IMG/VR virus record: IMGVR_UViG_3300042544_002482
Span: 29,593 to 93,592 of that record
DNA length: 64,000 bases
DNA from: a virus
Direction: 5' to 3' (one strand)
In this document: positions 1-64,000 of the stretch, in pieces
Layout: the number at the start of each line of letters is the position of its first letter
Numbering within the stretch: position 1 is the first letter of the stretch
Translations under genes and position numbers: made by a program
Notes under the pieces: generated by a model
The model's database searches: none
Told to the model about the DNA's origin: nothing
The model's input: only the letters and a program-made list of their open reading frames with translations

Positions 1-781
1 CGTTCTCTAAGTACGTCCCATCTCTTCGTTCCTGTAATATTTGAAAGAACCATTTATTAGCTAAAAAACACTCTCCAGATGTGATTGAATTTTTATATTT
101 ATCACTCAATTCCATTAAGTTTAAATGTATCATTAATTGTTCAATGTAACAAGCTCCATATCCTTTATCATATGAGTCTATCTTTTCTTTATTTTCTTCG
201 TAGTGACTTAATGATAATTGTGTTGCCTTTTTGAATAATTCGAAATCTTTTACATATATTAAATTCATATTTGGGATGTCTCCAACTTTAAAGTTTTTAA
301 TTTTTTCTTCCGAATGAAATTTTTTCATATCATTAAACGGAACCCCATATGCATTCATTGCACTAGTAAAATAATCATTAAATCCTTTTGGTGTTGTGTT
401 ACGTCCTAAATCTGGAAAATCTCTATGTGCGAACATAACGTCTTGTTCTAATGGAAACGTTATTTTTTTATTAATAATAGTGTCGGTATCAATGTGAATA
501 AAAGGTTCATTCATCGATTCGAACACCTTCATTTTCACAACACTAAACGTAGTTGGGTTTAATCCATCTAACACATCTATATCTATTTCATCATATGGAA
601 TACCAATTTTAACAATTTGTTCCATAACAAACTCATTTGTGTATAATTTTATATTCCCTTGATTTCTTTTAATCATTAACGCGCTAAGTAATTGTACATA
701 TAAAACGTCTTTCCATATGACGTGTGTATATTTTTTATCGACATTAAAGTTATTTGGAATATAGCTATGTATAAATTTCAT
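1..781 (-). CDS. Putative glycosyltransferase-like protein (DUF6734-like), 3' end cut by window
   Basis: This is an open frame read directly from the sequence. The ATG is at 779-781 and no stop is met before base 1, so the C-terminus is missing. The visible 260 residues start MKFIHSYIPNNF and contain a DxD-type motif in FIHIDTDTII, preceded by a LYTNEF segment and a YDEIDIDVLD segment. The same order (LYTDNIG, WDEVDTDVLE, FLDLDF) occurs in the gene upstream, so the two are paralogues of one GT-A-like family. The DxD motif suggests a nucleotide-sugar transferase, but acceptor and sugar cannot be read. The ATG overlaps the upstream TAA by one base (TAATG), which points to translational coupling at the end of the 20-kb operon. 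Confidence 0.8.
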   Translation of the reverse strand, partial: MKFIHSYIPNNFNVDKKYTHVIWKDVLYVQLLSALMIKRNQGNIKLYTNEFVMEQIVKIGIPYDEIDIDVLDGLNPTTFSVVKMKVFESMNEPFIHIDTDTIINKKITFPLEQDVMFAHRDFPDLGRNTTPKGFNDYFTSAMNAYGVPFNDMKKFHSEEKIKNFKVGDIPNMNLIYVKDFELFKKATQLSLSHYEENKEKIDSYDKGYGACYIEQLMIHLNLMELSDKYKNSITSGECFLANKWFFQILQERRDGTYLEN

Positions 782-1722
782 TAAATTAACTTTTTATTTA
801 CTTTATTAATTTCATTTTTGTATTCCTCAATTTTCATATTTCTATATTCTTCATTTAATTTTAATGCGTGTTTATTAAACCACACGTGTTCGTAATTCAA
901 ATTTTCAGTGTGATCAACTCTGTTTGGGTCCTTTAACCAAAATAAAGCCTTTCCTGGTGCGGGATTATCACCAATAGAATGTGATTCTGAATATGACATA
1001 TAAATCTTATTCTCAATACTCTCCACTTTCATATTCAATTTTCTAATCCCGTAACCAAGTATCCCTTGATCAGCAATTAACCATAACCACTCAGGTATGT
1101 ATTCATATTCTCTAGTGATTATATCTAAATGTCTTTTTAGGTAATCATCTCTTAATGTCTCATTGTTCATGAAAACAAATGATGTATTTGGTATAAACAT
1201 ATTTTGATTGAAGTCTTCAATACCACCGATACGGTTTACTTGATTTTCAAAAACAAAAAATTCTCCCCTTTGAATTTCCCATTGGGTGTGTACTAAATCG
1301 TAATTCCAAACCCAATCAGGTAATTTACTCCTTACAATAAAATCTAAATCTAAAAATAGATATGGTGTGGGTTCTTTACCAATTACAATTGATTTACCCG
1401 TTGTCCAAAATCTACCTGGTTCAATGTATGAGTATTCTTTATTGAATGTCTCTAAAACATCCGTATCCACCTCATCCCATAACCCCAACATTCCTTTTTT
1501 CTTATAAAATTCATACCCAATATTATCAGTATACAATTTTGTTACCCCAACATACTTTTTCGCGTTTCTTACTGCTAATTCCTGTATAACTAATTCATAA
1601 TCAACAATATCATATTCATCGTCGGGTAAATCAAACATCTTCATTCTATTATACCCTTGAGCATCATTCTTGTGAAAAAATGGCGCGGTCCAATTAACAA
1701 AGATTACTTTTAAATTATTCAT
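781..1722 (-). CDS. Putative glycosyltransferase-like protein (DUF6734-like)
   Basis: A 313-aa soluble protein with no signal peptide or membrane segment. A GT-A-like pattern is visible: KLYTDNIG near 62-69, WDEVDTDVLE near 82-91, FWTTGKSIV near 105-113, and the acidic DxD-type motif FLDLDF at 123-128. These match the order of motifs in the truncated neighbour downstream. The family is usually annotated as a domain of unknown function or as capsular-polysaccharide-like. I infer sugar transfer from the DxD motif and from the surrounding glycosyltransferases. The start at 1722 overlaps the upstream gene by 8 bases. The C-terminus is lysine-rich. Sugar donor and acceptor are unknown. Confidence 0.82.
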   Translation of the reverse strand: MNNLKVIFVNWTAPFFHKNDAQGYNRMKMFDLPDDEYDIVDYELVIQELAVRNAKKYVGVTKLYTDNIGYEFYKKKGMLGLWDEVDTDVLETFNKEYSYIEPGRFWTTGKSIVIGKEPTPYLFLDLDFIVRSKLPDWVWNYDLVHTQWEIQRGEFFVFENQVNRIGGIEDFNQNMFIPNTSFVFMNNETLRDDYLKRHLDIITREYEYIPEWLWLIADQGILGYGIRKLNMKVESIENKIYMSYSESHSIGDNPAPGKALFWLKDPNRVDHTENLNYEHVWFNKHALKLNEEYRNMKIEEYKNEINKVNKKLI

Positions 1723-2416
1723 ATATAAAATATAAGTCTTGTTTTAAATCATTGGTTTTATATAAAGGTACCCCCGAATTTAAAATCGATATACCTATTA
1801 TTAATCCCTCACCTCTACCTAATGGTTTGTTATTAAATTTAACATCATTATTGTTTATTTCTTTTTTTAAACAATTAAAAATTTTAAAAAAGTCATTCAA
1901 CTTTTCATCTCTACTAATAACGAAAAATCTTTCACCAATTAATTTAGCATCGCTAATTTTTAAATTGTTTTTTTTACAATGATTTTCAATATGATCAAAA
2001 TAATCATCTTTAATGATGTTCTTAAATTCTTGATATGTTAAAGGGGTTTCTAACCAATCTTCAGTATAATAAATCCCGGGGTTAAATTTTGCTTCACAGA
2101 AGTTATCAATATTTAATGTGATATCAGAATCAACATATAATATCGTCTCATATTTTTTTAAAGCAATTTCACAAATCAATAATTTATCCGTATAAGATTT
2201 GTCTACTTCAGTATACGGGACAATAATAACATTTAAGTCCTTAAACTCTTCTGGACTGTCAGTTAAAACAAGAATATCTACTGGGTAAGATTTATAGGTC
2301 TTAATATTTTTAATCGCCAAATCAATATAATAATTGTCTTCTTCTTTTTCTATTATACCGTTTTTAACTAATGGAGATTTAAATACAAATAAACAAATAG
2401 CTTTATTCATAATCAA
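1715..2416 (-). CDS. Putative glycosyltransferase, GT8-like fold
   Basis: A 233-aa protein. Residues 48-58 read ILVLTDSPEEF, followed by KSYTDKLL at 73-80 and YVDSDI at 94-99, the probable metal and nucleotide-sugar DxD site. Near the C-terminus GRGEGLIIGIS resembles GAGEGISIQIS in the first gene of the operon (19538-20272). That gene also shares VLTDKPEEF and SYSDKM, so the two are paralogues at opposite ends of the cluster. The reported start is MIMN; Met3 (2410) is an equally plausible start with a shorter overlap with the upstream gene. Function is inferred as sugar transfer. The GT8-like assignment rests on fold-level resemblance only. Confidence 0.8.
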   Translation of the reverse strand: MIMNKAICLFVFKSPLVKNGIIEKEEDNYYIDLAIKNIKTYKSYPVDILVLTDSPEEFKDLNVIIVPYTEVDKSYTDKLLICEIALKKYETILYVDSDITLNIDNFCEAKFNPGIYYTEDWLETPLTYQEFKNIIKDDYFDHIENHCKKNNLKISDAKLIGERFFVISRDEKLNDFFKIFNCLKKEINNNDVKFNNKPLGRGEGLIIGISILNSGVPLYKTNDLKQDLYFIYE

Positions 2417-2984
2417 TTTTATGGTTTTGTATTAATGTTAAGCTTTGCCCAACCAAAACATCTCTTCGCCCATCTGTAACTGGTTTTATAAAATGTGGGT
2501 GTGTCAATCCACCTGGAAAGATAATAATATCACCCAATTCTAAATTATAAGAAATGTCTTGTCTTGGAAAACAAAGTTCACCACCTTTAAAATTATTATT
2601 AAGTAAGCCAACAAATGTTAAACCACTAAAATCCCAATGAACATTCTTTTCTGAAAAAATTGTATTGTCTCTATAATAATGTAATAAAAACATATCCCTC
2701 CATTTTGTTTTAACAAAATCTTTTATATTTTTTATTGTTTCGTGAGACGCGTTTAATCCAATACCATTTTCAATATCATAAATTTTTAGATAGTCGTCTA
2801 AAAGCGGATATTCAATATTATTGAACCAAAAATCATTAATTTTATAAAATAAACTCATATCAATTTTATCTACATCAATCCTATCAATACCACCAATATT
2901 ATCACGAACTAATAATAATTCATCAATAATAGATTTTGGTATTATAGATTTAAAAACGAAAATATCTGAATCTATTTTTATCAT
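2403..2984 (-). CDS. 2OG-Fe(II) oxygenase (prolyl 4-hydroxylase-like)
   Basis: A 193-aa non-haem iron, 2-oxoglutarate-dependent dioxygenase. The double-stranded beta-helix signature is clear: HWD at 116-118 gives the first two iron ligands, GGELCFP at 134-140 is the typical strand, LGDIIIFPGG at 150-159 leads to the distal His (H162 or H164), and R173/R174 would bind 2-oxoglutarate. In known relatives such enzymes hydroxylate proline, lysine or other residues, or small molecules. Here the substrate is unknown. It directly follows another 2OG oxygenase with no spacer and lies downstream of eight radical SAM genes, so both chemistries probably act in one pathway. Confidence 0.9.
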   Translation of the reverse strand: MIKIDSDIFVFKSIIPKSIIDELLLVRDNIGGIDRIDVDKIDMSLFYKINDFWFNNIEYPLLDDYLKIYDIENGIGLNASHETIKNIKDFVKTKWRDMFLLHYYRDNTIFSEKNVHWDFSGLTFVGLLNNNFKGGELCFPRQDISYNLELGDIIIFPGGLTHPHFIKPVTDGRRDVLVGQSLTLIQNHKIDYE

Positions 2985-3695
2985 TTATATTTCAATATTA
3001 AAATTAATTACACATCTATGGGTTTTACCATAGAATGGTTTAACTGAATGTATAATATCAGCCGGCCACATCATTAACATACCTTTTTTAGGTCTTATAA
3101 AGTGAGACATTCCTCTGATATGAAACGTAAAAACACCACTGTATGGATGATCTGCGATTGGCTCACCATCTGATAAATAATATCCGCCAACAAAACTTAA
3201 AGGTGCTGATTCATAAATAGACCACCTACAATGGTTGTGTTGATTATGTCCTCTTCCAGAAGTTGGCTCATAATATTGTATCCAACTTTCTGTCACCTTT
3301 GGGTTGTTGTTATGTTTAAAATTTAATAAATTTAAAAAATCAATAAAACCATCTGTACATCGTTTCTTAATTAGTTTAACACATTCTTCTTCTCTATCTA
3401 AAAACTCATTTGTGGGCACAAGAAAACGACTACCTATTGGGTTGAATTCTGTCGGTTCAACCCATTTATCATGTTTACCATAATTTATTTCATATGTGCT
3501 TTGTCTATCCTGATCATATTGTTCAGGTAATTCTTGCCCCATTAATTTTTGTTCGGGTGTTAACTCATTAAACCCTAAATTATAAACCAAATCATGTAAA
3601 TCATGATCATCAAATTGTTTCATGTATACTGGTATGGGGGCTAAAAGATATAGATTGTCTTGACCGCTTGGCCAAAGTGGATTGTGAAAATACAT
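2985..3695 (-). CDS. 2OG-Fe(II) oxygenase family protein
   Basis: A 236-aa protein. The C-terminal half has a dioxygenase core: HNQHNH at 150-155 supplies the proximal ligands, GGYYLSDGEP at 170-179 is the characteristic strand, MLMMWPADIIHSVKPF runs to the distal His216, and R227 would bind the co-substrate. The pattern resembles the putative 2OG-Fe(II) oxygenases common in marine T4-like phages. The N-terminal half (about 1-130) is less recognisable and carries IPVYMKQF. The start overlaps the stop of the last radical SAM gene by one base and the stop abuts the ATG of the next oxygenase, giving a tandem pair. The two share little sequence outside the motifs, so they are probably not a recent duplication. 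Confidence 0.88.
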   Translation of the reverse strand: MYFHNPLWPSGQDNLYLLAPIPVYMKQFDDHDLHDLVYNLGFNELTPEQKLMGQELPEQYDQDRQSTYEINYGKHDKWVEPTEFNPIGSRFLVPTNEFLDREEECVKLIKKRCTDGFIDFLNLLNFKHNNNPKVTESWIQYYEPTSGRGHNQHNHCRWSIYESAPLSFVGGYYLSDGEPIADHPYSGVFTFHIRGMSHFIRPKKGMLMMWPADIIHSVKPFYGKTHRCVINFNIEI

Positions 3696-4888
3696 TAGCT
3701 TAATTTTAAAATATTATATGTTATTGGGAATATATCTTTAAATTTTTGATCCCTAGATTCATCTAGTAAATTATTTATTTTAATAAATGAATTCCAGTCC
3801 TGTTCTGTCGATTCTTTACTATTAAGGTATTGCGTAATATTTGTAAATTGTTCTTTAATTTCCGGGCTTTTTACCGGTAAACTATTATAAGATTCATTAA
3901 CATATTTTTCAATATCTATTTTTAAGTTTTCTGGAATATTGTTTATGCAATAGTATTTTGGTTGTGATAAAAAGTTACAATGTATTCGAATATTATTCTC
4001 AATTGCAAATTCAGCGACTTCGTTAAAATCTAGGACATTCATAATTGAAACTGTGTAACAAATATGAAACTTGAAATTTTTTAAATCTTTTGTTTTATCT
4101 AACCATAATAAAATATTATTTTTTACTTCATTCCAGTTTGCACCATATCTTAAATAATTAAATTTATCACCAACACCGTCTATACTAAATGAAATATCAG
4201 AAAGCTCAAAGTTTTTTAATATTTCAAAATATTCATCTTTAAAAATAGTACCATTAGTGTTAAAATGAACATACTTATTTTTAGCAATACCAGTATATAC
4301 ACATTTTTCTAAAATGGACCATTGTTTTTTCATTAACATTGGTTCACCACCATATAGATCAAGTATTTTTACTGATGATATATTTTTTTCAATTTCATCC
4401 CAAACCATACTGTCGTCAGCAAATGGTAAAGAACAAGATTTTGTAATCTGATTTAGTTTTTCATCTGAAATATCCGGGTTTAAAACTGATTTATGTTCTT
4501 TTTTCCAGTTTGAAGATGAATATACGTTACATATTCTACAAGTTAGATTACAAATATTCCCCATGTTTAATTCTAAAAAATGTATTTCACTTTCTAGTAG
4601 GGTTAAATGTGCAACTCTATTATTATCTCTAATTCTTTTACTTTCAACTCCCGAATCTTCTAAATTCCAACAACCATTACACTCTGGTGATTTTATTCCA
4701 TTTTTAAAATCTTCTTTAAGTTTTTTTAATGTAGGTGATTGTAGTGCGTCTTGGAAGGTTGTGTTTAGAACACTCATAACATTACCATCATCATCTTTAA
4801 GATATGTTTCACTAGCAATACAACATGGTGTAAATTTTCCATCCGTTGTTACCCTCAACCCATTATTTATGTTTGCACATTTTATCAT
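3695..4888 (-). CDS. Radical SAM protein with N-terminal twitch-like domain (array member 8)
   Basis: A 397-aa enzyme. An N-terminal twitch/SPASM-like cysteine set (C4, C22-C23, C70, C73; PCCIA and ECNGCW) probably binds an auxiliary iron-sulfur cluster. It precedes the radical SAM core with CNLTCRIC at 113-120, giving the CxxxCxxC that binds the SAM-cleaving [4Fe-4S] cluster. The SAM-binding GGEP is at 180-183. The layout matches the twitch domain-containing radical SAM family, in which the auxiliary domain comes first rather than last. Such enzymes generate a 5'-deoxyadenosyl radical, but the substrate here is unknown. It is the last of eight tandem radical SAM genes and overlaps the following oxygenase gene by one base. 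Confidence 0.9.
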   Translation of the reverse strand: MIKCANINNGLRVTTDGKFTPCCIASETYLKDDDGNVMSVLNTTFQDALQSPTLKKLKEDFKNGIKSPECNGCWNLEDSGVESKRIRDNNRVAHLTLLESEIHFLELNMGNICNLTCRICNVYSSSNWKKEHKSVLNPDISDEKLNQITKSCSLPFADDSMVWDEIEKNISSVKILDLYGGEPMLMKKQWSILEKCVYTGIAKNKYVHFNTNGTIFKDEYFEILKNFELSDISFSIDGVGDKFNYLRYGANWNEVKNNILLWLDKTKDLKNFKFHICYTVSIMNVLDFNEVAEFAIENNIRIHCNFLSQPKYYCINNIPENLKIDIEKYVNESYNSLPVKSPEIKEQFTNITQYLNSKESTEQDWNSFIKINNLLDESRDQKFKDIFPITYNILKLS

Positions 4889-4889
4889 C

Positions 4890-5912
4890 TTATAATGTTA
4901 AATTATGTTTTATTCTTTCTGTTTTTGGTAATCGATTATATATTTCAATCAACTTATAATACTCATCGTGATTAGAATCACCAATATCCGTTTTTTTAAA
5001 TTGTTCGGCGGTATATGTACCCCAATTAACCACTCTGTTATAAAACACGGACCAATTTTTACTTTTATTTGAGAAAATGTTTTTAACCATTTCATAAAAC
5101 AAAACCATTTCTTGATAGTTTTCATATTGGACAACGAATGATATTGTTACATCACGTAGGTAAGGTAATGTCGAAATAAAATTTAAATTATTTTGGATAT
5201 CTTCCCATTTACCTCCAATCCTTACTTTATTTTCATATGTTTCTTTTATTGCGGAATCAACCGATATTTCACAACTCTTTACGTACTTGTGAATGTTTTT
5301 CATTCTCGACCAGTTAGATTCATTCCACAGTGTTGCGTTAGTGTGTAAATGGATTTTTTTAAGGTTGGGGTATTTTGTAAAATCAAAATTCATCATCCAC
5401 TTTCTAAACGTTCTAGAAAAGAATGGATCACCTGACCCCGTACATTCGATATGTTCTAAACCACCGCTTAATTCCTGTTCAATGTGTTGTATTAATTGTT
5501 CGGTTCTTTCTCGTTCATCTCCCTCGTAATTAATAAATGTAGTTCTACATGATGGACATTTTAAATTACAACTTTGGTCAAAATTCATTTTGATTGTTGT
5601 TGGGAGTCCATTATCATATTTATTTCTATTTTTAAGGAATTCTTCTTTACTTACAAAACCATGTGTTTTACCTTCCTTAAGTCCTGTTAGTTTGGGGCAT
5701 CTTGATTCAATACAAAATTTATATGAGCCATCTAACATACTCTCCCTAACTTGTTCGGCAATATCTGACTTCCAATTAGTTTCAATAGACATTGGGTCAC
5801 CTAGATTTACGGGCAACCAATTCGGACAACACATAAAAGTCTTATGGTCAAATAACTCCAAAAAATTAAATGGTTGTGTGCAAACCCAATCCTTTTTATC
5901 TAATTGATTCAT
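4890..5912 (-). CDS. Radical SAM protein with N-terminal twitch-like domain, atypical GGEP (array member 7)
   Basis: At 340 aa this is the shortest member of the array. Auxiliary-cluster cysteines are C11, C28-C29 (MCCP), C67 and C72. The radical SAM motif CNLKCPSC lies at 115-122. Where its relatives have GGEP, this protein reads TGSGDPFFS, so the SAM amino-group binding loop departs from consensus although a Gly and a Pro are kept. The C-terminus is also shorter. It may still bind SAM, act on a different substrate, or be partly degenerate; sequence alone cannot decide. It overlaps the upstream radical SAM gene by 4 bases and is separated from the next gene by one. Confidence 0.88.
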   Translation of the reverse strand: MNQLDKKDWVCTQPFNFLELFDHKTFMCCPNWLPVNLGDPMSIETNWKSDIAEQVRESMLDGSYKFCIESRCPKLTGLKEGKTHGFVSKEEFLKNRNKYDNGLPTTIKMNFDQSCNLKCPSCRTTFINYEGDERERTEQLIQHIEQELSGGLEHIECTGSGDPFFSRTFRKWMMNFDFTKYPNLKKIHLHTNATLWNESNWSRMKNIHKYVKSCEISVDSAIKETYENKVRIGGKWEDIQNNLNFISTLPYLRDVTISFVVQYENYQEMVLFYEMVKNIFSNKSKNWSVFYNRVVNWGTYTAEQFKKTDIGDSNHDEYYKLIEIYNRLPKTERIKHNLTL

Positions 5913-7219
5913 ATTAATGTATCGTCGTTTTTTATTTCGTTTAAAAAGGATTTATCAACTATTGAGTTTTCAATTTCAGTAAACCAATCAACATATTGTG
6001 GATTAACATCTAAAAACTTTTCATTTCTTCTTTTATCTAATATGAGAGTTGACCTAAGTAAATGTCTTTCGGAATCTTTAATGTCACCTTCAAATGGTGT
6101 GTTCATGTGTTTTTCCCATGCATTAATGGCATTATCAACTATTCTCCTAACATGTGGATTTTCGATGGTCTTTGTATAATCATGTAATTTATTTATTAAA
6201 TCAACCTTAAGATTTGATGGTAATATTCTGATGTCGTACCAATGTGGTGTTGTTAGTAAATTATTTAATGATACCGTATTTGGATTAACTCCGACAGTTA
6301 TTGCCATATCAATTAATTCATTAATGTGGAATATGTTTAGTATACTGATTGTTGGTGAAATATGTACCTCCATTCCTTTATCAACACATGATTTAATGTT
6401 TTCATAAACACTATTCCATTTTGTCCCATTACGAATTACTTCCGCTAATTTACCAACAGCATCTAAAGATGCAAATAACATGATTCTACCATTTGGATCA
6501 TTCAAAAAGTGACTCCACAAACCATGTAAATCCCATTTTTTAAATTTAATGTGACTAAAATTTGTGTTGTATCTAATTCTCACATTTGTTCTACCCGCAG
6601 CAATTAGTTTTTCTAATATGATATAATGTTCATCCATGATTAATGGTTCACCACCCGCAAAATAAATTTCTTCAACATCGTTGATGAATCTGTCCACGTA
6701 TTTAAAAATATCTTCCTTACTATCTGAGTTATAATTCAGTAATCCGTTGTTATCCATTTTTGTTCCGTATAGTGCAGTCTCATCTTCGTACCATTTACTA
6801 CTTGAAAACGCTCCACACATTCTACATTTAAAATTACAAATGTTAGACCACCTAAAATCCCAATACTTTAATACAAATTTATCATTATGTCCAGTTTCAG
6901 GATTTGTTTCTTTAATTAAATCAGGAATCTCGTTATTAAAAAAATGGTTGTGGGTGTTTCGTGGACTTAACAGACCACTATCTTCAATTAGAAAACATCT
7001 TTCACAAAGATTTGGTCTTTCTCCTTCTAACATTTCTTTTCTGATTGTTTTCATGTCATCACCATTCCATATTTCTTCTAAGGTGTCTTTACTAGTGTTA
7101 CCTATTGATTTACCATAAGGAGCCATACAACAAGGGTAAATGTCACCATTAGGTTGTACGTTTAAATGTGCCCATGGTAGAACACAAAATGTTTTTGATA
7201 TATTGTTACCGTTACTCAT
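5909..7219 (-). CDS. Radical SAM protein with N-terminal twitch-like domain (array member 6)
   Basis: A 436-aa protein. The N-terminal auxiliary domain runs FCVLPWAHLNV, then PCCMAP and LCERCF, with cysteines 12, 30, 31, 72 and 75. The SAM-cleaving motif CNFKCRMC is at 128-135 and is followed by FSSSKWYED, a stretch also seen in other members. A canonical AGGEP follows in EIYFAGGEPLIM. This is the most typical twitch-type radical SAM of the set, and its N-terminus (LPW..LNVQPNGDIYPCC) matches the family pattern well. The ATG directly abuts the upstream stop. The substrate is unknown; context suggests modification of a glycan, lipid or protein made by the same operon. Confidence 0.92.
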   Translation of the reverse strand: MSNGNNISKTFCVLPWAHLNVQPNGDIYPCCMAPYGKSIGNTSKDTLEEIWNGDDMKTIRKEMLEGERPNLCERCFLIEDSGLLSPRNTHNHFFNNEIPDLIKETNPETGHNDKFVLKYWDFRWSNICNFKCRMCGAFSSSKWYEDETALYGTKMDNNGLLNYNSDSKEDIFKYVDRFINDVEEIYFAGGEPLIMDEHYIILEKLIAAGRTNVRIRYNTNFSHIKFKKWDLHGLWSHFLNDPNGRIMLFASLDAVGKLAEVIRNGTKWNSVYENIKSCVDKGMEVHISPTISILNIFHINELIDMAITVGVNPNTVSLNNLLTTPHWYDIRILPSNLKVDLINKLHDYTKTIENPHVRRIVDNAINAWEKHMNTPFEGDIKDSERHLLRSTLILDKRRNEKFLDVNPQYVDWFTEIENSIVDKSFLNEIKNDDTLI

Positions 7220-8455
7220 CTATAATAATTTTTTTTGTAAAACTTCTTTTATTTTTGGGAATGTGTTCAAAAAACTTTCACTCCTTATTTCATCAACCTT
7301 ATTTGTTACATTAACAAATAAATCTTTTTCTCCATTTTCAGGTGTATTGTAATAAACACCATACAAGTCATTAAAGAACTCATCACTTACCAAACCTTTT
7401 ATTTCATCAATTTTTTTTCTCCTCACATCAATAGGAAAAACATTTGGACTTTGGTATGATGGTGAAAAAACATGATTAGGTGTTAGTCGATAAATTTTAC
7501 CTGAACCATCTAACTTATATAAACCTTCTTTTATAAGGAATTGAGCCAACTCCTCAATATATAAAAAATTAAACGCGTTGATAGTTTGTGTGATACTAAT
7601 ATGGAAATTATATTCATTAATGTACCTTTTAAGGTTATTAATTGTTAAATCCCAATTACTTAAACTCCTAATAAATGTATTTCTATCTTTGACATCGTCA
7701 ATACTAATAGATAATGCCACATTTTTAAATGACTTTAATTTTTCTAATGTTGGTTTTATTTTGTCAAAATCATAATTAGCGTTGGTGATATATGAAATTG
7801 TTGTATTTTTAGCGTGACCCTCCTCAACCATTCTTTTAATTAAGTAATCGTGTTTTGAGACAAGAAACGGTTCACCTCCACTTACTTGTAATAAATTAAG
7901 GTTAGGTGTGAACTTAATTAAGTCATCATAAAATTCAACTTTGTCAGGCCATTCATAGTCTGAATCCTCACTATTTTTTATAGATTGATAATCAGATGGT
8001 AAAGGTACAACGTCTTTTAATTTATAATAATCGGTTATCCAAGATGTACTCGATTCGGCATTACATGAACGACATTTAAAATTACAAAAATTACCAAGTC
8101 TTAATTCTACGTTTGTTAAATTAGGTACTATACTACCATCCTCATTAATTGAGGTGTTAATAATTTCTCTATTTTCTTTAATTCTTTTAGATACGTTACC
8201 ATTCTTTTCAACATTATAACAAGTTAAACAGGCGTTAGGTACTTCACCATTAACCATTTGTTTTCTAACTTTTTTAAAACTATCAGAGTTAATTACTTTT
8301 TCAACACCTTGATTTATGTTAACAACCTTTCCATCGGTTTTGGCAAAGGTTTCTTCCGCTTCCCAATTAGCTTCACAACAAACAGAACAATGTCCATGTG
8401 GATGAACACTGATATGGTTCCACAATAAATTACATATGAATTTTTTATTTTCCAT
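7220..8455 (-). CDS. Radical SAM protein with N-terminal twitch-like domain (array member 5)
   Basis: A 411-aa protein. Auxiliary-cluster cysteines C8, C26-C27 (VCCEAN), C76 and C79 (ACLTCYNVEKNG) come first. The radical SAM motif CNFKCRSC is at 124-131 and the canonical SGGEPFL follows. The linker after the auxiliary domain (SKRIKENRE) resembles that of array member 8 (SKRIRDNNR), so these two are probably closer to each other than to the CHHP subgroup. The ATG lies three bases after the previous stop, and the stop abuts the next ATG. Reaction and substrate are unknown. Confidence 0.92.
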   Translation of the reverse strand: MENKKFICNLLWNHISVHPHGHCSVCCEANWEAEETFAKTDGKVVNINQGVEKVINSDSFKKVRKQMVNGEVPNACLTCYNVEKNGNVSKRIKENREIINTSINEDGSIVPNLTNVELRLGNFCNFKCRSCNAESSTSWITDYYKLKDVVPLPSDYQSIKNSEDSDYEWPDKVEFYDDLIKFTPNLNLLQVSGGEPFLVSKHDYLIKRMVEEGHAKNTTISYITNANYDFDKIKPTLEKLKSFKNVALSISIDDVKDRNTFIRSLSNWDLTINNLKRYINEYNFHISITQTINAFNFLYIEELAQFLIKEGLYKLDGSGKIYRLTPNHVFSPSYQSPNVFPIDVRRKKIDEIKGLVSDEFFNDLYGVYYNTPENGEKDLFVNVTNKVDEIRSESFLNTFPKIKEVLQKKLL

Positions 8456-8458
8456 TTT

Positions 8459-9799
8459 CTATAATGTTTTAAACCAATTTATAAATTCAATTGGCATATA
8501 TTCTTCTATTGGTTTATTTCTTCTTATTGAATATTGATTAACGAATTTTTTAAGGTCGTTTATTTTATTTTCAGTACTATCACTATCCTCATAGGATATG
8601 TCAACTTGTCTCAAGTATAAAACCAATCTGTCAAAATGATTTACTTCCCATTCTTCCATCCATGGTTTATTACTAATAACCGATGATTCAATATTATCTG
8701 CCAATAAGTTTTTTATGTTTTGGTCAATCATATTAATACTTTGAAACGAAGGGAACCTTAAAATATTTACACTCATTGAGAATGTATGGATATTATTTAA
8801 TTCTTTTCTCCATTTAACAATTTCATCTAAAAACAAGTCTACAGTCCAAATACTTAAGACACTAATTGTCATCATAATATTAAGTCTTCTAACCTTTTTG
8901 GATTTTTCGACTTTGAACATATTGTCTTTCCATAAATCCCACTTAAATCCATCTCTAACGAATTCCTGGTGTTTACCGAAACATTCGGCTGAGGTATAGA
9001 TGTCCAACGACTTAAACTTATCAGAAGAATTTAGTAACCTATAAAGTCTCTCATCGTCCATAATGAGATTACTATTAACCGCAAAGTCAAACTTATCATT
9101 ATTACAAACATCCAACAGTTTCCAAAATGAAGGACTTCTTGATGGTTCACCACCAGATACTCTTAGTTCCATTAACTCTCCCCTTATTTCTTCGAACCAA
9201 TTGAAAAAGTTATTTACGTAGATGTTGTCTTCATTTTTATTACCGAACGGCATGGCAATTGAACCGTCACTTTTATATGTTAGTCCACCATTAGTTTTCA
9301 TTCCCTCATATTCACCATTGTTCAAAATATCTTTGGACCAGGTTGAACTGAACTCTGAATTACAGTAGCTACAAGCCAAATTACAAAGATTATCGAAACA
9401 GATTTCAATCGTTTTAGGTATCACATTCGCGTCCCACGGCATTGTTTTAATTTTTTCAATGTCTTCCTTGGTATACCTAGATGTTTGGTACATTCTATCA
9501 CTAAAAATATTTGGGTTGTCTTTTGCCGCATCCTCCACTCTCCAACAATATGAACATTCTTTTGGTCTAACACCTTCTAACATCTCCTTTCTTCTTTCTT
9601 TCTTGAAGTTGGTATTATGTAGGGCGGATGGATTACTATTTAACTCATCTAATGGAATTGGATGTGCTAGTGGGTGGTGACAAGATGCGGTTTTACCGTT
9701 ACCTAACCATATAGATACGTTATACCATTTCGCAGCACAAAAAGAGGACGAAAAATCGTCCATCAATTTTTTAATTTCGGTATAGGGTATATTAGACAT
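8459..9799 (-). CDS. Radical SAM protein, CHHP subgroup (array member 4)
   Basis: A 446-aa protein, one of three with a modified N-terminal domain. The usual CC pair is replaced by Cys-His-His (SCHHP at 39-43), preceded by FCAAKW at 20-25 and followed by SALHNTNFKKE near 58-68 and ECSYCW at 81-86. The radical SAM motif CNLACSYC is at 139-146 and VSGGEPSRSP follows. The auxiliary cluster may therefore have one His ligand or fewer ligands than usual. This copy is more divergent than the two 460-aa copies upstream and has no LamG gene after it. It overlaps the LamG gene 9799-10440 by one base. Confidence 0.92.
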   Translation of the reverse strand: MSNIPYTEIKKLMDDFSSSFCAAKWYNVSIWLGNGKTASCHHPLAHPIPLDELNSNPSALHNTNFKKERRKEMLEGVRPKECSYCWRVEDAAKDNPNIFSDRMYQTSRYTKEDIEKIKTMPWDANVIPKTIEICFDNLCNLACSYCNSEFSSTWSKDILNNGEYEGMKTNGGLTYKSDGSIAMPFGNKNEDNIYVNNFFNWFEEIRGELMELRVSGGEPSRSPSFWKLLDVCNNDKFDFAVNSNLIMDDERLYRLLNSSDKFKSLDIYTSAECFGKHQEFVRDGFKWDLWKDNMFKVEKSKKVRRLNIMMTISVLSIWTVDLFLDEIVKWRKELNNIHTFSMSVNILRFPSFQSINMIDQNIKNLLADNIESSVISNKPWMEEWEVNHFDRLVLYLRQVDISYEDSDSTENKINDLKKFVNQYSIRRNKPIEEYMPIEFINWFKTL

Positions 9800-10440
9800 T
9801 AAATGATTTTTTGTTTTGGTGCGACATTATTAAACATATCGATTGATTTATTAACATATTCTGGGTCTTCGATTAGAATTCCGTGATTTCCATTCCCACT
9901 ATTGTCGAATGTTTTAAACTTAGAATTTTCTTCGAAATTCATATTAATATACATATTTTTATCCGTATAATCAACTAACGTGTTATATATAATTATGTTA
10001 TTAATGTCACCATTAAACCATTTATCGTTTTCACCGTTAAATGGATATAGGGACCCAATTAAGAGTCTTTTTTCTGAATAATCAATAATATCACCTTTAA
10101 CTTTAGAATCCATTAAAACGTCATTAAAATACAAACCAATCGATTCTGATACCGTTACCTTTATATTCATTCTTTGTTTAATGTCATCAATTATAAATCT
10201 AACATCATTATATCTATTTCCGGTTGTGTACCAAACAAATTTCACTATGTTAGGTAGTTCTAAAAATAAACCCATTGGGTGACCATCTTTAGAAATGATT
10301 GTTGCTTCGTTATCTACAAAATCAAATAACCTAAAATCAGCTATAATTGTAAAGTTATTTTCAATTGAAGAATAATCTTTAACGTTAGTGTTGTTCTTAG
10401 TTTTATTTGGTATGTAGTATGATGTTTTATTGAATATCAT
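9799..10440 (-). CDS. Small LamG/concanavalin A-like lectin protein
   Basis: A 213-aa protein without a signal peptide. It shows the jelly-roll pattern of LamG-like domains: FTIIADFRL near 30-38, internal strands with LYFNDVLMD, then LLIGSLYPF and WFNGDINNIIIYN, and finally FDNSGNGNHGIL, a sequence typical of LamG modules. LamG domains bind sugars or proteins, but no catalytic residues are visible. The gene is sandwiched between two radical SAM genes, overlapping the upstream one by 14 bases and the downstream one by one base, so it is probably translated with them. It may present substrate to the radical SAM partner, or be a lectin part of the modification complex. That role is inferred. Confidence 0.8.
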   Translation of the reverse strand: MIFNKTSYYIPNKTKNNTNVKDYSSIENNFTIIADFRLFDFVDNEATIISKDGHPMGLFLELPNIVKFVWYTTGNRYNDVRFIIDDIKQRMNIKVTVSESIGLYFNDVLMDSKVKGDIIDYSEKRLLIGSLYPFNGENDKWFNGDINNIIIYNTLVDYTDKNMYINMNFEENSKFKTFDNSGNGNHGILIEDPEYVNKSIDMFNNVAPKQKII

Positions 10441-11809
10441 GGTAAAATTTTTCTAATTCAGGGAATGTTTTAACAAAATTGGTTCCTCTTCTTCTATCGT
10501 GTTCGTCAACAAAGATTTTAAAATCTTTTTTGTTTGTTTTTAACCAATCGTCCTCTTCTTTTACTAGCATCCAATCGTGAATTCTATTTAACTTATTAAT
10601 TTCTATATCCGTAAAACCGTACCCATCCATTCCAACTCTTATCTGTTCATAAAAATCCATTAGTTGTGCTTGTTCTTTAACTTCTTTTACCCAATCATCA
10701 CCTAAAATCTTTACGGTTTGATATTCTGGGTGTCTCAAATATGATGAGTCTAAAATGATAGATGATCCGTAATATCTATATGGGTTATGGTATTCTTCTT
10801 TTAGTTTATAAACATTTTTAATTAAGTCCTTATATCTTGGTACCGATAGTGCGTTATATGTGGACATTATAATGATTGTCAATGTTGGTATTTCTTTTAA
10901 TAGAATATTGATTCGATCCCATACTAAATTAAAAGTCATCCCGTTTCTGATATATTCTGCTTGATTACCCCACGTATCGACACTAGTGAATACGATTACC
11001 TCGTTAACTCTATCTTCATCTATTATTCTTTTTATTTTGTTTAAAAATTCATTGAATAACTTATCAGGTGCACCTAAATTGGTGTTTATTGAAAAATTCA
11101 AATTTTTGTTTGGGTTGGGGTTATCGATAATGTAATCCAACACTTTAAACGTATCTTTTGAAAGTAGCGGTTCTCCTCCAGTAATTCTAAACGTGTGTAA
11201 ATCTCGATATAAATCCGGCCACCATTTCCAAAATGATTCAACATAAGGGTTAAATTCATTATGTGGGATTGGCATCTTATTCTCACTTTTTAACCATTCA
11301 AGATTACCGAACTCATTCGATGTTGGGTACTTCCCGTGTTGTAATATCTCCTGCATCCACTGAGATGAGTAAGATGGACCACAATAAGAACATTTGTAGT
11401 TACAATGATTACTAAATGCCACCTCAACATATTTTGGGTTATAATTGTTATTCCAATTAAGGTTTTTTATTTCATCTATAAATGGTTTAGACCATGGTTC
11501 AGACGATTTGTATGTCCTATCTGAAAAGGCGTTTGATGAATCCTCAATGTTCCAACAATATGAACATTCTTTGGGTTTACCACCTTCTAACATTTCTTTC
11601 CTCTGTTCTTTTTTAAATTGTGTATTGTGTAAAGCCGAGGGATTATTTTTTAATTCTTCTAAGGGTATGAAATGTGGTGACGGGTGGTGACACGAATGTG
11701 TTTGACCCATTTGTAGGTGTAAAGTTACTTGTGTCCATTTTGCTAAACAAAATCCACACCCCACAGAATTTAATTCTTTTCTTGTCTTCTCAAAAATTTC
11801 GTTTAACAT
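10427..11809 (-). CDS. Radical SAM protein, CHHP subgroup (array member 3)
   Basis: A 460-aa protein, very like the 460-aa product of 12378-13760 along its whole length: GCGFCLAKWTQVT, SCHHP, FKKEQRKEMLEG, ECSYCWNIED and FRITGGEPLL are all shared or nearly so. The radical SAM motif CNYKCSYC is at 136-143. N-terminal cysteines are C18, C21, C40, C82 and C85, with His-His after C40. The C-terminus DEHDRRRGTNFVKTFPEL is nearly the same in the sister copy. The two copies are each followed by an overlapping LamG gene, so a two-gene cassette has been duplicated. Substrate unknown. Confidence 0.93.
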   Translation of the reverse strand: MLNEIFEKTRKELNSVGCGFCLAKWTQVTLHLQMGQTHSCHHPSPHFIPLEELKNNPSALHNTQFKKEQRKEMLEGGKPKECSYCWNIEDSSNAFSDRTYKSSEPWSKPFIDEIKNLNWNNNYNPKYVEVAFSNHCNYKCSYCGPSYSSQWMQEILQHGKYPTSNEFGNLEWLKSENKMPIPHNEFNPYVESFWKWWPDLYRDLHTFRITGGEPLLSKDTFKVLDYIIDNPNPNKNLNFSINTNLGAPDKLFNEFLNKIKRIIDEDRVNEVIVFTSVDTWGNQAEYIRNGMTFNLVWDRINILLKEIPTLTIIIMSTYNALSVPRYKDLIKNVYKLKEEYHNPYRYYGSSIILDSSYLRHPEYQTVKILGDDWVKEVKEQAQLMDFYEQIRVGMDGYGFTDIEINKLNRIHDWMLVKEEDDWLKTNKKDFKIFVDEHDRRRGTNFVKTFPELEKFYHDIQ

Positions 11810-11812
11810 TTT

Positions 11813-12394
11813 TTATATTTTATGTATGAAGTTACAGTTATTTGTTAAGTCATAACTTTTATTATGAATGAATTTTTCAAATGTGTGTTCAGATATGAGT
11901 GCCCCATCTTTTTTAATTGATAGGTATGAAATGGTACCATCAAAATAATTTAAATTGTAATCATTCTTTGGGAAATTACCAGAACCAAAGATTATGTGAG
12001 GTTTATTATCCTCAATTAAATTAGTTTTTAAAGTAATATCAAATATCAATTCATTGTTGATGGTTACTTTAATATCGTTACCATCTTTTGTTATTTCTAA
12101 TCTATATTTTTTATTTGGTTCCCATCCATAATTCTTAGTTAGGTATTTTGTTTCATCTCCCTCTTCATTGAAAATTACTAACAATCCACTTATTTCAATA
12201 TCAATACCGAAGTACGTTGGTAACTTGGCAAATAACGTCATTTTATTTGTTACCACATCTGATAATTGAAATTCAATTAAGAAATTAAAGTTTCCCCTAT
12301 AGTCAAAGATTTTATTACTTGGGTAATCAATAAAATTATCAGCAAGAAAATCTGGCCACATTACCCATATGTTTTCTTTATTTATTTTTAACAT
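11813..12394 (-). CDS. Small LamG/concanavalin A-like lectin protein
   Basis: A 193-aa protein with no signal peptide. The central strands are LamG-like: FNFLIEFQLSD near 36-46, KKYRLEITKDGNDIKVTINNELIFDITL in the middle, PHIIFGSGNFP, then YFDGTISYLSIKKDGALISEHTF near the end. Sequence identity with the other small LamG protein (9799-10440) is low, but position and length correspond. It overlaps the upstream radical SAM gene by 17 bases and ends three bases before the next radical SAM gene. Sugar or glycoconjugate binding is the most likely role. It could instead be a scaffold for the radical SAM partner. Confidence 0.75.
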   Translation of the reverse strand: MLKINKENIWVMWPDFLADNFIDYPSNKIFDYRGNFNFLIEFQLSDVVTNKMTLFAKLPTYFGIDIEISGLLVIFNEEGDETKYLTKNYGWEPNKKYRLEITKDGNDIKVTINNELIFDITLKTNLIEDNKPHIIFGSGNFPKNDYNLNYFDGTISYLSIKKDGALISEHTFEKFIHNKSYDLTNNCNFIHKI

Positions 12395-13760
12395 CGTAAT
12401 AAAAGTTTTTTAGTTCTGGAAAAGTTAGAATGAAATTTGTACCTCTTCTTTCATCATATTCATCAACAAACGATACAAAGTCTTTTCTATTTTGTTCCAC
12501 ATCAAATGTTTCATCTTCAGCAATTGAGTAATCGTAGATTCTTTTTATTTTTTGAACTTCAACATCGGAAAACCCTACGTTATCGTGATTAAATTCTGGT
12601 GTTGCATAATAGAATGCTTTTTTGGCTGATTCTAAAATAAGTTCTTTGTGTTCTCTTTCTAATATTTTTACCGATAGATGTTTTGGCCATCTTAAATACG
12701 ATGTGTCTAATTGTATTGCCGATATCCAATATCTAACATTGTTTGCATGTTTTTTCTTCATATCGAATATTTGTTCAATAACATCCCCATATGTGAAAAC
12801 TGATAAGGCGTTAAATGTTGCCATTACGTTAATTGTTACTTTAGGTAATTTTGTTAGTATCTTATCTATGTTATTCCAAAATTTTTCATAATCTAAACCA
12901 AACCTAACATATTCCGCTTGTTTATCTTTAGCCTCTACCGATGTGAAAATGATTAATTCTTTTATCTTATTATTATTACACAAATCCTCGGCAATCTCAA
13001 TAAACTTATCTATTAAATTATCGGGTACTCCTAAATTACTATTAATGGCTAAAGATAGGTTGGGGTTTTGTTCCCAATTTGTTTGTATGTACTCTAAAAC
13101 TTTAAATGTATCTTTCGCCAATAGAGGTTCACCACCTGTGATTCTAAACGTATGTAAGTCTTTATAAAGATTTGGCCACCATTCCCAAAAGGCTTCCAAA
13201 TATGGATTATGTTCGGAATGTTTATATGGCATTTCTTTTTTTAACTCCAATTCCTCTATGTTGTTGTAGTTGGTTGAAGTTTTATATCCGCCATACTTTT
13301 CAATTTCTTCCACCCATTTTGAAGAGTACTGTGGTCCACAATATGCACATTTAAAGTTACATGTGTTAGAAAAAGAAACCTCAACATATCTTGGATTAAA
13401 ATTTTCTCTCCAGTTTAATTCTTTTATTTCGTTGAAGTGTGGCATAGACCATTGTTCAGACGATTTAAAAACACGATCCGAAAAATTACTACTATTATCC
13501 TCGATATTCCAACAGTACCCACATTCTTTGGGTTTATTACCCTCCAACATTTCTTTTCTCTGTCTTTTTTTATACAGAGTATTGTGTAGTGCAGATGGGT
13601 CCCTTTTTATCTCAGATATCGGTATCTTATGTTGAGCGGGGTGGTGACATGAGTGTGTTAAACCAATACCTAAATGCATAGTTACTTGTGTCCATTTTGC
13701 TAAACAAAATCCACAACCAACCCCATCTAATAAATCCTTCGTATCTTTAAAATTATTCAT
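12378..13760 (-). CDS. Radical SAM protein, CHHP subgroup (array member 2)
   Basis: A 460-aa protein, close paralogue of 10427-11809. N-terminal motifs are GCGFCLAKW at 15-23, SCHHP at 37-41, SALHNTLYKK near 56-65 and ECGYCWNIED at 79-88. The radical SAM motif CNFKCAYC is at 134-141 and TGGEPLLA follows. Its C-terminal DEYDERRGTNFILTFPEL mirrors the sister copy. Residues differ enough through the middle to exclude a very recent duplication. The stop lies 17 bases inside the LamG gene 11813-12394, and its ATG abuts the stop of array member 1. Function is unknown beyond radical SAM chemistry. Confidence 0.93.
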   Translation of the reverse strand: MNNFKDTKDLLDGVGCGFCLAKWTQVTMHLGIGLTHSCHHPAQHKIPISEIKRDPSALHNTLYKKRQRKEMLEGNKPKECGYCWNIEDNSSNFSDRVFKSSEQWSMPHFNEIKELNWRENFNPRYVEVSFSNTCNFKCAYCGPQYSSKWVEEIEKYGGYKTSTNYNNIEELELKKEMPYKHSEHNPYLEAFWEWWPNLYKDLHTFRITGGEPLLAKDTFKVLEYIQTNWEQNPNLSLAINSNLGVPDNLIDKFIEIAEDLCNNNKIKELIIFTSVEAKDKQAEYVRFGLDYEKFWNNIDKILTKLPKVTINVMATFNALSVFTYGDVIEQIFDMKKKHANNVRYWISAIQLDTSYLRWPKHLSVKILEREHKELILESAKKAFYYATPEFNHDNVGFSDVEVQKIKRIYDYSIAEDETFDVEQNRKDFVSFVDEYDERRGTNFILTFPELKNFYYDVKNK

Positions 13761-14954
13761 TTAAAACATTATTTCAATCCAAGGACAAATTTCTTTATAG
13801 TCTGTGTTTCTCATACTATCTAATTTTTCCAAGTATTCTTTTAGGTCGTCTTTATTTTGGTTACCTCTTATTAATGAGGAGTCTATTTTTAAATGATTAA
13901 TAAAATCATTCATAATTGTCACAATTTTACTATAGTATTCTTTTTTACTTAGATTTTCATTAATGTAATCAATGACTTTGTTTTTAAATTCAATCGGCGC
14001 AGCACCTACCGCAAACCAATAAGGTGTCGTTGCCCAGTGAATATGAATCAAATCTTTTTTTGTATAATTGTTTTCTAAAACATAATCAATAAAATCAAAG
14101 GTATGAAATATATTCATCATTGTTATGGTATATTCAATCTCAGCATTTACATTTGGATTTGTTAAGTTAAAATCTGAGATTTTTTTCATGTTATCAAAAA
14201 ACTTATCAGATATGAATCCAGTTCTTTGAAACTCACCAACCTTTCCATAACCATCACAAGAACAACCCACAATAACATTCTTAAATTTTTTTAATGATTC
14301 AAGAATGTCTATATTTTTATATTTTAAATTGGATAAGTTTGTGTTTATATAAACATTTATATTTTTTGATTGGTCTTCACTAAACCTATCAATTAATTTG
14401 AACACATCTTCATTAATGAAAGGTTCTCCACCTGCAAAGTAAAGGTGTTCGATATGGTTTAAATCTTCGTCTGAGAATTTATTAACTGGGTCGTCACCTA
14501 TTTTATATGATTTACTAAAAAGTTTACTCACACCTTCACCATATATTTCAACTAAATCATCATACCAAGAAGATGAAAGTGTTGGTCCACACATTCTACA
14601 TTTGAAATTACATAAATTAGAAAACCTAACATCTAAGTATTGTAATTTATTTACCGAATAATCCTCATTGAATAGTGTTGGGTCTTCGAATTTATCTTTC
14701 CAGTTATTATTCCACACATCTTTCAGTGTGTTACCCTTTTTAAAACAAATATCACATGGTTTAGGTGTTATACCATTATCCATGTCTTCTCTTAACTTTT
14801 TGAATTGTTTACTGTTCAATATGCCCATTACATTATCATGGTCGGACCATTTTAATTCCTCTTCAAAATTATCAGCAATACAACAGGGTCTTACCAGTCC
14901 ATCTGGGTTAACATATAATGAGGTATATGCTAATATACATTGGGTGTCTTTCAT
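13761..14954 (-). CDS. Radical SAM protein with N-terminal twitch-like domain (array member 1)
   Basis: A 397-aa protein and the first radical SAM gene transcribed. Auxiliary cysteines are C6, C24-C25 (RPCCIADNF), C67 and C70 (PCDICFKKG), the canonical CC arrangement. The radical SAM motif CNFKCRMC is at 115-122, followed by SSSWYDDL and FAGGEPFI. The FAGGEP and CRMC motifs are shared with array member 6. The stop abuts the ATG of the next radical SAM gene, and its own start overlaps the upstream galactosyltransferase-like gene by 4 bases (ATGA type). The enzyme therefore sits exactly at the junction between the sugar-transfer and radical-chemistry halves of the operon. Confidence 0.92.
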   Translation of the reverse strand: MKDTQCILAYTSLYVNPDGLVRPCCIADNFEEELKWSDHDNVMGILNSKQFKKLREDMDNGITPKPCDICFKKGNTLKDVWNNNWKDKFEDPTLFNEDYSVNKLQYLDVRFSNLCNFKCRMCGPTLSSSWYDDLVEIYGEGVSKLFSKSYKIGDDPVNKFSDEDLNHIEHLYFAGGEPFINEDVFKLIDRFSEDQSKNINVYINTNLSNLKYKNIDILESLKKFKNVIVGCSCDGYGKVGEFQRTGFISDKFFDNMKKISDFNLTNPNVNAEIEYTITMMNIFHTFDFIDYVLENNYTKKDLIHIHWATTPYWFAVGAAPIEFKNKVIDYINENLSKKEYYSKIVTIMNDFINHLKIDSSLIRGNQNKDDLKEYLEKLDSMRNTDYKEICPWIEIMF

Positions 14955-16348
14955 TTCATTTTACAATTTATAATTTTAGTGTTAGGGTATGTTGAGTTGT
15001 CAACATTATCCACGTCTAACACATTTAATATTTGTGATAAACCATCATTTTTATAATCAATCTTTCTTTGTTGCATTTCAGTCACAAATCGTTTTTCATT
15101 TCTTGCTGTCGTTTCACCTTTAGCCCATCTTCCATGTATAAACCCCTCATCTACGTGTGGTAAACAATAAAAAGAACCTTCACGTCTGAATGGGATTACG
15201 TTTTCGATAATTTCAATATCCTCATTTGTGATTTGAATGTTTTGTTTAATAATATTTTCATTATTTAAATCAAGACTTAAAACTACGTTATCAACATTTG
15301 TTGGTATGTCGTTAATGTCTTTAAAAAATCTATCATAAATCTTAAAATCGGATATCTTACCTTTATATCTTGTGTTTACTTGTGGACAAAATCCCAATAT
15401 AAATGGTTTTATTGCATCATGTGTTTTTAAATCGTTTTTTACTAGGAACGGTATATTTTGTTTTATTCCGTTAATGTGACAAATTAACTCGTCATTAATA
15501 TAAAGATATACATTTTTTTCTTCACTATTATAACTAAATGTAACTTGTGTCCACATACCCTCAAATCTCTTAGCCCAATTATAGTGGTTTCGATTGTCTC
15601 TATCGAAAACCTGAGCGGTAACGGCTCTAGAGTTGTTGAAGGATAAACCCCAGGTCCAACTACCGTCCTTTCTTAATAAAGGGTATTCAATAAAACGTTT
15701 GTTTTCGTCACCAACTAACCAAATCGGAACCTTTTCGTCCTGTTGTTCTGCGTTAAATGTTAATGTTATTGTATGATCATTATGTAAACAAGAACTGATT
15801 TCACGATTTGTTGGTATGAAAATTGCCGATGAGTCACCATCAAAATTAGCAACAATTTTGTTTTTTTCAGTTTTAACTGTTCTTCCAGTTGTCATTTCTT
15901 CAAAATAACATCTCCAGAATAAGTCGTCATCTTCTTGACCCCAATCCCAATACTCATTAGAATAACCATTTATGGTTTTCGCTTGTTCTTTAGTGAATAA
16001 TACAACACCACCGAAGTATTGGTCATAACCTAAACCGTATTGATACTTGGATAACTTAGTTGCTATGTGTATCGGATTATTTTCTGGATATGAATAGTCA
16101 CATTCTTCATGTGGTAACATATCAACATCGTGCCAAGCGATGTAATCACAACCATCATTAAACGCATATTCAGCTGCAATATTTTTCATTGCACCTCTAT
16201 TGAATAATTTATCATCAACCTGATGTCCAACATAAAATTCATGTTCAATACCTTGTTGAGTTAAGTGTTTACTTAGGTGTGGAACCAATCTTTCTAAATG
16301 TTCCTTTCTATTTCTGTATGGTATACATATACCTAATTTATGTCTCAT
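14951..16348 (-). CDS. Beta-4-galactosyltransferase-like enzyme with nested LamG domain
   Basis: A 465-aa protein. The N-terminal 150 residues have beta-4-galactosyltransferase (GT7) landmarks: CIPYRNRKEHL at 8-18, FNRGAMKNIA at 49-58, HDVDMLP at 73-79 with the DVD metal site at 74-76, DQYFGGVVLFT at 109-119 and WGQEDDDLFWR at 136-146. From about 165 to 385 a LamG-like lectin domain interrupts the fold (VYLYINDELICHING; KGKISDFKIYDRFF). After it the end of the GT7 fold resumes with IPFRREGSF, a KRF segment and NDGLSQIL. Sugar transfer is the clear inference; donor and acceptor are not readable. The nested lectin is unusual and is repeated in the next gene upstream. Confidence 0.9.
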   Translation of the reverse strand: MRHKLGICIPYRNRKEHLERLVPHLSKHLTQQGIEHEFYVGHQVDDKLFNRGAMKNIAAEYAFNDGCDYIAWHDVDMLPHEECDYSYPENNPIHIATKLSKYQYGLGYDQYFGGVVLFTKEQAKTINGYSNEYWDWGQEDDDLFWRCYFEEMTTGRTVKTEKNKIVANFDGDSSAIFIPTNREISSCLHNDHTITLTFNAEQQDEKVPIWLVGDENKRFIEYPLLRKDGSWTWGLSFNNSRAVTAQVFDRDNRNHYNWAKRFEGMWTQVTFSYNSEEKNVYLYINDELICHINGIKQNIPFLVKNDLKTHDAIKPFILGFCPQVNTRYKGKISDFKIYDRFFKDINDIPTNVDNVVLSLDLNNENIIKQNIQITNEDIEIIENVIPFRREGSFYCLPHVDEGFIHGRWAKGETTARNEKRFVTEMQQRKIDYKNDGLSQILNVLDVDNVDNSTYPNTKIINCKMK

Positions 16349-17769
16349 AATCCCACATTAATTTGCGTTATTTTATTTCTTTTTTCTTTTCCGTGTATGT
16401 GATAGGTTAACGTTGATAAACCATCACCATTTAATAGGTCATCATTAATTGAAACCTCGTTGTGGAATCTTAATTGATTCCATCTAGTTGCCTGATCTTT
16501 CCATTTGTTACCTAAAAACCCATTCTCTTCGTGTGTTAAGGATTTAAATGTAGATTTTCTTCTATGTGGTATTTTTATATTGGTATACTCATCAAAATTA
16601 ACATCCACAATTTCACATTTTTTTATCACACCATCGTTAGTACCTTTTAAATCCACCAATTTATAATTTTCAATAAAATTCGCATCATAATATGTTACCA
16701 ATGACGATGAAGATTTATAACTTCCAAAATTTTTAGTTAATAACTCCGTTTCGTTATGTGATATGTCCTTTATTTCATCATCATTAAGAATGTCATCGTA
16801 ATATGCAAAACTATCTATAGTACCTCTAAAAAAATTAGGTATACCCACTCTATCTGGTTTACCTACACCTAAGTAGAACTTCTTTTCTTTGTTGTAGAAT
16901 AATAATTTTTTAAATGTTGGGGTTTCTCCTATGAAATAACCATCTTGGTATACTTTTATTTTATTATCAATTTTATCTAAAACAACTACTATATTTGTTT
17001 TATAGTTTGGTTTAATAATTGAGTTTATGTATAAAGCGTTATGTTCGGAGTCGAATGTGCAAAAGTTATATCTAGAAAATGAATTATAACATATTGCAAA
17101 GTCCCAACCAGGAATACTAAATGTGGTAAATTCATCGGATTCTTTTTCGTGATTTAAAGATAACTTATCAGGTCTAAATGATATAAAAAAAGTTGCATTA
17201 TTATTTACATCAATAATATTATTACACTCCACATACGCATCTATTCCATTAAACTTTAATGTCTTTCCTTTCCTACCATAATTCTTTAGACGTAAAGTAT
17301 CTAATTCAATTCCTTTTCGTTCACACCTTAATAATAAATCATCATCCTCATAACCCCAACCCCAATATTTGTTAGAATATCCATCAATCTTAATAAAATC
17401 CTGCACCGTAAACATAGTAACCCCACCAAAATATTGGTCGAACACTTCTCTATTTTTTTCATCTTTTTGTAAGATGAAGTCTGTTGCTAAATGTAATGGA
17501 ATATCTGAATATGAATAATCAACATCTACTGGTAACATATCCACATCATGAAACACAACATAATCACATTTTAATTTTTTCGCCTCTACGAACCCAATGT
17601 TTAGGGTCATACCTCGATTAAATTGTTTTGCGTTATCTTGATTAACCACAATTATTTCGTAGTTAATCTTACGTAGTTTCAAATAAATTTTAATACACGT
17701 TAAAAACCTATTTAAATGTTCTAGTCTATTTCGATATGGAACAATTATCCCTAATTTATGGTTATCCAT
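16345..17769 (-). CDS. Beta-4-galactosyltransferase-like enzyme with nested LamG domain
   Basis: A 474-aa paralogue of the product of 14951-16348. GT7 motifs are VPYRNRLEHL at 10-19, FNRGMTLNIGF at 50-60, HDVDMLP at 74-80 (DVD 75-77), DQYFGGVTMFT at 111-121 and WGWGYEDDDLLLR at 136-148. A LamG-like insert from about 166 to 395 begins GKTLKFNGIDAYVE and includes KVYQDGYFIGETP and FRGTIDSFAYYDDIL. The catalytic fold then resumes with IPHRRKSTF, RFHNEV and GDGLSTLTY, the latter very close to animal and bacterial GT7 C-termini. The two enzymes overlap by 4 bases. The insert is placed at the same point in both, so it predates their duplication. Confidence 0.9.
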   Translation of the reverse strand: MDNHKLGIIVPYRNRLEHLNRFLTCIKIYLKLRKINYEIIVVNQDNAKQFNRGMTLNIGFVEAKKLKCDYVVFHDVDMLPVDVDYSYSDIPLHLATDFILQKDEKNREVFDQYFGGVTMFTVQDFIKIDGYSNKYWGWGYEDDDLLLRCERKGIELDTLRLKNYGRKGKTLKFNGIDAYVECNNIIDVNNNATFFISFRPDKLSLNHEKESDEFTTFSIPGWDFAICYNSFSRYNFCTFDSEHNALYINSIIKPNYKTNIVVVLDKIDNKIKVYQDGYFIGETPTFKKLLFYNKEKKFYLGVGKPDRVGIPNFFRGTIDSFAYYDDILNDDEIKDISHNETELLTKNFGSYKSSSSLVTYYDANFIENYKLVDLKGTNDGVIKKCEIVDVNFDEYTNIKIPHRRKSTFKSLTHEENGFLGNKWKDQATRWNQLRFHNEVSINDDLLNGDGLSTLTYHIHGKEKRNKITQINVGL

Positions 17770-17968
17770 TTATAGTTGGGTCTTTTGGTTTGGTTGTATT
17801 GTGCCATTCCGATAGATAATATTGAATTCTATCACTCCATTCCTGTTTATCAACCTCTTCAAACCAAATGGTTAAAGCATCTAACGAATTAGCAATTTTT
17901 TCTAATGCCTTTACTTTTCTTGTTTCTAAGATTTGTTGTTCTTGTTCTTTTTCTACTTTTGTACTCAT
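17762..17968 (-). CDS. Small helical protein of unknown function
   Basis: A 68-aa, charged, probably alpha-helical protein. The N-terminal half is a likely coiled coil (EQEQQILETRKVKALEKIANSL in two overlapping parts) and the C-terminal half is rich in aromatics (IWFEEVD, EWSDRIQYYLSEWH). No cysteine, leader motif or membrane segment is present. It overlaps both neighbours, by 8 bases downstream and 4 upstream, so it is translated with the two glycosyltransferase genes around it. It is the only very small gene in the operon. It could be a partner subunit; it does not look like a ribosomal peptide precursor. Confidence 0.8.
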   Translation of the reverse strand: MSTKVEKEQEQQILETRKVKALEKIANSLDALTIWFEEVDKQEWSDRIQYYLSEWHNTTKPKDPTING

Positions 17969-18816
17969 ATTGATATTATTTTATTGTATAGTTTATTCCA
18001 TTGTTTGTATTGATTAAATTTTGGTTCTGTTAAATCTAAACCAAACATAAAATCTGGATTTGTTAAATCAATTTTAAATCTACATCTTCTTAGTTTATCA
18101 TACATTAACCTATATTCATCCGAATAAGCGTAAGGTTGTTTTATATTTGCAACATCTTTAATCCTATCGATTGATGTTCTATCCCATTTAAAATGGTGCA
18201 CTTGTACGCTATTATGTTTTGATATTAGTGGGTGATTCCACCCTTGCCATCTCCATGTTGTATGTCCATCTAATTTGGCGTAATGTTGCCCTGACGTTAA
18301 TTCAACGTGACCCTTTTTAATGCATATTTTATTTGGGTTGGCACCACTTAAAGGGTAACGGAAAAATCCCGCATTTGGGAATTGTTCCCATATTAGTTTG
18401 TCTTTTTTAATATCGACGAATTCACCGTCAATCCCAATTCTATCTATAAATCCACCTCTAACTAATACGTAACCATATTCATTACAACTTTTAATTATTG
18501 ATGGTAAATGGTCGTTTTCATATAAATGAAATTCATCAATATCCGCCACTACCCACCAATCGTTGGGGGATTTGTTTGTTACGAAGTTGTATAATTTTGT
18601 AACCTGTTCCCAATCAAAAATTCTATCCTTATGAACTTTAACAATTTTAACATTATCAAAATCACTAATAACCTCTTTTACCTCATTAACTAATAATGGG
18701 AATTCTTGGGTTTCATAAACAACAATATTAATTTCATCAACGTGAGATTGGTAATGATTAATAAAGTGTGGGAGTAATTCTATTCCGTGACCTATAACTG
18801 TAACTAATCTAATCAT
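17965..18816 (-). CDS. Glycosyltransferase family 2/92-like
   Basis: A 283-aa protein with a GT-A fold pattern. A first strand, LVTVIGHGIELLPHFINHY, is followed by INIVVYET, DNVKIVKVHKDRIFDWEQVTKLYN and the catalytic ADIDEFHLY at 91-99, in which D92 and D94 form the metal-binding DxD. Next come LVRGGFIDRIG and a histidine-rich HTTWRWQGWNHPLISKH segment. This is the arrangement of the family 2/92-type transferases common in capsule and lipopolysaccharide clusters. Sugar and acceptor are unknown. The start overlaps the methyltransferase gene by 4 bases. Confidence 0.87.
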   Translation of the reverse strand: MIRLVTVIGHGIELLPHFINHYQSHVDEINIVVYETQEFPLLVNEVKEVISDFDNVKIVKVHKDRIFDWEQVTKLYNFVTNKSPNDWWVVADIDEFHLYENDHLPSIIKSCNEYGYVLVRGGFIDRIGIDGEFVDIKKDKLIWEQFPNAGFFRYPLSGANPNKICIKKGHVELTSGQHYAKLDGHTTWRWQGWNHPLISKHNSVQVHHFKWDRTSIDRIKDVANIKQPYAYSDEYRLMYDKLRRCRFKIDLTNPDFMFGLDLTEPKFNQYKQWNKLYNKIISI

Positions 18817-19559
18817 TTTTTCCTGTTAATAATGGTAATACCGCTTGATGACGGCTTGTCCACTAATATACGGAAATTATGTAAATTAATCAAGTTCCAG
18901 GTAGGATTTTCTTGTAATTCTTTAATTAATTTGGATGGTCCATCAAATCTATGAAAGTCCTTTCGTTGGTCCTCAGATACGATTAAAGTTCTTTCATATT
19001 CAGAATCGGTATCGTGTATAATGATTATACCATTTTCAGATAATATCTGTGAATATAAATCAAAATCTTGTTTTACGCCTTCATATGAGTGGTCTCCATC
19101 AATAAACAACAAATCTATTTTTATATCCTGTAAAACAAAGAAATTATAATATGCTTCTTCAGATGTGGATTTAATAAAACGAGGATAGAAATTTTTACGG
19201 TAGAATGAGTCTTCGTTTTCTAGGTCATTAGGACCCCCTACACCGTTACAAGCATCCACGACATATGTTGACCCTATGTCACCCCAATTAAGGTCAGAAT
19301 CACCCTCAAATATCCCTTGTTTATGGAGATCTAATCTAGCCTGTGTTAATATCCTCGGTATGAAACCTCCACCCGACCCAATACAAACACAAGTCTTAAA
19401 TCTCATATGTTGTATAATAGAATACACAACAAGACCGTCTCCCATATGTAAATCTGTTGCACCATGTGTCCACCTATATGGTACAGGTTGGTCATTATTG
19501 TTAGTAATGTTTTTTCTAATATATTCTTCATTTGTTATCATTTCATCCAATTTGGCCAT
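18813..19559 (-). CDS. Class I SAM-dependent methyltransferase
   Basis: A 248-aa Rossmann-fold methyltransferase. The SAM-binding glycine loop VCIGSGGGF is at 58-66, the acidic motif IDLLFIDGDHSYEGV at 148-162 and the following strand IIIIHDTDS at 178-186. This layout matches the Methyltransf_24/cephalosporin-hydroxylase-like group often found beside glycosyltransferases, where members methylate sugars or small molecules. The substrate here is unknown. The gene overlaps both neighbours (4 bases downstream, 22 upstream). Methylation of a glycan made by the same operon is a reasonable but unproven role. Confidence 0.88.
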   Translation of the reverse strand: MAKLDEMITNEEYIRKNITNNNDQPVPYRWTHGATDLHMGDGLVVYSIIQHMRFKTCVCIGSGGGFIPRILTQARLDLHKQGIFEGDSDLNWGDIGSTYVVDACNGVGGPNDLENEDSFYRKNFYPRFIKSTSEEAYYNFFVLQDIKIDLLFIDGDHSYEGVKQDFDLYSQILSENGIIIIHDTDSEYERTLIVSEDQRKDFHRFDGPSKLIKELQENPTWNLINLHNFRILVDKPSSSGITIINRKK

Positions 19560-20272
19560 AAATGTCGTGGTGTATATCTTCTACTTATACTTATCATTTT
19601 ACCTTCTAATATTTTATACAATTCAATGTCTCTTTGTACTTCCATATTTGCGGATTTACAACTTATTTGTATTGATATTCCTTCACCCGCACCGATTATT
19701 TCTTTTTTCAAAGGTAAGTCTGAAAATTCTTTTACTACTTGTAATTTTTCATAATAATAGTAAAATGAATCCATATCAAATCCGTCTTTATTGATTACCA
19801 AAAAATATTCCCACATTGTTTCAAAATTAAAAAATGGTGGATATAGTTTAGCCGCATACTCAACATATGTTTTCCATTCTGGATTGGTTTCGTTGATTAA
19901 ATCTTTTACAAATTCTTTTTTTGCACTATGATTCAATAAGGTATCGATATATGAAACTCCACCTTTGAAATTATATGTTTTTAATGATTCTAAAAATGAG
20001 TAGTCTGTGACGTGTGTGTCTGCATCAAGTAGGATACAAATGTTGTGATTTTTTAAGATGTATTTTGGTAATATCATCTTATCCGAATATGATTTTAAAT
20101 GTCTATTGTATTGAATAATATGTACTTGTGGGTATTCGGTAAATTCTTCGGGTTTATCTGTTAATACGTAAACAGATAATTCAACATCTAATAGTTGTTT
20201 AATTTTTTCTTTGGTTCCTCTATAATAATAGTCCTCACCAAAACAAAATATACCAAATCCTATGTTATTCAT
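19538..20272 (-). CDS. Putative glycosyltransferase, GT8-like fold
   Basis: A 244-aa protein and the first gene of the 20-kb operon. VYVLTDKPEEF is at 34-44, HLKSYSDKMILPKYI at 58-72 and LLDADTHV at 81-88, with DAD at 83-85 as the metal site. GAGEGISIQIS lies near the C-terminus. The same set appears in 1715-2416, so the operon begins and nearly ends with related transferases. The sequence between its ATG and the upstream fibre gene is only 35 bases and contains the TATTTATA motif, so this is the likely promoter-proximal gene. Sugar transfer is inferred; the substrate is unknown. Confidence 0.85.
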   Translation of the reverse strand: MNNIGFGIFCFGEDYYYRGTKEKIKQLLDVELSVYVLTDKPEEFTEYPQVHIIQYNRHLKSYSDKMILPKYILKNHNICILLDADTHVTDYSFLESLKTYNFKGGVSYIDTLLNHSAKKEFVKDLINETNPEWKTYVEYAAKLYPPFFNFETMWEYFLVINKDGFDMDSFYYYYEKLQVVKEFSDLPLKKEIIGAGEGISIQISCKSANMEVQRDIELYKILEGKMISISRRYTPRHLWPNWMK

Positions 20273-20280
20273 AGGTAAAA

Positions 20281-20288
20281 TATAAATA
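20281..20288 (-). promoter_or_regulatory. Candidate phage promoter motif TATTTATA heading the 20-kb operon
   Basis: The coding strand reads TATTTATA, ending 8 bases before the ATG of 19538-20272. The same octamer recurs upstream of many other genes in the window. This is the only copy I found serving genes 1-20272. Its function as a promoter is inferred from recurrence and position. Confidence 0.5.
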
Positions 20289-20307
20289 ATTTATATTAAA
20301 ATGTAAA

Positions 20308-20892
20308 TTACATAGCCCCTAAAAACATTCCCGTAAATAAAAAGTAATCTGAGTAGAATCTACCAACGGTTCCACCGAAATATGGTCGAACACTAACATA
20401 ATCACCTATACCTAAATAAATGATACCGTGTGTATGAATACCATCTACGTGATTTGCAACAGCACCATGACCATATATGTTTAATGGGGTATATCCTTCG
20501 TTCCAAGAATCCACACCGTTTTTACCAAATCCAAAATGAATATATCCTGAGGTTGAGTTATTATCGTTATAATAATATGCTTGTGCGTAGAAATAATAAT
20601 GTCCCGCTAATGGTGCGGTGAATCTACCTGTTGCATTACTAAATCCAGAACCAACTTGAGTTGATGTGTATCCCATTTGACTACCGACTTCTCTCCATCC
20701 TGTTCCACCGAAATTACCGGAATATAACCAACTACCGACAGTTCCTGCGGCATTAAAAGATGGTTGTCCTGATGCCCGTAAGTTTGTACCAACACTTAAA
20801 TTACCATTCAAAGATACTGCAGTTTCAAACGCACCAGAGTTTTGATTTATTGTTGATTCAGTATATGTTGTATCTCCTACGTATATTGCCAT
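20308..20892 (-). CDS. C1q-like virion protein (tail fibre head)
   Basis: A 194-aa protein. Residues about 60-194 fit the C1q/TNF-like jelly roll: TGRFTAPLAGHYYFYAQAY, then SGYIHFGFGKNG, LGIGDYVSVRPYFGG and a final aromatic strand FLFTGMFLGA. The N-terminal 55 residues (AIYVGDTTYTESTI, LSLNGN-like) resemble fibre neck segments. C1q-like trimers commonly form the tips of phage fibres, which suggests receptor contact. Two similar genes follow upstream (20896-21483, 21805-22398). This is the last gene of the fibre region; its stop is 35 bases from the modification operon. Confidence 0.85.
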   Translation of the reverse strand: MAIYVGDTTYTESTINQNSGAFETAVSLNGNLSVGTNLRASGQPSFNAAGTVGSWLYSGNFGGTGWREVGSQMGYTSTQVGSGFSNATGRFTAPLAGHYYFYAQAYYYNDNNSTSGYIHFGFGKNGVDSWNEGYTPLNIYGHGAVANHVDGIHTHGIIYLGIGDYVSVRPYFGGTVGRFYSDYFLFTGMFLGAM

Positions 20893-20895
20893 AAT

Positions 20896-21483
20896 TTAAC
20901 CTATTAAATATCCACAAAATAATGTATAACTACCATAAATTCTACCAATAGTTCCACCCCAATATGGGATAATACTAACATAGTCACCGACACCTAAACT
21001 CATTATTGCTGATACGTTTATACCATCTGAGTGTTGAGCTAATTCCCCATGACCATAAATATTATATGGTGTCCTACTATTGTTCCAAGTTACATTACCA
21101 TTTACTGCTAATTGGTAATGAATATATCCTGATGTACTATTACTATCAATATTATAGTACGCTGAGGAGTGAAAATAGTACTTTCCTGCAACGGGTGCGG
21201 TGTATCTACCAGTAGACGTACTGAATCCATAAGACCCCGCACCTTGTTGTGATACTCCCCAACCTACTGGACTTCCTAATTCTCTCCATGCACCACCTCC
21301 ACCAAATGAAGATGGGTAAATCCATGCACCACTACCGTTTGCATTAAATGCTGGTTGAACACCAATAGTTGTTGAAAAAGCAGAGGGTGATGGTTGGACT
21401 AGGTTACCAGTCAACGCTAACGCACTACTTGCTCCTGCGATTGTATTGTTACTATATGTTGCTCCCCCTAAATAAATTGGCAT
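20896..21483 (-). CDS. C1q-like virion protein (tail fibre head)
   Basis: A 195-aa paralogue of the product of 20308-20892. The N-terminus (PIYLGGATYSNNTIAG) and the C1q core (TGRYTAPVAGKYYFHSSAYY, SGYIHYQLAVNG, LGVGDYVSIIPYWGGTIGR, YTLFCGYLIG) correspond block by block. The shared YNIYGHGELAQHSDGI region matches the YGHGAVANHVDGI of its neighbour, which indicates tandem duplication with divergence in exposed loops. The gene ends 3 bases before the next ATG. Probable role: fibre tip or a minor capsid decoration; which structure carries it is not readable. Confidence 0.85.
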   Translation of the reverse strand: MPIYLGGATYSNNTIAGASSALALTGNLVQPSPSAFSTTIGVQPAFNANGSGAWIYPSSFGGGGAWRELGSPVGWGVSQQGAGSYGFSTSTGRYTAPVAGKYYFHSSAYYNIDSNSTSGYIHYQLAVNGNVTWNNSRTPYNIYGHGELAQHSDGINVSAIMSLGVGDYVSIIPYWGGTIGRIYGSYTLFCGYLIG

Positions 21484-21773
21484 TATAAAAATGGATCTGG
21501 TGATGGGTTTATTATATCATTATAAACGTCCGGTTGAATTTGACTTCTTTCTTCGGCTGAAACAATATTTGAAGCCATAACAATATCATCTTTTGAACCA
21601 GATATTGTTTCACCCGCTTCTAATTTTCTTTTTATTTCATTATTTACAATTTCATCAATTGCCGATTCACATCTTGCAAATACAAAATTTTCAATCCAAT
21701 CTTGTGGGTCAACTGCAACCCATCTTAACGCTTTATCTTGTGCGTCTGTTAATGTTACTGTGTACTGTGCCAT
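21483..21773 (-). CDS. Small conserved phage protein, unknown function
   Basis: A 96-aa soluble protein starting MAQYTVTLTDAQDKALRWVAVDPQDW. It has a helix-rich centre (CESAIDEIVNNEIKRKLEAG) and ends with a short proline-rich tail. Proteins of this pattern occur next to tail-fibre genes in marine T4-like phages, without known function. It overlaps the following C1q-like gene by one base and its start lies downstream of a TATTTATA motif. An A-rich leader precedes the ATG. It could be an assembly factor for the C1q-like proteins, but nothing in the sequence proves it. Confidence 0.75.
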   Translation of the reverse strand: MAQYTVTLTDAQDKALRWVAVDPQDWIENFVFARCESAIDEIVNNEIKRKLEAGETISGSKDDIVMASNIVSAEERSQIQPDVYNDIINPSPDPFL

Positions 21774-21786
21774 ATTTTTTGTTTTT

Positions 21787-21794
21787 TATAAATA
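21787..21794 (-). promoter_or_regulatory. Candidate phage promoter motif TATTTATA
   Basis: Coding-strand TATTTATA, 13 bases upstream of the ATG at 21773, followed by an A-rich leader. It is one of the recurring copies. Confidence 0.4.
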
Positions 21795-21804
21795 TAATTA
21801 ATTT

Positions 21805-22398
21805 TTAACCAATTTTCCACCCCCAAAATCCTGTGTGTGCACCATAAAGTCTAGTTGTGTTCGCATTAATATAAACTCTAATGTCGACATAGTCACCCGC
21901 AGCTAATGACATAACCCCCGATACACAAATACCATCGGGATAATTCGCCGCTGCACCATATGTGTAAATTGTATATGGTGTTTGACCATTATTCCAACCT
22001 AATCCTCCATTTTTTGCAAATTGTGGGTGAATGTAACCAGCTCCAGTATTATATGGTGCAGATATATCGTTTAACATGTAAAGATTCATCATAAAATGAT
22101 AATAACCCGCAGATGGTGCAGTAAATCTACCAGTACTAGTACTAAAATTATTTGTTCTATCTGTCGTTACCCACGCTATTCTTGAATCTAATATATTCCA
22201 ATTTGCTGCTCCATTCCAACCGGCATCGTTTGGGTACCGCCACGCATTTAATGAACCGTTTGCTCTGAATATAGGGTTGTTAATACCTCTTCTATGCCAA
22301 CCACTAATTGCCAATGATGTGCTTGGTAATGACAATGTACCAGATGCCGGTGTAATTGTTTTATCTCCAAATATTGTACCTTCTACATTTAATGGCAT
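21805..22398 (-). CDS. C1q-like virion protein (tail fibre head)
   Basis: A 197-aa third member of the C1q-like set. TGRFTAPSAGYYHFMMNLYML, GYIHPQFAKNGGLGW, LAAGDYVDIRVYINANTTR and HTGFWGWKIG correspond to the jelly-roll strands of its neighbours. The N-terminus PLNVEGTIFGDKTI is again a short neck. It is more diverged in the loops than the other two are from each other. It sits immediately after the 1246-aa fibre gene with one intervening base, so it may be the detachable tip of that fibre. That pairing is inferred from order only. Confidence 0.85.
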   Translation of the reverse strand: MPLNVEGTIFGDKTITPASGTLSLPSTSLAISGWHRRGINNPIFRANGSLNAWRYPNDAGWNGAANWNILDSRIAWVTTDRTNNFSTSTGRFTAPSAGYYHFMMNLYMLNDISAPYNTGAGYIHPQFAKNGGLGWNNGQTPYTIYTYGAAANYPDGICVSGVMSLAAGDYVDIRVYINANTTRLYGAHTGFWGWKIG

Positions 22399-22399
22399 A

Positions 22400-25300
22400 C
22401 TATACTATTTCTGTTAAATCTATTTTGAACTTCTTACCATTCTTATTATTGATGATGTATAAGTTTTCATTACCTTCCTGTATAGTCCAATCACCTGTTG
22501 TTCCATCTATTTCATTTCCACCTTCTTTACCTTCATTACTTAAGTGTAAGTCATTCGTAAATAAGTTAGCCCATCTAAGTGATGAACTACCTAAATTGTA
22601 TGAATTGTTTGCGGATGGTATTAAATTCGTGTGACTTCTAACGTTACTATCACCGTTGGATATTGAAAATAGTACGGTACCTAAATCCTCGGTATCAAAA
22701 AATCTAATACCTCCATATCCAGGTGTTGCACCCATACGAATTCCCGTATGCCATCTTAAATCTAATTTAGTATAGTTACCACCAACGTTTTCTAAGTTTG
22801 TACCTATGTAGTAGTTTGCCACTGCGTCACTATCTCCGCCACCAAAGAATAATCTTGTTGACGATACTGCATTATAGGCGTTGTTTGAATAGTTACCCGC
22901 TATAACCAAATAACCACTTGTAACAGCATTACTTGATAAAGTACCAGTACTACCTGCGGTTGTTGCGGATGTTGCGGATGTTGCGGATGTTGCGGTTGAT
23001 GCATTACCTATAAAATTACCACTATTATCAATGTAAGATACATCTGTTCCATTTCTTCTAAACTGAACAATTCTATCTGAACCACTATCAGACACTATAT
23101 ACCATCTTGCTGCGTGATATTGTATTTTTCCTTGAGTTCCTGGGTCACCAGTCCAGTTAGAAGTTGAATTGCTTCTTATATCTGTATTTGTTATTGTTAT
23201 AGTACCAGTCATTGTACCTCCAGCTAATGGAAGTTTAGTTGTGTCTGACGTTATAAATCCCGCACCATTTGTAAGTTGATTAGTATTTGTTGGAATAGTT
23301 GCCGAACTATACGCTAAAGACCCTAAACCTAAGAAAGATTGTACTTTAGCCGCAGTTGCTGACCGGTGATAGTTATCACCGAACTTAGCCACAATATGTG
23401 TTATTGTTCCTGTACTTACATCATCAGTTGTATTTATATAACTATAAAATCCATAGTTACCAGTTATATGTCCACTACCATCTCTATATACTATAGTATT
23501 CGCAGTGGCTGCAGCTGTAGGATTGTTAAACCCTGATATAGACCCCGCAGTTCCGTCAACACTTACTCCTGTTAATGTTTGTGAAGCCGACCCTCTACCT
23601 AACGATATGGATGTTGTTCCAACGTGGAACGATGAATTTGTTAATTGTGCATTACTAATTCCAGTTACTTGTGCAGAACCAGAGAAAACACCAACAGCGT
23701 TTAATCTTGTTAAGATACCACTTGCATAGTTTGTTGTTGATGTTAAATCAATTTGTGATGAACCTGAAACCAATCCACCAGGAATGCTACTAATAGAACC
23801 AAAAGTAATCTGACTAGACCCAGAAACCAATGCAGGTTTATCGGTTATACCATTAAAAGATATTTGAGCGGAACCCGATACTACACTAATACCGTTAAAA
23901 AACGCTCCCGAATGTATTGTTGTTCCATTTAATACTTGTGATGAACCTGAAACAGTTCCCGAAGGTAATAATGACACCACCTGAGATGAACCAGAAACTA
24001 TACCTGTCGGTATGTTAGATAAACCTGTATATGATATTTGTGATGAACCCGATACCAATGTTGTTCCCTGAGAAACTATTGTTGAGGTAATGATTACACT
24101 ACCTGTTATTTCTGTATTATTCTTTAGACTAATTTTACTTCCATTATCAAAAATACTTGAAGTGGTTAAATGGTGACCATGACCATTGTCTTCAACCTTG
24201 GTTAAAAAGTTTCCAACTAGTGTTGGTGCATTATCTATACCCGTACCCAATGGTCCGTATAATAAAATACTTGCATCATCGGTACCAACATCTGAATGTT
24301 GAAATTTCCAATTGTTTGTTAGTGAGTCATAAAACAAAGACGCGGTAACATTTGTTGACCCCGAATCAAAAACAGAAATACCCGCATATCTAATTGCTGG
24401 TGTGTTAGAGTTTAATATAATTTTATTTGTACCAATACTAACGGCAGATGCTGTTATATTTTCTAAAGAAGATGATCCTTGTACAATTAAGTTTTGTGAT
24501 ATATAAAGTGAACCAGTTATGGTTTGATCACCTTTGAATATGTTACTACCTGTTGTTGCATATCTACCTTCAATAGTTGTAAGTCTAGTATTGTGTGAAG
24601 TGTCTGTTGAACTAAATGACGAACTAAGTGAATTCATTGATGAACTCAAATCATTTACACTTGTTGCAACAGAAGAACTAAATGTTGAATATCCTGTTGT
24701 TCCTGTTAATATAACTTGGGAACTTCCTGATATGACACCATCACTATTTAATTTAGATTTGATTGTTGTGTTGATGGACGAAGTAAAAGTATTTAAACTA
24801 CCTGTACTTGTTTCAATTGCCGATAATCTATTAATTGCTGATGCCGTAAATGTATTTAAATTACCCCCAGCACTTTCTAAATTACCTATTCTAGTGTTAA
24901 CAGAAGAACTAAAATCTGTAAGGTTTATTCCTTCGATTGTACCTGTAATATCAATAGAACCCGATACAACAATATCGTTTGCAAAAACAACTGGTGTTCC
25001 ACCTACTGAAGATTGGATTTTTTGTCCGTTTAGTATTTCAACAGGACCTTTTAACATTATCTTACCGTTTGTTGGGTCCAATAATATGTCTCCGTCTGCA
25101 CTAGATTTTAATTCAATGTCACCATCCGCAGTTTGTAAAATAATAGAGTCAGTTGTACCTTCTAATATTTTTAATGATTGACCTGTGTCGGTTGTAATTG
25201 TTAATTCCTGTGCTGTTGACGAAATTACTTTTGTTCCATCAATGTATAATGAACCCGATGAGATATAAACGTCTCTCCATTGATACTCCGCACTACCTAA

Positions 25301-26140
25301 GTCATATGTGTTATCAACAGAAGGTAATATTGATCCGCTATGTGTTTGTGTTCCTTTAAATAAATTTGAACCCGTCGTTGCATAACTTCCAGTTTTATTT
25401 TCAATTGAATCTACTCTGTTTTTTGTGTTTAATGTTGTTGTTGCAACTGAAGAACTTAAAGAACCAATACTAGAACTCAACTCACTAGTTGTTGTTGCAA
25501 TCGAAGAAGATAAAAATCCAATACTTGATGTTAATGAAGAGCTAAATGTATTATAATTTGTTGTTCCACTAATATCAACTTGAATACTACCTGAAATAAC
25601 GTTTTCAGTGTTTAATTTAGATTTGATTGTTGTATCAATAGACGAAGTAAAACTATTTAAACTTCCTGACGATGTTTCTAATGCTGAAACTCTACTATTA
25701 TTACTTGAAGTATATGATTGAAACGTTGTTTCGTCTAATTTACCCGTACCAATCGCTTGTCCATTTAATGATATTGAACCCGTAATTTGAACAGAACCTG
25801 TAAATTGATGTACATCATTATCATCGTTACCAAACATAGATGAACCACTAGCAAAACTTGTGGTCATATAAGTTACAGATGAACTTACAATATAATTGGT
25901 TGCAATAATTGATCCTGTAACGGATAAATCACCTTGAATTTGGGTACTTTTATTAACAGTGAATCCTGTTGTCGAAATGGACGCTGTAGCGTTTCCACTC
26001 GATATTTGAGATAAATTTAAACCAGTTACACCACTAGCTGGTAGATTGTATAAACCACCACCATCACCTATATATGAGCCGGTAAATGCTGAGGCCGTAA
26101 CTGACCCCGAAATATTGAATATCGAACCGTAGAATTCCAT
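22400..26140 (-). CDS. Long modular tail fibre protein
   Basis: A 1246-aa protein of Ser/Gly/Thr-rich repeats. SGS and SGSSQ units recur every 15-25 residues and are separated by predicted coiled-coil-like stretches (RLSAIETSTGSL). Residues about 265-395 carry the shared cassette YDLGSAEYQWRDVYISSGSLYIDG and following, found in three other fibres. The C-terminus (LGSSSLRWANLFTNDLHLS, then GDWTIQEGNENLYIINN) matches the end of the product of 27278-29740 and is typical of marine phage fibres. It probably forms a trimeric rod. No S74 chaperone is present. A 9-base tandem repeat occurs at 22955-22999. Confidence 0.88.
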   Translation of the reverse strand: MEFYGSIFNISGSVTASAFTGSYIGDGGGLYNLPASGVTGLNLSQISSGNATASISTTGFTVNKSTQIQGDLSVTGSIIATNYIVSSSVTYMTTSFASGSSMFGNDDNDVHQFTGSVQITGSISLNGQAIGTGKLDETTFQSYTSSNNSRVSALETSSGSLNSFTSSIDTTIKSKLNTENVISGSIQVDISGTTNYNTFSSSLTSSIGFLSSSIATTTSELSSSIGSLSSSVATTTLNTKNRVDSIENKTGSYATTGSNLFKGTQTHSGSILPSVDNTYDLGSAEYQWRDVYISSGSLYIDGTKVISSTAQELTITTDTGQSLKILEGTTDSIILQTADGDIELKSSADGDILLDPTNGKIMLKGPVEILNGQKIQSSVGGTPVVFANDIVVSGSIDITGTIEGINLTDFSSSVNTRIGNLESAGGNLNTFTASAINRLSAIETSTGSLNTFTSSINTTIKSKLNSDGVISGSSQVILTGTTGYSTFSSSVATSVNDLSSSMNSLSSSFSSTDTSHNTRLTTIEGRYATTGSNIFKGDQTITGSLYISQNLIVQGSSSLENITASAVSIGTNKIILNSNTPAIRYAGISVFDSGSTNVTASLFYDSLTNNWKFQHSDVGTDDASILLYGPLGTGIDNAPTLVGNFLTKVEDNGHGHHLTTSSIFDNGSKISLKNNTEITGSVIITSTIVSQGTTLVSGSSQISYTGLSNIPTGIVSGSSQVVSLLPSGTVSGSSQVLNGTTIHSGAFFNGISVVSGSAQISFNGITDKPALVSGSSQITFGSISSIPGGLVSGSSQIDLTSTTNYASGILTRLNAVGVFSGSAQVTGISNAQLTNSSFHVGTTSISLGRGSASQTLTGVSVDGTAGSISGFNNPTAAATANTIVYRDGSGHITGNYGFYSYINTTDDVSTGTITHIVAKFGDNYHRSATAAKVQSFLGLGSLAYSSATIPTNTNQLTNGAGFITSDTTKLPLAGGTMTGTITITNTDIRSNSTSNWTGDPGTQGKIQYHAARWYIVSDSGSDRIVQFRRNGTDVSYIDNSGNFIGNASTATSATSATSATTAGSTGTLSSNAVTSGYLVIAGNYSNNAYNAVSSTRLFFGGGDSDAVANYYIGTNLENVGGNYTKLDLRWHTGIRMGATPGYGGIRFFDTEDLGTVLFSISNGDSNVRSHTNLIPSANNSYNLGSSSLRWANLFTNDLHLSNEGKEGGNEIDGTTGDWTIQEGNENLYIINNKNGKKFKIDLTEIV
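22955..22999. repeat. Five tandem 9-base units in a fibre gene
   Basis: Units of the form TGCGGATGT (plus strand) run five times, the first and last with one or two changes. They encode a repeated Thr-Ser-Ala tripeptide in the 1246-aa fibre. Length variation by slippage would stay in frame. Confidence 0.85.
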
Positions 26141-26156
26141 TAATTTATAGTTTAAC

Positions 26157-26164
26157 TATAAATA
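26157..26164 (-). promoter_or_regulatory. Candidate phage promoter motif TATTTATA
   Basis: Coding strand AGTATTTATAGTT, with the octamer ending 16 bases before the ATG of the 1246-aa fibre gene. It lies in the short gap after the 120-aa gene. Confidence 0.45.
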
Positions 26165-26194
26165 CTTGAGATATCGGTTATGGGGCGATATTAT

Positions 26195-26557
26195 TTAAGG
26201 TATGATGAGTTCTAACGAACCATCCCAAGGATTTGGATTCTCTTGATTTGACCAATCTCTAACTGCATCAATGAAAACACCCATTTTTGTGACCTTTTCT
26301 GCGTCATTTTCTCTAAGAATATTAGATTGTTTCCATGAAGGATAATATTTGAAAATATGTTCTTGAGCAAATTCATTTATTTCTGAATTTTCCCACTCAA
26401 TATAAAGTTCTTCATCTGTTTTTGTGTAAACTAAAACAGGTGGGTCTTGCGTAAAGTCATAAACTTCCTTATATTTTAATAAATCGTCTTTACAAGTAAT
26501 TCCTTTATTTTCTTTTGGACCATTCCAAATACAAATTTCATATTCTATAATTTTCAT
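26195..26557 (-). CDS. Hypothetical protein in fibre region
   Basis: A 120-aa soluble acidic protein, rich in Trp and Glu (YEICIWNGPKENKG, EELYIEWENSEINEF, WKQSN, DWSNQENPNPWDGSLELIIP). No signal peptide, membrane segment or known catalytic motif is visible. It sits between two structural genes and is preceded by an A-rich leader. Size and position would fit a fibre assembly chaperone or a small virion protein, but I do not recognise the family. Confidence 0.7.
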   Translation of the reverse strand: MKIIEYEICIWNGPKENKGITCKDDLLKYKEVYDFTQDPPVLVYTKTDEELYIEWENSEINEFAQEHIFKYYPSWKQSNILRENDAEKVTKMGVFIDAVRDWSNQENPNPWDGSLELIIP

Positions 26558-26575
26558 ATTAATAAATTTTAAAAA

Positions 26576-27277
26576 TTAACCTCCTGTGGTACCTAATTTA
26601 CCATGGATTATATAAACCAAATCAACAATTCTTAACCGACTACGGTCATCACTACTTCCACCTAAATTTATTATTCTTAATGTGTCAGAACTATCAAACA
26701 AACCACTAACGTGGTTTGCTAAACAATACCAACCACCGTACGCCCCTCCAGCATAAAATTGTCCACTTACTTTAAAATTCGCAAAACTGTTAAGACTATT
26801 TGAATTGTCTAATGTTCTAGGTTCAGTATAATCTGGTGTTACTGAACCCGTTCTAATAAAAGCATGATTTGCACCTGCAGCATTTTTTAACATCGCTAAC
26901 CTAGTGTACGAATAATCATATCCTGGATGGGGATGATCTCCAACACCAAGTTGTGCCCATAACGATACCCTTCCAATATCACCTATTGCAGTTCCTGCGT
27001 TACCATTTCTTCTTCCGGAGTTACTATCGTGTGTGTTATTATACCAAGTACTATGATGTGGAAACATTGGTAATGATAAATCAACATAAGCAGCACCACC
27101 TGCAGCCGCGGATGGTGCATAATCTCCAGCAGAATTAAATATTTTTGTATCGGCCGTTGAATTATTATATCTTGGATTTATAGTTATACTTCCCACAGTT
27201 GTTGCGGCATGTTCAACAATAGGGATTTGAATTTGCATATATTGAATAGGTAATCCTGAACTTGATAATATTGCCAT
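26576..27277 (-). CDS. Virion-associated protein, unknown fold
   Basis: A 233-aa protein beginning MAILSSSGLPIQYMQIQIP, with a Gly/Asn/Ser-rich composition. It includes FPHHSTWYNNTHDSNSGRRNG and a C-terminal beta-rich part (GQFYAGGAYGGWYCLANHVSG, DLVYIIHGKLG). The ending has the feel of the C1q-like proteins nearby (YCLANHVSGLFDSSDT compared with the NH.DG segment), but the standard FTAP.AG strand is missing. It abuts the 820-aa fibre gene with no gap. A distal fibre or adhesion role is likely by context only. Confidence 0.75.
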   Translation of the reverse strand: MAILSSSGLPIQYMQIQIPIVEHAATTVGSITINPRYNNSTADTKIFNSAGDYAPSAAAGGAAYVDLSLPMFPHHSTWYNNTHDSNSGRRNGNAGTAIGDIGRVSLWAQLGVGDHPHPGYDYSYTRLAMLKNAAGANHAFIRTGSVTPDYTEPRTLDNSNSLNSFANFKVSGQFYAGGAYGGWYCLANHVSGLFDSSDTLRIINLGGSSDDRSRLRIVDLVYIIHGKLGTTGG

Positions 27278-29740
27278 TTATTCTGTTATTTTTTCTAATT
27301 TTATTTTAAATTTCTCACCACTTCTATTATTCAACATATAGATATCATTCTCACCTTCTTGTAATGTCCAATCACCCCACGTTCCATCAACAACGTTTTG
27401 TTTTCCTTCGTTTGATAGGTGTAAGTCAGTTGTGTATACGTGGTTCCATCTTAAAGATGTTGAACCTAAATTGTAAGTTGCGTCTGCTGTTGGTAAGATT
27501 GTAGATTTGACTTGCATTGAAGAACTACTAACAATTACAATTCTCTCATTATTAACTTTTAATGATATTGGGGTATTGGTATCTGTACCAACGTACATTT
27601 CAGATTCTGTCCATGAACCTAACGCATCACTATTACTAGCTCTATTTAATCCAATTGAACCATATGTTGTTGAACTTCTTTGAAAATGGATTACCGGTAA
27701 GTATGTATTTTGGTGAAACGAATCGATATATAAGAAACAGTGTTCACCTGTTGATCTAAAAATTGTATGTTGTCTCTGGCTTCCGTACACAAATAAACCA
27801 TCACTTCCTGTTGCACCATAATTGACTGTTAATCGTTTGGATGGATTCGCATCGTTTACCCCGACACCATTTGGATTTAAAAATGCCGCAACACCATTCG
27901 CTTCTAAATAAATTTTAGGATTGCCAGCAGAATATAAATAATGAAATCCATGTGAGCCTTCAGTTCCAATAATACTAACAGCATTTGGACCAAATTTAAT
28001 ACCATCAGATGGTGTTATTAATAATTTTGTTGACCATGATGGTGATGACAATGTTCCTGTAGATGTGTAAATTTTTACTCCTCCACCAGAAACACCTTCA
28101 ATTAAACCTGTTGCCTGATCTGACGTTCCTGCAAATGCTATTGCTGGTGACCCCGTTCCTTTTTTGAGTACTAGAGTATTTCCACCACCACTAAATGTAC
28201 CTGTACCTGTAAATGTTGCATCACCAGATGTTGATAATATAAAATGTTTAGTTGCCGAACCTGCACCCATAGAAATTTCACCACTATGATTTAATGCGAT
28301 GTACGTATTTCCTGGTGTGTATGAACTATTACTTGTACCTAAGAATATATCAATACCGCCATCACCTAAAAATGTTCTTGCACCTGAGGCAAATGAATCA
28401 CTAACACTATCTATTTGAATTCTAAATAAACCGTTCGTATCTCCACTATCACCATTAATCATTAATGGTTGTGTTGATGTTGTTGCTTGAGTATATGTTC
28501 CATTGTTAGTTAATCCCGCAAATGTTGGTGAACTTGATGTTAGGACCGCTTGATTTAAAATAGATCCATATCCTGTTGTTGACGATAATGTTATTTGGGC
28601 AGAACCTGAAACAGTTCCTGATGGTAATTGTGCTGAACCTGACCAAATACCTGTTCCAGATAATACTTGTGAACTACCTGAAACCAATCCTGAAGGAACA
28701 CCACTTACGGAACCAAAAGATATTTGTGATGAGCCCGATACCAATCCAGATGGTAGTTGTCCACTACCACTAACAATACCACTTGGTATACTACTTAATC
28801 CACTATATGTGATTTGTGACGATCCTGAGACCAATCCCGAACCTGGTATACTAATACTTCCACTAACGGTTAAACTCCCCGTAAATGAATGTGTATCACC
28901 TAATTCGTCACCGAACTTAGTACTACCACTTCTATATAAAATTGAACTACTAATATATGTTGTTCTTAACTCCTGAGTTTCAATAAAACCAGTCACTATT
29001 AGTGAGCCAGTCATTGTTACACTATTACCGAATTGAATTGCATTACCATCAGATGATAATATTTTATTACCAGCATATAATGTGGTTGTTCCTTTTAACG
29101 CAATTACTCCTGTTGTTGGGTCTAATATAACGTCTCCACCACCAGAAGTTGCAAGTGTGATATTACCGTCACCAGATTGTAATGTGATTGTATCCGAACC
29201 TGCCTCTAATATCTTGAATGATTGTCCTGTATCGGTTGTAATTTGTAACTCTTGAGTTGTACTACTTAAAACTTTTGTTCCATCAATGTATAATGATGCC
29301 GATGAAAGATATAAATCTCTAAATTGGTGTGTAACACTACCTAAATCGTAGGTATTATCAACTGAGGGTATAATTGATCCTGATATTGTTTGATTTCCAA
29401 CAAATATGTTAGAACCTGTTGTGGCAAAACTACCTGTTTTACCCTCTATGGAATTTAATCTTGGTGATGTTGATGATGTAAATCCGTTTAAACTACTTGT
29501 TGTAGTTTCTATAGAATTTAATCTAGTTGTTACAGAAGATGTGTATGTATTTAAACTACCTGTTGTGGTTTCTAAAGAGTTTAATCTTGTAATTGTTGTT
29601 CCACTAATTGCTGCACCTTCAAGAGATGCAATTCTATTGTCCTGTGACAAATTAGTTGCCGCAACCGAAGATGAGATTAATCTAATGTCTTCCCCACTAC
29701 TTGTATGGGAACCCGTTACTAAGAGATTGTGAACTTTCAT
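27278..29740 (-). CDS. Modular tail fibre protein
   Basis: An 820-aa fibre. The N-terminal 110 residues alternate TRLNSIETTTSSL-type coiled-coil heptads with TGS turns. Residues about 115-300 hold the shared cassette (YDLGSVTHQFRDLYLSSASL, GDVILDPTTGVIALKG, TGFIETQELRTTYISSSIL). SGSSQ repeats follow to about 385. The C-terminal third has a globular region (GSHGFHYLYSAGNPKIYLEA, TYGSIGLNRASNSD) and the conserved ending LGSTSLRWNHVYTTDLHLS and GDWTLQEGENDIYML. It lacks an S74 domain. It is probably one arm of a branched adhesion apparatus. Confidence 0.88.
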   Translation of the reverse strand: MKVHNLLVTGSHTSSGEDIRLISSSVAATNLSQDNRIASLEGAAISGTTITRLNSLETTTGSLNTYTSSVTTRLNSIETTTSSLNGFTSSTSPRLNSIEGKTGSFATTGSNIFVGNQTISGSIIPSVDNTYDLGSVTHQFRDLYLSSASLYIDGTKVLSSTTQELQITTDTGQSFKILEAGSDTITLQSGDGNITLATSGGGDVILDPTTGVIALKGTTTLYAGNKILSSDGNAIQFGNSVTMTGSLIVTGFIETQELRTTYISSSILYRSGSTKFGDELGDTHSFTGSLTVSGSISIPGSGLVSGSSQITYSGLSSIPSGIVSGSGQLPSGLVSGSSQISFGSVSGVPSGLVSGSSQVLSGTGIWSGSAQLPSGTVSGSAQITLSSTTGYGSILNQAVLTSSSPTFAGLTNNGTYTQATTSTQPLMINGDSGDTNGLFRIQIDSVSDSFASGARTFLGDGGIDIFLGTSNSSYTPGNTYIALNHSGEISMGAGSATKHFILSTSGDATFTGTGTFSGGGNTLVLKKGTGSPAIAFAGTSDQATGLIEGVSGGGVKIYTSTGTLSSPSWSTKLLITPSDGIKFGPNAVSIIGTEGSHGFHYLYSAGNPKIYLEANGVAAFLNPNGVGVNDANPSKRLTVNYGATGSDGLFVYGSQRQHTIFRSTGEHCFLYIDSFHQNTYLPVIHFQRSSTTYGSIGLNRASNSDALGSWTESEMYVGTDTNTPISLKVNNERIVIVSSSSMQVKSTILPTADATYNLGSTSLRWNHVYTTDLHLSNEGKQNVVDGTWGDWTLQEGENDIYMLNNRSGEKFKIKLEKITE
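28840..29420. repeat. Shared fibre cassette, copy 1 (about 580 bases)
   Basis: This stretch recurs with high similarity at about 33940-34520 and 36750-37345, and partly at 25020-25380. It encodes the YDLGS...ILDPTTGVIALKG...TGFIETQELRTT block in three fibre proteins. Boundaries are approximate. Confidence 0.8.
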
Positions 29741-29746
29741 ATGTTA

Positions 29747-29754
29747 TATAAATA
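29747..29754 (-). promoter_or_regulatory. Candidate phage promoter motif TATTTATA
   Basis: Coding strand AACTATTTATATAAC, only six bases before the ATG of the 820-aa fibre gene. If it works as a -10 element, the transcript would be nearly leaderless or serve the next gene. Confidence 0.35.
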
Positions 29755-29768
29755 GTTCATTGATTGGA

Positions 29769-29975
29769 TTAGATCTCAACAATTCTGTAAACTCTTTCAG
29801 ACGGATCTGCGGTTTCTAACTCAGTCTTTTTGGTTTCAGCTTCTTCTAGGGTGTCGAACTCATCCACAGTATCTTCTGCGTTTAATTTTGCTACCCATAT
29901 TTGTCTTTTTGCCCAATCTGGATCACCATTATTGGTGTCTACTGGTACGAATTGTTTTTGTATTCTATATGCCAT
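29769..29975 (-). CDS. Small conserved phage protein, unknown function
   Basis: A 68-aa acidic protein, MAYRIQKQFVPVDTNNGDPDW at the start, with a central helix DTLEEAETKKTELETADP and a short final strand VYRIVEI. No membrane segment. Short proteins of this pattern sit among fibre genes in marine myoviruses. Its role is unknown. The spacing to both neighbours is short and its upstream leader is A/T-rich. Confidence 0.75.
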   Translation of the reverse strand: MAYRIQKQFVPVDTNNGDPDWAKRQIWVAKLNAEDTVDEFDTLEEAETKKTELETADPSERVYRIVEI

Positions 29976-29989
29976 ATTAATAAATAGTT

Positions 29990-30358
29990 TTATTCTTCAG
30001 TATATTCTACCCAAGATTGTCCATCTTCATTCCACGTATAAACTTTACCATCAGATGGTCTTTCTATTGGTGCTTCCCATAAACAAGTTTCTTCATTTAA
30101 CACCCAAGAAGAGAATGGTTTTGATGGTAAAAATGCATCTCTAATTTCATCATACGTATCATCTAAACCAGCATATCTTTTTCTAAAATTTGAATTATAT
30201 GATGTTTGTTTCCACGTTCCAGTTAACCCAATTGAACTTATAAAATTTTGTCCAACGATTTCACTTTCAGGAAATTCTAAATTTCCGCAATCCTCGTTTG
30301 TAATTACAATAACTTGTTTAACTATATTGTTTTCATCTATTTGTGCAAAATGTGCCAT
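29990..30358 (-). CDS. Conserved marine-phage virion-type protein
   Basis: A 122-aa protein starting MAHFAQIDENNIVKQVIVITNEDC, with WKQTSYNSNFRKRYAGLDDTYDE in the middle and SWVLNEETCLWEAP and YTWNEDGQSWVE near the end. This combination is a familiar conserved protein in marine T4-like and other marine phages, usually next to tail-fibre genes and without assigned function. It is soluble, aromatic-rich and beta-strand-prone, which fits a small virion component. An A-rich leader precedes the ATG. Confidence 0.85.
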   Translation of the reverse strand: MAHFAQIDENNIVKQVIVITNEDCGNLEFPESEIVGQNFISSIGLTGTWKQTSYNSNFRKRYAGLDDTYDEIRDAFLPSKPFSSWVLNEETCLWEAPIERPSDGKVYTWNEDGQSWVEYTEE

Positions 30359-30371
30359 ATTTTTTTAATAT

Positions 30372-32861
30372 TTAAATTCCGTATTTATTTTTATATGAGT
30401 TATAATTTTGTAAAACTTCAGTAGAAGTTAAAACTCGATTATATAATTTAAAAACACCCATATTACCTTTGAAAAAATCTAAATTCCAGTTCTGCCCTGA
30501 ATTTGTGTTAAAACTTTTTCCAATATCAATAATATTAGATCCAATGTATATACCTGGTGATGACCATTGTGCATATGTTGCTACATCAAAATTTGCGGTG
30601 GCTGATAATACACCATTTAAATATATTTCCATCAAACCTGTTATTGTGTTTTTATTGAAAATAACATGATGATATTGATTTAAAGTAATTGTTGACGTTG
30701 TCTGTGCAACAACATAAACTTGTGATGCGGCGATAACCGACGCCCATATTTGATTGTTTTCACGAATATATAACCAACCAATAGTACCGTTGCTATAACC
30801 ACCGTTATGTCTATAACCACCCAAACTCATTCTTGTATTGTTTGTTGTTGGTTTAAAAATAACCTCAATTGCACTACTACTTAAATGACTATGACTTGTT
30901 GGTATATCTAAAATTTGATCATTAACTCCATCAAATAACATTGTACCACCATTTTCAGGACTATAAGCAATATCACCCGTTAATACCGCATGACTTCCGT
31001 ATCCGCTTATATCATTCCAACCAGCTCTTGTTGTGTCTGTTGGTGTAAATGTTCCGCTTGATGTAAATGTATGAACTGTATACCCATTAACTGTTGATAT
31101 TGTTCCTCCAGTTGCTTTTGGAGCTCCGAAGTATCTTACACATACAATACCCGAACCACCATTTCCTGAACCTCCACCGGCACCTCCTGTTGTTCCTCCA
31201 CCTATTCCACCAGGCGAACTTGATCCACCACCTCCACCGCCAGAAAACCAACCACTCGCGTTAAAGTTTGTACCAAATTTATCACCATAATATAATCCAT
31301 TACCACCTCTACCACTATTATTTCCATTTTGACTATCTTGTCCCATGTTACCGGCTCCTCCACCACCACCTCCAGGATAATTTGGTCCTGTATAATTTCT
31401 TGCTCTTCCTCCAGCATATCCTTGACCTGTTGTTCCTGAACCGGCGAAACCATCTGGTCCATCTGGACCATCACCACCTCCACCTGAACCACCACTTAAT
31501 CTATTAGTACCACTAACATTACCACCATCACCGGTATAACTAGCACCTCCGCCACCACCTGATGCTGTAACACCAAACGCTGAACTATCCGAACCTTTAT
31601 TACCACTTGCATTTGTTACTGATGTACCACCAGCACCAACCACTATTGATGAAGCGCTTTGTGTTTGATTTATGTTTAAAGTTGTTGTACCAAATACTAA
31701 TCCACCGGCACCTCCACCTCCACCAGAACCACCAGGTCCATGATTTCCACAACCACCAGCACCTCCGCCAGTATTTGCAGTTCCATCTGGTGATTTTGTA
31801 CTACCTCCACCACCAGCACCGCCACCAGCAACTATGAGATACTCAACAGTTAATGTTTGTGTAAATCTAGTTGGGTAACTTACATCATTTGACGCGTCTA
31901 AGTTTAATACAACACCATCTGTTACGTTTATATTTTCATTGATTGATGATTGATTTTTGGTATAACGTATAATAACAATACCCGATCCTCCAGCACCACT
32001 ACTTCTAATTGTTGATCCTCCATTGGCTTCAGTACCTCCACCTCCACCACCTCTATTTGCAGTTCCACTAGTTGCTGTTGCTCCGCCGTGTATGCCACCC
32101 TTTCCACCACCACCTAATCCACCATTACCACTATCTCCTCCATATGATACTGAGTTTCCTCCACCACCACCGCCACCATAATATGTGGCAGTTCCTGATA
32201 TAATACTTTGCATTCCATTTCCGCCAGAACCGGACCCACCACTTTGTGGCCCAATACCGGCAAGACCAATACCACTTGCACCTCCACCGCCTGAAACAAA
32301 ATCACCACTTCCACCATTACTACCTTGTCCTCTTGTTCCTAATGCCACTGTTGGTCTTTGGTTGCTACCTCCACCACCGGATCCTCCCGCATTACCTCGT
32401 CTTCTATCTGGTATAGTACCACCGTAAGGTGAACTTAAATCATCACCTCCACCTCCACCACCACCTATTGCAGTTAATCCTAATGCAGTTGTATTTGAAC
32501 CATTATTACCAGCAGGTCCTGTTGTACCTTGAGCGGTTCCACCACCTCCAATTGTAATATTGTATGATTGTTTGGCTAGTGTCATCATTCCGGTTAATAC
32601 ACCTCCCGCACCTCCTCCGGCGCCGGGTGTACCACTATTACCATAACAGTTTCCACCACTACCCCCACCAGCAACAATTAGATATTCAACCATTAAAGTT
32701 GGGTCAATAACTGTGAATTGTCCACTACCTGTAAATGTATGTATTCTGTAATTACCTGATTCTGTTATTGTTCCACCAACAGCTCTAATACCTTGAGCCC
32801 TCAATAAAGATTCAGAATCGAATCCATTTAACCCTCTTTGTTGTGATGATTTTATTGCCAT
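30372..32861 (-). CDS. Glycine-rich virion protein with C-terminal LamG domain
   Basis: An 829-aa protein. Two glycine-rich blocks, about 45-300 and 335-575, are made of GGGG and GGAGG runs. Each begins after MVEYLIVAGGG or TVEYLIVAGGG and ends IVIIRYTK or IVCVRYFG, so the block is an internal duplication. GSGQF/TSSGTF motifs flank them. Residues about 630-829 form a LamG-like domain (LFDGVNDQILD, AIEVIFKP, GLMEIYLNGVLS, FKGNMGVFKLYNRVLTSTEV). Such proteins are usually tail-fibre or adhesin parts; glycine-rich polyproline-II-like bundles are known at the tips of some T4-like fibres. Confidence 0.88.
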   Translation of the reverse strand: MAIKSSQQRGLNGFDSESLLRAQGIRAVGGTITESGNYRIHTFTGSGQFTVIDPTLMVEYLIVAGGGSGGNCYGNSGTPGAGGGAGGVLTGMMTLAKQSYNITIGGGGTAQGTTGPAGNNGSNTTALGLTAIGGGGGGGDDLSSPYGGTIPDRRRGNAGGSGGGGSNQRPTVALGTRGQGSNGGSGDFVSGGGGASGIGLAGIGPQSGGSGSGGNGMQSIISGTATYYGGGGGGGNSVSYGGDSGNGGLGGGGKGGIHGGATATSGTANRGGGGGGTEANGGSTIRSSGAGGSGIVIIRYTKNQSSINENINVTDGVVLNLDASNDVSYPTRFTQTLTVEYLIVAGGGAGGGGSTKSPDGTANTGGGAGGCGNHGPGGSGGGGGAGGLVFGTTTLNINQTQSASSIVVGAGGTSVTNASGNKGSDSSAFGVTASGGGGGASYTGDGGNVSGTNRLSGGSGGGGDGPDGPDGFAGSGTTGQGYAGGRARNYTGPNYPGGGGGGAGNMGQDSQNGNNSGRGGNGLYYGDKFGTNFNASGWFSGGGGGGSSSPGGIGGGTTGGAGGGSGNGGSGIVCVRYFGAPKATGGTISTVNGYTVHTFTSSGTFTPTDTTRAGWNDISGYGSHAVLTGDIAYSPENGGTMLFDGVNDQILDIPTSHSHLSSSAIEVIFKPTTNNTRMSLGGYRHNGGYSNGTIGWLYIRENNQIWASVIAASQVYVVAQTTSTITLNQYHHVIFNKNTITGLMEIYLNGVLSATANFDVATYAQWSSPGIYIGSNIIDIGKSFNTNSGQNWNLDFFKGNMGVFKLYNRVLTSTEVLQNYNSYKNKYGI

Positions 32862-32864
32862 ATA

Positions 32865-33194
32865 TTATGTTAATTCTGAACCAAATGCGTTAAAACTCAT
32901 ATTTGCAGAACTTGCATATATTGTTATTACATCTGTTGTTGCTAAAGTTATTCCTAATGTGAATGTTACGGTATCGTTTGCTGCAATTGCCGAATCGAAC
33001 ACAATATAGTGTTGATTTGCAAGTGATGCACCTGATGGCCGAACTGCAATTCTAAATGTTCCCGCAGAACTATCTCTATTACATACTGTTAATGTTGACA
33101 CTATAGTTGAAGTACTTGAAGGTACTGTGTATAGTGTTGTTGCTGTTGTTGCTGAAGGTGCTGATTGACCTAATACTTTATAAGTTGCTGGCAT
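32865..33194 (-). CDS. Small conserved virion-type protein
   Basis: A 109-aa, beta-rich Thr/Ser/Ala protein: MPATYKVLGQSAP at the start, LYTVPSSTSTIVSTLTVCN, FRIAVRPSGA, then NDTVTFTLGITLATTDVITIYAS and FNAFGSELT. The pattern VLGQ..P, TLTVCN, RIAVRP, GITL..TDVI and FG.E is conserved in a small marine-phage protein family near fibre genes. It could be a jelly-roll decoration or fibre-tip protein. No function has been read directly. Confidence 0.8.
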   Translation of the reverse strand: MPATYKVLGQSAPSATTATTLYTVPSSTSTIVSTLTVCNRDSSAGTFRIAVRPSGASLANQHYIVFDSAIAANDTVTFTLGITLATTDVITIYASSANMSFNAFGSELT

Positions 33195-33206
33195 ATTTTA
33201 AATTTT

Positions 33207-34781
33207 TTATGATCCCATTAATAAAAATTGTTGAGCGAATAAATCATTTGGTAATGATAATCCGTTTATTGTTCCTGTTGTTGTTAAGTTACCATTAATT
33301 GTTGCGGAACCAGATGTTAGTGTTAATGTTAAATTTGAATCTCCAACAAAAAATCTTAAACCGGATGTATTATCCGCACCATATATTGATCCTCTATTAA
33401 CACCATCTTTTCTAAAAAATAAATAGGGTTCTCCAGATGTACTTCTATTAATTAGAACTCCACTTGAATTAACGTTAATGTCTCCGGTGGTTGTTAAACT
33501 ACCGCTAACAATTGCATTACCATTAACATCTAATGTTGCATTTGTTCCATTCTTATTAATGCCTACTTGACCACTACCGCTTGCAAATATGATAACATTA
33601 CCATTAGCCGCAGTGGCATCATCTTCTCTGAAAATTCTTAACGCATTTCCACTCCAGTTATCTACATTATATCTATTAACTGGTCCTCTTAAAATTAATT
33701 GTCCACCTTCTGTTCCTAAATTATCAAAAGATGATTCTATTGACCCACTTACCCTAAAACTACCACTAACAATTTGATTACCTACAAATGTATTTGAACC
33801 CGTTGTTGCTAATCTTGCGATGTTTGTTGTTGACATGACATCAACTTGTGCACTTCCCGACACAACACCTGATGGTAATTGAGCACTACCGCTCCATACA
33901 CCACTTCCATTTAATATTTGTGATGATCCTGAAACTAAATTAGAACCTGGAACACTAATCGTTCCACTAACCAATAAACTTCCTGTGAATGAGTGAGCAT
34001 CGCTTAACTCATCTCCGAATTTTGTGCTACCACTTCTATAAAGTATAGACGATGAAATATAAGTTGTTCTTAACTCTTGTGTTTCGATAAATCCTGTAAC
34101 AATTAAACTACCTGTTATAGTTGCACTATTACCAATTTGAATTGCGTTTCCGTCTGATGATAATATCTTATTTCCAGCATATAATGTAGTTGTACCTTTA
34201 AGTGCAATAACTCCTGTTGTTGGGTCTAATATGACATCTCCTCCACCACTTGATTTCAATTCAATATTTCCATCGGCAGATTGAAGTGTGATGTTATCAC
34301 TTCCGGCCTCTAATATCTTAAATGACTGACCTGTATCAGTTGTAATTTGTAATTCTTGAGTAGTACTACCTAATACTTTTGTTCCATCAATGTATAACGA
34401 TGCTGATGAAAGATATAAGTGTCTAAATTGATGGGTTTCTGAACCTAAATCATACACATCTGTAACTGCAGGTATTACTGAACCTGAAATTGTTTGGTTA
34501 CCTTTGAATAGATTCGAACCTGTTGTTGCTAAGGTTCCAATAAGTGTATTTGTTGTTCCACTATATGTGTTAAACGAAGATGTTAATAGATAACTCGCAG
34601 CATGTGAAGTCGATATTGCGTTTTGTGTGGTACCACTTAAGATTAGATTACCTAATGTTAATCCTGTCATTCCTGATAGGTCGAGTGTACCTCCAGAAAA
34701 TGATATATTTGAACCACTACCTGAGATAAATGATACTACATTACCCGAATTGTCTTTAAATTTAAATGCTCCGTTTGCCAT
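33207..34781 (-). CDS. Modular tail fibre protein
   Basis: A 524-aa fibre, the shortest of the rod-like proteins. The N-terminus is MANGAFKFKDNSGNVVSFISGSG. The shared cassette spans about 90-275 (YDLGSETHQFRHLYLSSASL, FIETQELRTTYISSS). SGSAQ repeats follow, and then a distinct C-terminal region (NWSGNALRIFREDD, LFFRKDGVNRGSIYG) ending GLSLPNDLFAQQFLLMGS. It lacks the RW..DLHLSNEG ending of two other fibres. It is probably a fibre segment assembled with its neighbours. A TATTTATA motif lies four bases upstream of the ATG. Confidence 0.87.
   Translation of the reverse strand: MANGAFKFKDNSGNVVSFISGSGSNISFSGGTLDLSGMTGLTLGNLILSGTTQNAISTSHAASYLLTSSFNTYSGTTNTLIGTLATTGSNLFKGNQTISGSVIPAVTDVYDLGSETHQFRHLYLSSASLYIDGTKVLGSTTQELQITTDTGQSFKILEAGSDNITLQSADGNIELKSSGGGDVILDPTTGVIALKGTTTLYAGNKILSSDGNAIQIGNSATITGSLIVTGFIETQELRTTYISSSILYRSGSTKFGDELSDAHSFTGSLLVSGTISVPGSNLVSGSSQILNGSGVWSGSAQLPSGVVSGSAQVDVMSTTNIARLATTGSNTFVGNQIVSGSFRVSGSIESSFDNLGTEGGQLILRGPVNRYNVDNWSGNALRIFREDDATAANGNVIIFASGSGQVGINKNGTNATLDVNGNAIVSGSLTTTGDINVNSSGVLINRSTSGEPYLFFRKDGVNRGSIYGADNTSGLRFFVGDSNLTLTLTSGSATINGNLTTTGTINGLSLPNDLFAQQFLLMGS
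33940..34520. repeat. Shared fibre cassette, copy 2
   Basis: Second copy of the roughly 580-base cassette, in the 524-aa fibre gene. Boundaries are approximate. Confidence 0.8.
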
Positions 34782-34785
34782 TAGT

Positions 34786-34793
34786 TATAAATA
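34786..34793 (-). promoter_or_regulatory. Candidate phage promoter motif TATTTATA
   Basis: Coding strand ACTATTTATAACT, four bases before the ATG of 33207-34781. It also lies just after the stop of the 40-aa gene upstream. Confidence 0.35.
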
Positions 34794-34796
34794 GTT

Positions 34797-34919
34797 TTAA
34801 TTTGTTTCCTCTACCCAAGTTCCGTTGGTATATACATACCAAACTTCATAATGTAACACTTTATCCCCTTCTTTAGCTTCGGGGAAAATTAAATCGTTTA
34901 TGTTTGTTATTTCTTCCAT
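34797..34919 (-). CDS. Very small conserved-type phage protein (40 aa)
   Basis: I translated this gene by hand. The ATG is at 34917-34919 and the TAA at 34797-34799. The protein starts MEEITNINDLIFPEAKEGDK and ends WYVYTNGTWVEETN. The leader is A-rich (AAAAAAAATATATG on the coding strand), as for other genes here. Its aromatic end (YEVWYVYTNGTWVE) resembles the YTWNEDGQSWVEYTEE tail of the product of 29990-30358. It fills the only gap between two fibre genes. Role unknown, probably a minor virion protein. Confidence 0.7.
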   Translation of the reverse strand: MEEITNINDLIFPEAKEGDKVLHYEVWYVYTNGTWVEETN

Positions 34920-34928
34920 ATATTTTTT

Positions 34929-37562
34929 TTAATAAAGACTACTAGCTGTATTTGTATAGGCGGTAGCTGAAACATACCTATCTTGGAACCCATATCCAAA
35001 TGATTGATGCCAATCTATATGTACCCCATGATATGAACCACCGCCCAATGCTAATATTAATGTTACATACCCATCAGATGAAACATACGCACCATACCAA
35101 ATTGTTCCAGTAGTTACTTGGTTATATATCGACCCACTCCAATTATGAAATGCTAAATTTCCTTCTCTGATGTATGCCGAACTATATGAATATAATTTAG
35201 CGGAAAACATAGACATTGTTGGTTGTGAATTATTACCTCCACCACCACCCCATAGAGTTGTTTTTAAATGTAGATATTGATAACCATCCCAACTATTGGT
35301 ACCTGATTGATACCAATTATAAATTGATCTATTTGATCTTACTGGTCCCTCAACACTTAATGTTGCCGAACTATAATTTCCAGTACCACCAACCGTTAAT
35401 TTATTAGTAAAATAAGCAGGTCCTGTTGGGGTTAATCTAAACCGTTCAGTTGGGGTTGTTCCACCCGCTTGTGTAAACCACCTAAAATTACCTCCTGTTG
35501 CAAAAGTTGCACCACCCACAATTTTAAAATCTATATTATCACTTGTCTCTCCTGGTCCAAGATTGTAAGTTGTACCTAAATAATTCATATAGGCATAAAA
35601 CTGTGTATTTGTACCTGCGTGAGTTGTAATTTCTCCAGCAACTTGTAGTTTATTTGTAACCGTGGTAAATCCAACTCCTAAATTACCATTTGATTTAATC
35701 ATTACAATACCTGAACCAGTTGAAGAATCAAATCTGATATCATTTGCAACTCCGGTGGAACCCATATGTATAACATTGGTACCCGAATCTTGACCTAAAA
35801 TCCAGTTTTGTGATGCTCCAGCCCTTATTGCAACATCTTGATTCATTAATATTGAACCTCCAGTTAAAACTGTTAATTTAGTTGATGTTTCGTTATCGCT
35901 CCAAAATTGTAATCCTGTTGCGGTTGCACCGATTTGCCAACTAGTACCTGTACTTGTTAATTGTAACCATCCAGTTACAGCACCACTTTGTAATTTTGCC
36001 AAAATACCATTAGACGGTGAGGCGTCATATAAATGTAATCTTTGTGTTGGTGATGATTGGTTTATACCAACAAATCCATTACCACTATCAATAACAATAT
36101 CACCACCTCTTGCTGAGTTATTTGCAATAATATATGTTTTACCATCTTGACCTTGTCCAAAATATGAACTATATGAACCACCAGCATTTACCCAGTTTCG
36201 TACCCTAATAAATGAACGTGTTCCTGAAGTGTAATCTCTATTTTCAAATTGTGCTATTGTGTAAAAGCTATTTGCAACATTTGATTGTACATCCAAATAA
36301 AAAGATGGATCTACATTGACACCTAAATAACCACTTGAATTTAGTGTTAATACTGTTGTACCAAATTTTCTAACAACTAATGAATTTGTACCACTATTTG
36401 CCACATCATACGTTATATACCCAGTACCATTATATCTAATATCACCAGATATTACACTGTTAAATGTTGGGTTTGATGTTGTTAATAACGCTTGATTTAT
36501 ATACGTTGAATATCCTGTTGTTCCTGTAAATGATATTTGCGCACTACCACTTACAGTACCCGATGGTAATTGTGCTGAACCAGATATTAAACCTGAAGGA
36601 AGTTGAGCAGAACCTGAAACAACACCTGACGGTAATTGAGCACTACCGCTCCATACACCACTCGCATTTAATACTTGTGAAGATCCCGAAACAATTCCAG
36701 AAGGGACATTTGATAAACCTGTATAAGATACTTGTGAACTACCCGAAACTAATCCTGAACCAGGGACACTAATACTACCACTTACCAATAAACTACCCGT
36801 AAATGCATGTGTATCACCTAACTCGTCTCCGAATTTTGTTGATCCTGAACGATATAAAATAGAACTACTAATAAAAGTTGTTCTTAACTCTTGTGTTTCG
36901 ATAAATCCTGTAACTGTTATACTACCTGAAACTGTTAACCCATCACCAAAAACAATATTGTTTCCGTCTGATGAACGAACTTTATTACCAGCATATATTT
37001 GTGTTGTGCCTTTTAAAGCAATAATACCTGTTGTTGGGTCCATTATCACATCACCACCTCCTGAAGTTGCTAATGTTATATTACCATCAGCACTTTGTAA
37101 TGTGATTGTGTCAGATCCAGCTTCTAATATTTTAAATGATTGTCCAGCATCTGTTGTGATTTGTAATTCTTGTGATGTAGAACCTAATACTTTAGTACCA
37201 TCAATATATAATGACCCAGAAGAAATGTAAATGTGTCTAAATTGATGTGTTGATGACCCTAAATCATAAGCATTTGTTACCGAAGGAATAATGGATCCAC
37301 TAATTGTTTGATTTCCAACAAAAATGTTACTGCCAGTTGTGGCATATGAACCAGTTACACCTTCAATTATATTTAATCTTGTTGTTACACTACTTGTAAA
37401 TGTATTTAACGAATGTGTCGCTGTCATAACATGACCCATCGTTGTATTCACTGATGAAGTATATGTATTCAGCGAAGATGTTGTTACTAACACATCTAAA
37501 TCAGCAACTGTATCACCATTTAAATTAAAACTACCTGTAATTTGAGGTCCGTCTATTCTCAT
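34929..37562 (-). CDS. Modular tail fibre protein
   Basis: An 877-aa fibre. It begins MRIDGPQITGSFNLNG with coiled-coil-like turns, carries the shared cassette at about 75-270 (YDLGSSTHQFRHIYISSGSL, FIETQELRTTFISSS), then a run of SGSAQLPSG units near 290-365. The C-terminal half is richer in globular-type sequence (YLDVQSNVANSFYTIAQFEN, QRLHLYDASPSNG, GAYVSSDGYVTLILALGGG) and ends HQSFGYGFQDRYVSATAYTN. No S74 domain. The start overlaps the 1262-aa fibre gene by 4 bases, which couples the two. Confidence 0.88.
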   Translation of the reverse strand: MRIDGPQITGSFNLNGDTVADLDVLVTTSSLNTYTSSVNTTMGHVMTATHSLNTFTSSVTTRLNIIEGVTGSYATTGSNIFVGNQTISGSIIPSVTNAYDLGSSTHQFRHIYISSGSLYIDGTKVLGSTSQELQITTDAGQSFKILEAGSDTITLQSADGNITLATSGGGDVIMDPTTGIIALKGTTQIYAGNKVRSSDGNNIVFGDGLTVSGSITVTGFIETQELRTTFISSSILYRSGSTKFGDELGDTHAFTGSLLVSGSISVPGSGLVSGSSQVSYTGLSNVPSGIVSGSSQVLNASGVWSGSAQLPSGVVSGSAQLPSGLISGSAQLPSGTVSGSAQISFTGTTGYSTYINQALLTTSNPTFNSVISGDIRYNGTGYITYDVANSGTNSLVVRKFGTTVLTLNSSGYLGVNVDPSFYLDVQSNVANSFYTIAQFENRDYTSGTRSFIRVRNWVNAGGSYSSYFGQGQDGKTYIIANNSARGGDIVIDSGNGFVGINQSSPTQRLHLYDASPSNGILAKLQSGAVTGWLQLTSTGTSWQIGATATGLQFWSDNETSTKLTVLTGGSILMNQDVAIRAGASQNWILGQDSGTNVIHMGSTGVANDIRFDSSTGSGIVMIKSNGNLGVGFTTVTNKLQVAGEITTHAGTNTQFYAYMNYLGTTYNLGPGETSDNIDFKIVGGATFATGGNFRWFTQAGGTTPTERFRLTPTGPAYFTNKLTVGGTGNYSSATLSVEGPVRSNRSIYNWYQSGTNSWDGYQYLHLKTTLWGGGGGNNSQPTMSMFSAKLYSYSSAYIREGNLAFHNWSGSIYNQVTTGTIWYGAYVSSDGYVTLILALGGGSYHGVHIDWHQSFGYGFQDRYVSATAYTNTASSLY
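36750..37345. repeat. Shared fibre cassette, copy 3
   Basis: Third copy of the roughly 580-base cassette, in the 877-aa fibre gene. Boundaries are approximate. Confidence 0.8.
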
Positions 37563-40500
37563 TTCTTCTTATTTTTATTTTCTAATTTAGTAACTCTCTT
37601 AGTTAATTCTTTAATCCCCTCAACTAATAATGCGTTTACTTTAGCGTAGTCTAATAATTTAATTTCCTCTTCTTTACCACCTAATAACATTGTTCTTTTA
37701 GAAATTAATTCGGGTTGTACTTCATAAACTTCATCAGCTAACATACCGATTTGTTTTGTTCTATCATCACTATACTCCTCTAACCAATTGAATGTATAAC
37801 CATTTAATTTTTCAATCTTATCTAACGCACCTTCAATTCTAATTAAATCTGTTTTTAATTTCTTATCAGACGTTGTGTTGAAAGTATCCGCATCAACATC
37901 ACCCGTAACAACCAATGAACCTGTGATTCCAATGTTATATTGTGTGTTATAGAATGAACCTGTTTGATTGAATATGGATGTACTTCTTGGTCCACCTAAT
38001 GTGATAATTGCATTACCACTTGTTGGTGTTGCAAAATCAATTTGAACTCTATTGTTTGAAACTGCCTTTACTTTTTGTGGAATTAATTGTTCATCATTTG
38101 AATCATAAACATCAATATTTGGATATTTGTAATTTAAATTGTGATCAATAACCCACGAACCTGTTGCAGATGTTGCGGTGAATAAAAATCTATCCGCAGT
38201 TGCTGTTGTTATACCACCAACAGATACCAATGCATATCCATATTCAGGTGTTGCAAATGTTACTTGTGTTGTATTGACATCAATTGATGTGACATCAGCA
38301 GGTAACATTACTTTATTTGTTGAACCATCATAAACTGTTACGTTCGGATAGTTGTAATTTAAATTGTGTGTAATATTCCATGTTGTGGAACCAGTTGTTT
38401 GTGTAAACAAAAATCTTGAACTACCAACATTTGCACTTGATATATCTAATGAACCTGATATTACAACACTACCCGTTACAGATAAATTACCGTTTATATT
38501 TTCATTACCAACAAATGCATTACTACCTGTTGTTGCGTAACTTCCTGTTTTATTTATTAATAATGACAGTTTAGTGTCTTGCGCATAATCGTTAAGTTCT
38601 AACGCACCAACCCTTGTATTAAAAGATGATGAAATTGTTGTGAATGAACCTGTATCTAAAAATCCTAATCCACTAATTTGTGAACTTCCACTAACAATAC
38701 CATCTGGTTTGTTTGCAATATTATCCCAAGTTGTTTGTGTGATACTTCCACTAAGAACATATCTTGTGTCATATGAACCTGTTAATTGTTCTGAACCAGA
38801 AACAATACCATTCGGTATTCCTGTTAATCCCGAATATGTTATTTGTGAAGAACTAGAAACGATACCTGATGGAATTCCTGTTAATCCCGAATATGTTATT
38901 TGTGAACTACCCGAAATTAGAGTTGGTTTATTAATTAACCCAGAGAAATCAAAAGCCCCAGTTATTGAATTGGCAACCAAATCACCCGCAACTGTTATCG
39001 TTGTTCCAGTTTCAGATATGATAGATACGTCAATATGGTCTCCACCAACTGACTTAACAATTCTACCATTTATCAAGTTTGGTTCATCACCTAAAGACCC
39101 AGAATTTCTTGGTCCTGAAAGTAACATACCACCAGAATAAGAACTACCACTAGCGTTTTGATAAACCCAATGGTTATGTAAACTATCCCATGCTAATGAT
39201 GCTGTGGCATTTGAACTACCACTATCATAAACTTTTATTCCACCAAATCTTTCGGCGGGTTCAAATACATTTACACTTATGAATGAAGCACTTACAGCTA
39301 AATTTGATGATGTTACATATACAAGTGATGATGAACCTAATACTGTTAAATTTTGTGTAATTGTTAAACTACCTGTAACCGCGTAATCACCATTTAAATT
39401 TTTACTATTAACCCATACACTACCACTCTTAACCAATAAGTCACCGTATGATAAATTGGTTGTGGTATCATATACATCGTGTGATTCACCCAATTCTGAT
39501 CCGTTATCTACACGAACATATATTGAACCCTGATTTTGTTGAACTCTTAATACTTCACCAAGCCTAACACCGTGATTTGGCGCCACGGGATATGATGTAG
39601 TAAATGTTCCATTAGCACCTAAAAATAGTAACTGTCCTGCGGTCATTCCACTAGTATTAACACCAAGTAAAACACCTTCAGTAATTACCGAACCAAAACT
39701 ATCATTTGGAATGTCTTCAACCGCAACACCTAAAGTATTTGCGGATTGTCCTTCAGTTAAAAATGATGCAACACCAATTAATGGATTATCACCAACCGAA
39801 CCTACAATTCTAACAACGGTTCCCTTATTAATTTGGGTACCTGACATATTTTTACAATATACATCCGTCCGTTGTGCTCTAAAAGCAAAAGACGCTGTTG
39901 GTACTTGTTGTGAACCACTATATGTTTCAAGAACATCAAGTCTTGAATCTAATGAGCTAGATACTGTTGTATACGATGAGGTAAAAGAATTAAAATCACT
40001 TCTAATACTACCGCTTGCGGTTTCAAGTGAATCTAATCTACCATTTTGTGTATTGTTAATTGAAGCAACACTAGAACTTAAATTATCAATTGAACTTGAT
40101 AATGAAGAACTTAAACTTGTTATTGTACTTGTTAATCCGCTAGTTATTGTTGCAACAGATGAACTAAACGTTGAGTAACCTGTTGTACCCGTTAAGTCTA
40201 CCTGAATTGATCCAGATATTAATCCACTCGGTTTGTTTGCAATATTATCCCAAGTTGTTTGTGTGATTGATCCACTTAACACATAACGAGTGTCATAAGA
40301 CCCCGTTAATTGTTCACTGCCAGAAACAATACCATTCGGTATTCCTGTTAAACCACTATAAATAATTTGTGAACTACCACTAACTAATCCTTCTATTGTA
40401 TTTACCGAACCACTTAACAGGTGTCCACCTCTCGATACACTAACGTGACCACTAACGGGAACACTAAAATAAACTTTAATTTGATTTGTGTTTACGGATT

Positions 40501-41347
40501 CAATTCTATTTGGAAATATTATATTTCTATTTGAGTCCCATATTGTTACATCGGGATAATCTGTACCTAAATTATGATTAACAGTCCACAAATTTGAATT
40601 TATAAATTCTTGTGTTGTTCCATTACCACCACCAAGAGAAGCAATAACTCTACCTGTTTGTGGACTTGGGAAAATAATTTCAGCAAGGTCTTCATCAATT
40701 GCCCTTATTTGACTTGGAATAACAACAAGACCGTTACTATCAAAAACTTGAAATATTGGATATTGTTGTCCGGAATTATGAGCAAAACTCCATGTTGAGG
40801 CAGCACTTGTAACTTCTAAAGAACTATATGAACCTATTGCTGAACCACCTCCTCCACCAGCATTAAGTGCAAATGCCGCAGTTGCCGCAAATGAAGCACT
40901 TAAAACGGTCATTGATCCTGTTTGTGATGTTAAAACAACACTAGAAGAAAAGTTATTAATAGAATCTAATGAACTTGTAATATTATTTATTCTATTATCA
41001 AAAGACCCACTAATAGTCACTAAATTAGTAACACCGCTTAATGGAATATTAATTAAATTACTACCATCTCCCCATATTTGACTACCACTAATATAATTGG
41101 TGGAATATAAAGACCCTGTAATTGTTTGATTTCCATCTAAATTGAAACTACCACTAATATTAACTGAACCTGTATTAACCGTGTTTGTTGAGATTAATTC
41201 CTCAACTGATGGTCCGAGAGAACCGGATTTAGACATATAAACCTTACCGTCAGTAGTGTTTAATGCTAATTCCCCTAATTGTAAATTTGAGTTAGTGGGT
41301 TTTTGACCGGATACACTACTCCTACGCAGTTTTACTATTTGTGACAT
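37559..41347 (-). CDS. Long tail fibre with C-terminal S74 chaperone domain
   Basis: A 1262-aa protein. The N-terminus QIVKLRRSSVSGQKPTN and GELALNTTDGKVYMS matches the attachment-type N-terminal domain of phage fibres. The rod contains SGSSQ repeats, coiled-coil stretches and an internal duplication of VSGSEQLTGSYDTRYVLSG. Repeated 50-60-residue beta units include TGSTTWNITHNLNYNYPNV and TGSWVIDHNLNYKYPNI. The last 103 residues are an S74 intramolecular chaperone: SDKKLKTDL (Ser about 1160), GYTFNWLEEY, KQIGMLADEV, YAKVNALLVEGIKEL. In known relatives this domain trimerises the fibre and then cleaves itself off before the catalytic Ser. Confidence 0.93.
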   Translation of the reverse strand: MSQIVKLRRSSVSGQKPTNSNLQLGELALNTTDGKVYMSKSGSLGPSVEELISTNTVNTGSVNISGSFNLDGNQTITGSLYSTNYISGSQIWGDGSNLINIPLSGVTNLVTISGSFDNRINNITSSLDSINNFSSSVVLTSQTGSMTVLSASFAATAAFALNAGGGGGSAIGSYSSLEVTSAASTWSFAHNSGQQYPIFQVFDSNGLVVIPSQIRAIDEDLAEIIFPSPQTGRVIASLGGGNGTTQEFINSNLWTVNHNLGTDYPDVTIWDSNRNIIFPNRIESVNTNQIKVYFSVPVSGHVSVSRGGHLLSGSVNTIEGLVSGSSQIIYSGLTGIPNGIVSGSEQLTGSYDTRYVLSGSITQTTWDNIANKPSGLISGSIQVDLTGTTGYSTFSSSVATITSGLTSTITSLSSSLSSSIDNLSSSVASINNTQNGRLDSLETASGSIRSDFNSFTSSYTTVSSSLDSRLDVLETYSGSQQVPTASFAFRAQRTDVYCKNMSGTQINKGTVVRIVGSVGDNPLIGVASFLTEGQSANTLGVAVEDIPNDSFGSVITEGVLLGVNTSGMTAGQLLFLGANGTFTTSYPVAPNHGVRLGEVLRVQQNQGSIYVRVDNGSELGESHDVYDTTTNLSYGDLLVKSGSVWVNSKNLNGDYAVTGSLTITQNLTVLGSSSLVYVTSSNLAVSASFISVNVFEPAERFGGIKVYDSGSSNATASLAWDSLHNHWVYQNASGSSYSGGMLLSGPRNSGSLGDEPNLINGRIVKSVGGDHIDVSIISETGTTITVAGDLVANSITGAFDFSGLINKPTLISGSSQITYSGLTGIPSGIVSSSSQITYSGLTGIPNGIVSGSEQLTGSYDTRYVLSGSITQTTWDNIANKPDGIVSGSSQISGLGFLDTGSFTTISSSFNTRVGALELNDYAQDTKLSLLINKTGSYATTGSNAFVGNENINGNLSVTGSVVISGSLDISSANVGSSRFLFTQTTGSTTWNITHNLNYNYPNVTVYDGSTNKVMLPADVTSIDVNTTQVTFATPEYGYALVSVGGITTATADRFLFTATSATGSWVIDHNLNYKYPNIDVYDSNDEQLIPQKVKAVSNNRVQIDFATPTSGNAIITLGGPRSTSIFNQTGSFYNTQYNIGITGSLVVTGDVDADTFNTTSDKKLKTDLIRIEGALDKIEKLNGYTFNWLEEYSDDRTKQIGMLADEVYEVQPELISKRTMLLGGKEEEIKLLDYAKVNALLVEGIKELTKRVTKLENKNKKK
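38817..38906. repeat. 57-base direct repeat in a fibre gene
   Basis: A 57-base unit starting ATTCCTGTTAATCCCGAATA on the plus strand occurs twice in tandem, the second copy partial. It encodes a 19-residue SGSSQITYSGLTGIP unit. The spacing keeps the frame. Confidence 0.75.
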
Positions 41348-41412
41348 ATATATGTTCTCTCCTATGTTTTGTGGTATATACCACGGTTAATTTTAATCTA
41401 TGTAGATCTTAT

Positions 41413-41420
41413 TATAAATA
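41413..41420 (-). promoter_or_regulatory. Candidate phage promoter motif TATTTATA
   Basis: Coding strand GTGTATTTATAAT, 65 bases upstream of the 1262-aa fibre start and just downstream of a terminator hairpin. Being cut off from readthrough, it is a good promoter candidate. Confidence 0.55.
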
Positions 41421-41444
41421 CACAAAACTTTTAATTAAATAAAC

Positions 41445-41470
41445 AAAAAAAGGGAACTTTTTGAGTTCCC
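41445..41470 (-). terminator. Intrinsic terminator after the 781-aa gene
   Basis: On the coding strand GGGAAC and GTTCCC pair around an 8-base loop, followed by seven T residues. It lies 23 bases after the stop of 41493-43838. Confidence 0.85.
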
Positions 41471-41492
41471 CTTATTTTTATTTGTAATTTAT

Positions 41493-43838
41493 TTAGTATG
41501 TCCCACCATCAATTACCGTTGAGAAAACCAATCCTCCACCTGTGTGTTTATATCCTAAAATACCGTCCATAACATCTTCTGTTTCTGTTGTTGTAACAAA
41601 ACCAACCACGTTACTTGAGTTTCTGAATAAAATTGCTGAGGTTTTAGTTCCATTGTCTGTTCCACCTGAATAACTTAATGTAAAGTTACCAGATACCATT
41701 GTATCACCATTACCAGAATCAACTGTAAATTTGTTTGTGTTGAATGATAAGGTCGTTCCAGAATATCTCAATAAACTATCACCCATTGTATTTGGACCAG
41801 TCGCTATTGGAAAATATGTGTCAGTTAAACTTGTTTCTGAACCATATGCTGCGGCCGTTGTTCCAATAAATTTACTTGACAACCCGCTAGATGAAACAAA
41901 CATCCAATAGTCATTTTGTGAATCCCAAACCATTGAAGCCGAAACACCTGAAGACCCCGAATCAATAACTTCAAAACCAGCGTAACGTTGGAATGGAGAA
42001 TATGCATTCAATCTAATGATGTTATCGTCTAATTCAATTGTTTGTGATTGAATGATTACATTTGTTGATGAACCTAAAACTTCTAGATTACCAGAAATAT
42101 ATAGATTTGATTGTAATTGTGTATTTCCTGTTACGGTTAGAACACCATTTACAGTTAAATCACCGTTGTTTGTTAAACCATTTGTTGTTAATGAACCTGA
42201 TGTTCTAACATCCCCATCGGAGTTGTCCACTTCAAATAATCCACCACCAACTTTTAAAGTTGTACCATTATATGTTAATCCACTATAGTCAATTAAAGCT
42301 CCACCTAAACCAACACCCACAATTCTATCCTGTGTCAAATCTTCAACAACCGAAGATGAAACTGTTGCAATTCCATCAACGTTAATAGTTGATTTGAATT
42401 GTGCAGAACCTGTAACATCTAACGTTGAGTTCATTCCAACAGCACCTTTTAATTCTGATGTGGAGTTTACTTGTAATGTTGATTTTAATGTTGCCGAACC
42501 TGTAACATCTAATGTTGAGTTAATCCCTGTTGCCCCTTGAACCTCTAATGTTGAACTTAATGTAGATGAACCAGTAACATTTAATGAAGAACTAATAAGT
42601 ACACCGTTCACACCAACAATTGTTGCTGTCTGTAACGAATCGTCTATTTTTAAGTAATTGGTGTCGTCACCAAAGAAACTTAATCCACCATTAGATTTAA
42701 TGTGTGTGTCGACTGTTGATGTATTATAAATTTCAAAATGTCTTGAATCATTCTTATCTGCCTTTAGATATAATGACCCCGTACCTTGAATGTTAGTTAC
42801 TTCAATCGCTCCCGAAACATTTAAATTACCGTTATCAAAAGTTATACCACTGTAATCAGTTAATAAACCTTGAGCTCCTACAACAACCAATCTTTTTTCT
42901 GTTAATTGATCGTTATATATTGAACCACTAATAACCGTAATATCTCCACCATTACCTAAGTATGTACTACCACTTACAGATAAATCTTCTAAAACCCCTA
43001 AGTCTGTAAAGTTTACTTGTCTTGCTTCTAACGTATCCACATATGCAGTTCCACTAACATGAAGATTTCTCCAATTCTTTGATGAAGAACCTAAGTCAAA
43101 TGAATTATGTACGTCAGGAACAATTGATGAACTTACCTCACCACCGAATTGGATAATGTCAGTATTCGCATCTCCAATTGTAATGTTACCACCTAAAACA
43201 ATGTTACCTGTGATGTCGGCGTTACCACTTAATCGTAAGTTTGAACCTGTAATATCACCTGATACATTTAATGCTCCAGTGATTTCGGTATTAACGTTAA
43301 TTCTTAAACCATTTGCTTGTGAAATAGACGCAGTTGCACTACCGTCAGAAATTCTATTTAATTCCAAACCAGTGATTCCACTTGCTGGGATATCATAAAG
43401 TCCAATACCACTACCAGTAAACGAACCTGAAATGTTTTTAATATTTGCGGTTGTACCTGTGATATTATTTATTGTTACACCTGAAATAAGGTTACCCTCA
43501 ATGTTACCTGTCAGATCAAGTCTAGTGTTACCACCCGCACCGTCATTATTCAATATGTATAACGATTCGTTACCACTTGCGTAGAATGGTGTACCATCTA
43601 AAATGGAACCATATGAACCTGCGGTTATTGTTGGGGCAGTAGCACCTTGATAAACCTTCGATACCGATTTAAATGCTCCCGCAACGCCTTCATCTGTACC
43701 ATTTGGTGAACCGATGAAAACGAATGGTCCGTTTAGGTCTGAAATTGATCCTGAGGCGATAATGAATTCGGCGTTTCTAGCTGTTAAAGACTTAACTCCC
43801 GATAATTGACCTCTTCTGTGTTTAATTATTTGTGCCAT
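41493..43838 (-). CDS. Tail fibre / virion structural protein
   Basis: A 781-aa protein. The N-terminus MAQIIKHRRGQLSGVKSLTARNAE matches the attachment domain seen at the starts of marine-phage fibres. Two triple-repeat sections (INSTLDVTGSATLKSTLQV and similar) run through residues about 415-500. The remainder is SGS/TGS-rich with DVHNSFDLGSSSKNWRNLHVSG near 240. The C-terminal part (RYAGFEVIDSGSSGVSASMVWDSQNDYW; ILFRNSSNVVGFVTTTE) is related to segments of the 1262-aa and 243-aa proteins. It probably forms a proximal fibre part. A terminator follows it. Confidence 0.87.
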   Translation of the reverse strand: MAQIIKHRRGQLSGVKSLTARNAEFIIASGSISDLNGPFVFIGSPNGTDEGVAGAFKSVSKVYQGATAPTITAGSYGSILDGTPFYASGNESLYILNNDGAGGNTRLDLTGNIEGNLISGVTINNITGTTANIKNISGSFTGSGIGLYDIPASGITGLELNRISDGSATASISQANGLRINVNTEITGALNVSGDITGSNLRLSGNADITGNIVLGGNITIGDANTDIIQFGGEVSSSIVPDVHNSFDLGSSSKNWRNLHVSGTAYVDTLEARQVNFTDLGVLEDLSVSGSTYLGNGGDITVISGSIYNDQLTEKRLVVVGAQGLLTDYSGITFDNGNLNVSGAIEVTNIQGTGSLYLKADKNDSRHFEIYNTSTVDTHIKSNGGLSFFGDDTNYLKIDDSLQTATIVGVNGVLISSSLNVTGSSTLSSTLEVQGATGINSTLDVTGSATLKSTLQVNSTSELKGAVGMNSTLDVTGSAQFKSTINVDGIATVSSSVVEDLTQDRIVGVGLGGALIDYSGLTYNGTTLKVGGGLFEVDNSDGDVRTSGSLTTNGLTNNGDLTVNGVLTVTGNTQLQSNLYISGNLEVLGSSTNVIIQSQTIELDDNIIRLNAYSPFQRYAGFEVIDSGSSGVSASMVWDSQNDYWMFVSSSGLSSKFIGTTAAAYGSETSLTDTYFPIATGPNTMGDSLLRYSGTTLSFNTNKFTVDSGNGDTMVSGNFTLSYSGGTDNGTKTSAILFRNSSNVVGFVTTTETEDVMDGILGYKHTGGGLVFSTVIDGGTY

Positions 43839-43863
43839 CTTGTGTTATTATCTGTTTTATTTA

Positions 43864-43871
43864 TATAAATA
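43864..43871 (-). promoter_or_regulatory. Candidate phage promoter motif TATTTATA
   Basis: Coding strand AGTATTTATATAAA, 25 bases upstream of the ATG at 43838, in the gap after the 243-aa gene. Confidence 0.5.
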
Positions 43872-43883
43872 CTTTATTTTTAA

Positions 43884-44615
43884 TTAGAAAAACCCACCCA
43901 AATCAATTACCGCATTACTACTAACGTCAGATAGTGTCCCAAGTCCCTGAATTGCTAAGGATGCCGACACTATATGACTATTTATTTGATTTTTAACGAT
44001 ACTCATAGCACCAGAAACGACTAACGATTCTGCATTGTGGTCTGAAGTTTGAACTAAAGTGGTTTTACCTTCAACAATTAAGTCACCTTTAATTCTCATT
44101 GAACCAGTAACTTGTAAATCTTGACTAGCGGCGTAGAATGACCCCGTTTGTCTCCATATACCGATTTCATTTACGGCTGTGGATACTGAACTTGAAAAAT
44201 TACTGAATTGTGTATCTTGGATGAATCCTTCTTCATTACCTAAAGGTCCACCAATCCATCTATCGTTTAAGGTGTCCCAAAGTAATGAACCTGATATTTG
44301 ATTGGGTGCGGTTGGGTCTTTAATTAATAAACCTCCGAATGCTCCCATAGTACCATTCAACTCAACAATGTTATCACCTATGGTAACAACATTTGAATCG
44401 ATAGCCGTTGTACTACCTTTAACCGTTAAGTTACCACCAATAACAACGTCACCTGTGGTGTCTAAACTACCTGTTAATATTAATGAACCAGATATCCCAA
44501 AATTTTTGGTATATACCGCCTCAAAGGGATATTCAGCACTTGCAAGAGTAACTAACGAACCCGAAGGAACGTTTGAAGTGTCAATCTGTAACCAATTTAT
44601 CTGTTGTAATGCCAT
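43884..44615 (-). CDS. Short fibre / virion structural protein
   Basis: A 243-aa protein starting MALQQINWLQIDTSNVPSGS. It contains fibre-like strands: LILTGSLDTTGDVVIGGNLTVKGS, ISGSLLWDTLNDRWIGGPLG and TGSMRIKGDLIVEGKTTLVQ. The GGLLIKDPTAPNQISGSLLWDT segment aligns with GFEVIDSGSSGVSASMVWDS of the 781-aa protein, so they are related. It has no chaperone domain and is the first gene of the fibre region in transcription order. It may cap or anchor the larger fibres; this is inferred. Confidence 0.85.
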   Translation of the reverse strand: MALQQINWLQIDTSNVPSGSLVTLASAEYPFEAVYTKNFGISGSLILTGSLDTTGDVVIGGNLTVKGSTTAIDSNVVTIGDNIVELNGTMGAFGGLLIKDPTAPNQISGSLLWDTLNDRWIGGPLGNEEGFIQDTQFSNFSSSVSTAVNEIGIWRQTGSFYAASQDLQVTGSMRIKGDLIVEGKTTLVQTSDHNAESLVVSGAMSIVKNQINSHIVSASLAIQGLGTLSDVSSNAVIDLGGFF

Positions 44616-44635
44616 TTAGAAAGTAAAGTCTTTTA

Positions 44636-44643
44636 CATAAATA
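44636..44643 (-). promoter_or_regulatory. Candidate phage promoter motif, variant TATTTATG
   Basis: Coding strand AGTATTTATGTAA, 20 bases upstream of the ATG at 44615 and downstream of a terminator. One base differs from the octamer. Confidence 0.45.
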
Positions 44644-44666
44644 CTTTTTATTTCAGTTGTCAGCAT

Positions 44667-44697
44667 AAAAAAAGGGAATTTTAGTTCCCTTTTTTAA
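44667..44697 (-). terminator. Intrinsic terminator after the glutaredoxin-like gene
   Basis: GGGAA and TTCCC form a stem with A/T extension. Seven T residues follow on the coding strand. The hairpin lies just past the stop of 44699-44971 and separates the redox genes from the fibre region. Confidence 0.85.
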
Positions 44698-44698
44698 A

Positions 44699-44971
44699 TT
44701 ACAGATAAATTTTTATTTTTTCGAGTAGTTCTTCTTGACTTTTAAAGTCTCTACTCGGCACAAAAACAGGTCCGTCATCGGTTTCACCTTTCTTAATGAA
44801 AACCGTTGGTAACACATTAAGTCCTGTTTGTTTCACAACTTGGTCCCAAATTTCTCTATTTGAATTAATTTCTAAATCGGTAAATGGAATTCCCAACTCG
44901 TTAAGTTTTTCTTTTAACGTTCTGCAATGTCCACAACCTAAGAGACTAAATATAAAAATTTGATTGTCCAT
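44699..44971 (-). CDS. Glutaredoxin-like protein
   Basis: A 90-aa thioredoxin-fold protein. The active site is CGHC at 13-16 in place of the common CPYC, and the cis-proline loop VLPTVFI is at 53-59, with Pro55. The size and LEINSNREIWDQVVKQTG segment fit glutaredoxin. Phage glutaredoxins usually reduce ribonucleotide reductase or maintain reduced thiols for the phage; no reductase gene is in this window. It lies 4 bases after the thioredoxin gene, so the two are expressed together, and a terminator follows. Confidence 0.92.
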   Translation of the reverse strand: MDNQIFIFSLLGCGHCRTLKEKLNELGIPFTDLEINSNREIWDQVVKQTGLNVLPTVFIKKGETDDGPVFVPSRDFKSQEELLEKIKIYL

Positions 44972-44975
44972 AAAA

Positions 44976-45281
44976 TTACAAATTATTTAAAATGTCCTTA
45001 TAAAAAGATTCAGCACTCGCCCCTTGAGATCTGCTTATTAATTTTTCCCCGTCATATATAATCACGGTAGGAACGCTTCTTATCCCTAAATCTAACGCCG
45101 AATCCATATTTTCATCAACATCCACTTTAACGAAAGCCACATCAGGATATTGTGCTTCGATAGACTCAAGTCTTGGTATTAATGCTTTGCAGGGTCCACA
45201 CCATTTAGCCCAATAATCGACTAAAACTTTTTTCCCTTCTGATTGTAATTGTTTTACTTTTTCTGATGTTACGTTTTCCAT
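44976..45281 (-). CDS. trxA: Thioredoxin
   Basis: A 101-aa thioredoxin of normal length. It has the canonical WCGPC at 27-31 (C28, C31), FVKVDVDEN in the third strand and the cis-Pro71 in SVPTVIIYDG. It is a cytoplasmic disulfide reductase. Phage thioredoxins can serve nucleotide reduction or act as DNA polymerase processivity factors, but no partner in the window settles this. The leader AAAAAAAATATG is typical of the A-rich starts here. It is followed at once by the glutaredoxin-like gene and preceded by the AAA ATPase gene. Confidence 0.95.
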   Translation of the reverse strand: MENVTSEKVKQLQSEGKKVLVDYWAKWCGPCKALIPRLESIEAQYPDVAFVKVDVDENMDSALDLGIRSVPTVIIYDGEKLISRSQGASAESFYKDILNNL

Positions 45282-45288
45282 ATTTTTT

Positions 45289-46365
45289 TTAACTGTTAAA
45301 TCCTATTTTACTTTTATTTGATGTTCTGAATATCTCCACATCTATATTATATATATCCGCCAAACACATTGATTCTGAAGATTCAAAATCTTTTTCTATA
45401 TGTTTTAATAATTTGTTAGTGTCAGTTACTGATAAATTTTCAAATTTATGTTCAGCGATTAACCTACCCTTACGAAGTAATGCTTGGTCAATTTTTTCTC
45501 TTTTCATATTGAAGGTGGCAATGATTTGAATAGATAAACAATCCCCTAAAATACCATCTGTTAAATTAAGAATATTGGACACTCCAGCGGGTGAACCATT
45601 CCCCTCCCTATCAGCAATTACTCGTTCCGCATCTTCAATAATTAAAATGGAGTTTTTGTGATCCATTAAGAAAGGAATAATTGATGGTTCCGATAACATC
45701 TCAGCCATTGATGGTGGAATAAATAAAATGTCCTTATCCGTGACCAATGTTGTTAAATGTTTGATGTATGAAGTTTTACCAGTTCCAGGGTCTCCATGTA
45801 AAAGAATGATTCCTTTATCGTTAGGTTTATTTAAACGAGTAACGATTGCATCGTGTATTTTTAAAAAGGGTGAACCGTAATTTAATTCAAGGTCCATAGG
45901 TGCCACATATAAATCATACTCCTCAGTATCTAAATGACCCATATCACTTTTAACAAGTTGAATATTTGCTTTCTTCTTTGTTCTTTCGAATTTAACAAAT
46001 TCTTCTAAATTGATTTGTTGTTCTAACTCACCATTTTTGAGGTTGTAAAAAATATCAACTTGAGCTAAGTTATTTTTTGTGGTATCTATACTATATTGAA
46101 CTTCGATGAACATTTGTTTGTCATCGTTGATTAATAAAATTTGCGAACTTAAATCGTATCTACGATTATTTGAGAATATTTTTGATTCTTCTTTAAAACC
46201 ATTTTCCTTTAAATAATCTAAAATAGATGGGTCGTAGCTTTTACGCATATTGGTGTATTTCGATGGTAATTCACCAAAGAGATATACAAACAATTGTGGT
46301 GAAGGATGTTCTGTACCATACACATTATCATAAAGTGCAAACGGTATAACTAAGTTTCTTTTCAT
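45289..46365 (-). CDS. AAA ATPase, BCS1-like
   Basis: A 358-aa protein. An N-terminal domain of about 160 residues of unknown function is followed by an AAA module: Walker A GDPGTGKT at 191-198, Walker B SILIIEDAE near 239-246, and the sensor/arginine region IIATFNMKREKIDQALLRKGRL near 281-302. The last pattern is typical of BCS1-type AAA proteins. The family includes remodelling ATPases; the target here is unknown. It lies 38 bases after the small gene 46404-46715 and just upstream of thioredoxin. Confidence 0.88.
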   Translation of the reverse strand: MKRNLVIPFALYDNVYGTEHPSPQLFVYLFGELPSKYTNMRKSYDPSILDYLKENGFKEESKIFSNNRRYDLSSQILLINDDKQMFIEVQYSIDTTKNNLAQVDIFYNLKNGELEQQINLEEFVKFERTKKKANIQLVKSDMGHLDTEEYDLYVAPMDLELNYGSPFLKIHDAIVTRLNKPNDKGIILLHGDPGTGKTSYIKHLTTLVTDKDILFIPPSMAEMLSEPSIIPFLMDHKNSILIIEDAERVIADREGNGSPAGVSNILNLTDGILGDCLSIQIIATFNMKREKIDQALLRKGRLIAEHKFENLSVTDTNKLLKHIEKDFESSESMCLADIYNIDVEIFRTSNKSKIGFNS

Positions 46366-46403
46366 TAATAAAAAATATAAAGGATTAACTTAACTTAATA
46401 AAG

Positions 46404-46715
46404 TTAGTTTAGACATATTTTTCCAAAACCTTTCATTTCGAAAAACATATTATCATTTTCTTTTGGTTCTTCTGGAATATCTTTTTTGGTTATGGATATT
46501 GCAATCACAGTTTTTCTTAATAACTCAAACTGTTCTTTATTTAACATTACTTCACCATTTGTCTCAAAATTTTTTTGTGAAATTTCCGAAAGGTGTTCAA
46601 AAAATAATTCTTCATCGGATTCCCCAATGAAATATTCTCTAGCTTCTATATTATTCTTCAAATAAGTTTTAACTGTTTGGATATAAATTAAAACTTCAGG
46701 GGGTATTTTAGTCAT
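46404..46715 (-). CDS. Hypothetical protein
   Basis: A 103-aa acidic protein, mostly predicted helical: IYIQTVKTYLKNNIEAREYF, EELFFEHLSEISQKNFE and LNKEQFELLRKTVIAIS. The end MFFEMKGFGKICLN is distinct. No known motif or membrane segment is visible. Its start overlaps the NusG-like gene by 8 bases. The coupling hints at a role linked to transcription, but no function can be assigned. Confidence 0.75.
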   Translation of the reverse strand: MTKIPPEVLIYIQTVKTYLKNNIEAREYFIGESDEELFFEHLSEISQKNFETNGEVMLNKEQFELLRKTVIAISITKKDIPEEPKENDNMFFEMKGFGKICLN

Positions 46716-47238
46716 TTGATTTTTCTATCTGAGACAAAGTTAACTCAACATTACTGTTTCTTCCAAAAATTTTAATCTCAATTGTAACTTTTTCACCGTT
46801 CATTTCACTAATAACACCATTAAACCCACCAAATGGTCCTTCGATTACCTTCACCTTTGTACCAATGTTATAAACTAATCTTTTAGATTCAATATGTTCT
46901 TCCAAGGTGTCATCCTTCAATATTCTTCTAATGTCGGATTGATTTAAAAGGACAGGAGTTCTATCTCCACCCATAGCCATAATGTTTTGAATTGACGCTA
47001 TAACTTTTAAATCGTCGTTCTCAAGTTTTCTATGTGATTCAAAATAAAGATACCCACTATAAAGTACCTTCTCTCTCGTTACTCTTTTATTTCTCACAAC
47101 AACCGATTCTCTCTCTAAAGGACAAACAAATCGTGTTATATTTTTAATTCTACTATGTTCAATATCTTTATTAAATTGTTCACATAGTTTTCTTTCTTTA
47201 CCGGGTAAAACTTTTACCACGTACCAATATGATTCCAT
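46708..47238 (-). CDS. nusG: NusG-family transcription elongation factor
   Basis: A 176-aa protein of normal NusG length. The NGN domain begins WYVVKVLPGKERK at 5-17 and includes CPLERESVVV and YSGYLYFE near 60-67. A KOW domain follows at about 126-172 with GTKVKVIEGPFGGFNGVISE and VTIEIKIFGRNSNVEL. NusG binds the RNA polymerase clamp and, with NGN contacts, reduces pausing or recruits termination or antitermination factors. A phage copy may redirect host polymerase on long operons such as the 20-kb one here, although that link is inferred. A variant TATTTATT motif lies upstream. Confidence 0.92.
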   Translation of the reverse strand: MESYWYVVKVLPGKERKLCEQFNKDIEHSRIKNITRFVCPLERESVVVRNKRVTREKVLYSGYLYFESHRKLENDDLKVIASIQNIMAMGGDRTPVLLNQSDIRRILKDDTLEEHIESKRLVYNIGTKVKVIEGPFGGFNGVISEMNGEKVTIEIKIFGRNSNVELTLSQIEKSND

Positions 47239-47264
47239 AAAATTTTTTTAATAAATATGAACCT

Positions 47265-48107
47265 TTAATAGTTCATTATCAAGAGTTCGGTACCTAAATT
47301 CTGTTTACCGTCCTTTCTCGCGGCTGCCGCCTTGGCGAAGTCTTTTTGTTCCCATCTGTATTCATCTTTTGGAAACCATTCAGATAATTTAGGGAAATCA
47401 TAATATGATAAACTAAATTTACCCTGGATATTTTTAATACAATCGGCCAATCTTGTATGGTCATTTACATCAAAATCATGATTAGAATAGTAATTCTCAG
47501 TTTTCCAATATGGTGGGTCCATATAGAAGTAAGTTGTTGGTGAGTCGTATTTTTCAACCACACTTTGAAAATCCATATTCTCAACAAATGTCAATTTGTC
47601 AAAATGTTCCCTATATTTTGGATTCTTTAATTTATCCATAAAGATAAGAACCTTACAACGATATTTTCCTTTGTAATCGGTATACGTAGCGGTTTCAGGT
47701 TTAGATCCTGAGAACACCTGTGTTAATACGTAAACATACTTACCCGCAATGTCTAAACTATTCTCTTCAGTAATAACCAATTCAGAATTAAAGACCTCTC
47801 TTTGGTATGTTTTAAACATTTCAGCGTACTCTGGAGGTGTATCAACCACCCCTAATTGTTGACAAGGGTATTTCGCTAACTCTTCCCAAAGAACATCGTA
47901 TTGTTTCGCCCATTTCATAAGGTTCGCGTTTAGTCTATTAAAGTCATTGTAGACCACCGTTTTAAGATTTGGGTACTTTGTTAGGTCCATGTTAAAAAAG
48001 ACCCAGAACATACCCGAAAATCCTTCTACGTATGTTTCGATGTCTGTTGGGATGAATGGGGTTATCCATTTACCAATTCTTGCTTTACCTCCGATGTATG
48101 ATATCAT
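47265..48107 (-). CDS. DNA adenine methylase, D12 class
   Basis: A 280-aa N6-adenine methyltransferase of the Dam type. The N-terminal YIGGKARIGKWI at 4-15, the SAM site ETYVEGFSGMFWVFF at 24-38 and the catalytic YMDPPYW at 195-201 are all present in the order of D12-class enzymes. The product would transfer a methyl group from SAM to adenine in a short DNA target, often GATC. Phages use this against restriction or for timing. No restriction gene is nearby. It is the first minus-strand gene of this block, divergent from the plus-strand unit. Confidence 0.93.
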   Translation of the reverse strand: MISYIGGKARIGKWITPFIPTDIETYVEGFSGMFWVFFNMDLTKYPNLKTVVYNDFNRLNANLMKWAKQYDVLWEELAKYPCQQLGVVDTPPEYAEMFKTYQREVFNSELVITEENSLDIAGKYVYVLTQVFSGSKPETATYTDYKGKYRCKVLIFMDKLKNPKYREHFDKLTFVENMDFQSVVEKYDSPTTYFYMDPPYWKTENYYSNHDFDVNDHTRLADCIKNIQGKFSLSYYDFPKLSEWFPKDEYRWEQKDFAKAAAARKDGKQNLGTELLIMNY

Positions 48108-48181
48108 TTCTATTAAATTAAGTTATTAAAAAATATAACTAATAAAATTGAAAAAAAGAAATTAATAGTATATATTTTATT
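48108..48181. promoter_or_regulatory. Divergent intergenic region with probable promoters
   Basis: 74 A/T-rich bases between the methylase (minus) and the 49-aa gene (plus). On the plus strand TATATATTTTATT just before the ATG loosely fits a Bacteroidota -7 element. No TATTTATA octamer was seen on either strand here, so these promoters probably belong to another class. Confidence 0.4.
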
Positions 48182-48331
48182 ATGGCATGTAGTAAATGTA
48201 AAAAACAGGAAATGAGAGAACTGATGGAGAAGGAAGCCCTAAAAATGGAAAAGTGGGCTTTGTTAACCGTAATAGTGGTAATAGGTGCTGCGGTATATGG
48301 TTTGTTTTCTCTTATAAGTAAATTCATATGA
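48182..48331 (+). CDS. Small membrane protein with N-terminal CxxC (49 aa)
   Basis: I translated this gene by hand. The ATG is at 48182 and TGA ends at 48331. It starts MACSKCKKQEMREL, giving a CxxC that may bind metal or form a disulfide. A charged helix follows, and a single membrane segment, ALLTVIVVIGAAVYGLFSL, spans about 26-44. The TGA overlaps the ATG of the next gene (ATGA). It is one of only two plus-strand genes in the window and probably an early or moron-like function. The family is not recognised. Confidence 0.75.
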   Translation: MACSKCKKQEMRELMEKEALKMEKWALLTVIVVIGAAVYGLFSLISKFI

Positions 48332-48966
48332 AAAATGGAAAATACTTTATAGTACTTTTCTGTAATAAGAAGAGAGTTAAGATTTTGTATAGGTGTATGA
48401 AAAGAACCACCGTTACTGAATATTGGCACGAATTCAAAACAGAAAGGAAACCACCATTTGTTAAACTTCAAGGAGGTAAACGAAAACAAGAACAGATTTT
48501 TGAGTTAGGTTTGGTATTTCCAAATAATAGATGGGCAACCAAAACCTATGTTAAAGATAGTTTAGGACGTAATATTGAAGCTAAGATTGAAGGTGACACA
48601 TATCGTATTAAAGAAATGATACCTTACTGGAAAGAGGAATTAATCTACGATTTTCAAACTAAAAAAAGAATCAGGTATCACGAAATGATTAAACAGTTAG
48701 ATGTGATAACTGAAATTGCTCACATATTCACACTAAACAAAAATATATTTGTTCAAATTGAAAATGACATTAAGTTATTTGGTAACAAGAATATTGCCGA
48801 TTCGGAAAGATTGTTTGAATTAATAAAGTCTGACCTCCTTAAACGAAAAAGAGGTAATTTCCTATTTGTTAAGGACATTACCACTCACCAACGAAAGTTA
48901 CTTTATGAAATGTTAGAGTCTAAAGGTTACAAAAGAACCGAATTGTTTAGACATTACTCGTATTAA
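48328..48966 (+). CDS. Hypothetical protein, second gene of the only plus-strand unit
   Basis: A 212-aa, strongly basic protein rich in Lys and aromatic residues (YRCMKRTTVTEYWHEFKTERK, KLQGGKRKQEQIFELGLVFP, LLKRKRGNFLFVK). It has no membrane segment and no catalytic motif I recognise. ATGA coupling to the membrane gene upstream suggests the two work together. Its 3' end overlaps the convergent gene 48947-49180 by 20 bases, so antisense contact between transcripts is possible. A nucleic-acid-binding role fits the charge but is only a guess. Confidence 0.8.
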   Translation: MKNGKYFIVLFCNKKRVKILYRCMKRTTVTEYWHEFKTERKPPFVKLQGGKRKQEQIFELGLVFPNNRWATKTYVKDSLGRNIEAKIEGDTYRIKEMIPYWKEELIYDFQTKKRIRYHEMIKQLDVITEIAHIFTLNKNIFVQIENDIKLFGNKNIADSERLFELIKSDLLKRKRGNFLFVKDITTHQRKLLYEMLESKGYKRTELFRHYSY

Positions 48967-49180
48967 AGACCACATCAACTCCACCAATTGTGATGTTGAA
49001 TGAATTTTTAGGTTTTTCAGTTCTCCTATCATATTTCTTTTCCATATATTCAAACACTCTATCAAATTCCATCTTCGATAATTCGAATATGATGGTACTA
49101 GATTTTGTATCTGCGTTTATGTTTTCAATTAAATCAACAATAATTGCCAATTGATTAAGCAATTCACCCTTTTTTTCCAT
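48947..49180 (-). CDS. Hypothetical small protein
   Basis: A 77-aa protein starting MEKKGELLNQLAIIVDLIENI. It has a helical first half and a short beta-like end (FNITIGGVDVVFNTSNV). No motif is recognised. The 3' end converges with the plus-strand gene, overlapping it by 20 bases. The start overlaps the 67-aa gene 49164-49367 by 17 bases, keeping it in the minus-strand operon. Function unknown. Confidence 0.7.
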   Translation of the reverse strand: MEKKGELLNQLAIIVDLIENINADTKSSTIIFELSKMEFDRVFEYMEKKYDRRTEKPKNSFNITIGGVDVVFNTSNV

Positions 49181-49367
49181 AGCCTAAGATTATAAGTAGT
49201 TTACTTATAATAGATACTTTCTTTTTCGGTTTAGGTTTAAATAACTCTTCCTTATTCAGATTCTTTATCTCCTGAATCGCTTTTATCTTGTGGTTCTGAA
49301 TCTCCAATTGATCCTTCCCCATCTCCTTCTCCAACCAATCCGATGCTTGTTTCATCCTCTTGTCCAT
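49164..49367 (-). CDS. Small basic protein overlapping its neighbour
   Basis: A 67-aa protein, helical and very basic at the end (KPKPKKKVSIISKLLIILGYGKKG, written here in part). It has ATG at 49365-49367 and overlaps 49252-49728 by 116 bases in another frame, and 48947-49180 by 17 bases. Both overlapping frames look protein-like: this one has regular charged helices, the other an acidic Gly/Ser/Asp tail. The amphipathic segment SIISKLLIILGY could touch a membrane. It may instead start at an internal Met. Confidence 0.55.
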   Translation of the reverse strand: MDKRMKQASDWLEKEMGKDQLEIQNHKIKAIQEIKNLNKEELFKPKPKKKVSIISKLLIILGYGKKG

Positions 49368-49728
49368 ATACTTCGAGAAAATTTAAGTCTTTTAATTTAT
49401 TCAATGATTCTTTTTGGAAAAGATTTTCCAGTTCTTTCACTTTAGCTTGGAATAATTTTCTTTTCTCTTCCTCTTCTTTGTTAACATTAACAATTTCAGA
49501 TGCACAGGCAAAAACAACATCGTACCCATCTTGGGTTGCGTTAGATATTAATGAGATAAGTGTAAATTTTTCACTCTTATCTTGTACTTTAGTTTTTATT
49601 GACCTGTAAGGTGCAACAATTGTTTCGTATTTCCAATTTAATGGAAGTTTAATATCTAAACTTACATTGCCTTCAATTTCTCTTAATGAGAAGAAAAAAG
49701 GTCTTAATGATTTAATATTTTCAAACAC
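49252..49728 (-). CDS. Hypothetical protein with acidic tail
   Basis: A 158-aa protein. The N-terminal 100 residues look like a compact beta/alpha domain (RPFFFSLREIEGNVSLDIKLP, YDVVFACASEIV). A charged helix follows (EEEEKRKLFQAKVKELENLF) and then an acidic, disordered tail of Glu, Asp, Gly and Ser (GEGDGEGSIGDSEP). I do not recognise the family. The tail region overlaps the 67-aa gene in a second frame. A single-stranded-DNA-binding role would fit an acidic tail, but nothing else supports it. Confidence 0.75.
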   Translation of the reverse strand: MFENIKSLRPFFFSLREIEGNVSLDIKLPLNWKYETIVAPYRSIKTKVQDKSEKFTLISLISNATQDGYDVVFACASEIVNVNKEEEEKRKLFQAKVKELENLFQKESLNKLKDLNFLEVYGQEDETSIGLVGEGDGEGSIGDSEPQDKSDSGDKESE

Positions 49729-49732
49729 AGCG

Positions 49733-49909
49733 TTAAATTAAGAAATAGGTTATTATATATGAAGTGGCAAAATAGAGGAAGATACCTTCAATTTTTGTTA
49801 ACTTCATGGGTTGTGAATCTTCTTGTGTTAATTTAAACACAAATTCAAAAATGTATCGTAATGTGTATATAATACTCAATACAAATAAAAATAATTTAAT
49901 TTCCAGCAT
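49733..49909 (-). CDS. Small membrane protein (58 aa)
   Basis: I translated this gene by hand. The ATG is at 49907-49909, inside the end of the H1-like gene, and the TAA is at 49733-49735. The protein starts MLEIKLFLFVLSIIYTLRYI and ends YFATSYIITYFLI. Two hydrophobic segments, about 3-22 and 43-58, flank a short charged loop (KLTQEDSQPMKLTKIEG). It is the only candidate gene in a gap of about 170 bases and overlaps the upstream gene by 14 bases. Function unknown. Confidence 0.65.
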   Translation of the reverse strand: MLEIKLFLFVLSIIYTLRYIFEFVFKLTQEDSQPMKLTKIEGIFLYFATSYIITYFLI

Positions 49910-50087
49910 CGTCGTGTCTTTTAATTTCGTCTAATATTTCTTTTCTATATGACGCGATTAGGAGTTTGATCTCTTGAGCGTATTTTCTGGCTCTTATTGA
50001 TGCACTTCTGTTTCCTTTCTCAAAAACTTTTTGCGTATCAACCGACATCTTCTCAACCAATCCTTTAATTTTGGTTAATGTTTCCAT
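49896..50087 (-). CDS. Histone H1-like protein (Hc1 family)
   Basis: A 63-aa basic helical protein: IKGLVEKMSVDTQKVFEKGNR, SIRARKYAQEIKLLIASYRKEI. The EKGN.SAS.RARK.. core followed by a second helix is the pattern of the short histone H1-like Hc1 proteins common in Bacteroidota. These bind and compact DNA. A phage copy may package or protect phage DNA, or alter host nucleoid structure. This gene is part of the evidence that the host is a member of the Bacteroidota. The stop overlaps the 58-aa gene downstream. Confidence 0.82.
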   Translation of the reverse strand: METLTKIKGLVEKMSVDTQKVFEKGNRSASIRARKYAQEIKLLIASYRKEILDEIKRHDDAGN

Positions 50088-50130
50088 AATAATTTATTTC
50101 GGTTTTTAATACGAATATACGGAAAAAATT

Positions 50131-50586
50131 TTACTTTTTCAAGTTTTGGTCTAATATTTTATAGATTTCGGTTAAAATGTCTAATTCAGATCTTGACTTC
50201 CTATGTTCAAAATCGAATAGTTTTAGAAAATATTCAGGTATTTTTGTTATATTATTATCCATTTGTACATAGTAATATGCCTCCAAATAAAAATTCCAAA
50301 AATATTCGTAGTGAGCTCCTCTGTCTTTAATGTAAATTTTTTCCTTAGAGAAGTTTTCAATGACTTTATCCCAAGCCCAGGTGAAGTGATTTCTTTGATT
50401 TTCCTCGTCATCCAATACATCTGGACCTAGAAATGTTTCATCAATCATATCGTGTACAGATGCAACAAAGTCGTAAAAAAGGTTTAATTTTTCACGACTT
50501 ATGTTATATGCTTTGTACCAAATGTCAATTTGTTGTCTGTAATTTTCAGACGATATAAACTCTAAGTAACTTTCTTTATTTTCCAT
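50131..50586 (-). CDS. Hypothetical protein
   Basis: A 151-aa protein, highly aromatic and acidic (YLEFISSENYRQQIDIWYKAYN, NHFTWAWDKVIENF, AHYEYFWNFYLEAYYYVQMD). It looks all-helical. No known domain, signal peptide or membrane segment is evident. It stands between the H1-like gene and the 397-aa structural-type gene, with gaps of about 45 bases on both sides. Similar proteins are common but uncharacterised in marine T4-like phages. Function unknown. Confidence 0.75.
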   Translation of the reverse strand: MENKESYLEFISSENYRQQIDIWYKAYNISREKLNLFYDFVASVHDMIDETFLGPDVLDDEENQRNHFTWAWDKVIENFSKEKIYIKDRGAHYEYFWNFYLEAYYYVQMDNNITKIPEYFLKLFDFEHRKSRSELDILTEIYKILDQNLKK

Positions 50587-50633
50587 AATCCTTCTGTTAT
50601 AATATAAGGATAAAAGAAGTTAAAAAAAAGATA

Positions 50634-51827
50634 TTATTGAGTTTTCTTATCGTATGATGCCATATTTTTCATCTTTTTAATTTCTTCTTCAAGAATAGAT
50701 GATAAACTGTTCTTAGATTCGTTAACTTCTTTTGTTGGGGAAATGTCCTTATTGTACATTACCATATCTTTTCTTTGTTTGTGTTTTCTTTCTACCTTCT
50801 TACCGATGTTTTTTCCTAAATCACTTTTAATTACATTACCAGCATCTTGTGAATTACCAGTTGAAGAATGTCCTTCTAAAGATTTTTTCAATCTATCTTT
50901 AAATTGTTGAGATGGTTCCATATCATAATGTAAATCTTCCAATCCACCACCTCTGTTATCCGCAATTTCTTCTTCTTGTTCTGGAGTATTCTTTCTCGCT
51001 ACTTTTTCACCTTTACCAATTGGTTTAGGGAATTCAGGGTTATCGTTACCGTCAAATGTAGTTGCTCCTTTTATTTTCTTAGATACTTCAGTTGCATTTG
51101 ACTCATTATCCTTTTTAGATTGAGTCTGAGCCTTTTTGGTAACTGTGATACCTGGAACTGATTCTTTAACTATTCTTTGAATCATAGTCAACATTTCAGA
51201 TTCTTTTAAACGTAATGTCTTCTTTTTAGATTCCATCATTTTACCAGAACACTCTGAACACATACCTTCTTCATTCATCATACCACCACACTCAGAACAC
51301 ATTTTAGGTTCTTCGTTTACTTCATCTTCAGGTGCGTCACCATCAGATAAGTTTTCGTAGTCGTCACCGAATGAATCCATACCTTCCATATCGTCTTCGT
51401 TCATTTCACCACATTCGTTACACTCTTCTTCTTTATTTAAAATCTTAAAGTCTTCACCATCGATTTTACCGTTATCGTTTTTATCGATGTTTTTTTGGTT
51501 ACCGACTAATTTTTCGTCGATTGGTTTTTGATTTTCCATATTTGTATTTTCTTTTTCTTCTAATTCTTGTCCCATTTCATCTAATTTATCTAACATATCT
51601 TCATATGATTCGTACATTCCCTTCTCAATAATAAGGTCTCCCGTGGTTTTAGCCTTATAATCGGGTAAAGCCTCTTGAGCTTCTTTTTCTGAATCAAACG
51701 TTGCAATCGGTTCACCATCACATTTAATGTGGTAAACTTCCTTATTTGTTGATTCCATAATGATTGTATTTCTGATTTCTTCAGATATTACATCATTGAT
51801 TATATTGTTTATTTCAGATAGGTTCAT
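50634..51827 (-). CDS. Structural-type protein with three CxxC pairs and an EF-hand-like loop
   Basis: A 397-aa acidic, low-complexity protein. DKNDNGKIDGEDF at 115-127 is a canonical EF-hand-type calcium loop. CNEC at 136-139, CSEC at 177-180 and CSEC at 190-193 are CxxC pairs that could form a zinc ribbon. Short helices with the motif MI..IV.E (SEMLTMIQRIVKES near 210; an N-terminal MNLSEINNIINDVISEE) resemble head or scaffold proteins of marine T4-like phages. The C-terminal 170 residues are basic and probably disordered. Scaffold, prohead core or virion-internal roles are possible. Confidence 0.7.
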   Translation of the reverse strand: MNLSEINNIINDVISEEIRNTIIMESTNKEVYHIKCDGEPIATFDSEKEAQEALPDYKAKTTGDLIIEKGMYESYEDMLDKLDEMGQELEEKENTNMENQKPIDEKLVGNQKNIDKNDNGKIDGEDFKILNKEEECNECGEMNEDDMEGMDSFGDDYENLSDGDAPEDEVNEEPKMCSECGGMMNEEGMCSECSGKMMESKKKTLRLKESEMLTMIQRIVKESVPGITVTKKAQTQSKKDNESNATEVSKKIKGATTFDGNDNPEFPKPIGKGEKVARKNTPEQEEEIADNRGGGLEDLHYDMEPSQQFKDRLKKSLEGHSSTGNSQDAGNVIKSDLGKNIGKKVERKHKQRKDMVMYNKDISPTKEVNESKNSLSSILEEEIKKMKNMASYDKKTQ

Positions 51828-51828
51828 A

Positions 51829-52746
51829 CTATATAAATATCAGTTTTATTTCATTTAACACAATTTTCTCGATTTCTTTGAATGGAACCTTCATTTCCTT
51901 TGCAATTTCAGTAATTGCTTGGGTTAGTTCCTCCATTTCGAGCATTTCGATTGCGTTTATGTCTCCTTGGTTACAATATGGAAACTTCATACATTTATCT
52001 TTAACCTTAATAAAGACAGCATCGGGACCTCCCCATTTAGGGAACTTCTTATCCTTTACCGCTCTACTTTGTTTAATACTTTTTACACCATCAATCTTTA
52101 AAGGGTCTCTACGACCTTTAGGTCCTTTACCAAATAATGGAACATCAAAAGAACCCGAAGAAGATGCGTCAGTCGCCTCCTTAAATTCCTCCTCCTCGTT
52201 TACGTTATATTTTTTTGTATTTTTTGGTTTGTATAAATCTTTTTTAAGAATTGTTGGTCCAAACGCAGGTCCTGAAAAAGATCCAGAAGCATCTGCACCT
52301 ATTGATTCGGTTGTTTCCGTTTCCTTCATATCTTCAATTTTTGCGATAAAAACATTAGGTTTAATCCCCAATGCCGCCGCAGTACATAATCTTGTGTTTC
52401 CCGCAACTAAATGATATCTATCACCAAACTGAACAATTAATGGTCTTTTATAATCACCGTCAGCGAAAGATTGTGCCAATACCTTTGGATTTGTTTTCTT
52501 ATATGTTTTAGCAATCTTATATACCGCCTTCATATCACCCTTCTCTATTTCATTTGATTCGGTGTTCTCTAATTTACCCCAAACTTCGTCAGATATAGGT
52601 TCTTCAGTACTGTTGTTAAACGCATCAACGAGTTCTTCCACAGTTGTGTCGATATTCTCGTCACGACTTAGATCTTGAACAACTCTTTGAAGTTCGTCCA
52701 TCTCACCTTTAAGGTCTGGTCTAACAATTTTCTTCTTATCTAACAT
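51829..52746 (-). CDS. ParB-like nuclease domain protein
   Basis: A 305-aa protein. Residues about 73-137 look like a ParB/Srx fold: KVLAQSFADGDYKRPLIVQ, then YHLVAGNTRLCTAAALG with the GNTR box at 116-119. The rest is not ParB partition protein: a Ser/Gly-rich linker (DASGSFSGPAFGP, DASSSGSFDVPLFG), then a compact C-terminal region with VKDKCMKFPYCNQGD. Many phages carry such ParB-like domains, often as CTPases or nucleases, without plasmid partition. The Ser/Gly segments resemble structural-protein sequences. DNA binding is inferred. Confidence 0.75.
   Translation of the reverse strand: MLDKKKIVRPDLKGEMDELQRVVQDLSRDENIDTTVEELVDAFNNSTEEPISDEVWGKLENTESNEIEKGDMKAVYKIAKTYKKTNPKVLAQSFADGDYKRPLIVQFGDRYHLVAGNTRLCTAAALGIKPNVFIAKIEDMKETETTESIGADASGSFSGPAFGPTILKKDLYKPKNTKKYNVNEEEEFKEATDASSSGSFDVPLFGKGPKGRRDPLKIDGVKSIKQSRAVKDKKFPKWGGPDAVFIKVKDKCMKFPYCNQGDINAIEMLEMEELTQAITEIAKEMKVPFKEIEKIVLNEIKLIFI
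51832..51839 (-). promoter_or_regulatory. Candidate phage promoter motif TATTTATA
   Basis: Coding strand GATATTTATATAG, four bases before the ATG at 51827. It overlaps the last codons of the ParB-like gene. Confidence 0.35.
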
Positions 52747-52975
52747 TTTTTAATGCAGTTTCCCAAAATGACTTTCTTTGCCATAATGTTTTGAATAACT
52801 CAACAACAACTTTAGTTGATAAGTCAATTATTTTATCGTCCACCTTCTTTGTTCCCAATTCGGCTTGAATCATTTTAACAACAATAGAATGAGCGTTAGT
52901 AGAACTCATAAAATCTTTGATTTCTTTTCTACTAATTCTTTCTATTTCTTTTTTATCTGAATCGTTTAGTGCCAT
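52736..52975 (-). CDS. Hypothetical small helical protein
   Basis: A 79-aa protein, all-helical and charged: LNDSDKKEIERISRKEIKDF, VVKMIQAELGTKK, LSTKVVVELFKTLWQRKSF. It overlaps the ParB-like gene by 11 bases and follows the 175-aa gene by 5 bases, so it lies in a tight operon of structural-type genes. The family is familiar from marine T4-like phages as an uncharacterised protein. Function unknown. Confidence 0.75.
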   Translation of the reverse strand: MALNDSDKKEIERISRKEIKDFMSSTNAHSIVVKMIQAELGTKKVDDKIIDLSTKVVVELFKTLWQRKSFWETALKNVR

Positions 52976-52980
52976 TTTAA

Positions 52981-53508
52981 TTAATTAGTTTTTCTTTGTC
53001 TCAATAATGGTTCCATGGTTGTCTTAAACGTGGACTCAAATTTTAACAACTTTGTTAATTCAGTTAATGCGTCGTTGTCAATCATTAACATATCCGCATT
53101 AATGTATAAACCTGGTTCATCACCAACAATAAAGACAAAGTTAATGTCGTTATCAGTTATTGACCCATCTAATCTAATTTGTGTTTCATTCATAGTTACA
53201 CCAGGTTTAAGGTCCGCTATTTGTGAAACTTCATTTCTAAATGAATCAATTAGTCCAGATATTGTGGTTTTTTGATCATCCATTAATTTTAAATCGGCGT
53301 TGTCAGTTGATACTAACTTAACGTCAACGTCATTAATCACGTCAACCGAATCACCGTCTGTTTGGGTTGATTCTGGGTTTATCTGTGATTGTTGGGGTTC
53401 TGATTGCTCTCTAAGGGTATTAAATGACGTTCTTGATTCGTTAAGTTTCCTTAACGTATTCAACATTTTCTTTGTATCGTCATATCCTGATATCTGTCTC
53501 TTTTCCAT
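52981..53508 (-). CDS. Structural-type hypothetical protein
   Basis: A 175-aa protein. The first 60 residues are low-complexity and polar (TLRKLNESRTSFNTLREQSE, QQSQINPESTQTDGD). The rest is a compact alpha/beta region with an internal repeat-like pattern (NDVDVKLVSTDNADLKLMD; NDINFVFIVGDEPGLYINAD). It resembles conserved hypothetical proteins of marine T4-like virion clusters. The start overlaps the amidase-like gene by 29 bases. Function unknown. Confidence 0.75.
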   Translation of the reverse strand: MEKRQISGYDDTKKMLNTLRKLNESRTSFNTLREQSEPQQSQINPESTQTDGDSVDVINDVDVKLVSTDNADLKLMDDQKTTISGLIDSFRNEVSQIADLKPGVTMNETQIRLDGSITDNDINFVFIVGDEPGLYINADMLMIDNDALTELTKLLKFESTFKTTMEPLLRQRKTN

Positions 53509-54154
53509 AGTTAAATAATAATCTAAAATTAAATGAAGGGTTTATATCTGTATAAATATTAGAAAAGTTTGATTTACATACAATTCCTTTGAAATTAGAT
53601 ATGTTTTCTAAATATCCTTGTGATGGTACTACTTGTTTGAAAATATCATGTTTATCACACAATAGGTCACACAGTTCGGATAACGCCCCTATTTGGGTGT
53701 CATTGTACTTATCCCAAAAGAAATGACCTCTCCAATTTCTAATGTGAGGTTCGGACCTATATGGGTCACCAATCCAATTGTTAAGAAATCCTGTGATTGT
53801 ATTTTTGTTAAGCCATCCTAGATTTTCGACGGCTATTTTAATCATTTTCTTATCATTTTTAGGGTCATCAAACGTATTCGAACTATGGTTGGTGTCGAAT
53901 AATTGATAAACCATTCCTAATTTAGTGACAAGAAAATGTGGGACATCATTGTATTTCCCATTTCTTCTGTAACGGATTTTATTAATAAAATCGTCTGACC
54001 TTCTTTGTGTATCGTAAAGGAATATTTGAGTCTTTTTTGACTTTCGTTTAACTATGTTAAGTTTATCCTTATCTAAAACGTCTACGTTGTGAATTACTAA
54101 CATTCCTTGATATAACTTTTTTAGATGGTGTGGTCGTTGTTTGTGGACCTTCAT
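53480..54154 (-). CDS. Amidase_2/PGRP-like protein with degenerate metal site
   Basis: A 224-aa protein with the strand order of N-acetylmuramoyl-L-alanine amidase domains: VPHFLVTKLGMVYQLFDTNH at 71-90, MIKIAVENLGWL near 104-115, YNDTQIGALSELCDLLCDKHDI at 150-171 and FKGIVCKSNF at 188-197. Compared with the usual zinc ligands, the first His position seems replaced near Y47-D48, and the later His by C193. It may thus be a non-catalytic peptidoglycan binder or use a different ligand set. Met18 (54103) is an alternative start that shortens the overlap with the frame upstream. Confidence 0.7.
   Translation of the reverse strand: MKVHKQRPHHLKKLYQGMLVIHNVDVLDKDKLNIVKRKSKKTQIFLYDTQRRSDDFINKIRYRRNGKYNDVPHFLVTKLGMVYQLFDTNHSSNTFDDPKNDKKMIKIAVENLGWLNKNTITGFLNNWIGDPYRSEPHIRNWRGHFFWDKYNDTQIGALSELCDLLCDKHDIFKQVVPSQGYLENISNFKGIVCKSNFSNIYTDINPSFNFRLLFNYGKETDIRI
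53551..53558 (-). promoter_or_regulatory. Candidate phage promoter motif TATTTATA
   Basis: Coding strand TAATATTTATACAG, 42 bases upstream of the ATG at 53508 and within the end of the amidase-like gene. Confidence 0.45.
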
Positions 54155-54353
54155 CTATTGGACTTGAGTTTTCTTCTTCAATACTCAAATCAGAAATGAC
54201 CTGAGTTGGGATTACAATGTTATCGTTTTCCCAATACAGGTCATCATTATTATTCTGTAATTCCTGGAGATCCAAAGGTAACAATTGACCATCTCTTATG
54301 TTTAAGAGGGGGTTTTCCACCGAATCCGATAGGTTTTCTATAGATTTTTTTTT
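54069..54353 (-). CDS. Downstream frame of a probable -1 frameshift fusion
   Basis: This frame has no ATG. The first possible start is a GTG at 54318-54320, unlike the ATG starts seen everywhere else, and the rest of the product contains no Met. The frame stays open upstream of the GTG (KKKSIENLSDS) into the A10 tract, with a TGA just before it at 54354-54356. A -1 shift on the A-tract would join it to the 436-aa membrane protein. The predicted extension is acidic, then basic at the end (SNSQRRRFR). If it is translated alone from GTG it is 83 aa (54069-54320). An assembly error in the homopolymer is the alternative. Confidence 0.6.
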   Translation of the reverse strand, partial: KKKSIENLSDSVENPLLNIRDGQLLPLDLQELQNNNDDLYWENDNIVIPTQVISDLSIEEENSSPIDEGPQTTTTPSKKVISRNVSNSQRRRFR

Positions 54354-55648
54354 TCAGCCGTCACTTCGAATGAGGGCTTGTCTTCTTCTATTGGTGTTTG
54401 TTCAATCTGTAAGTCTACTTCAAATGGTTTAAATTTATCCTCATCCAAAACAACCGTTATTGTTTGGGTTGGTTGTGGCTGACTGTCAATTTCTTCATTA
54501 ACCTGATTTAATGTATCGTTAATTGTTTGAACATCTATTTGTGTTCTTTCGATTTCCTCTACTGTTGTAAATGGTTCAATGGGTTGTTCTAATTCTTCGG
54601 TCCAACCTTCTTGTTCTGGTATTTCAAACTCATCTTCTATTGATTGTTGGTTGAACTCATCAATCGCCTCACCAATAAATTCATCACTATACTGGAAATT
54701 ATTCTCCGTTTCAGGTTCTATAGTGGAAAAATTTCGTTGAATTTCTTCTTCTGTCGGTTCTTCCTGGAAAATTGGTTCTTTTTGTGGAGGATTAACATAA
54801 TCTTCTAATTTCTGTAATTGAGTTTTTTCTTGTTCAACTATTGGGGTTTCCTCGATACTTTCAGGTGTAACTGACGGTTCTTTCACTAACGGATTATCAA
54901 ATGGTTCATCATATAAACCCAACTCTTGGTCATTCTTCATCATCTCCGCCAATAACTCTCCACGTCTTTTATATTCTTCCGCTGCCTTCTTTAATTCATC
55001 ATTTGGTTCTTGTGGGTTTAATAAAGCCTTCTCCAATATCTTTAAATCTTCATCACTTAATCTAATTCGAGTTGATTCGTCAACGAATTGTTTTAAATCT
55101 TCTGGGTTCGATAGTTCTTGTTCTTTTGTAATTGTCTCTTGGGTTGGTACATTTTCACTTACTAATTTTTCTCCGTTCTTTCTATCTTCTTCAGTGAACT
55201 TAACTAACATATGTAAGAACGATAATGAAATAATTGGTAACATACCTCCAGCGAAGAACGCTAAGAATCTTTTATGTCCAACGAAATCACCAGGTTCCAC
55301 ACCCATAAACTCAACAAAGGGTGAAACTAAATCAACCCAATCTTTAAATTGTTTAGAATCAACGTTAATATATGAATAGGCAAAGAAGATGTTACCAATG
55401 AATTGTACGATAGTTACAATTGCAAATGGAAAATAAACTTTAGACCCCATATTTGCTGAGATAGCAGCCAACGCAGATAACGCAGCAATTTCAATACCAA
55501 TTGATAGGTATACCGCCCAAGTTACTGGATTAGATAAACCGTACCATTCGGTAACGTGTGAAATAGAAACCACAGCCACGGTCAAGATAGGTATCAAGAA
55601 CGCAGCAATGATTAATGTTTTATAATTTTTATTAAACCAATTTTTCAT
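54338..55648 (-). CDS. Phage membrane protein with long acidic tail
   Basis: A 436-aa protein. Four predicted membrane segments lie in the first 170 residues: about 10-30 (TLIIAAFLIPILTVAVVSI), 43-65, 72-92 and 130-150 (FLAFFAGGMLPIISLSFLHM). The last 260 residues are acidic, Glu/Pro/Thr-rich and probably disordered in the cytoplasm. The zero frame ends with EKKNL after an A10 tract at 54345-54354, where a -1 shift would add about 92 residues. The protein may be a phage inner-membrane or receptor-blocking protein; I do not recognise the family. ATGA-type overlap with the gene upstream. Confidence 0.8.
   Translation of the reverse strand: MKNWFNKNYKTLIIAAFLIPILTVAVVSISHVTEWYGLSNPVTWAVYLSIGIEIAALSALAAISANMGSKVYFPFAIVTIVQFIGNIFFAYSYINVDSKQFKDWVDLVSPFVEFMGVEPGDFVGHKRFLAFFAGGMLPIISLSFLHMLVKFTEEDRKNGEKLVSENVPTQETITKEQELSNPEDLKQFVDESTRIRLSDEDLKILEKALLNPQEPNDELKKAAEEYKRRGELLAEMMKNDQELGLYDEPFDNPLVKEPSVTPESIEETPIVEQEKTQLQKLEDYVNPPQKEPIFQEEPTEEEIQRNFSTIEPETENNFQYSDEFIGEAIDEFNQQSIEDEFEIPEQEGWTEELEQPIEPFTTVEEIERTQIDVQTINDTLNQVNEEIDSQPQPTQTITVVLDEDKFKPFEVDLQIEQTPIEEDKPSFEVTAEKKNL
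54345..54354 (-). promoter_or_regulatory. A10 slippery tract, probable -1 frameshift or slippage site
   Basis: Ten consecutive A residues on the coding strand, at codons GAA AAA AAA AAT of the 436-aa gene, six to seven codons before its stop is reached. The tract includes the A AAA AAA heptamer. A -1 shift enters an 92-codon open frame that lacks its own ATG. Confidence 0.6.
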
Positions 55649-55938
55649 TTAGATTCTTGTTCTTTTTTTAGGTTTTCTTTAACAATAAAATGAAGTTCCA
55701 TTAATTGTGGTCCTCTATCTTTTTGTGTGATCCAATTATCATAAAAACTATGAATACCTATTTTTTCATTTTTATGTGCAACTTTAAGACTATCAATCGT
55801 TGCAACGTTTTTCTTTTCATTTTTTTCTAACTTATCCACTTTACTTGAATTACTGCAAGAGCGAAAAAAGAAAATGACTGTTAAAAAAATCAGTATTTGA
55901 AGTTTATATGTTTTAATTAATTCGATTAGCTTTTTCAT
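55645..55938 (-). CDS. Small membrane-anchored protein
   Basis: A 97-aa protein with one N-terminal membrane segment (about 12-27, LQILIFLTVIFFF), then SCSNSSK and a charged, coiled-coil-like region (KVDKLEKNEKKNVATIDSLK). The orientation rule of positive N-terminus suggests the long part is periplasmic. The Cys after the segment could be a lipobox-like residue, but FFRSC does not fit well. It overlaps the 436-aa gene by 4 bases. Function unknown; spanin- or Rz-like roles are possible. Confidence 0.7.
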   Translation of the reverse strand: MKKLIELIKTYKLQILIFLTVIFFFRSCSNSSKVDKLEKNEKKNVATIDSLKVAHKNEKIGIHSFYDNWITQKDRGPQLMELHFIVKENLKKEQESK

Positions 55939-55966
55939 ATTATAATAATAGGAATAATTTTTATTT

Positions 55967-56794
55967 TTATAAATAGTTTAGTAGACCAAAACTCTCGTTA
56001 CGTAACTTTTTGATGGCCTTATCACGTAATTGTCTAATACGTTCTTTAGTACAACCGAATTCCTCACCCAAATCATCTAAATTAGACTCAATTCCGGTTA
56101 ATCCATAATATTTTGTAATGATGATTTTTTCTCTATCATCTAAAACGTTTAACATTAAGGCAACTTTTTTCTTTATCTCTTCAGGTGAATTTAAAAATTG
56201 TTCTGGGTCGTCGGCGTTCTTATTTGGAATTAAGTCAATAAGAGTGTCACCATCCTCATTAATTTCATTATATAAACCAATACAATAAGGTAGATTTTGT
56301 CCAACGGGTTGTTCAATGTCCTTATCTAAATAAAATTGATCTTCAACACCAATCTCTTCTTTCTTTCTTTGTTTCTGAGCCTCTTGAACTAAGTTAGATG
56401 GAATTCTAATTGTACGAGCGTTCTCATTAAGAGATGCCATAATTGATTGTTTAACCCACCATACTGCATATGAAATAAATTTGAGACCGCTAGTTGGGTC
56501 AAATCTTTCTGCCGCTTTTATCAATCCGATATTTCCTTCTGAAATTAAATCCATAATGTCCATACCTTGACTCTGATACATCTTCGCGACAGATATAACA
56601 AATCTTAAATTACCGACAACCAACTCATTGAGTAAATCCGTCTTCTCTTTTTTGGGTGTTTGTTTGGAAATTAGAAGTTTAAAAATTTCCTCTTGTCTTT
56701 CGTGTGAAATTACTGGAATTTTACGGATATCCTTGATATACTGCTGGATCTCCTCTGTGTTGATGATGATGGATTTTTTCATAATTGTTGGCAA
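55967..56794 (-). CDS. Sigma-70 family RNA polymerase sigma factor
   Basis: A 275-aa sigma factor with regions 2, 3 and 4. Region 1.2 is reduced (IQQYIKDIRKIPVISHERQEEI). Region 2 spans about 58-127 with NLRFVISVAKMYQSQG, LISEGNIGLIKAAERFD and FISYAVWWVKQSIM. Region 4.2 is a helix-turn-helix at about 238-265 (LDDLGEEFGCTKERIRQLRDKA). The core resembles the primary sigma of Bacteroidota more than T4 gp55, which is far smaller and lacks region 4. It should redirect host RNA polymerase to phage promoters. The recurrent TATTTATA motif is a candidate target, untested. Confidence 0.93.
   Translation of the reverse strand: MPTIMKKSIIINTEEIQQYIKDIRKIPVISHERQEEIFKLLISKQTPKKEKTDLLNELVVGNLRFVISVAKMYQSQGMDIMDLISEGNIGLIKAAERFDPTSGLKFISYAVWWVKQSIMASLNENARTIRIPSNLVQEAQKQRKKEEIGVEDQFYLDKDIEQPVGQNLPYCIGLYNEINEDGDTLIDLIPNKNADDPEQFLNSPEEIKKKVALMLNVLDDREKIIITKYYGLTGIESNLDDLGEEFGCTKERIRQLRDKAIKKLRNESFGLLNYL
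55968..55975 (-). promoter_or_regulatory. Candidate phage promoter motif TATTTATA
   Basis: Coding strand AACTATTTATAAAA, 29 bases upstream of the ATG at 55938. It overlaps the last codons of the sigma factor gene. Confidence 0.45.
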
Positions 56795-56838
56795 GAGCAG
56801 TTTTATTGTTTATATGGTATAAAGATAAACAATAAAAA

Positions 56839-57282
56839 TCAATTATCAAAATTATCAAGGAAATTTTTTTCTTCGTCTGTTAAACTGCTCATCCCCATCT
56901 TTTCTATTTTGTCTAGAACCTCATCCAAGTCCAATTCTTCGGGGGTATTTTTTATGTAATTAATTTCAATCGCAGATGAGTCTGGTAAAGGTTTAAATAT
57001 AAAATCCTTAACCTGTTCAGGTAAGTGTGCACAAACTAATGACGACCTTTCAAACATAAAATAAAATTTTACTACGTCACTTACTAGTGTTTCATAAAGT
57101 TCTTGAGATAGTTCTTTATGTTCCAATTCAGAATCAAATATAACAATTATATTTTGTGAACTTTCAATAACATACTTTAATGATTTTACGGCGGTTGAAC
57201 TACCTAAAATTTCCGTACAAAAAAATGCAATATCTTCGTGGTCTTCGAAAGTCCCAAAGATAAAAAGTATGAATGTCTTCAT
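56839..57282 (-). CDS. Hypothetical protein with Bacteroidota rhomboid-type C-terminal tail
   Basis: A 147-aa soluble protein. Residues 1-115 are unknown (FILFIFGTFEDHEDIAFFCTE, SSQNIIVIFDSELEHKELS). The last 28 residues read LDEVLDKIEKMGMSSLTDEEKNFL, the short helical tail (DUF6576-like) typical of Bacteroidota rhomboid proteases and other proteins of that phylum. Here it is attached to an unrelated domain. The tail probably mediates protein contact. It lies between the sigma factor and the membrane gene 57287-57928. Function unknown. Confidence 0.75.
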   Translation of the reverse strand: MKTFILFIFGTFEDHEDIAFFCTEILGSSTAVKSLKYVIESSQNIIVIFDSELEHKELSQELYETLVSDVVKFYFMFERSSLVCAHLPEQVKDFIFKPLPDSSAIEINYIKNTPEELDLDEVLDKIEKMGMSSLTDEEKNFLDNFDN

Positions 57283-57286
57283 AGTA

Positions 57287-57928
57287 TTATCGTCTTACTT
57301 TAATCTTCCAATAGATTCCGGCGTCAACATATGGGGTAAACGTACCATTCACACCATCTTTCACCCAATTGTTTACACCAACTCCAACTTTAAAAATTTT
57401 ATCCTCTTTGGTTTGATATAATAAACCCATACCCATACCATTAATGAAGTTTGGTCTGTCTACTTGTGTGGTAACACCAAAGTAAACTTTATTTTTCTTC
57501 TCTTCAGGTAAACGAAGGGTGTCTCTTACAATTTGTTTTTTGATTTTAGAATCAAATGATGTCCCAACTATTTTGTTTTGAACAATAGTGTCGGTCAACG
57601 TAATTGTCCCAACACCATTAGGTAAATTTAATACATTTTTTTGAATATTCTTAGTGTAGAACACTTTCAATATTTCCATAGTATCAACGGATTGTATAAC
57701 AGGTATTTCCACCCTTTTCTCAACCTCATATGGTACTTCAACCTCAACCTCAACTTCCACTAATGAGTCCACAGAAATAGTGTCGTGGACCGCATATGGT
57801 ATGGAGTCAATTTTTGGTACATACTTTGTTCTCATAGGAACGTATCCACCTGGGTTAAGGAATACCAAGAACAAAAGAATTATTAATATAACAATTATAA
57901 TGTTCTTGGTGTTAATGTATTTCTTCAT
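57287..57928 (-). CDS. Membrane-anchored protein with Val/Glu-rich stalk
   Basis: A 213-aa protein. One N-terminal membrane segment (about 10-25, IIIVILIILLFLVFL) is followed by a periplasm-facing Val/Glu stalk (SLVEVEVEVEVPYEVEKRVEI) and a beta-rich C-terminal domain (VYFGVTTQVDRPNFINGMGMG, VGVGVNNWVKDG) ending YVDAGIYWKIKVRR. The C-terminal strands look like an outer-membrane-type beta sheet, although too few for a barrel alone. It abuts the 139-aa gene by one base. A role in lysis or superinfection exclusion is possible; no family recognised. Confidence 0.75.
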   Translation of the reverse strand: MKKYINTKNIIIVILIILLFLVFLNPGGYVPMRTKYVPKIDSIPYAVHDTISVDSLVEVEVEVEVPYEVEKRVEIPVIQSVDTMEILKVFYTKNIQKNVLNLPNGVGTITLTDTIVQNKIVGTSFDSKIKKQIVRDTLRLPEEKKNKVYFGVTTQVDRPNFINGMGMGLLYQTKEDKIFKVGVGVNNWVKDGVNGTFTPYVDAGIYWKIKVRR

Positions 57929-57929
57929 T

Positions 57930-58349
57930 TTATTTTAATAAAAGTATAGACGTTGCAATTATTCCAACAAATGAACCTACTTTATAGAAGAATGTCTTTG
58001 TTCTCTGAGCTTTTAATTCTTTTAAAAGACTTTCTGATTTCAGTCTTTCAAGTGAAAATTGTTCATCTTTCTTTGTAATAATTAATTCCAAGTTACCAAT
58101 TTTCTGATTTTTAAGTTCATCCTTTTCTTTAAAAGAAAATATTTGTTGGTCTTTTAAACCAACCATTTTGTTTAATTCAACAATTTCTAACTTAGCACCG
58201 TCATAACGAATTAAGTCTTGATAAACCAATCTTGCCACTCTTGTTGATAAAATGACTTTTGTGGTGTCTCGATTAATTGTTGTATCTGTCTGCGAATAAC
58301 TGCTCAAGCTCACTGTTACCAATAGTAGTAATAATATTAACTTTTTCAT
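57930..58349 (-). CDS. Secreted coiled-coil protein, possible spanin-like partner
   Basis: A 139-aa protein. The first 20 residues form a signal peptide (KKLILLLLLVTVSLSSYSQ), whose SYSQ ending is typical of Bacteroidota cleavage sites. A long coiled coil follows (LVYQDLIRYDGAKLEIVELNK to about 110) and a C-terminal membrane segment (VGSFVGIIATSILLLK) closes the protein. It overlaps 58273-58611 by 77 bases in another frame. Overlapping genes with an N-terminal anchor and coiled coils resemble Rz/Rz1 spanin pairs, but no lipobox Cys is present. Confidence 0.75.
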   Translation of the reverse strand: MKKLILLLLLVTVSLSSYSQTDTTINRDTTKVILSTRVARLVYQDLIRYDGAKLEIVELNKMVGLKDQQIFSFKEKDELKNQKIGNLELIITKKDEQFSLERLKSESLLKELKAQRTKTFFYKVGSFVGIIATSILLLK

Positions 58350-58611
58350 CTGTTTCGTTTTTAATTATAGTTATGTTCTTAACCACACTTTGAACGTCTT
58401 TTTCGACGTTAACTATGTGATTGTCAACTTTTTCAATTTGGTTATCGATTTCTTTATTAACGGCATAAACCGAATCCACTTCTTTTTGAATGGAGTCGAT
58501 TTTAGCATTATACCCCTTCACATCGGTCTTTATCCCCTGATTCTGAAAAATGGTATATGCCGCTAAACAAGCAATCAAAATTAATAGGATTGTAGTCTTG
58601 TTTGATTTCAT
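58273..58611 (-). CDS. Membrane-anchored coiled-coil protein, possible i-spanin-like
   Basis: A 112-aa protein with an N-terminal membrane anchor (TTILLILIACLAAYTIF, about 6-22) followed by a continuous coiled coil (AKIDSIQKEVDSVYAVNKEIDNQ, VNVEKDVQSVVKNITIIKNETDEKV). This is the architecture of an inner-membrane spanin. The following gene overlaps its 3' end by 77 bases, again as in many spanin pairs. Other families with this layout exist, so the lysis role is inferred. The end reads ELEQLFADRY. A TATTTATA motif precedes it. Confidence 0.75.
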   Translation of the reverse strand: MKSNKTTILLILIACLAAYTIFQNQGIKTDVKGYNAKIDSIQKEVDSVYAVNKEIDNQIEKVDNHIVNVEKDVQSVVKNITIIKNETDEKVNIITTIGNSELEQLFADRYNN

Positions 58612-58624
58612 ATTTAGTTTTTAT

Positions 58625-58632
58625 TATAAATA
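58625..58632 (-). promoter_or_regulatory. Candidate phage promoter motif TATTTATA
   Basis: Coding strand CCATATTTATAATAA, 13 bases upstream of the ATG at 58611 and just downstream of a terminator hairpin. Confidence 0.5.
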
Positions 58633-58641
58633 TGGGAAAAT

Positions 58642-58666
58642 AAAGAAGGGGACTTTCGTCCCCTTT
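58642..58666 (-). terminator. Terminator hairpin after clpP
   Basis: AAGGGGAC and GTCCCCTT pair around a 4-base loop, 5 bases after the clpP stop. The T-tract on the coding strand is weak (CTTTATTTTC). Confidence 0.75.
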
Positions 58667-58670
58667 CATA

Positions 58671-59345
58671 TTAACTTTTTTTCTTAACTATCTCATCGAT
58701 AATCCCGTAATCCAGAGCCTCTTGGGCTCCCAACCATAAATCTCGACTTGCATCATTTTTTACGGTTTCAGCGTCTTTACCACAATATCCACCCAATAAC
58801 TCAAATAATGTATCATTGATTTTCTCCCACTCTATCATAGTGATACGAGCATCTTGGATATTTCCACCTGCACCCCCTGAAGATTGGTGTAACATAGTAC
58901 GTGAGAACCTCAAGGAACCACGTTTACCTTTAGTTCCTGCCCCAAGTAGGACTGAACCCATAGAAGCCGCCATACCCGTGTTAATGGTACGGATATCGGA
59001 ATTAATATATTCCATAACATCTACCATGGATAATCCCGATTTAACCGAACCTCCTGGACTGTCAATGTGCATTGTAATGTCATTTCTATCAATACTATCC
59101 AAGAACATCAATTGAGCCTGTACAATGGTTGACATGTGATCATTAACCTCCCCAGCTACCCAAATGATACGTTCCATCATCAAACGTGAAAATACGTCCA
59201 TTGCGGTAACATTCATTTGTCTTTCCTCCAAAATATATGGGGTTAAACTGTTTTCCACTCTTTTGTTGTAGTTGTGTAAGTTCATTGAACTAACTCCGTG
59301 GTCTTTAGCGAATAGACCGAAACCTTTGTAATCGTTTGGTGTCAT
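58671..59345 (-). CDS. clpP: ClpP-type serine protease
   Basis: A 224-aa ClpP. The catalytic triad is clear: Ser128 in MAASMGSVLLGAG, His153 in MLHQSSGG and Asp202 in SRDLWLGAQEALDYGIID. The oxyanion HIDSPGGSV is at 93-101. The first 45 residues replace the usual ClpP N-terminal loop and are rich in polar residues (GVSSMNLHNYNKRVENS). ClpP needs a ClpX/A-type partner, and none is in the window; a host ATPase may serve. Phage ClpP-like proteases can also act in prohead maturation. Which applies here is not shown. A terminator follows. Confidence 0.95.
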   Translation of the reverse strand: MTPNDYKGFGLFAKDHGVSSMNLHNYNKRVENSLTPYILEERQMNVTAMDVFSRLMMERIIWVAGEVNDHMSTIVQAQLMFLDSIDRNDITMHIDSPGGSVKSGLSMVDVMEYINSDIRTINTGMAASMGSVLLGAGTKGKRGSLRFSRTMLHQSSGGAGGNIQDARITMIEWEKINDTLFELLGGYCGKDAETVKNDASRDLWLGAQEALDYGIIDEIVKKKS

Positions 59346-59391
59346 ATTATAAGTTTTTATTGTTGTACAAATGTAATAATTTTATTTTAAA

Positions 59392-61734
59392 CTATGAAAT
59401 TTTTGTGGTGATATAATCAATAGACGATATATTATCATCTTTTTTAATCATAATAATATTATCTGACCAGTTACGTATCAAAGGGTTATGAGAAATAACT
59501 ATAATATGTTCAAAGTAATCCTTAATCTTTTTAAAGAACTCTCCGACCATTTCAAGATTCTCATCCGCAACTTTACCGAACACCTCATCCATAACAACAA
59601 TATTTGGTTTTGGTAACGATGAAATTTTAGTTAATACAGATCTAAGTGCTAAAGATGAAATTGTTTTTTCATACCCCGAACCCGCGTTTAATGGTTTAAC
59701 AACTCTTGTCTCGGTATCAATCATTAAGAATTCAACCTCGTTCTTATCGTTTACATTTAATTCTAATATAAAATGACAACTATCAACCAATAGACGATAC
59801 AACTCCTGATTTAATAATGGAATCATATTCTTCATAATCAGTTTTGATATACCATTCTTACCGTAAATCGTTAAGTAAGTTTTAAATACTCCCCCAAGTT
59901 CCTCCTCACCTTTAATTTTAGTAATCAAATCATTATTAACTGCAATTTTTTCACCCATCGACGTAATATTCGATTTGTGTTTTTCAACCGTACTATTTGC
60001 AATTCTAATATCAGCGGTGGTGGTATCAATTTTAGTTCTTAACGCAATAACTTCAGCATCAATTTTTTGATTCTCCTCTAATTTCTTTTTATTGTCATCA
60101 TAACGGTCTAACTTCAATTGTTTAGAATCAATTTCTAATTGTTTTTGTTCTACTTCCAATTCATAACGAGCCTTACGAAGTTTGTTTCTCTCGTAGGTGT
60201 CGAATTCAGCTCTTAACGCTTCTAAACTATTGGACTGTTCTTTTAATAGGTCAAATTGAATTTTATTTAATTCAATATCTTTAGTAATCTCCTCAATTTC
60301 TTTTTTAATCTTTTCAATTTCTTCGGTATGGTCAACTTCGTCTAATGCTCGATTACAAGTTGGACAAACGGTTCCCTCCTCAAATTTTTTGATTAACTTT
60401 TCTTTCTCCCCTTTCTCATATTTTGCCGCAACATCGATTCCTTGCAAATCTGCCATTTGACCTCTTAACTCTTTATGTTGGTCTTCGTCATAATATTTTG
60501 AAGGTTCAATAACACTTACGGTATCAGCATTTACTTGACTACTATTTTTTAGTGATTTTAAATCGTTAATCTCTCTTTCCAATAGTGTTGGGTTGGTGTT
60601 GATTAACTCTCTGTCAATATCGTTGTTACGAGAACCTAATACCGTGTCTCTTCTACCTTCTAATTCTTTTAGATGTTTATCTAATCTAGTTAGTTCACCA
60701 TTTAATCTTTCATTCTCATTCTCTGAATTGGTAATACTGTCTTGATAGTTGGTATTATCAATCTCCAATTGAGTAATGTTGTATGTATTAGATACCAGCT
60801 TTCTGCTCCAATCATTGTATATTCCCTTTGCGATATCCTCTTTTACCTTTAAACTTTCTAACCCCATAAACTTAGTTAGAATTTGTCCACGTGCGGTTGG
60901 TTTGGATTCAATTAATTGTTCCAAATTATTACCTGTGGTCATAATGGTTGCTAAGAAATCTTCTTCACTACCAATTGCAGACGCAATAAATGCTTCAGTT
61001 TCTCTTCTTTGTTCACCGGTTAAGTTTTCAACTGTACCGTCTTCTTTCTTCTTATAGAATTCAAGTTTGTTGGTTACGTTGTATTCACCTACTTTAGTTT
61101 TCTTTCTTGATAACTTTCTCTCAATAAAATAATCGTCACCATCAATTGTGATTTCACCTCTAACACTCAATTCATCTTTATCACTAAACTTATTGAATAT
61201 CTCAATTGCCGTTTTAGTCTTAGTTGTTGAATTGAAAAATAGGAACATTAATAAATCAACTGAAGATGTGGACTTACCTCCGAAGTTCTTTGGTGTTGAT
61301 TCGATAACGGTGATACCATCTAATGCGGTATAATCGATTACATTGTCTTCACCAAAAGATAAAAAATTAGAAAATTCAATCTTCTTAATGTACCATTTAT
61401 TGTAACGGACTTTATTCTGATTTAATTTATCAATCTCACCGTTAACTCTATTATCTAATCTATCAATTAAGTCCCATTTAGTAGTGATTTTATTTTCTTT
61501 AATAAAATCCTTCATTAGACTTTTTTGATACTGATTATCTAAGATACTGTCGGACGCTTCTAACGATTGTAATTGCACATCGGAAGTGTTAACCAAACTC
61601 TTAGTTATAACCTGAATGTTCTTTCCTTTGTATTTGTCTTGAAAATAAGATTTAACTCTTCTGATTTTTTCAGGGGTGAAGTTCTCCGGGGTATCTTCCC
61701 AGGTTACTTTAATAAATGGGTTATTGTAAACCAT
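59392..61734 (-). CDS. Recombination nuclease ATPase subunit, gp46/SbcC/Rad50-like
   Basis: A 780-aa SMC-type ATPase. After an unusual N-terminal extension of about 113 residues come KKIEFSNFLSFGED at 117-130 and the P-loop TPKNFGGKST at 147-156, a variant of the usual GxNGxGKS. Long coiled coils flank the zinc hook CPTC at 457-460. The signature LNAGSGYEKTISSLALRSVL is at 682-701 and the Walker B with its catalytic acid, NIVVMDEVFGKV, at 711-722; SHNP at 748-751 completes the set. With the Mre11-like product of 63123-63941 it should process DNA ends for recombination and replication, as gp46/gp47 do in T4. Confidence 0.93.
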   Translation of the reverse strand: MVYNNPFIKVTWEDTPENFTPEKIRRVKSYFQDKYKGKNIQVITKSLVNTSDVQLQSLEASDSILDNQYQKSLMKDFIKENKITTKWDLIDRLDNRVNGEIDKLNQNKVRYNKWYIKKIEFSNFLSFGEDNVIDYTALDGITVIESTPKNFGGKSTSSVDLLMFLFFNSTTKTKTAIEIFNKFSDKDELSVRGEITIDGDDYFIERKLSRKKTKVGEYNVTNKLEFYKKKEDGTVENLTGEQRRETEAFIASAIGSEEDFLATIMTTGNNLEQLIESKPTARGQILTKFMGLESLKVKEDIAKGIYNDWSRKLVSNTYNITQLEIDNTNYQDSITNSENENERLNGELTRLDKHLKELEGRRDTVLGSRNNDIDRELINTNPTLLEREINDLKSLKNSSQVNADTVSVIEPSKYYDEDQHKELRGQMADLQGIDVAAKYEKGEKEKLIKKFEEGTVCPTCNRALDEVDHTEEIEKIKKEIEEITKDIELNKIQFDLLKEQSNSLEALRAEFDTYERNKLRKARYELEVEQKQLEIDSKQLKLDRYDDNKKKLEENQKIDAEVIALRTKIDTTTADIRIANSTVEKHKSNITSMGEKIAVNNDLITKIKGEEELGGVFKTYLTIYGKNGISKLIMKNMIPLLNQELYRLLVDSCHFILELNVNDKNEVEFLMIDTETRVVKPLNAGSGYEKTISSLALRSVLTKISSLPKPNIVVMDEVFGKVADENLEMVGEFFKKIKDYFEHIIVISHNPLIRNWSDNIIMIKKDDNISSIDYITTKIS

Positions 61735-62279
61735 ATTTTTTTTATTAAATTTTTGTTTTCATCTTGTTCTAATATAAACTTACCATCAATCAAATTATAA
61801 GTTTCGACATCTTCTCTTCTAAACGATAACCAATTCTCAACCTCGTTACTATTTTTTGGTTGGAATTTTGTCCTTATACACTTTTTAGAATTTTTAACCG
61901 TTTCAGGTCTAATAACTATGACTTGAGTAAAGTCCTTATTAGTTCTCATAAAAATATTCTTATTGTGACTTGGATTGTCAATAAGTTTTTTTCTACTTTC
62001 AAAACTTTCCAACCAGTATTTTTCTTTTCTAGCTGGAATGTTAACTGTTCTAAAATTCTGCTCCGAAATTAATGAATAATTGTCATCTTCCCAAAAGTTA
62101 TTTTTCCATTTTCCATGTTCGACTTCTACACCCAATAACGAATCGTCAACACCTAATAAATCAATTTTATATAATTCATCATTTGTTTTTAATTTCATAC
62201 CCCATTGTTCTAAACAAAAGTTAATTATAAAATTTCTAACCCTCGTATCATCATAAGAAGTTCCTGTTAAAATTGCCAT
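61704..62279 (-). CDS. Putative PD-(D/E)xK-like nuclease
   Basis: A 191-aa soluble protein starting MAILTGTSYDDTRVRNFIINF. Residues 38-58 (YKIDLLGVDDSLLGVEVEHG) carry an Asp followed at the usual distance by an E-x-E strand, the pattern of the PD-(D/E)xK nuclease core; a Lys-Trp-Lys follows. The rest shows Trp/Phe-rich strands (KNNFWEDDNYSLI, KFQPKNSNEVENWLSF). It overlaps the gp46-like gene by 31 bases. Nuclease activity is suggested only by the short motif and by the recombination context. Confidence 0.6.
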   Translation of the reverse strand: MAILTGTSYDDTRVRNFIINFCLEQWGMKLKTNDELYKIDLLGVDDSLLGVEVEHGKWKNNFWEDDNYSLISEQNFRTVNIPARKEKYWLESFESRKKLIDNPSHNKNIFMRTNKDFTQVIVIRPETVKNSKKCIRTKFQPKNSNEVENWLSFRREDVETYNLIDGKFILEQDENKNLIKKIWFTITHLLK

Positions 62280-62288
62280 TAATTCTTT

Positions 62289-62594
62289 TTATCTTTTTTC
62301 CTCGAAGTATTCAACTATCGAGTTTATTGCCCATACTGAGCCAGCGGTAAACATACCATCAAAGAAAATACTTGGTAACCAATGTATGTCTAAAATTCTT
62401 GAGGATATTCCACCAAGACATATTGACATAAAAAATCCAACCCAAGTTGAGGTACATAATGTACAAGAGATTAAATCACCAAAAAATTTTGATTTACTTT
62501 TAATGAATAATCTAGTACTTTCAAAAATAGATCCCCATACAAGTATAGATGTGAATCCGTAAGCAATAAATGCCCATAACGTTAATAAAACCAT
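62289..62594 (-). CDS. Small membrane protein, DUF1360-like
   Basis: A 101-aa inner-membrane protein with three hydrophobic segments (about 4-25 WAFIAYGFTSILVW, 45-66 and 72-92). The second carries ISCTLCTSTWVGF, with the CxxC and W.G pattern of small phage membrane proteins of the DUF1360 type. No function is known for the family. It lies between the nuclease-like gene and the coiled-coil gene, both facing the recombination genes. Its presence between gp46- and gp47-like genes is unusual. Confidence 0.75.
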   Translation of the reverse strand: MVLLTLWAFIAYGFTSILVWGSIFESTRLFIKSKSKFFGDLISCTLCTSTWVGFFMSICLGGISSRILDIHWLPSIFFDGMFTAGSVWAINSIVEYFEEKR

Positions 62595-62641
62595 AGTATT
62601 GTTTTTATTAAATTATAAACTATTTTTTTGAGAAAAAGAAA

Positions 62642-63166
62642 TTATTCGCTATATAAACTACCCAAGTCACTATTTTTCATATAGGTGGCTTTATTGAATT
62701 TCTCTAATGATGTTTTAATATTTCCCAATTCTGTTTCCAATTCGGAATTCTTTTTGAGGAGTCTTTCTATTTCATCGTTGTTTGTAATTTCAACAATCTT
62801 CTCCACTGGGACTTCTTTGATGATTTCTTTGGTTATAACTTGTGTATCCCCTTTAATTTGTATTGGTACTTCTTTTATTATCTCCACAATCTTTTCAATG
62901 GGGACCTCTCTAATAACTTCCCTATCTATGTATTTTATTTCAGGAGGTAATTGCTTCTCAACGATAACTTCTTTGACAACCTCAACAATTTTTTCTTTTA
63001 TAGTACTATTACCTGTTGGGGTTTCACCATACTTTAATAAAGAAAACCCTCTCTCGAAGGTTTCCTTTGCAAGTTTCTCAATATTTTCAACTCCATTTAT
63101 CTCACAATAAAGAAGAAATTCATTATCCAAGGTTAACGAGTTCTTCTTTTTCATTTTCAATGTCAT
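62642..63166 (-). CDS. Coiled-coil protein with KEVP repeats
   Basis: A 174-aa protein. After a 55-residue N-terminal part, about 70 residues consist of imperfect repeats around K/R-E-V-P (IREVPIEKIVEIIKEVPIQ, IIKEVPVEKIVEI). The C-terminal 40 residues form a coiled coil (DEIERLLKKNSELETELGNIK). Such KEVP tracts occur in a number of phage proteins and in repetitive linkers. The start overlaps the gp47-like gene by 44 bases. A tether or oligomerisation role is plausible. I do not recognise the family. Confidence 0.7.
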   Translation of the reverse strand: MTLKMKKKNSLTLDNEFLLYCEINGVENIEKLAKETFERGFSLLKYGETPTGNSTIKEKIVEVVKEVIVEKQLPPEIKYIDREVIREVPIEKIVEIIKEVPIQIKGDTQVITKEIIKEVPVEKIVEITNNDEIERLLKKNSELETELGNIKTSLEKFNKATYMKNSDLGSLYSE

Positions 63167-63941
63167 TTATGTCGTTTATTTTAAAGTGTAGAAACGGTTG
63201 TTCATTATCCATATCGTGGAAACTGTAGTTGTCCGTTTCAATATCATAAATACCATATCCGTGATGTTTAACTGTCTCACCAAAGTTCTGTTGTATTAAT
63301 GAACCAATCATAACACCCTTACCACCTTCAGGTAATGTAAAGGTTTGTCTTTTGTGAATGTCACCACAAAGCAGTAAATCCAACCCAACAAAATTTAGTT
63401 GGTCATATGAATCTTCAAATTGAAATCCCATATCGGTTGACATACCTTGAATTGGACTATGGAATAATCCAATGTGAAACTTACCTTCTTCCTTTGTGAA
63501 TTCAGGTCGTGCATTATGTTGATATAACGAGTACACCACCCAATTAACATTTTCATCTGAATAAACACCGCTGTCTTTATGGTAAACGATATTTTCATTG
63601 TTTAACAATTCAACAACTGGAGTAATACTATCTAATCGTTGAGTGTTGTTTTCTAAAAAATCGTGATTACCAGGAATGATAACAACTTTACCGTATGACG
63701 CCAATTCTCTCAAGAACCAACTAGTTAAAAGGAGTTGTTCATTTGAGATATTAATTTTTTGATGTGCGATATCACCCGCAATAACAATTCTAATTTCGTT
63801 GTGCGATATACCCTCATCTGTCCATTTAACTGAATGTTCTTTAATTTCTTCAATAAGTGCATCAAACTGTCTTTTATACAATTCGTGCATTTGAATCGTT
63901 CTGATGTGTATATCAGCGATATGTATAACCTTTTTTACCAT
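63123..63941 (-). CDS. Recombination nuclease, gp47/SbcD/Mre11-like
   Basis: A 272-aa metallophosphoesterase. The metal-binding motifs occur in order: IADIHI near 8-13, VIAGDIAH near 53-60, IPGNHDF near 89-95, GLFHSPI near 158-164 and CGDIHKR near 190-196. This is the Mre11/SbcD/T4 gp47 type. With the 780-aa Rad50-like partner it would trim DNA ends and feed recombination-dependent replication. At 272 aa it lacks the long C-terminal capping region of cellular Mre11. Its 5' end overlaps the upstream partial gene, and its 3' end overlaps the KEVP-repeat gene. Confidence 0.93.
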   Translation of the reverse strand: MVKKVIHIADIHIRTIQMHELYKRQFDALIEEIKEHSVKWTDEGISHNEIRIVIAGDIAHQKINISNEQLLLTSWFLRELASYGKVVIIPGNHDFLENNTQRLDSITPVVELLNNENIVYHKDSGVYSDENVNWVVYSLYQHNARPEFTKEEGKFHIGLFHSPIQGMSTDMGFQFEDSYDQLNFVGLDLLLCGDIHKRQTFTLPEGGKGVMIGSLIQQNFGETVKHHGYGIYDIETDNYSFHDMDNEQPFLHFKINDINDIENEKEELVNLG

Positions 63942-64000
63942 AATCGATATATTTCGTTAAGTCTAAATTTAAAACCGTATTGTTTACCTGCGAAGGTACT
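63935..64000 (-). CDS. C-terminal end of an unidentified gene
   Basis: Only the last 21 codons lie in the window, read by hand as STFAGKQYGFKFRLNEIYRL plus W and a TAA stop at 63935-63937. The stop overlaps the ATG of the gp47-like gene. The fragment is too short to identify. An extension of the upstream sequence is needed to name it; the tight overlap supports a real gene. Confidence 0.5.
   Translation of the reverse strand, partial: STFAGKQYGFKFRLNEIYRLW

What the first reader, a model, noticed from the sequence alone, without database searches (positions are those of the whole stretch)
3695..14954. Eight radical SAM genes in one unbroken array inside a phage operon
Seen directly: eight consecutive products carry CxxxCxxC radical SAM motifs, with an auxiliary cysteine set placed N-terminally (twitch type). 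Knowledge: the twitch domain-containing radical SAM family is known, but an eight-member tandem array is far beyond the one or two such genes usual in phages. Inference: the enzymes act in sequence or on different positions of one product, together with two 2OG oxygenases, a methyltransferase and several glycosyltransferases. The island starts 35 bases from the tail-fibre genes, so virion glycans or fibre proteins are possible substrates; a secreted or host-directed product is equally open. No RiPP precursor peptide was found.
Basis: partly seen in the sequence, partly recalled or inferred. Interest (0 to 1): 0.88.

Follow-up and report, generated by a model that had tools for sequence, protein, structure and literature searches.

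The report
Phage radical-SAM and glycosyltransferase gene cassette
An uncultured virus of bacteria carries eight related iron-sulfur "radical" enzymes beside sugar-attaching enzymes; such arrays turn out to be common in uncultured aquatic viruses and probably build or trim an unusual sugar coat, but nobody has tested what they make.

Summary
The eight genes are real. All match NF033640 (N-terminal-twitch radical SAM), seven above the curated cut-off, on one strand at the stated coordinates. The array is not unbroken: two small LamG (ConA-like) genes interrupt it, so it is eight radical SAM genes among ten. It is not exceptional in number either. 53 of 80 sampled IMG/VR relatives hold arrays of four or more, some records hold 12-17 copies, and multi-radical-SAM phages have been published since 2010.

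What is informative is the design. The eight genes belong to seven or eight old orthologous groups shared between phages in conserved order, so this is a mix-and-match toolkit and not a recent duplication. One clade (genes 10427-11809 and 12378-13760) is followed by a LamG gene in 14 of 14 representatives, against 0 of 69 outside it. That LamG domain is homologous to one carried by the neighbouring beta-1,4-galactosyltransferase-like pair. The rest of the island is glycosyltransferases, a methyltransferase, two 2OG oxygenases, and upstream a UDP-galactopyranose mutase and an epimerase. Flippase, priming transferase and RiPP-recognition (PqqD) genes were not found.

Best reading: radical SAM enzymes tailoring a phage-made glycan. 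Whether it decorates virion fibres or the host envelope is unresolved. Confidence about 0.5.

The parts
13761..14954 (-). N_Twi radical SAM no. 1 in transcription order (orthologue group shared with L006, L007, L008)
   Evidence: NF033640 291 bits; tree
12378..13760 (-). N_Twi radical SAM no. 2, clade always followed by a LamG gene
   Evidence: NF033640 330 bits; LamG pairing
11813..12394 (-). LamG/ConA-like partner gene (193 aa), start overlaps the end of radical SAM no. 2
   Evidence: hhalign to the LamG-bearing part of the GT7 profile, probability 95; overlap 17 nt
10427..11809 (-). N_Twi radical SAM no. 3, clade always followed by a LamG gene; AlphaFold model pLDDT 93.7
   Evidence: NF033640 340 bits; model; pairing
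9799..10440 (-). LamG/ConA-like partner gene (213 aa), start overlaps the end of radical SAM no. 3
   Evidence: hhalign to the LamG part of GT7, probability 99.7, E 7.7e-26
8459..9799 (-). N_Twi radical SAM no. 4
   Evidence: NF033640 268 bits
7220..8455 (-). N_Twi radical SAM no. 5
   Evidence: NF033640 303 bits
5909..7219 (-). N_Twi radical SAM no. 6
   Evidence: NF033640 381 bits
4890..5912 (-). divergent N_Twi radical SAM no. 7 (GSGDP instead of GGEP), conserved orthologue group
   Evidence: NF033640 58.6 bits, below cut-off; PF04055 30.1 bits; tree; motifs
3695..4888 (-). N_Twi radical SAM no. 8
   Evidence: NF033640 295 bits
2985..3695 (-). 2OG-Fe(II) oxygenase
   Evidence: PF13759 27.1 bits, cut-off 27
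2403..2984 (-). probable 2OG-Fe(II) oxygenase (weak)
   Evidence: PF13640 19.3 bits, below cut-off; HxD...H visible in the sequence
1715..2416 (-). paralogue of the 19538-20272 GT-A-type protein
   Evidence: same cluster, 25% identity
781..1722 (-). unassigned protein with a DLD motif, glycosyltransferase-like by eye
   Evidence: no Pfam or NCBIfam match
14951..16348 (-). GT7 (beta-1,4-galactosyltransferase-like) with LamG domain
   Evidence: PF02709/PF13733/PF13385
16345..17769 (-). GT7 with LamG domain
   Evidence: PF13733/PF02709/PF13385; phmmer 3e-29 to beta-1,4-galactosyltransferase 1nf5
17762..17968 (-). conserved 68-aa helical protein, always just upstream of the GT7 pair
   Evidence: no family match
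17965..18816 (-). GT2-type glycosyltransferase
   Evidence: PF13704 23.4 bits, below cut-off
18813..19559 (-). methyltransferase
   Evidence: PF13578 52.5 bits
19538..20272 (-). GT-A-fold glycosyltransferase (LgtC/UGGT-like), head of the cassette
   Evidence: AlphaFold pLDDT 78.8; Foldseek best UGGT 7e-7, LgtC 2e-5; DAD motif
20273..20307 (-). 35-nt gap before the cassette: TTTACA-17-TATATT-6-ATG; also holds TATTTATA
   Evidence: -35 and -10 boxes conserved in L009
20308..22398 (-). C1q-like short fibre-type genes adjoining the cassette
   Evidence: PF00386 below cut-off; phrog_15750 / phrog_23059

Best explanation
This is a phage-encoded glycan-tailoring cassette. Soluble glycosyltransferases (GT7 pair, GT2-type, GT-A-type) build a small glycan in the host cytoplasm. 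The radical SAM enzymes then alter sugar carbons, each on its own position or intermediate (by dehydration, dehydrogenation, epimerisation or a similar radical step), with the methyltransferase and 2OG oxygenases adding further decoration. The ConA-like LamG module, fused to both GT7s and supplied separately to two of the radical SAM enzymes, is the likely shared docking element that keeps enzymes on one acceptor. The gene set varies between phages by gain and loss of orthologous modules, so each phage displays its own glycan. Where it is displayed is unresolved: host envelope (LPS core or lipid A-linked glycan, changing superinfection or recognition) slightly over virion fibres. Shown: gene content, pairing, orthology, synteny. 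Inferred: substrate class, order of action, docking role, site of display.
For: Sugar enzymes dominate the fixed neighbourhood: GT7+LamG twice, GT2-type, methyltransferase, a GT-A-fold protein at the cassette head, and UDP-galactopyranose mutase, NAD epimerase and further glycosyltransferases upstream in the same record. A second architecture in 60-90 loci has other neighbours at the same places: glycosyltransferase-like genes upstream of the radical SAM array, SGNH-like and carbamoyltransferase genes downstream. A third, in the cultured Vibrio phage K566, interleaves N_Twi radical SAM genes with GT8 and GT4-like genes next to LpxC. The LamG partner is clade-specific (14/14 against 0/69) and homologous to the GT7 LamG domain. 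Upstream fibre genes differ between phages while the cassette is kept, which argues against a fibre-specific peptide substrate. The nearest solved folds include the sugar-acting AprD4 and BlsE, though at TM about 0.3. PqqD/RRE was not found in 12 phage records.
Against: No characterised NF033640 member was found, so the substrate class rests on context. The structural matches are too distant (TM about 0.3) to name a substrate, and viperin and the peptide-acting anSME score almost as well. Bacterial relatives sit mostly as single genes in mixed, not sugar-rich, neighbourhoods. Many neighbours in the second architecture have no Pfam or NCBIfam match and are called glycosyltransferases by eye only. 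The location evidence conflicts: fibre adjacency and a TATTTATA element shared with structural genes against a sigma-70-like promoter at the head of the other architecture.
Confidence: 0.5

Rival explanations
1. The radical SAM enzymes modify amino-acid residues of the tail-fibre proteins directly (epimerisation, cross-links, hydroxyl or formyl handles), and the glycosyltransferases then use those sites. Each enzyme serves a different residue or repeat.
For: Most SPASM/twitch radical SAM enzymes with known function act on peptides (general knowledge). The cassette adjoins fibre-type genes here and in most relatives. The window element TATTTATA before the cassette is shared with structural genes (8 of 22 gaps against 0.6 expected).
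Against: Cassettes keep their order while the adjoining fibre genes are unrelated between phages. No RRE/PqqD domain was found. Related cassettes carry their own sigma-70-like promoter, unlike the fibre genes.
Confidence: 0.2
2. The whole set is early host takeover or metabolic support (for example lipid A or LPS precursor remodelling for superinfection exclusion, or auxiliary metabolism), with fibre adjacency only a property of a hypervariable region.
For: Sigma-70-like promoters at the head of the second architecture: 19/48 upstreams with at least 10/12 matches, 1.3 expected. LpxC beside the K566 array. The published reading of pelagimyophage glycosyltransferases as O-chain modifiers (PMC7029224) and of CP220 radical SAM genes as metabolic boosters (PMC2853527).
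Against: Flippase and priming glycosyltransferase were not found in ten phage records, though LPS-core work would not need them. No such promoter excess is shown for the window's own architecture beyond one 10/12 site (P about 0.07).
Confidence: 0.17
3. A RiPP-like or secreted small product made by radical SAM maturases; the 68-aa protein would be the precursor.
For: Radical SAM/SPASM maturases commonly act on RiPPs (general knowledge); a conserved small ORF is present.
Against: The 68-aa protein tracks the GT7 pair and is conserved along its length without a variable core. No PqqD/RRE. The operon leaves no gaps for other small genes.
Confidence: 0.05
4. Recent tandem duplication with little functional meaning (gene-dosage or decaying copies).
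For: Eight members of one family side by side.
Against: The copies are only 16-28% identical to one of them, fall in separate groups shared across phages in the same order, and keep their motifs.
Confidence: 0.03

Closest known systems
Campylobacter phages CP220 and CPt10 radical SAM modules (PMC2853527)
   Same: Myophages with 11-12 radical SAM genes, five of them in an exchangeable cluster; function unknown
   Different: Their enzymes are not N_Twi: best NF033640 score 35 bits against a cut-off of 170. The paper passages read name a glycine amidinotransferase, not glycosyltransferases, as the cluster's other shared gene
Pelagimyophage host-recognition cluster with radical SAM cassettes (PMC7029224)
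   Same: T4-like aquatic phages, hypervariable region with fibres, glycosyltransferases (GT8) and radical SAM cassettes
   Different: No array anatomy, LamG pairing or subfamily given in the passages read; that these are N_Twi was not tested here
TARA_ERS488813_N000010 (PMC5332604)
   Same: T4-like marine genome with 12 radical SAM genes
   Different: Discussed as Fe-S metabolism genes; no cassette described in the passages read
Vibrio phages K566/K567
   Same: Cultured phages with N_Twi radical SAM genes interleaved with GT8 and GT4-like genes
   Different: About 23% identical, shorter array, next to LpxC and an annotated PagP; no LamG partner seen
BtrN, AprD4 and BlsE radical SAM enzymes
   Same: Sugar- or aminocyclitol-acting radical SAM fold; BtrN has a single-cluster twitch (general knowledge)
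   Different: Only distant matches; the twitch here is N-terminal
GT7 beta-1,4-galactosyltransferases
   Same: Catalytic domain homologous, E 3e-29
   Different: Phage proteins add a LamG domain after the catalytic domain and occur as tandem pairs

Membership tests
NF033640 twitch domain-containing radical SAM | Score above curated cut-off 170 bits | tested here: met
   Seven of eight (268-381 bits); 4890-5912 has 58.6 bits and fails
NF033640 twitch domain-containing radical SAM | N-terminal auxiliary-cluster cysteines before CxxxCxxC | tested here: met
   All eight; Pfam SPASM N-terminal in four
NF033640 twitch domain-containing radical SAM | Binds two Fe-S clusters and cleaves SAM | not testable with these tools
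   Needs purified protein
RiPP radical SAM/SPASM maturation system | Precursor peptide gene and RRE/PqqD recognition element | tested here: not met
   PqqD in 0 of 12 phage records; no gaps in the operon for a precursor; 68-aa gene tracks GT7
O-antigen/capsule biosynthesis cluster (Wzx/Wzy type) | Wzx flippase and priming sugar transferase | tested here: not met
   PF01943 and PF02397 in 0 of 10 phage records, including 219-347 kb ones; host genes could supply them
Virion glycosylation system | Glycan on purified virion proteins | not testable with these tools
   No proteomics available
Pelagimyophage host-recognition cluster | Hypervariable island between VrlC and gp14 with fibres | tested here: inconclusive
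   Fibre-type genes adjoin; VrlC and gp14 not located in this fragment
CP220-type radical SAM module | Radical SAM genes of the same subfamily | tested here: not met
   CP220/CPt10 genes score at most 35 bits to NF033640

The most novel reading that the evidence does not exclude
A widespread phage toolkit of N-terminal-twitch radical SAM enzymes that carve a phage-specific glycan by successive radical chemistry on sugars, using a shared ConA-like module to hold glycosyltransferases and radical SAM enzymes on one acceptor. This would be a modular radical glycan-editing system not known to me in any organism.
Probability: 0.25. Interest if true: 0.85.

Novelty: new variant of a known kind. Interest (0 to 1): 0.52.

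Why it matters
Multi-radical-SAM phages have been noted since 2010 without a function. The conserved pairing, order and two recurring cassette architectures seen here turn that into a testable question: which substrate, on virion or host. Cultured Vibrio phages K566/K567, with the same subfamily beside GT8 and LpxC genes, give a bench system. If the enzymes edit sugars, phages hold a large unexplored set of oxygen-sensitive carbohydrate enzymes, relevant to host recognition and superinfection.

Tried and rejected
Unprecedented-array claim: rejected. Recent tandem duplication: rejected by the tree. RiPP system: no PqqD, no precursor. Wzx/Wzy polysaccharide cluster: not found. The idea that the cassette is simply a late structural operon: weakened, since the TATTTATA element in the window gap is not conserved in L009 whereas TTTACA/TATATT is, and the second architecture has sigma-70-like promoters; not settled for the window itself. 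The Pfam neighbour census of bacterial relatives showed no functional theme. Cultured-phage searches with the downstream v8 protein, a GT7-LamG protein, the glycosyltransferase-like v0 protein, a LamG partner and a fibre gave nothing. A PDB profile search with the LamG alignment gave nothing. An alignment of all eight enzymes was too diverse for the genome scan.

Full report
Observation. The window is bases 29,593-93,592 of a 93,592-base IMG/VR virus record. Eight minus-strand genes between 3695 and 14954 match NF033640, the N-terminal-twitch radical SAM family. Seven are far above its curated cut-off, and 4890-5912 is a divergent member below it. All eight keep CxxxCxxC and an N-terminal cysteine set. 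The array is not unbroken: two genes inside it, 9799-10440 and 11813-12394, are LamG/ConA-like. Genes overlap or abut throughout 781-20272, so the set reads as one operon. A ninth radical SAM gene (L003:12980-13981) lies elsewhere in the record.

How unusual is it? Of those 80 loci, 53 hold arrays of at least four N_Twi genes within about 21 kb. Whole-record counts reach 12, 15, 16 and 17. A near relative, L005, has the same eight genes in the same order. Cultured phages are nearly devoid of the family: Vibrio phages K566/K567 and weak KVP40-type relatives. The literature already has 11-12 radical SAM genes in Campylobacter phages CP220/CPt10 with an exchangeable five-gene module (PMC2853527), 12 in a T4-like marine genome (PMC5332604) and radical SAM cassettes in pelagimyophage host-recognition clusters (PMC7029224). 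The CP220 genes are a different subfamily.

Anatomy. A tree of 85 representatives puts the eight window genes into separate, mostly well-supported groups that recur in other phages in conserved order. With bacterial relatives added, the window genes still nest among phage sequences. The clade of 10427-11809 and 12378-13760 is followed immediately by a LamG gene in 14 of 14 representatives and never (0 of 69) outside it. Profile comparison links that LamG protein to the LamG domain of the two GT7 genes next door (probability 99.7, E 7.7e-26). The GT7 catalytic part matches beta-1,4-galactosyltransferase (E 3e-29). The cassette's first gene is a GT-A-fold protein by model and fold search. Further members are a GT2-type protein, a methyltransferase and two 2OG oxygenases, one weak. 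The upstream part of the record adds UDP-galactopyranose mutase, an epimerase, further glycosyltransferases and an APS kinase.

Related architectures. Sixty to ninety loci show a second layout: fibre genes, a 107-aa protein, two glycosyltransferase-like genes, another at the array's edge, the radical SAM array, then a 355-aa gene (next to the array in 35 of 37 cases), SGNH-like and carbamoyltransferase genes. Only the carbamoyltransferase has a strong Pfam match; the other assignments are by motif and by eye. In K566, N_Twi genes alternate with GT8 and GT4-like genes and lie near LpxC (PF03331, E 1.3e-40) and a gene annotated PagP, which has no Pfam match.

Expression clues. In the window, TATTTATA occurs on the coding strand in 8 of 22 intergenic gaps (0.6 expected), mostly before structural genes, once before the cassette's first gene, and nowhere inside the cassette genes. 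The same cassette gap also reads TTTACA-17-TATATT-6-ATG, and these boxes, not TATTTATA, are kept in L009; as a single site it is weak (P about 0.07). In the second architecture the first cassette gene has a sigma-70-like promoter in 19 of 48 distinct upstreams (1.3 expected, maximum 4 in shuffles), whereas the fibre genes have an ATAAATA-type motif (14/43 and 15/27 against about 3) and no such excess. So at least those cassettes look separately, perhaps early, transcribed.

Interpretation. The constant partners of the array are sugar enzymes, not any one fibre protein, precursor peptide or metabolic gene. That, and the LamG module shared by glycosyltransferases and radical SAM enzymes, make glycan tailoring the best reading (0.5). 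The site of display is left open. Absence of flippase and priming transferase genes fits virion glycans or LPS-core work using host export, and argues against a complete phage-encoded O-antigen or capsule pathway. Direct fibre-residue modification (0.2) and early host remodelling or metabolism (0.17) remain; a RiPP is unlikely. The fold search with a confident model (pLDDT 93.7) finds only distant solved relatives, sugar-acting AprD4 and BlsE first, then viperin and anSME, at TM about 0.3, so it does not decide the substrate.

Limits. Neighbour assignments in uncultured records are partly by motif only. The viral sample was chosen by similarity, so frequencies are not population estimates. Gene calls in related loci used a simple longest-ORF rule. 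Promoter statements are sequence statistics, not transcripts. The record is a fragment; its head protease is 64% identical to that of a 634-kb uncultured phage, so the phage may be much larger.

Noticed in passing
L018 (Vibrio phage K566) 6705-17984: N_Twi radical SAM genes alternate with GT8 and GT4-like genes beside LpxC and an annotated PagP: a cultured phage for testing, and a hint at lipid A/LPS work.
   Followed up: partly
G028 (record of L214), 117,247 bases: 17 NF033640 matches in one virus record, the most seen; G020 (L175) has 16 and G015 (L160) 15.
   Followed up: no
L110 6031-18027: Seven N_Twi radical SAM genes in an array, and an eighth on the other strand, on a Bacteriovoracaceae contig near an Obg GTPase gene; not obviously a prophage.
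   Followed up: partly
upstream of the 107-aa gene in L036, L045, L051 and relatives: Sigma-70-like promoters whose -10 box often ends only 5-6 nt before the ATG, suggesting leaderless transcripts.
   Followed up: partly
L056:16379-17512 and 36 relatives: A protein family of about 355 aa, lying directly after the array in 35 of 37 loci, without NCBIfam match or cultured-phage relative.
   Followed up: no
window 17762-17968: Conserved 68-aa helical protein always just upstream of the GT7 pair, sometimes duplicated (L026); no family match.
   Followed up: partly
window 58671-59345: Head maturation protease 64% identical to that of a 634,780-bp uncultured phage (LR745206) and 45% to Prevotella Lak phages, so the source may be a huge phage.
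   Followed up: no
L003:12980-13981 (record bases 12980-13981): Ninth radical SAM gene of the record, outside the window, of another type.
   Followed up: no
window intergenic gaps 20273-58670: TATTTATA element on the coding strand before most structural genes, a candidate late promoter of this phage.
   Followed up: partly
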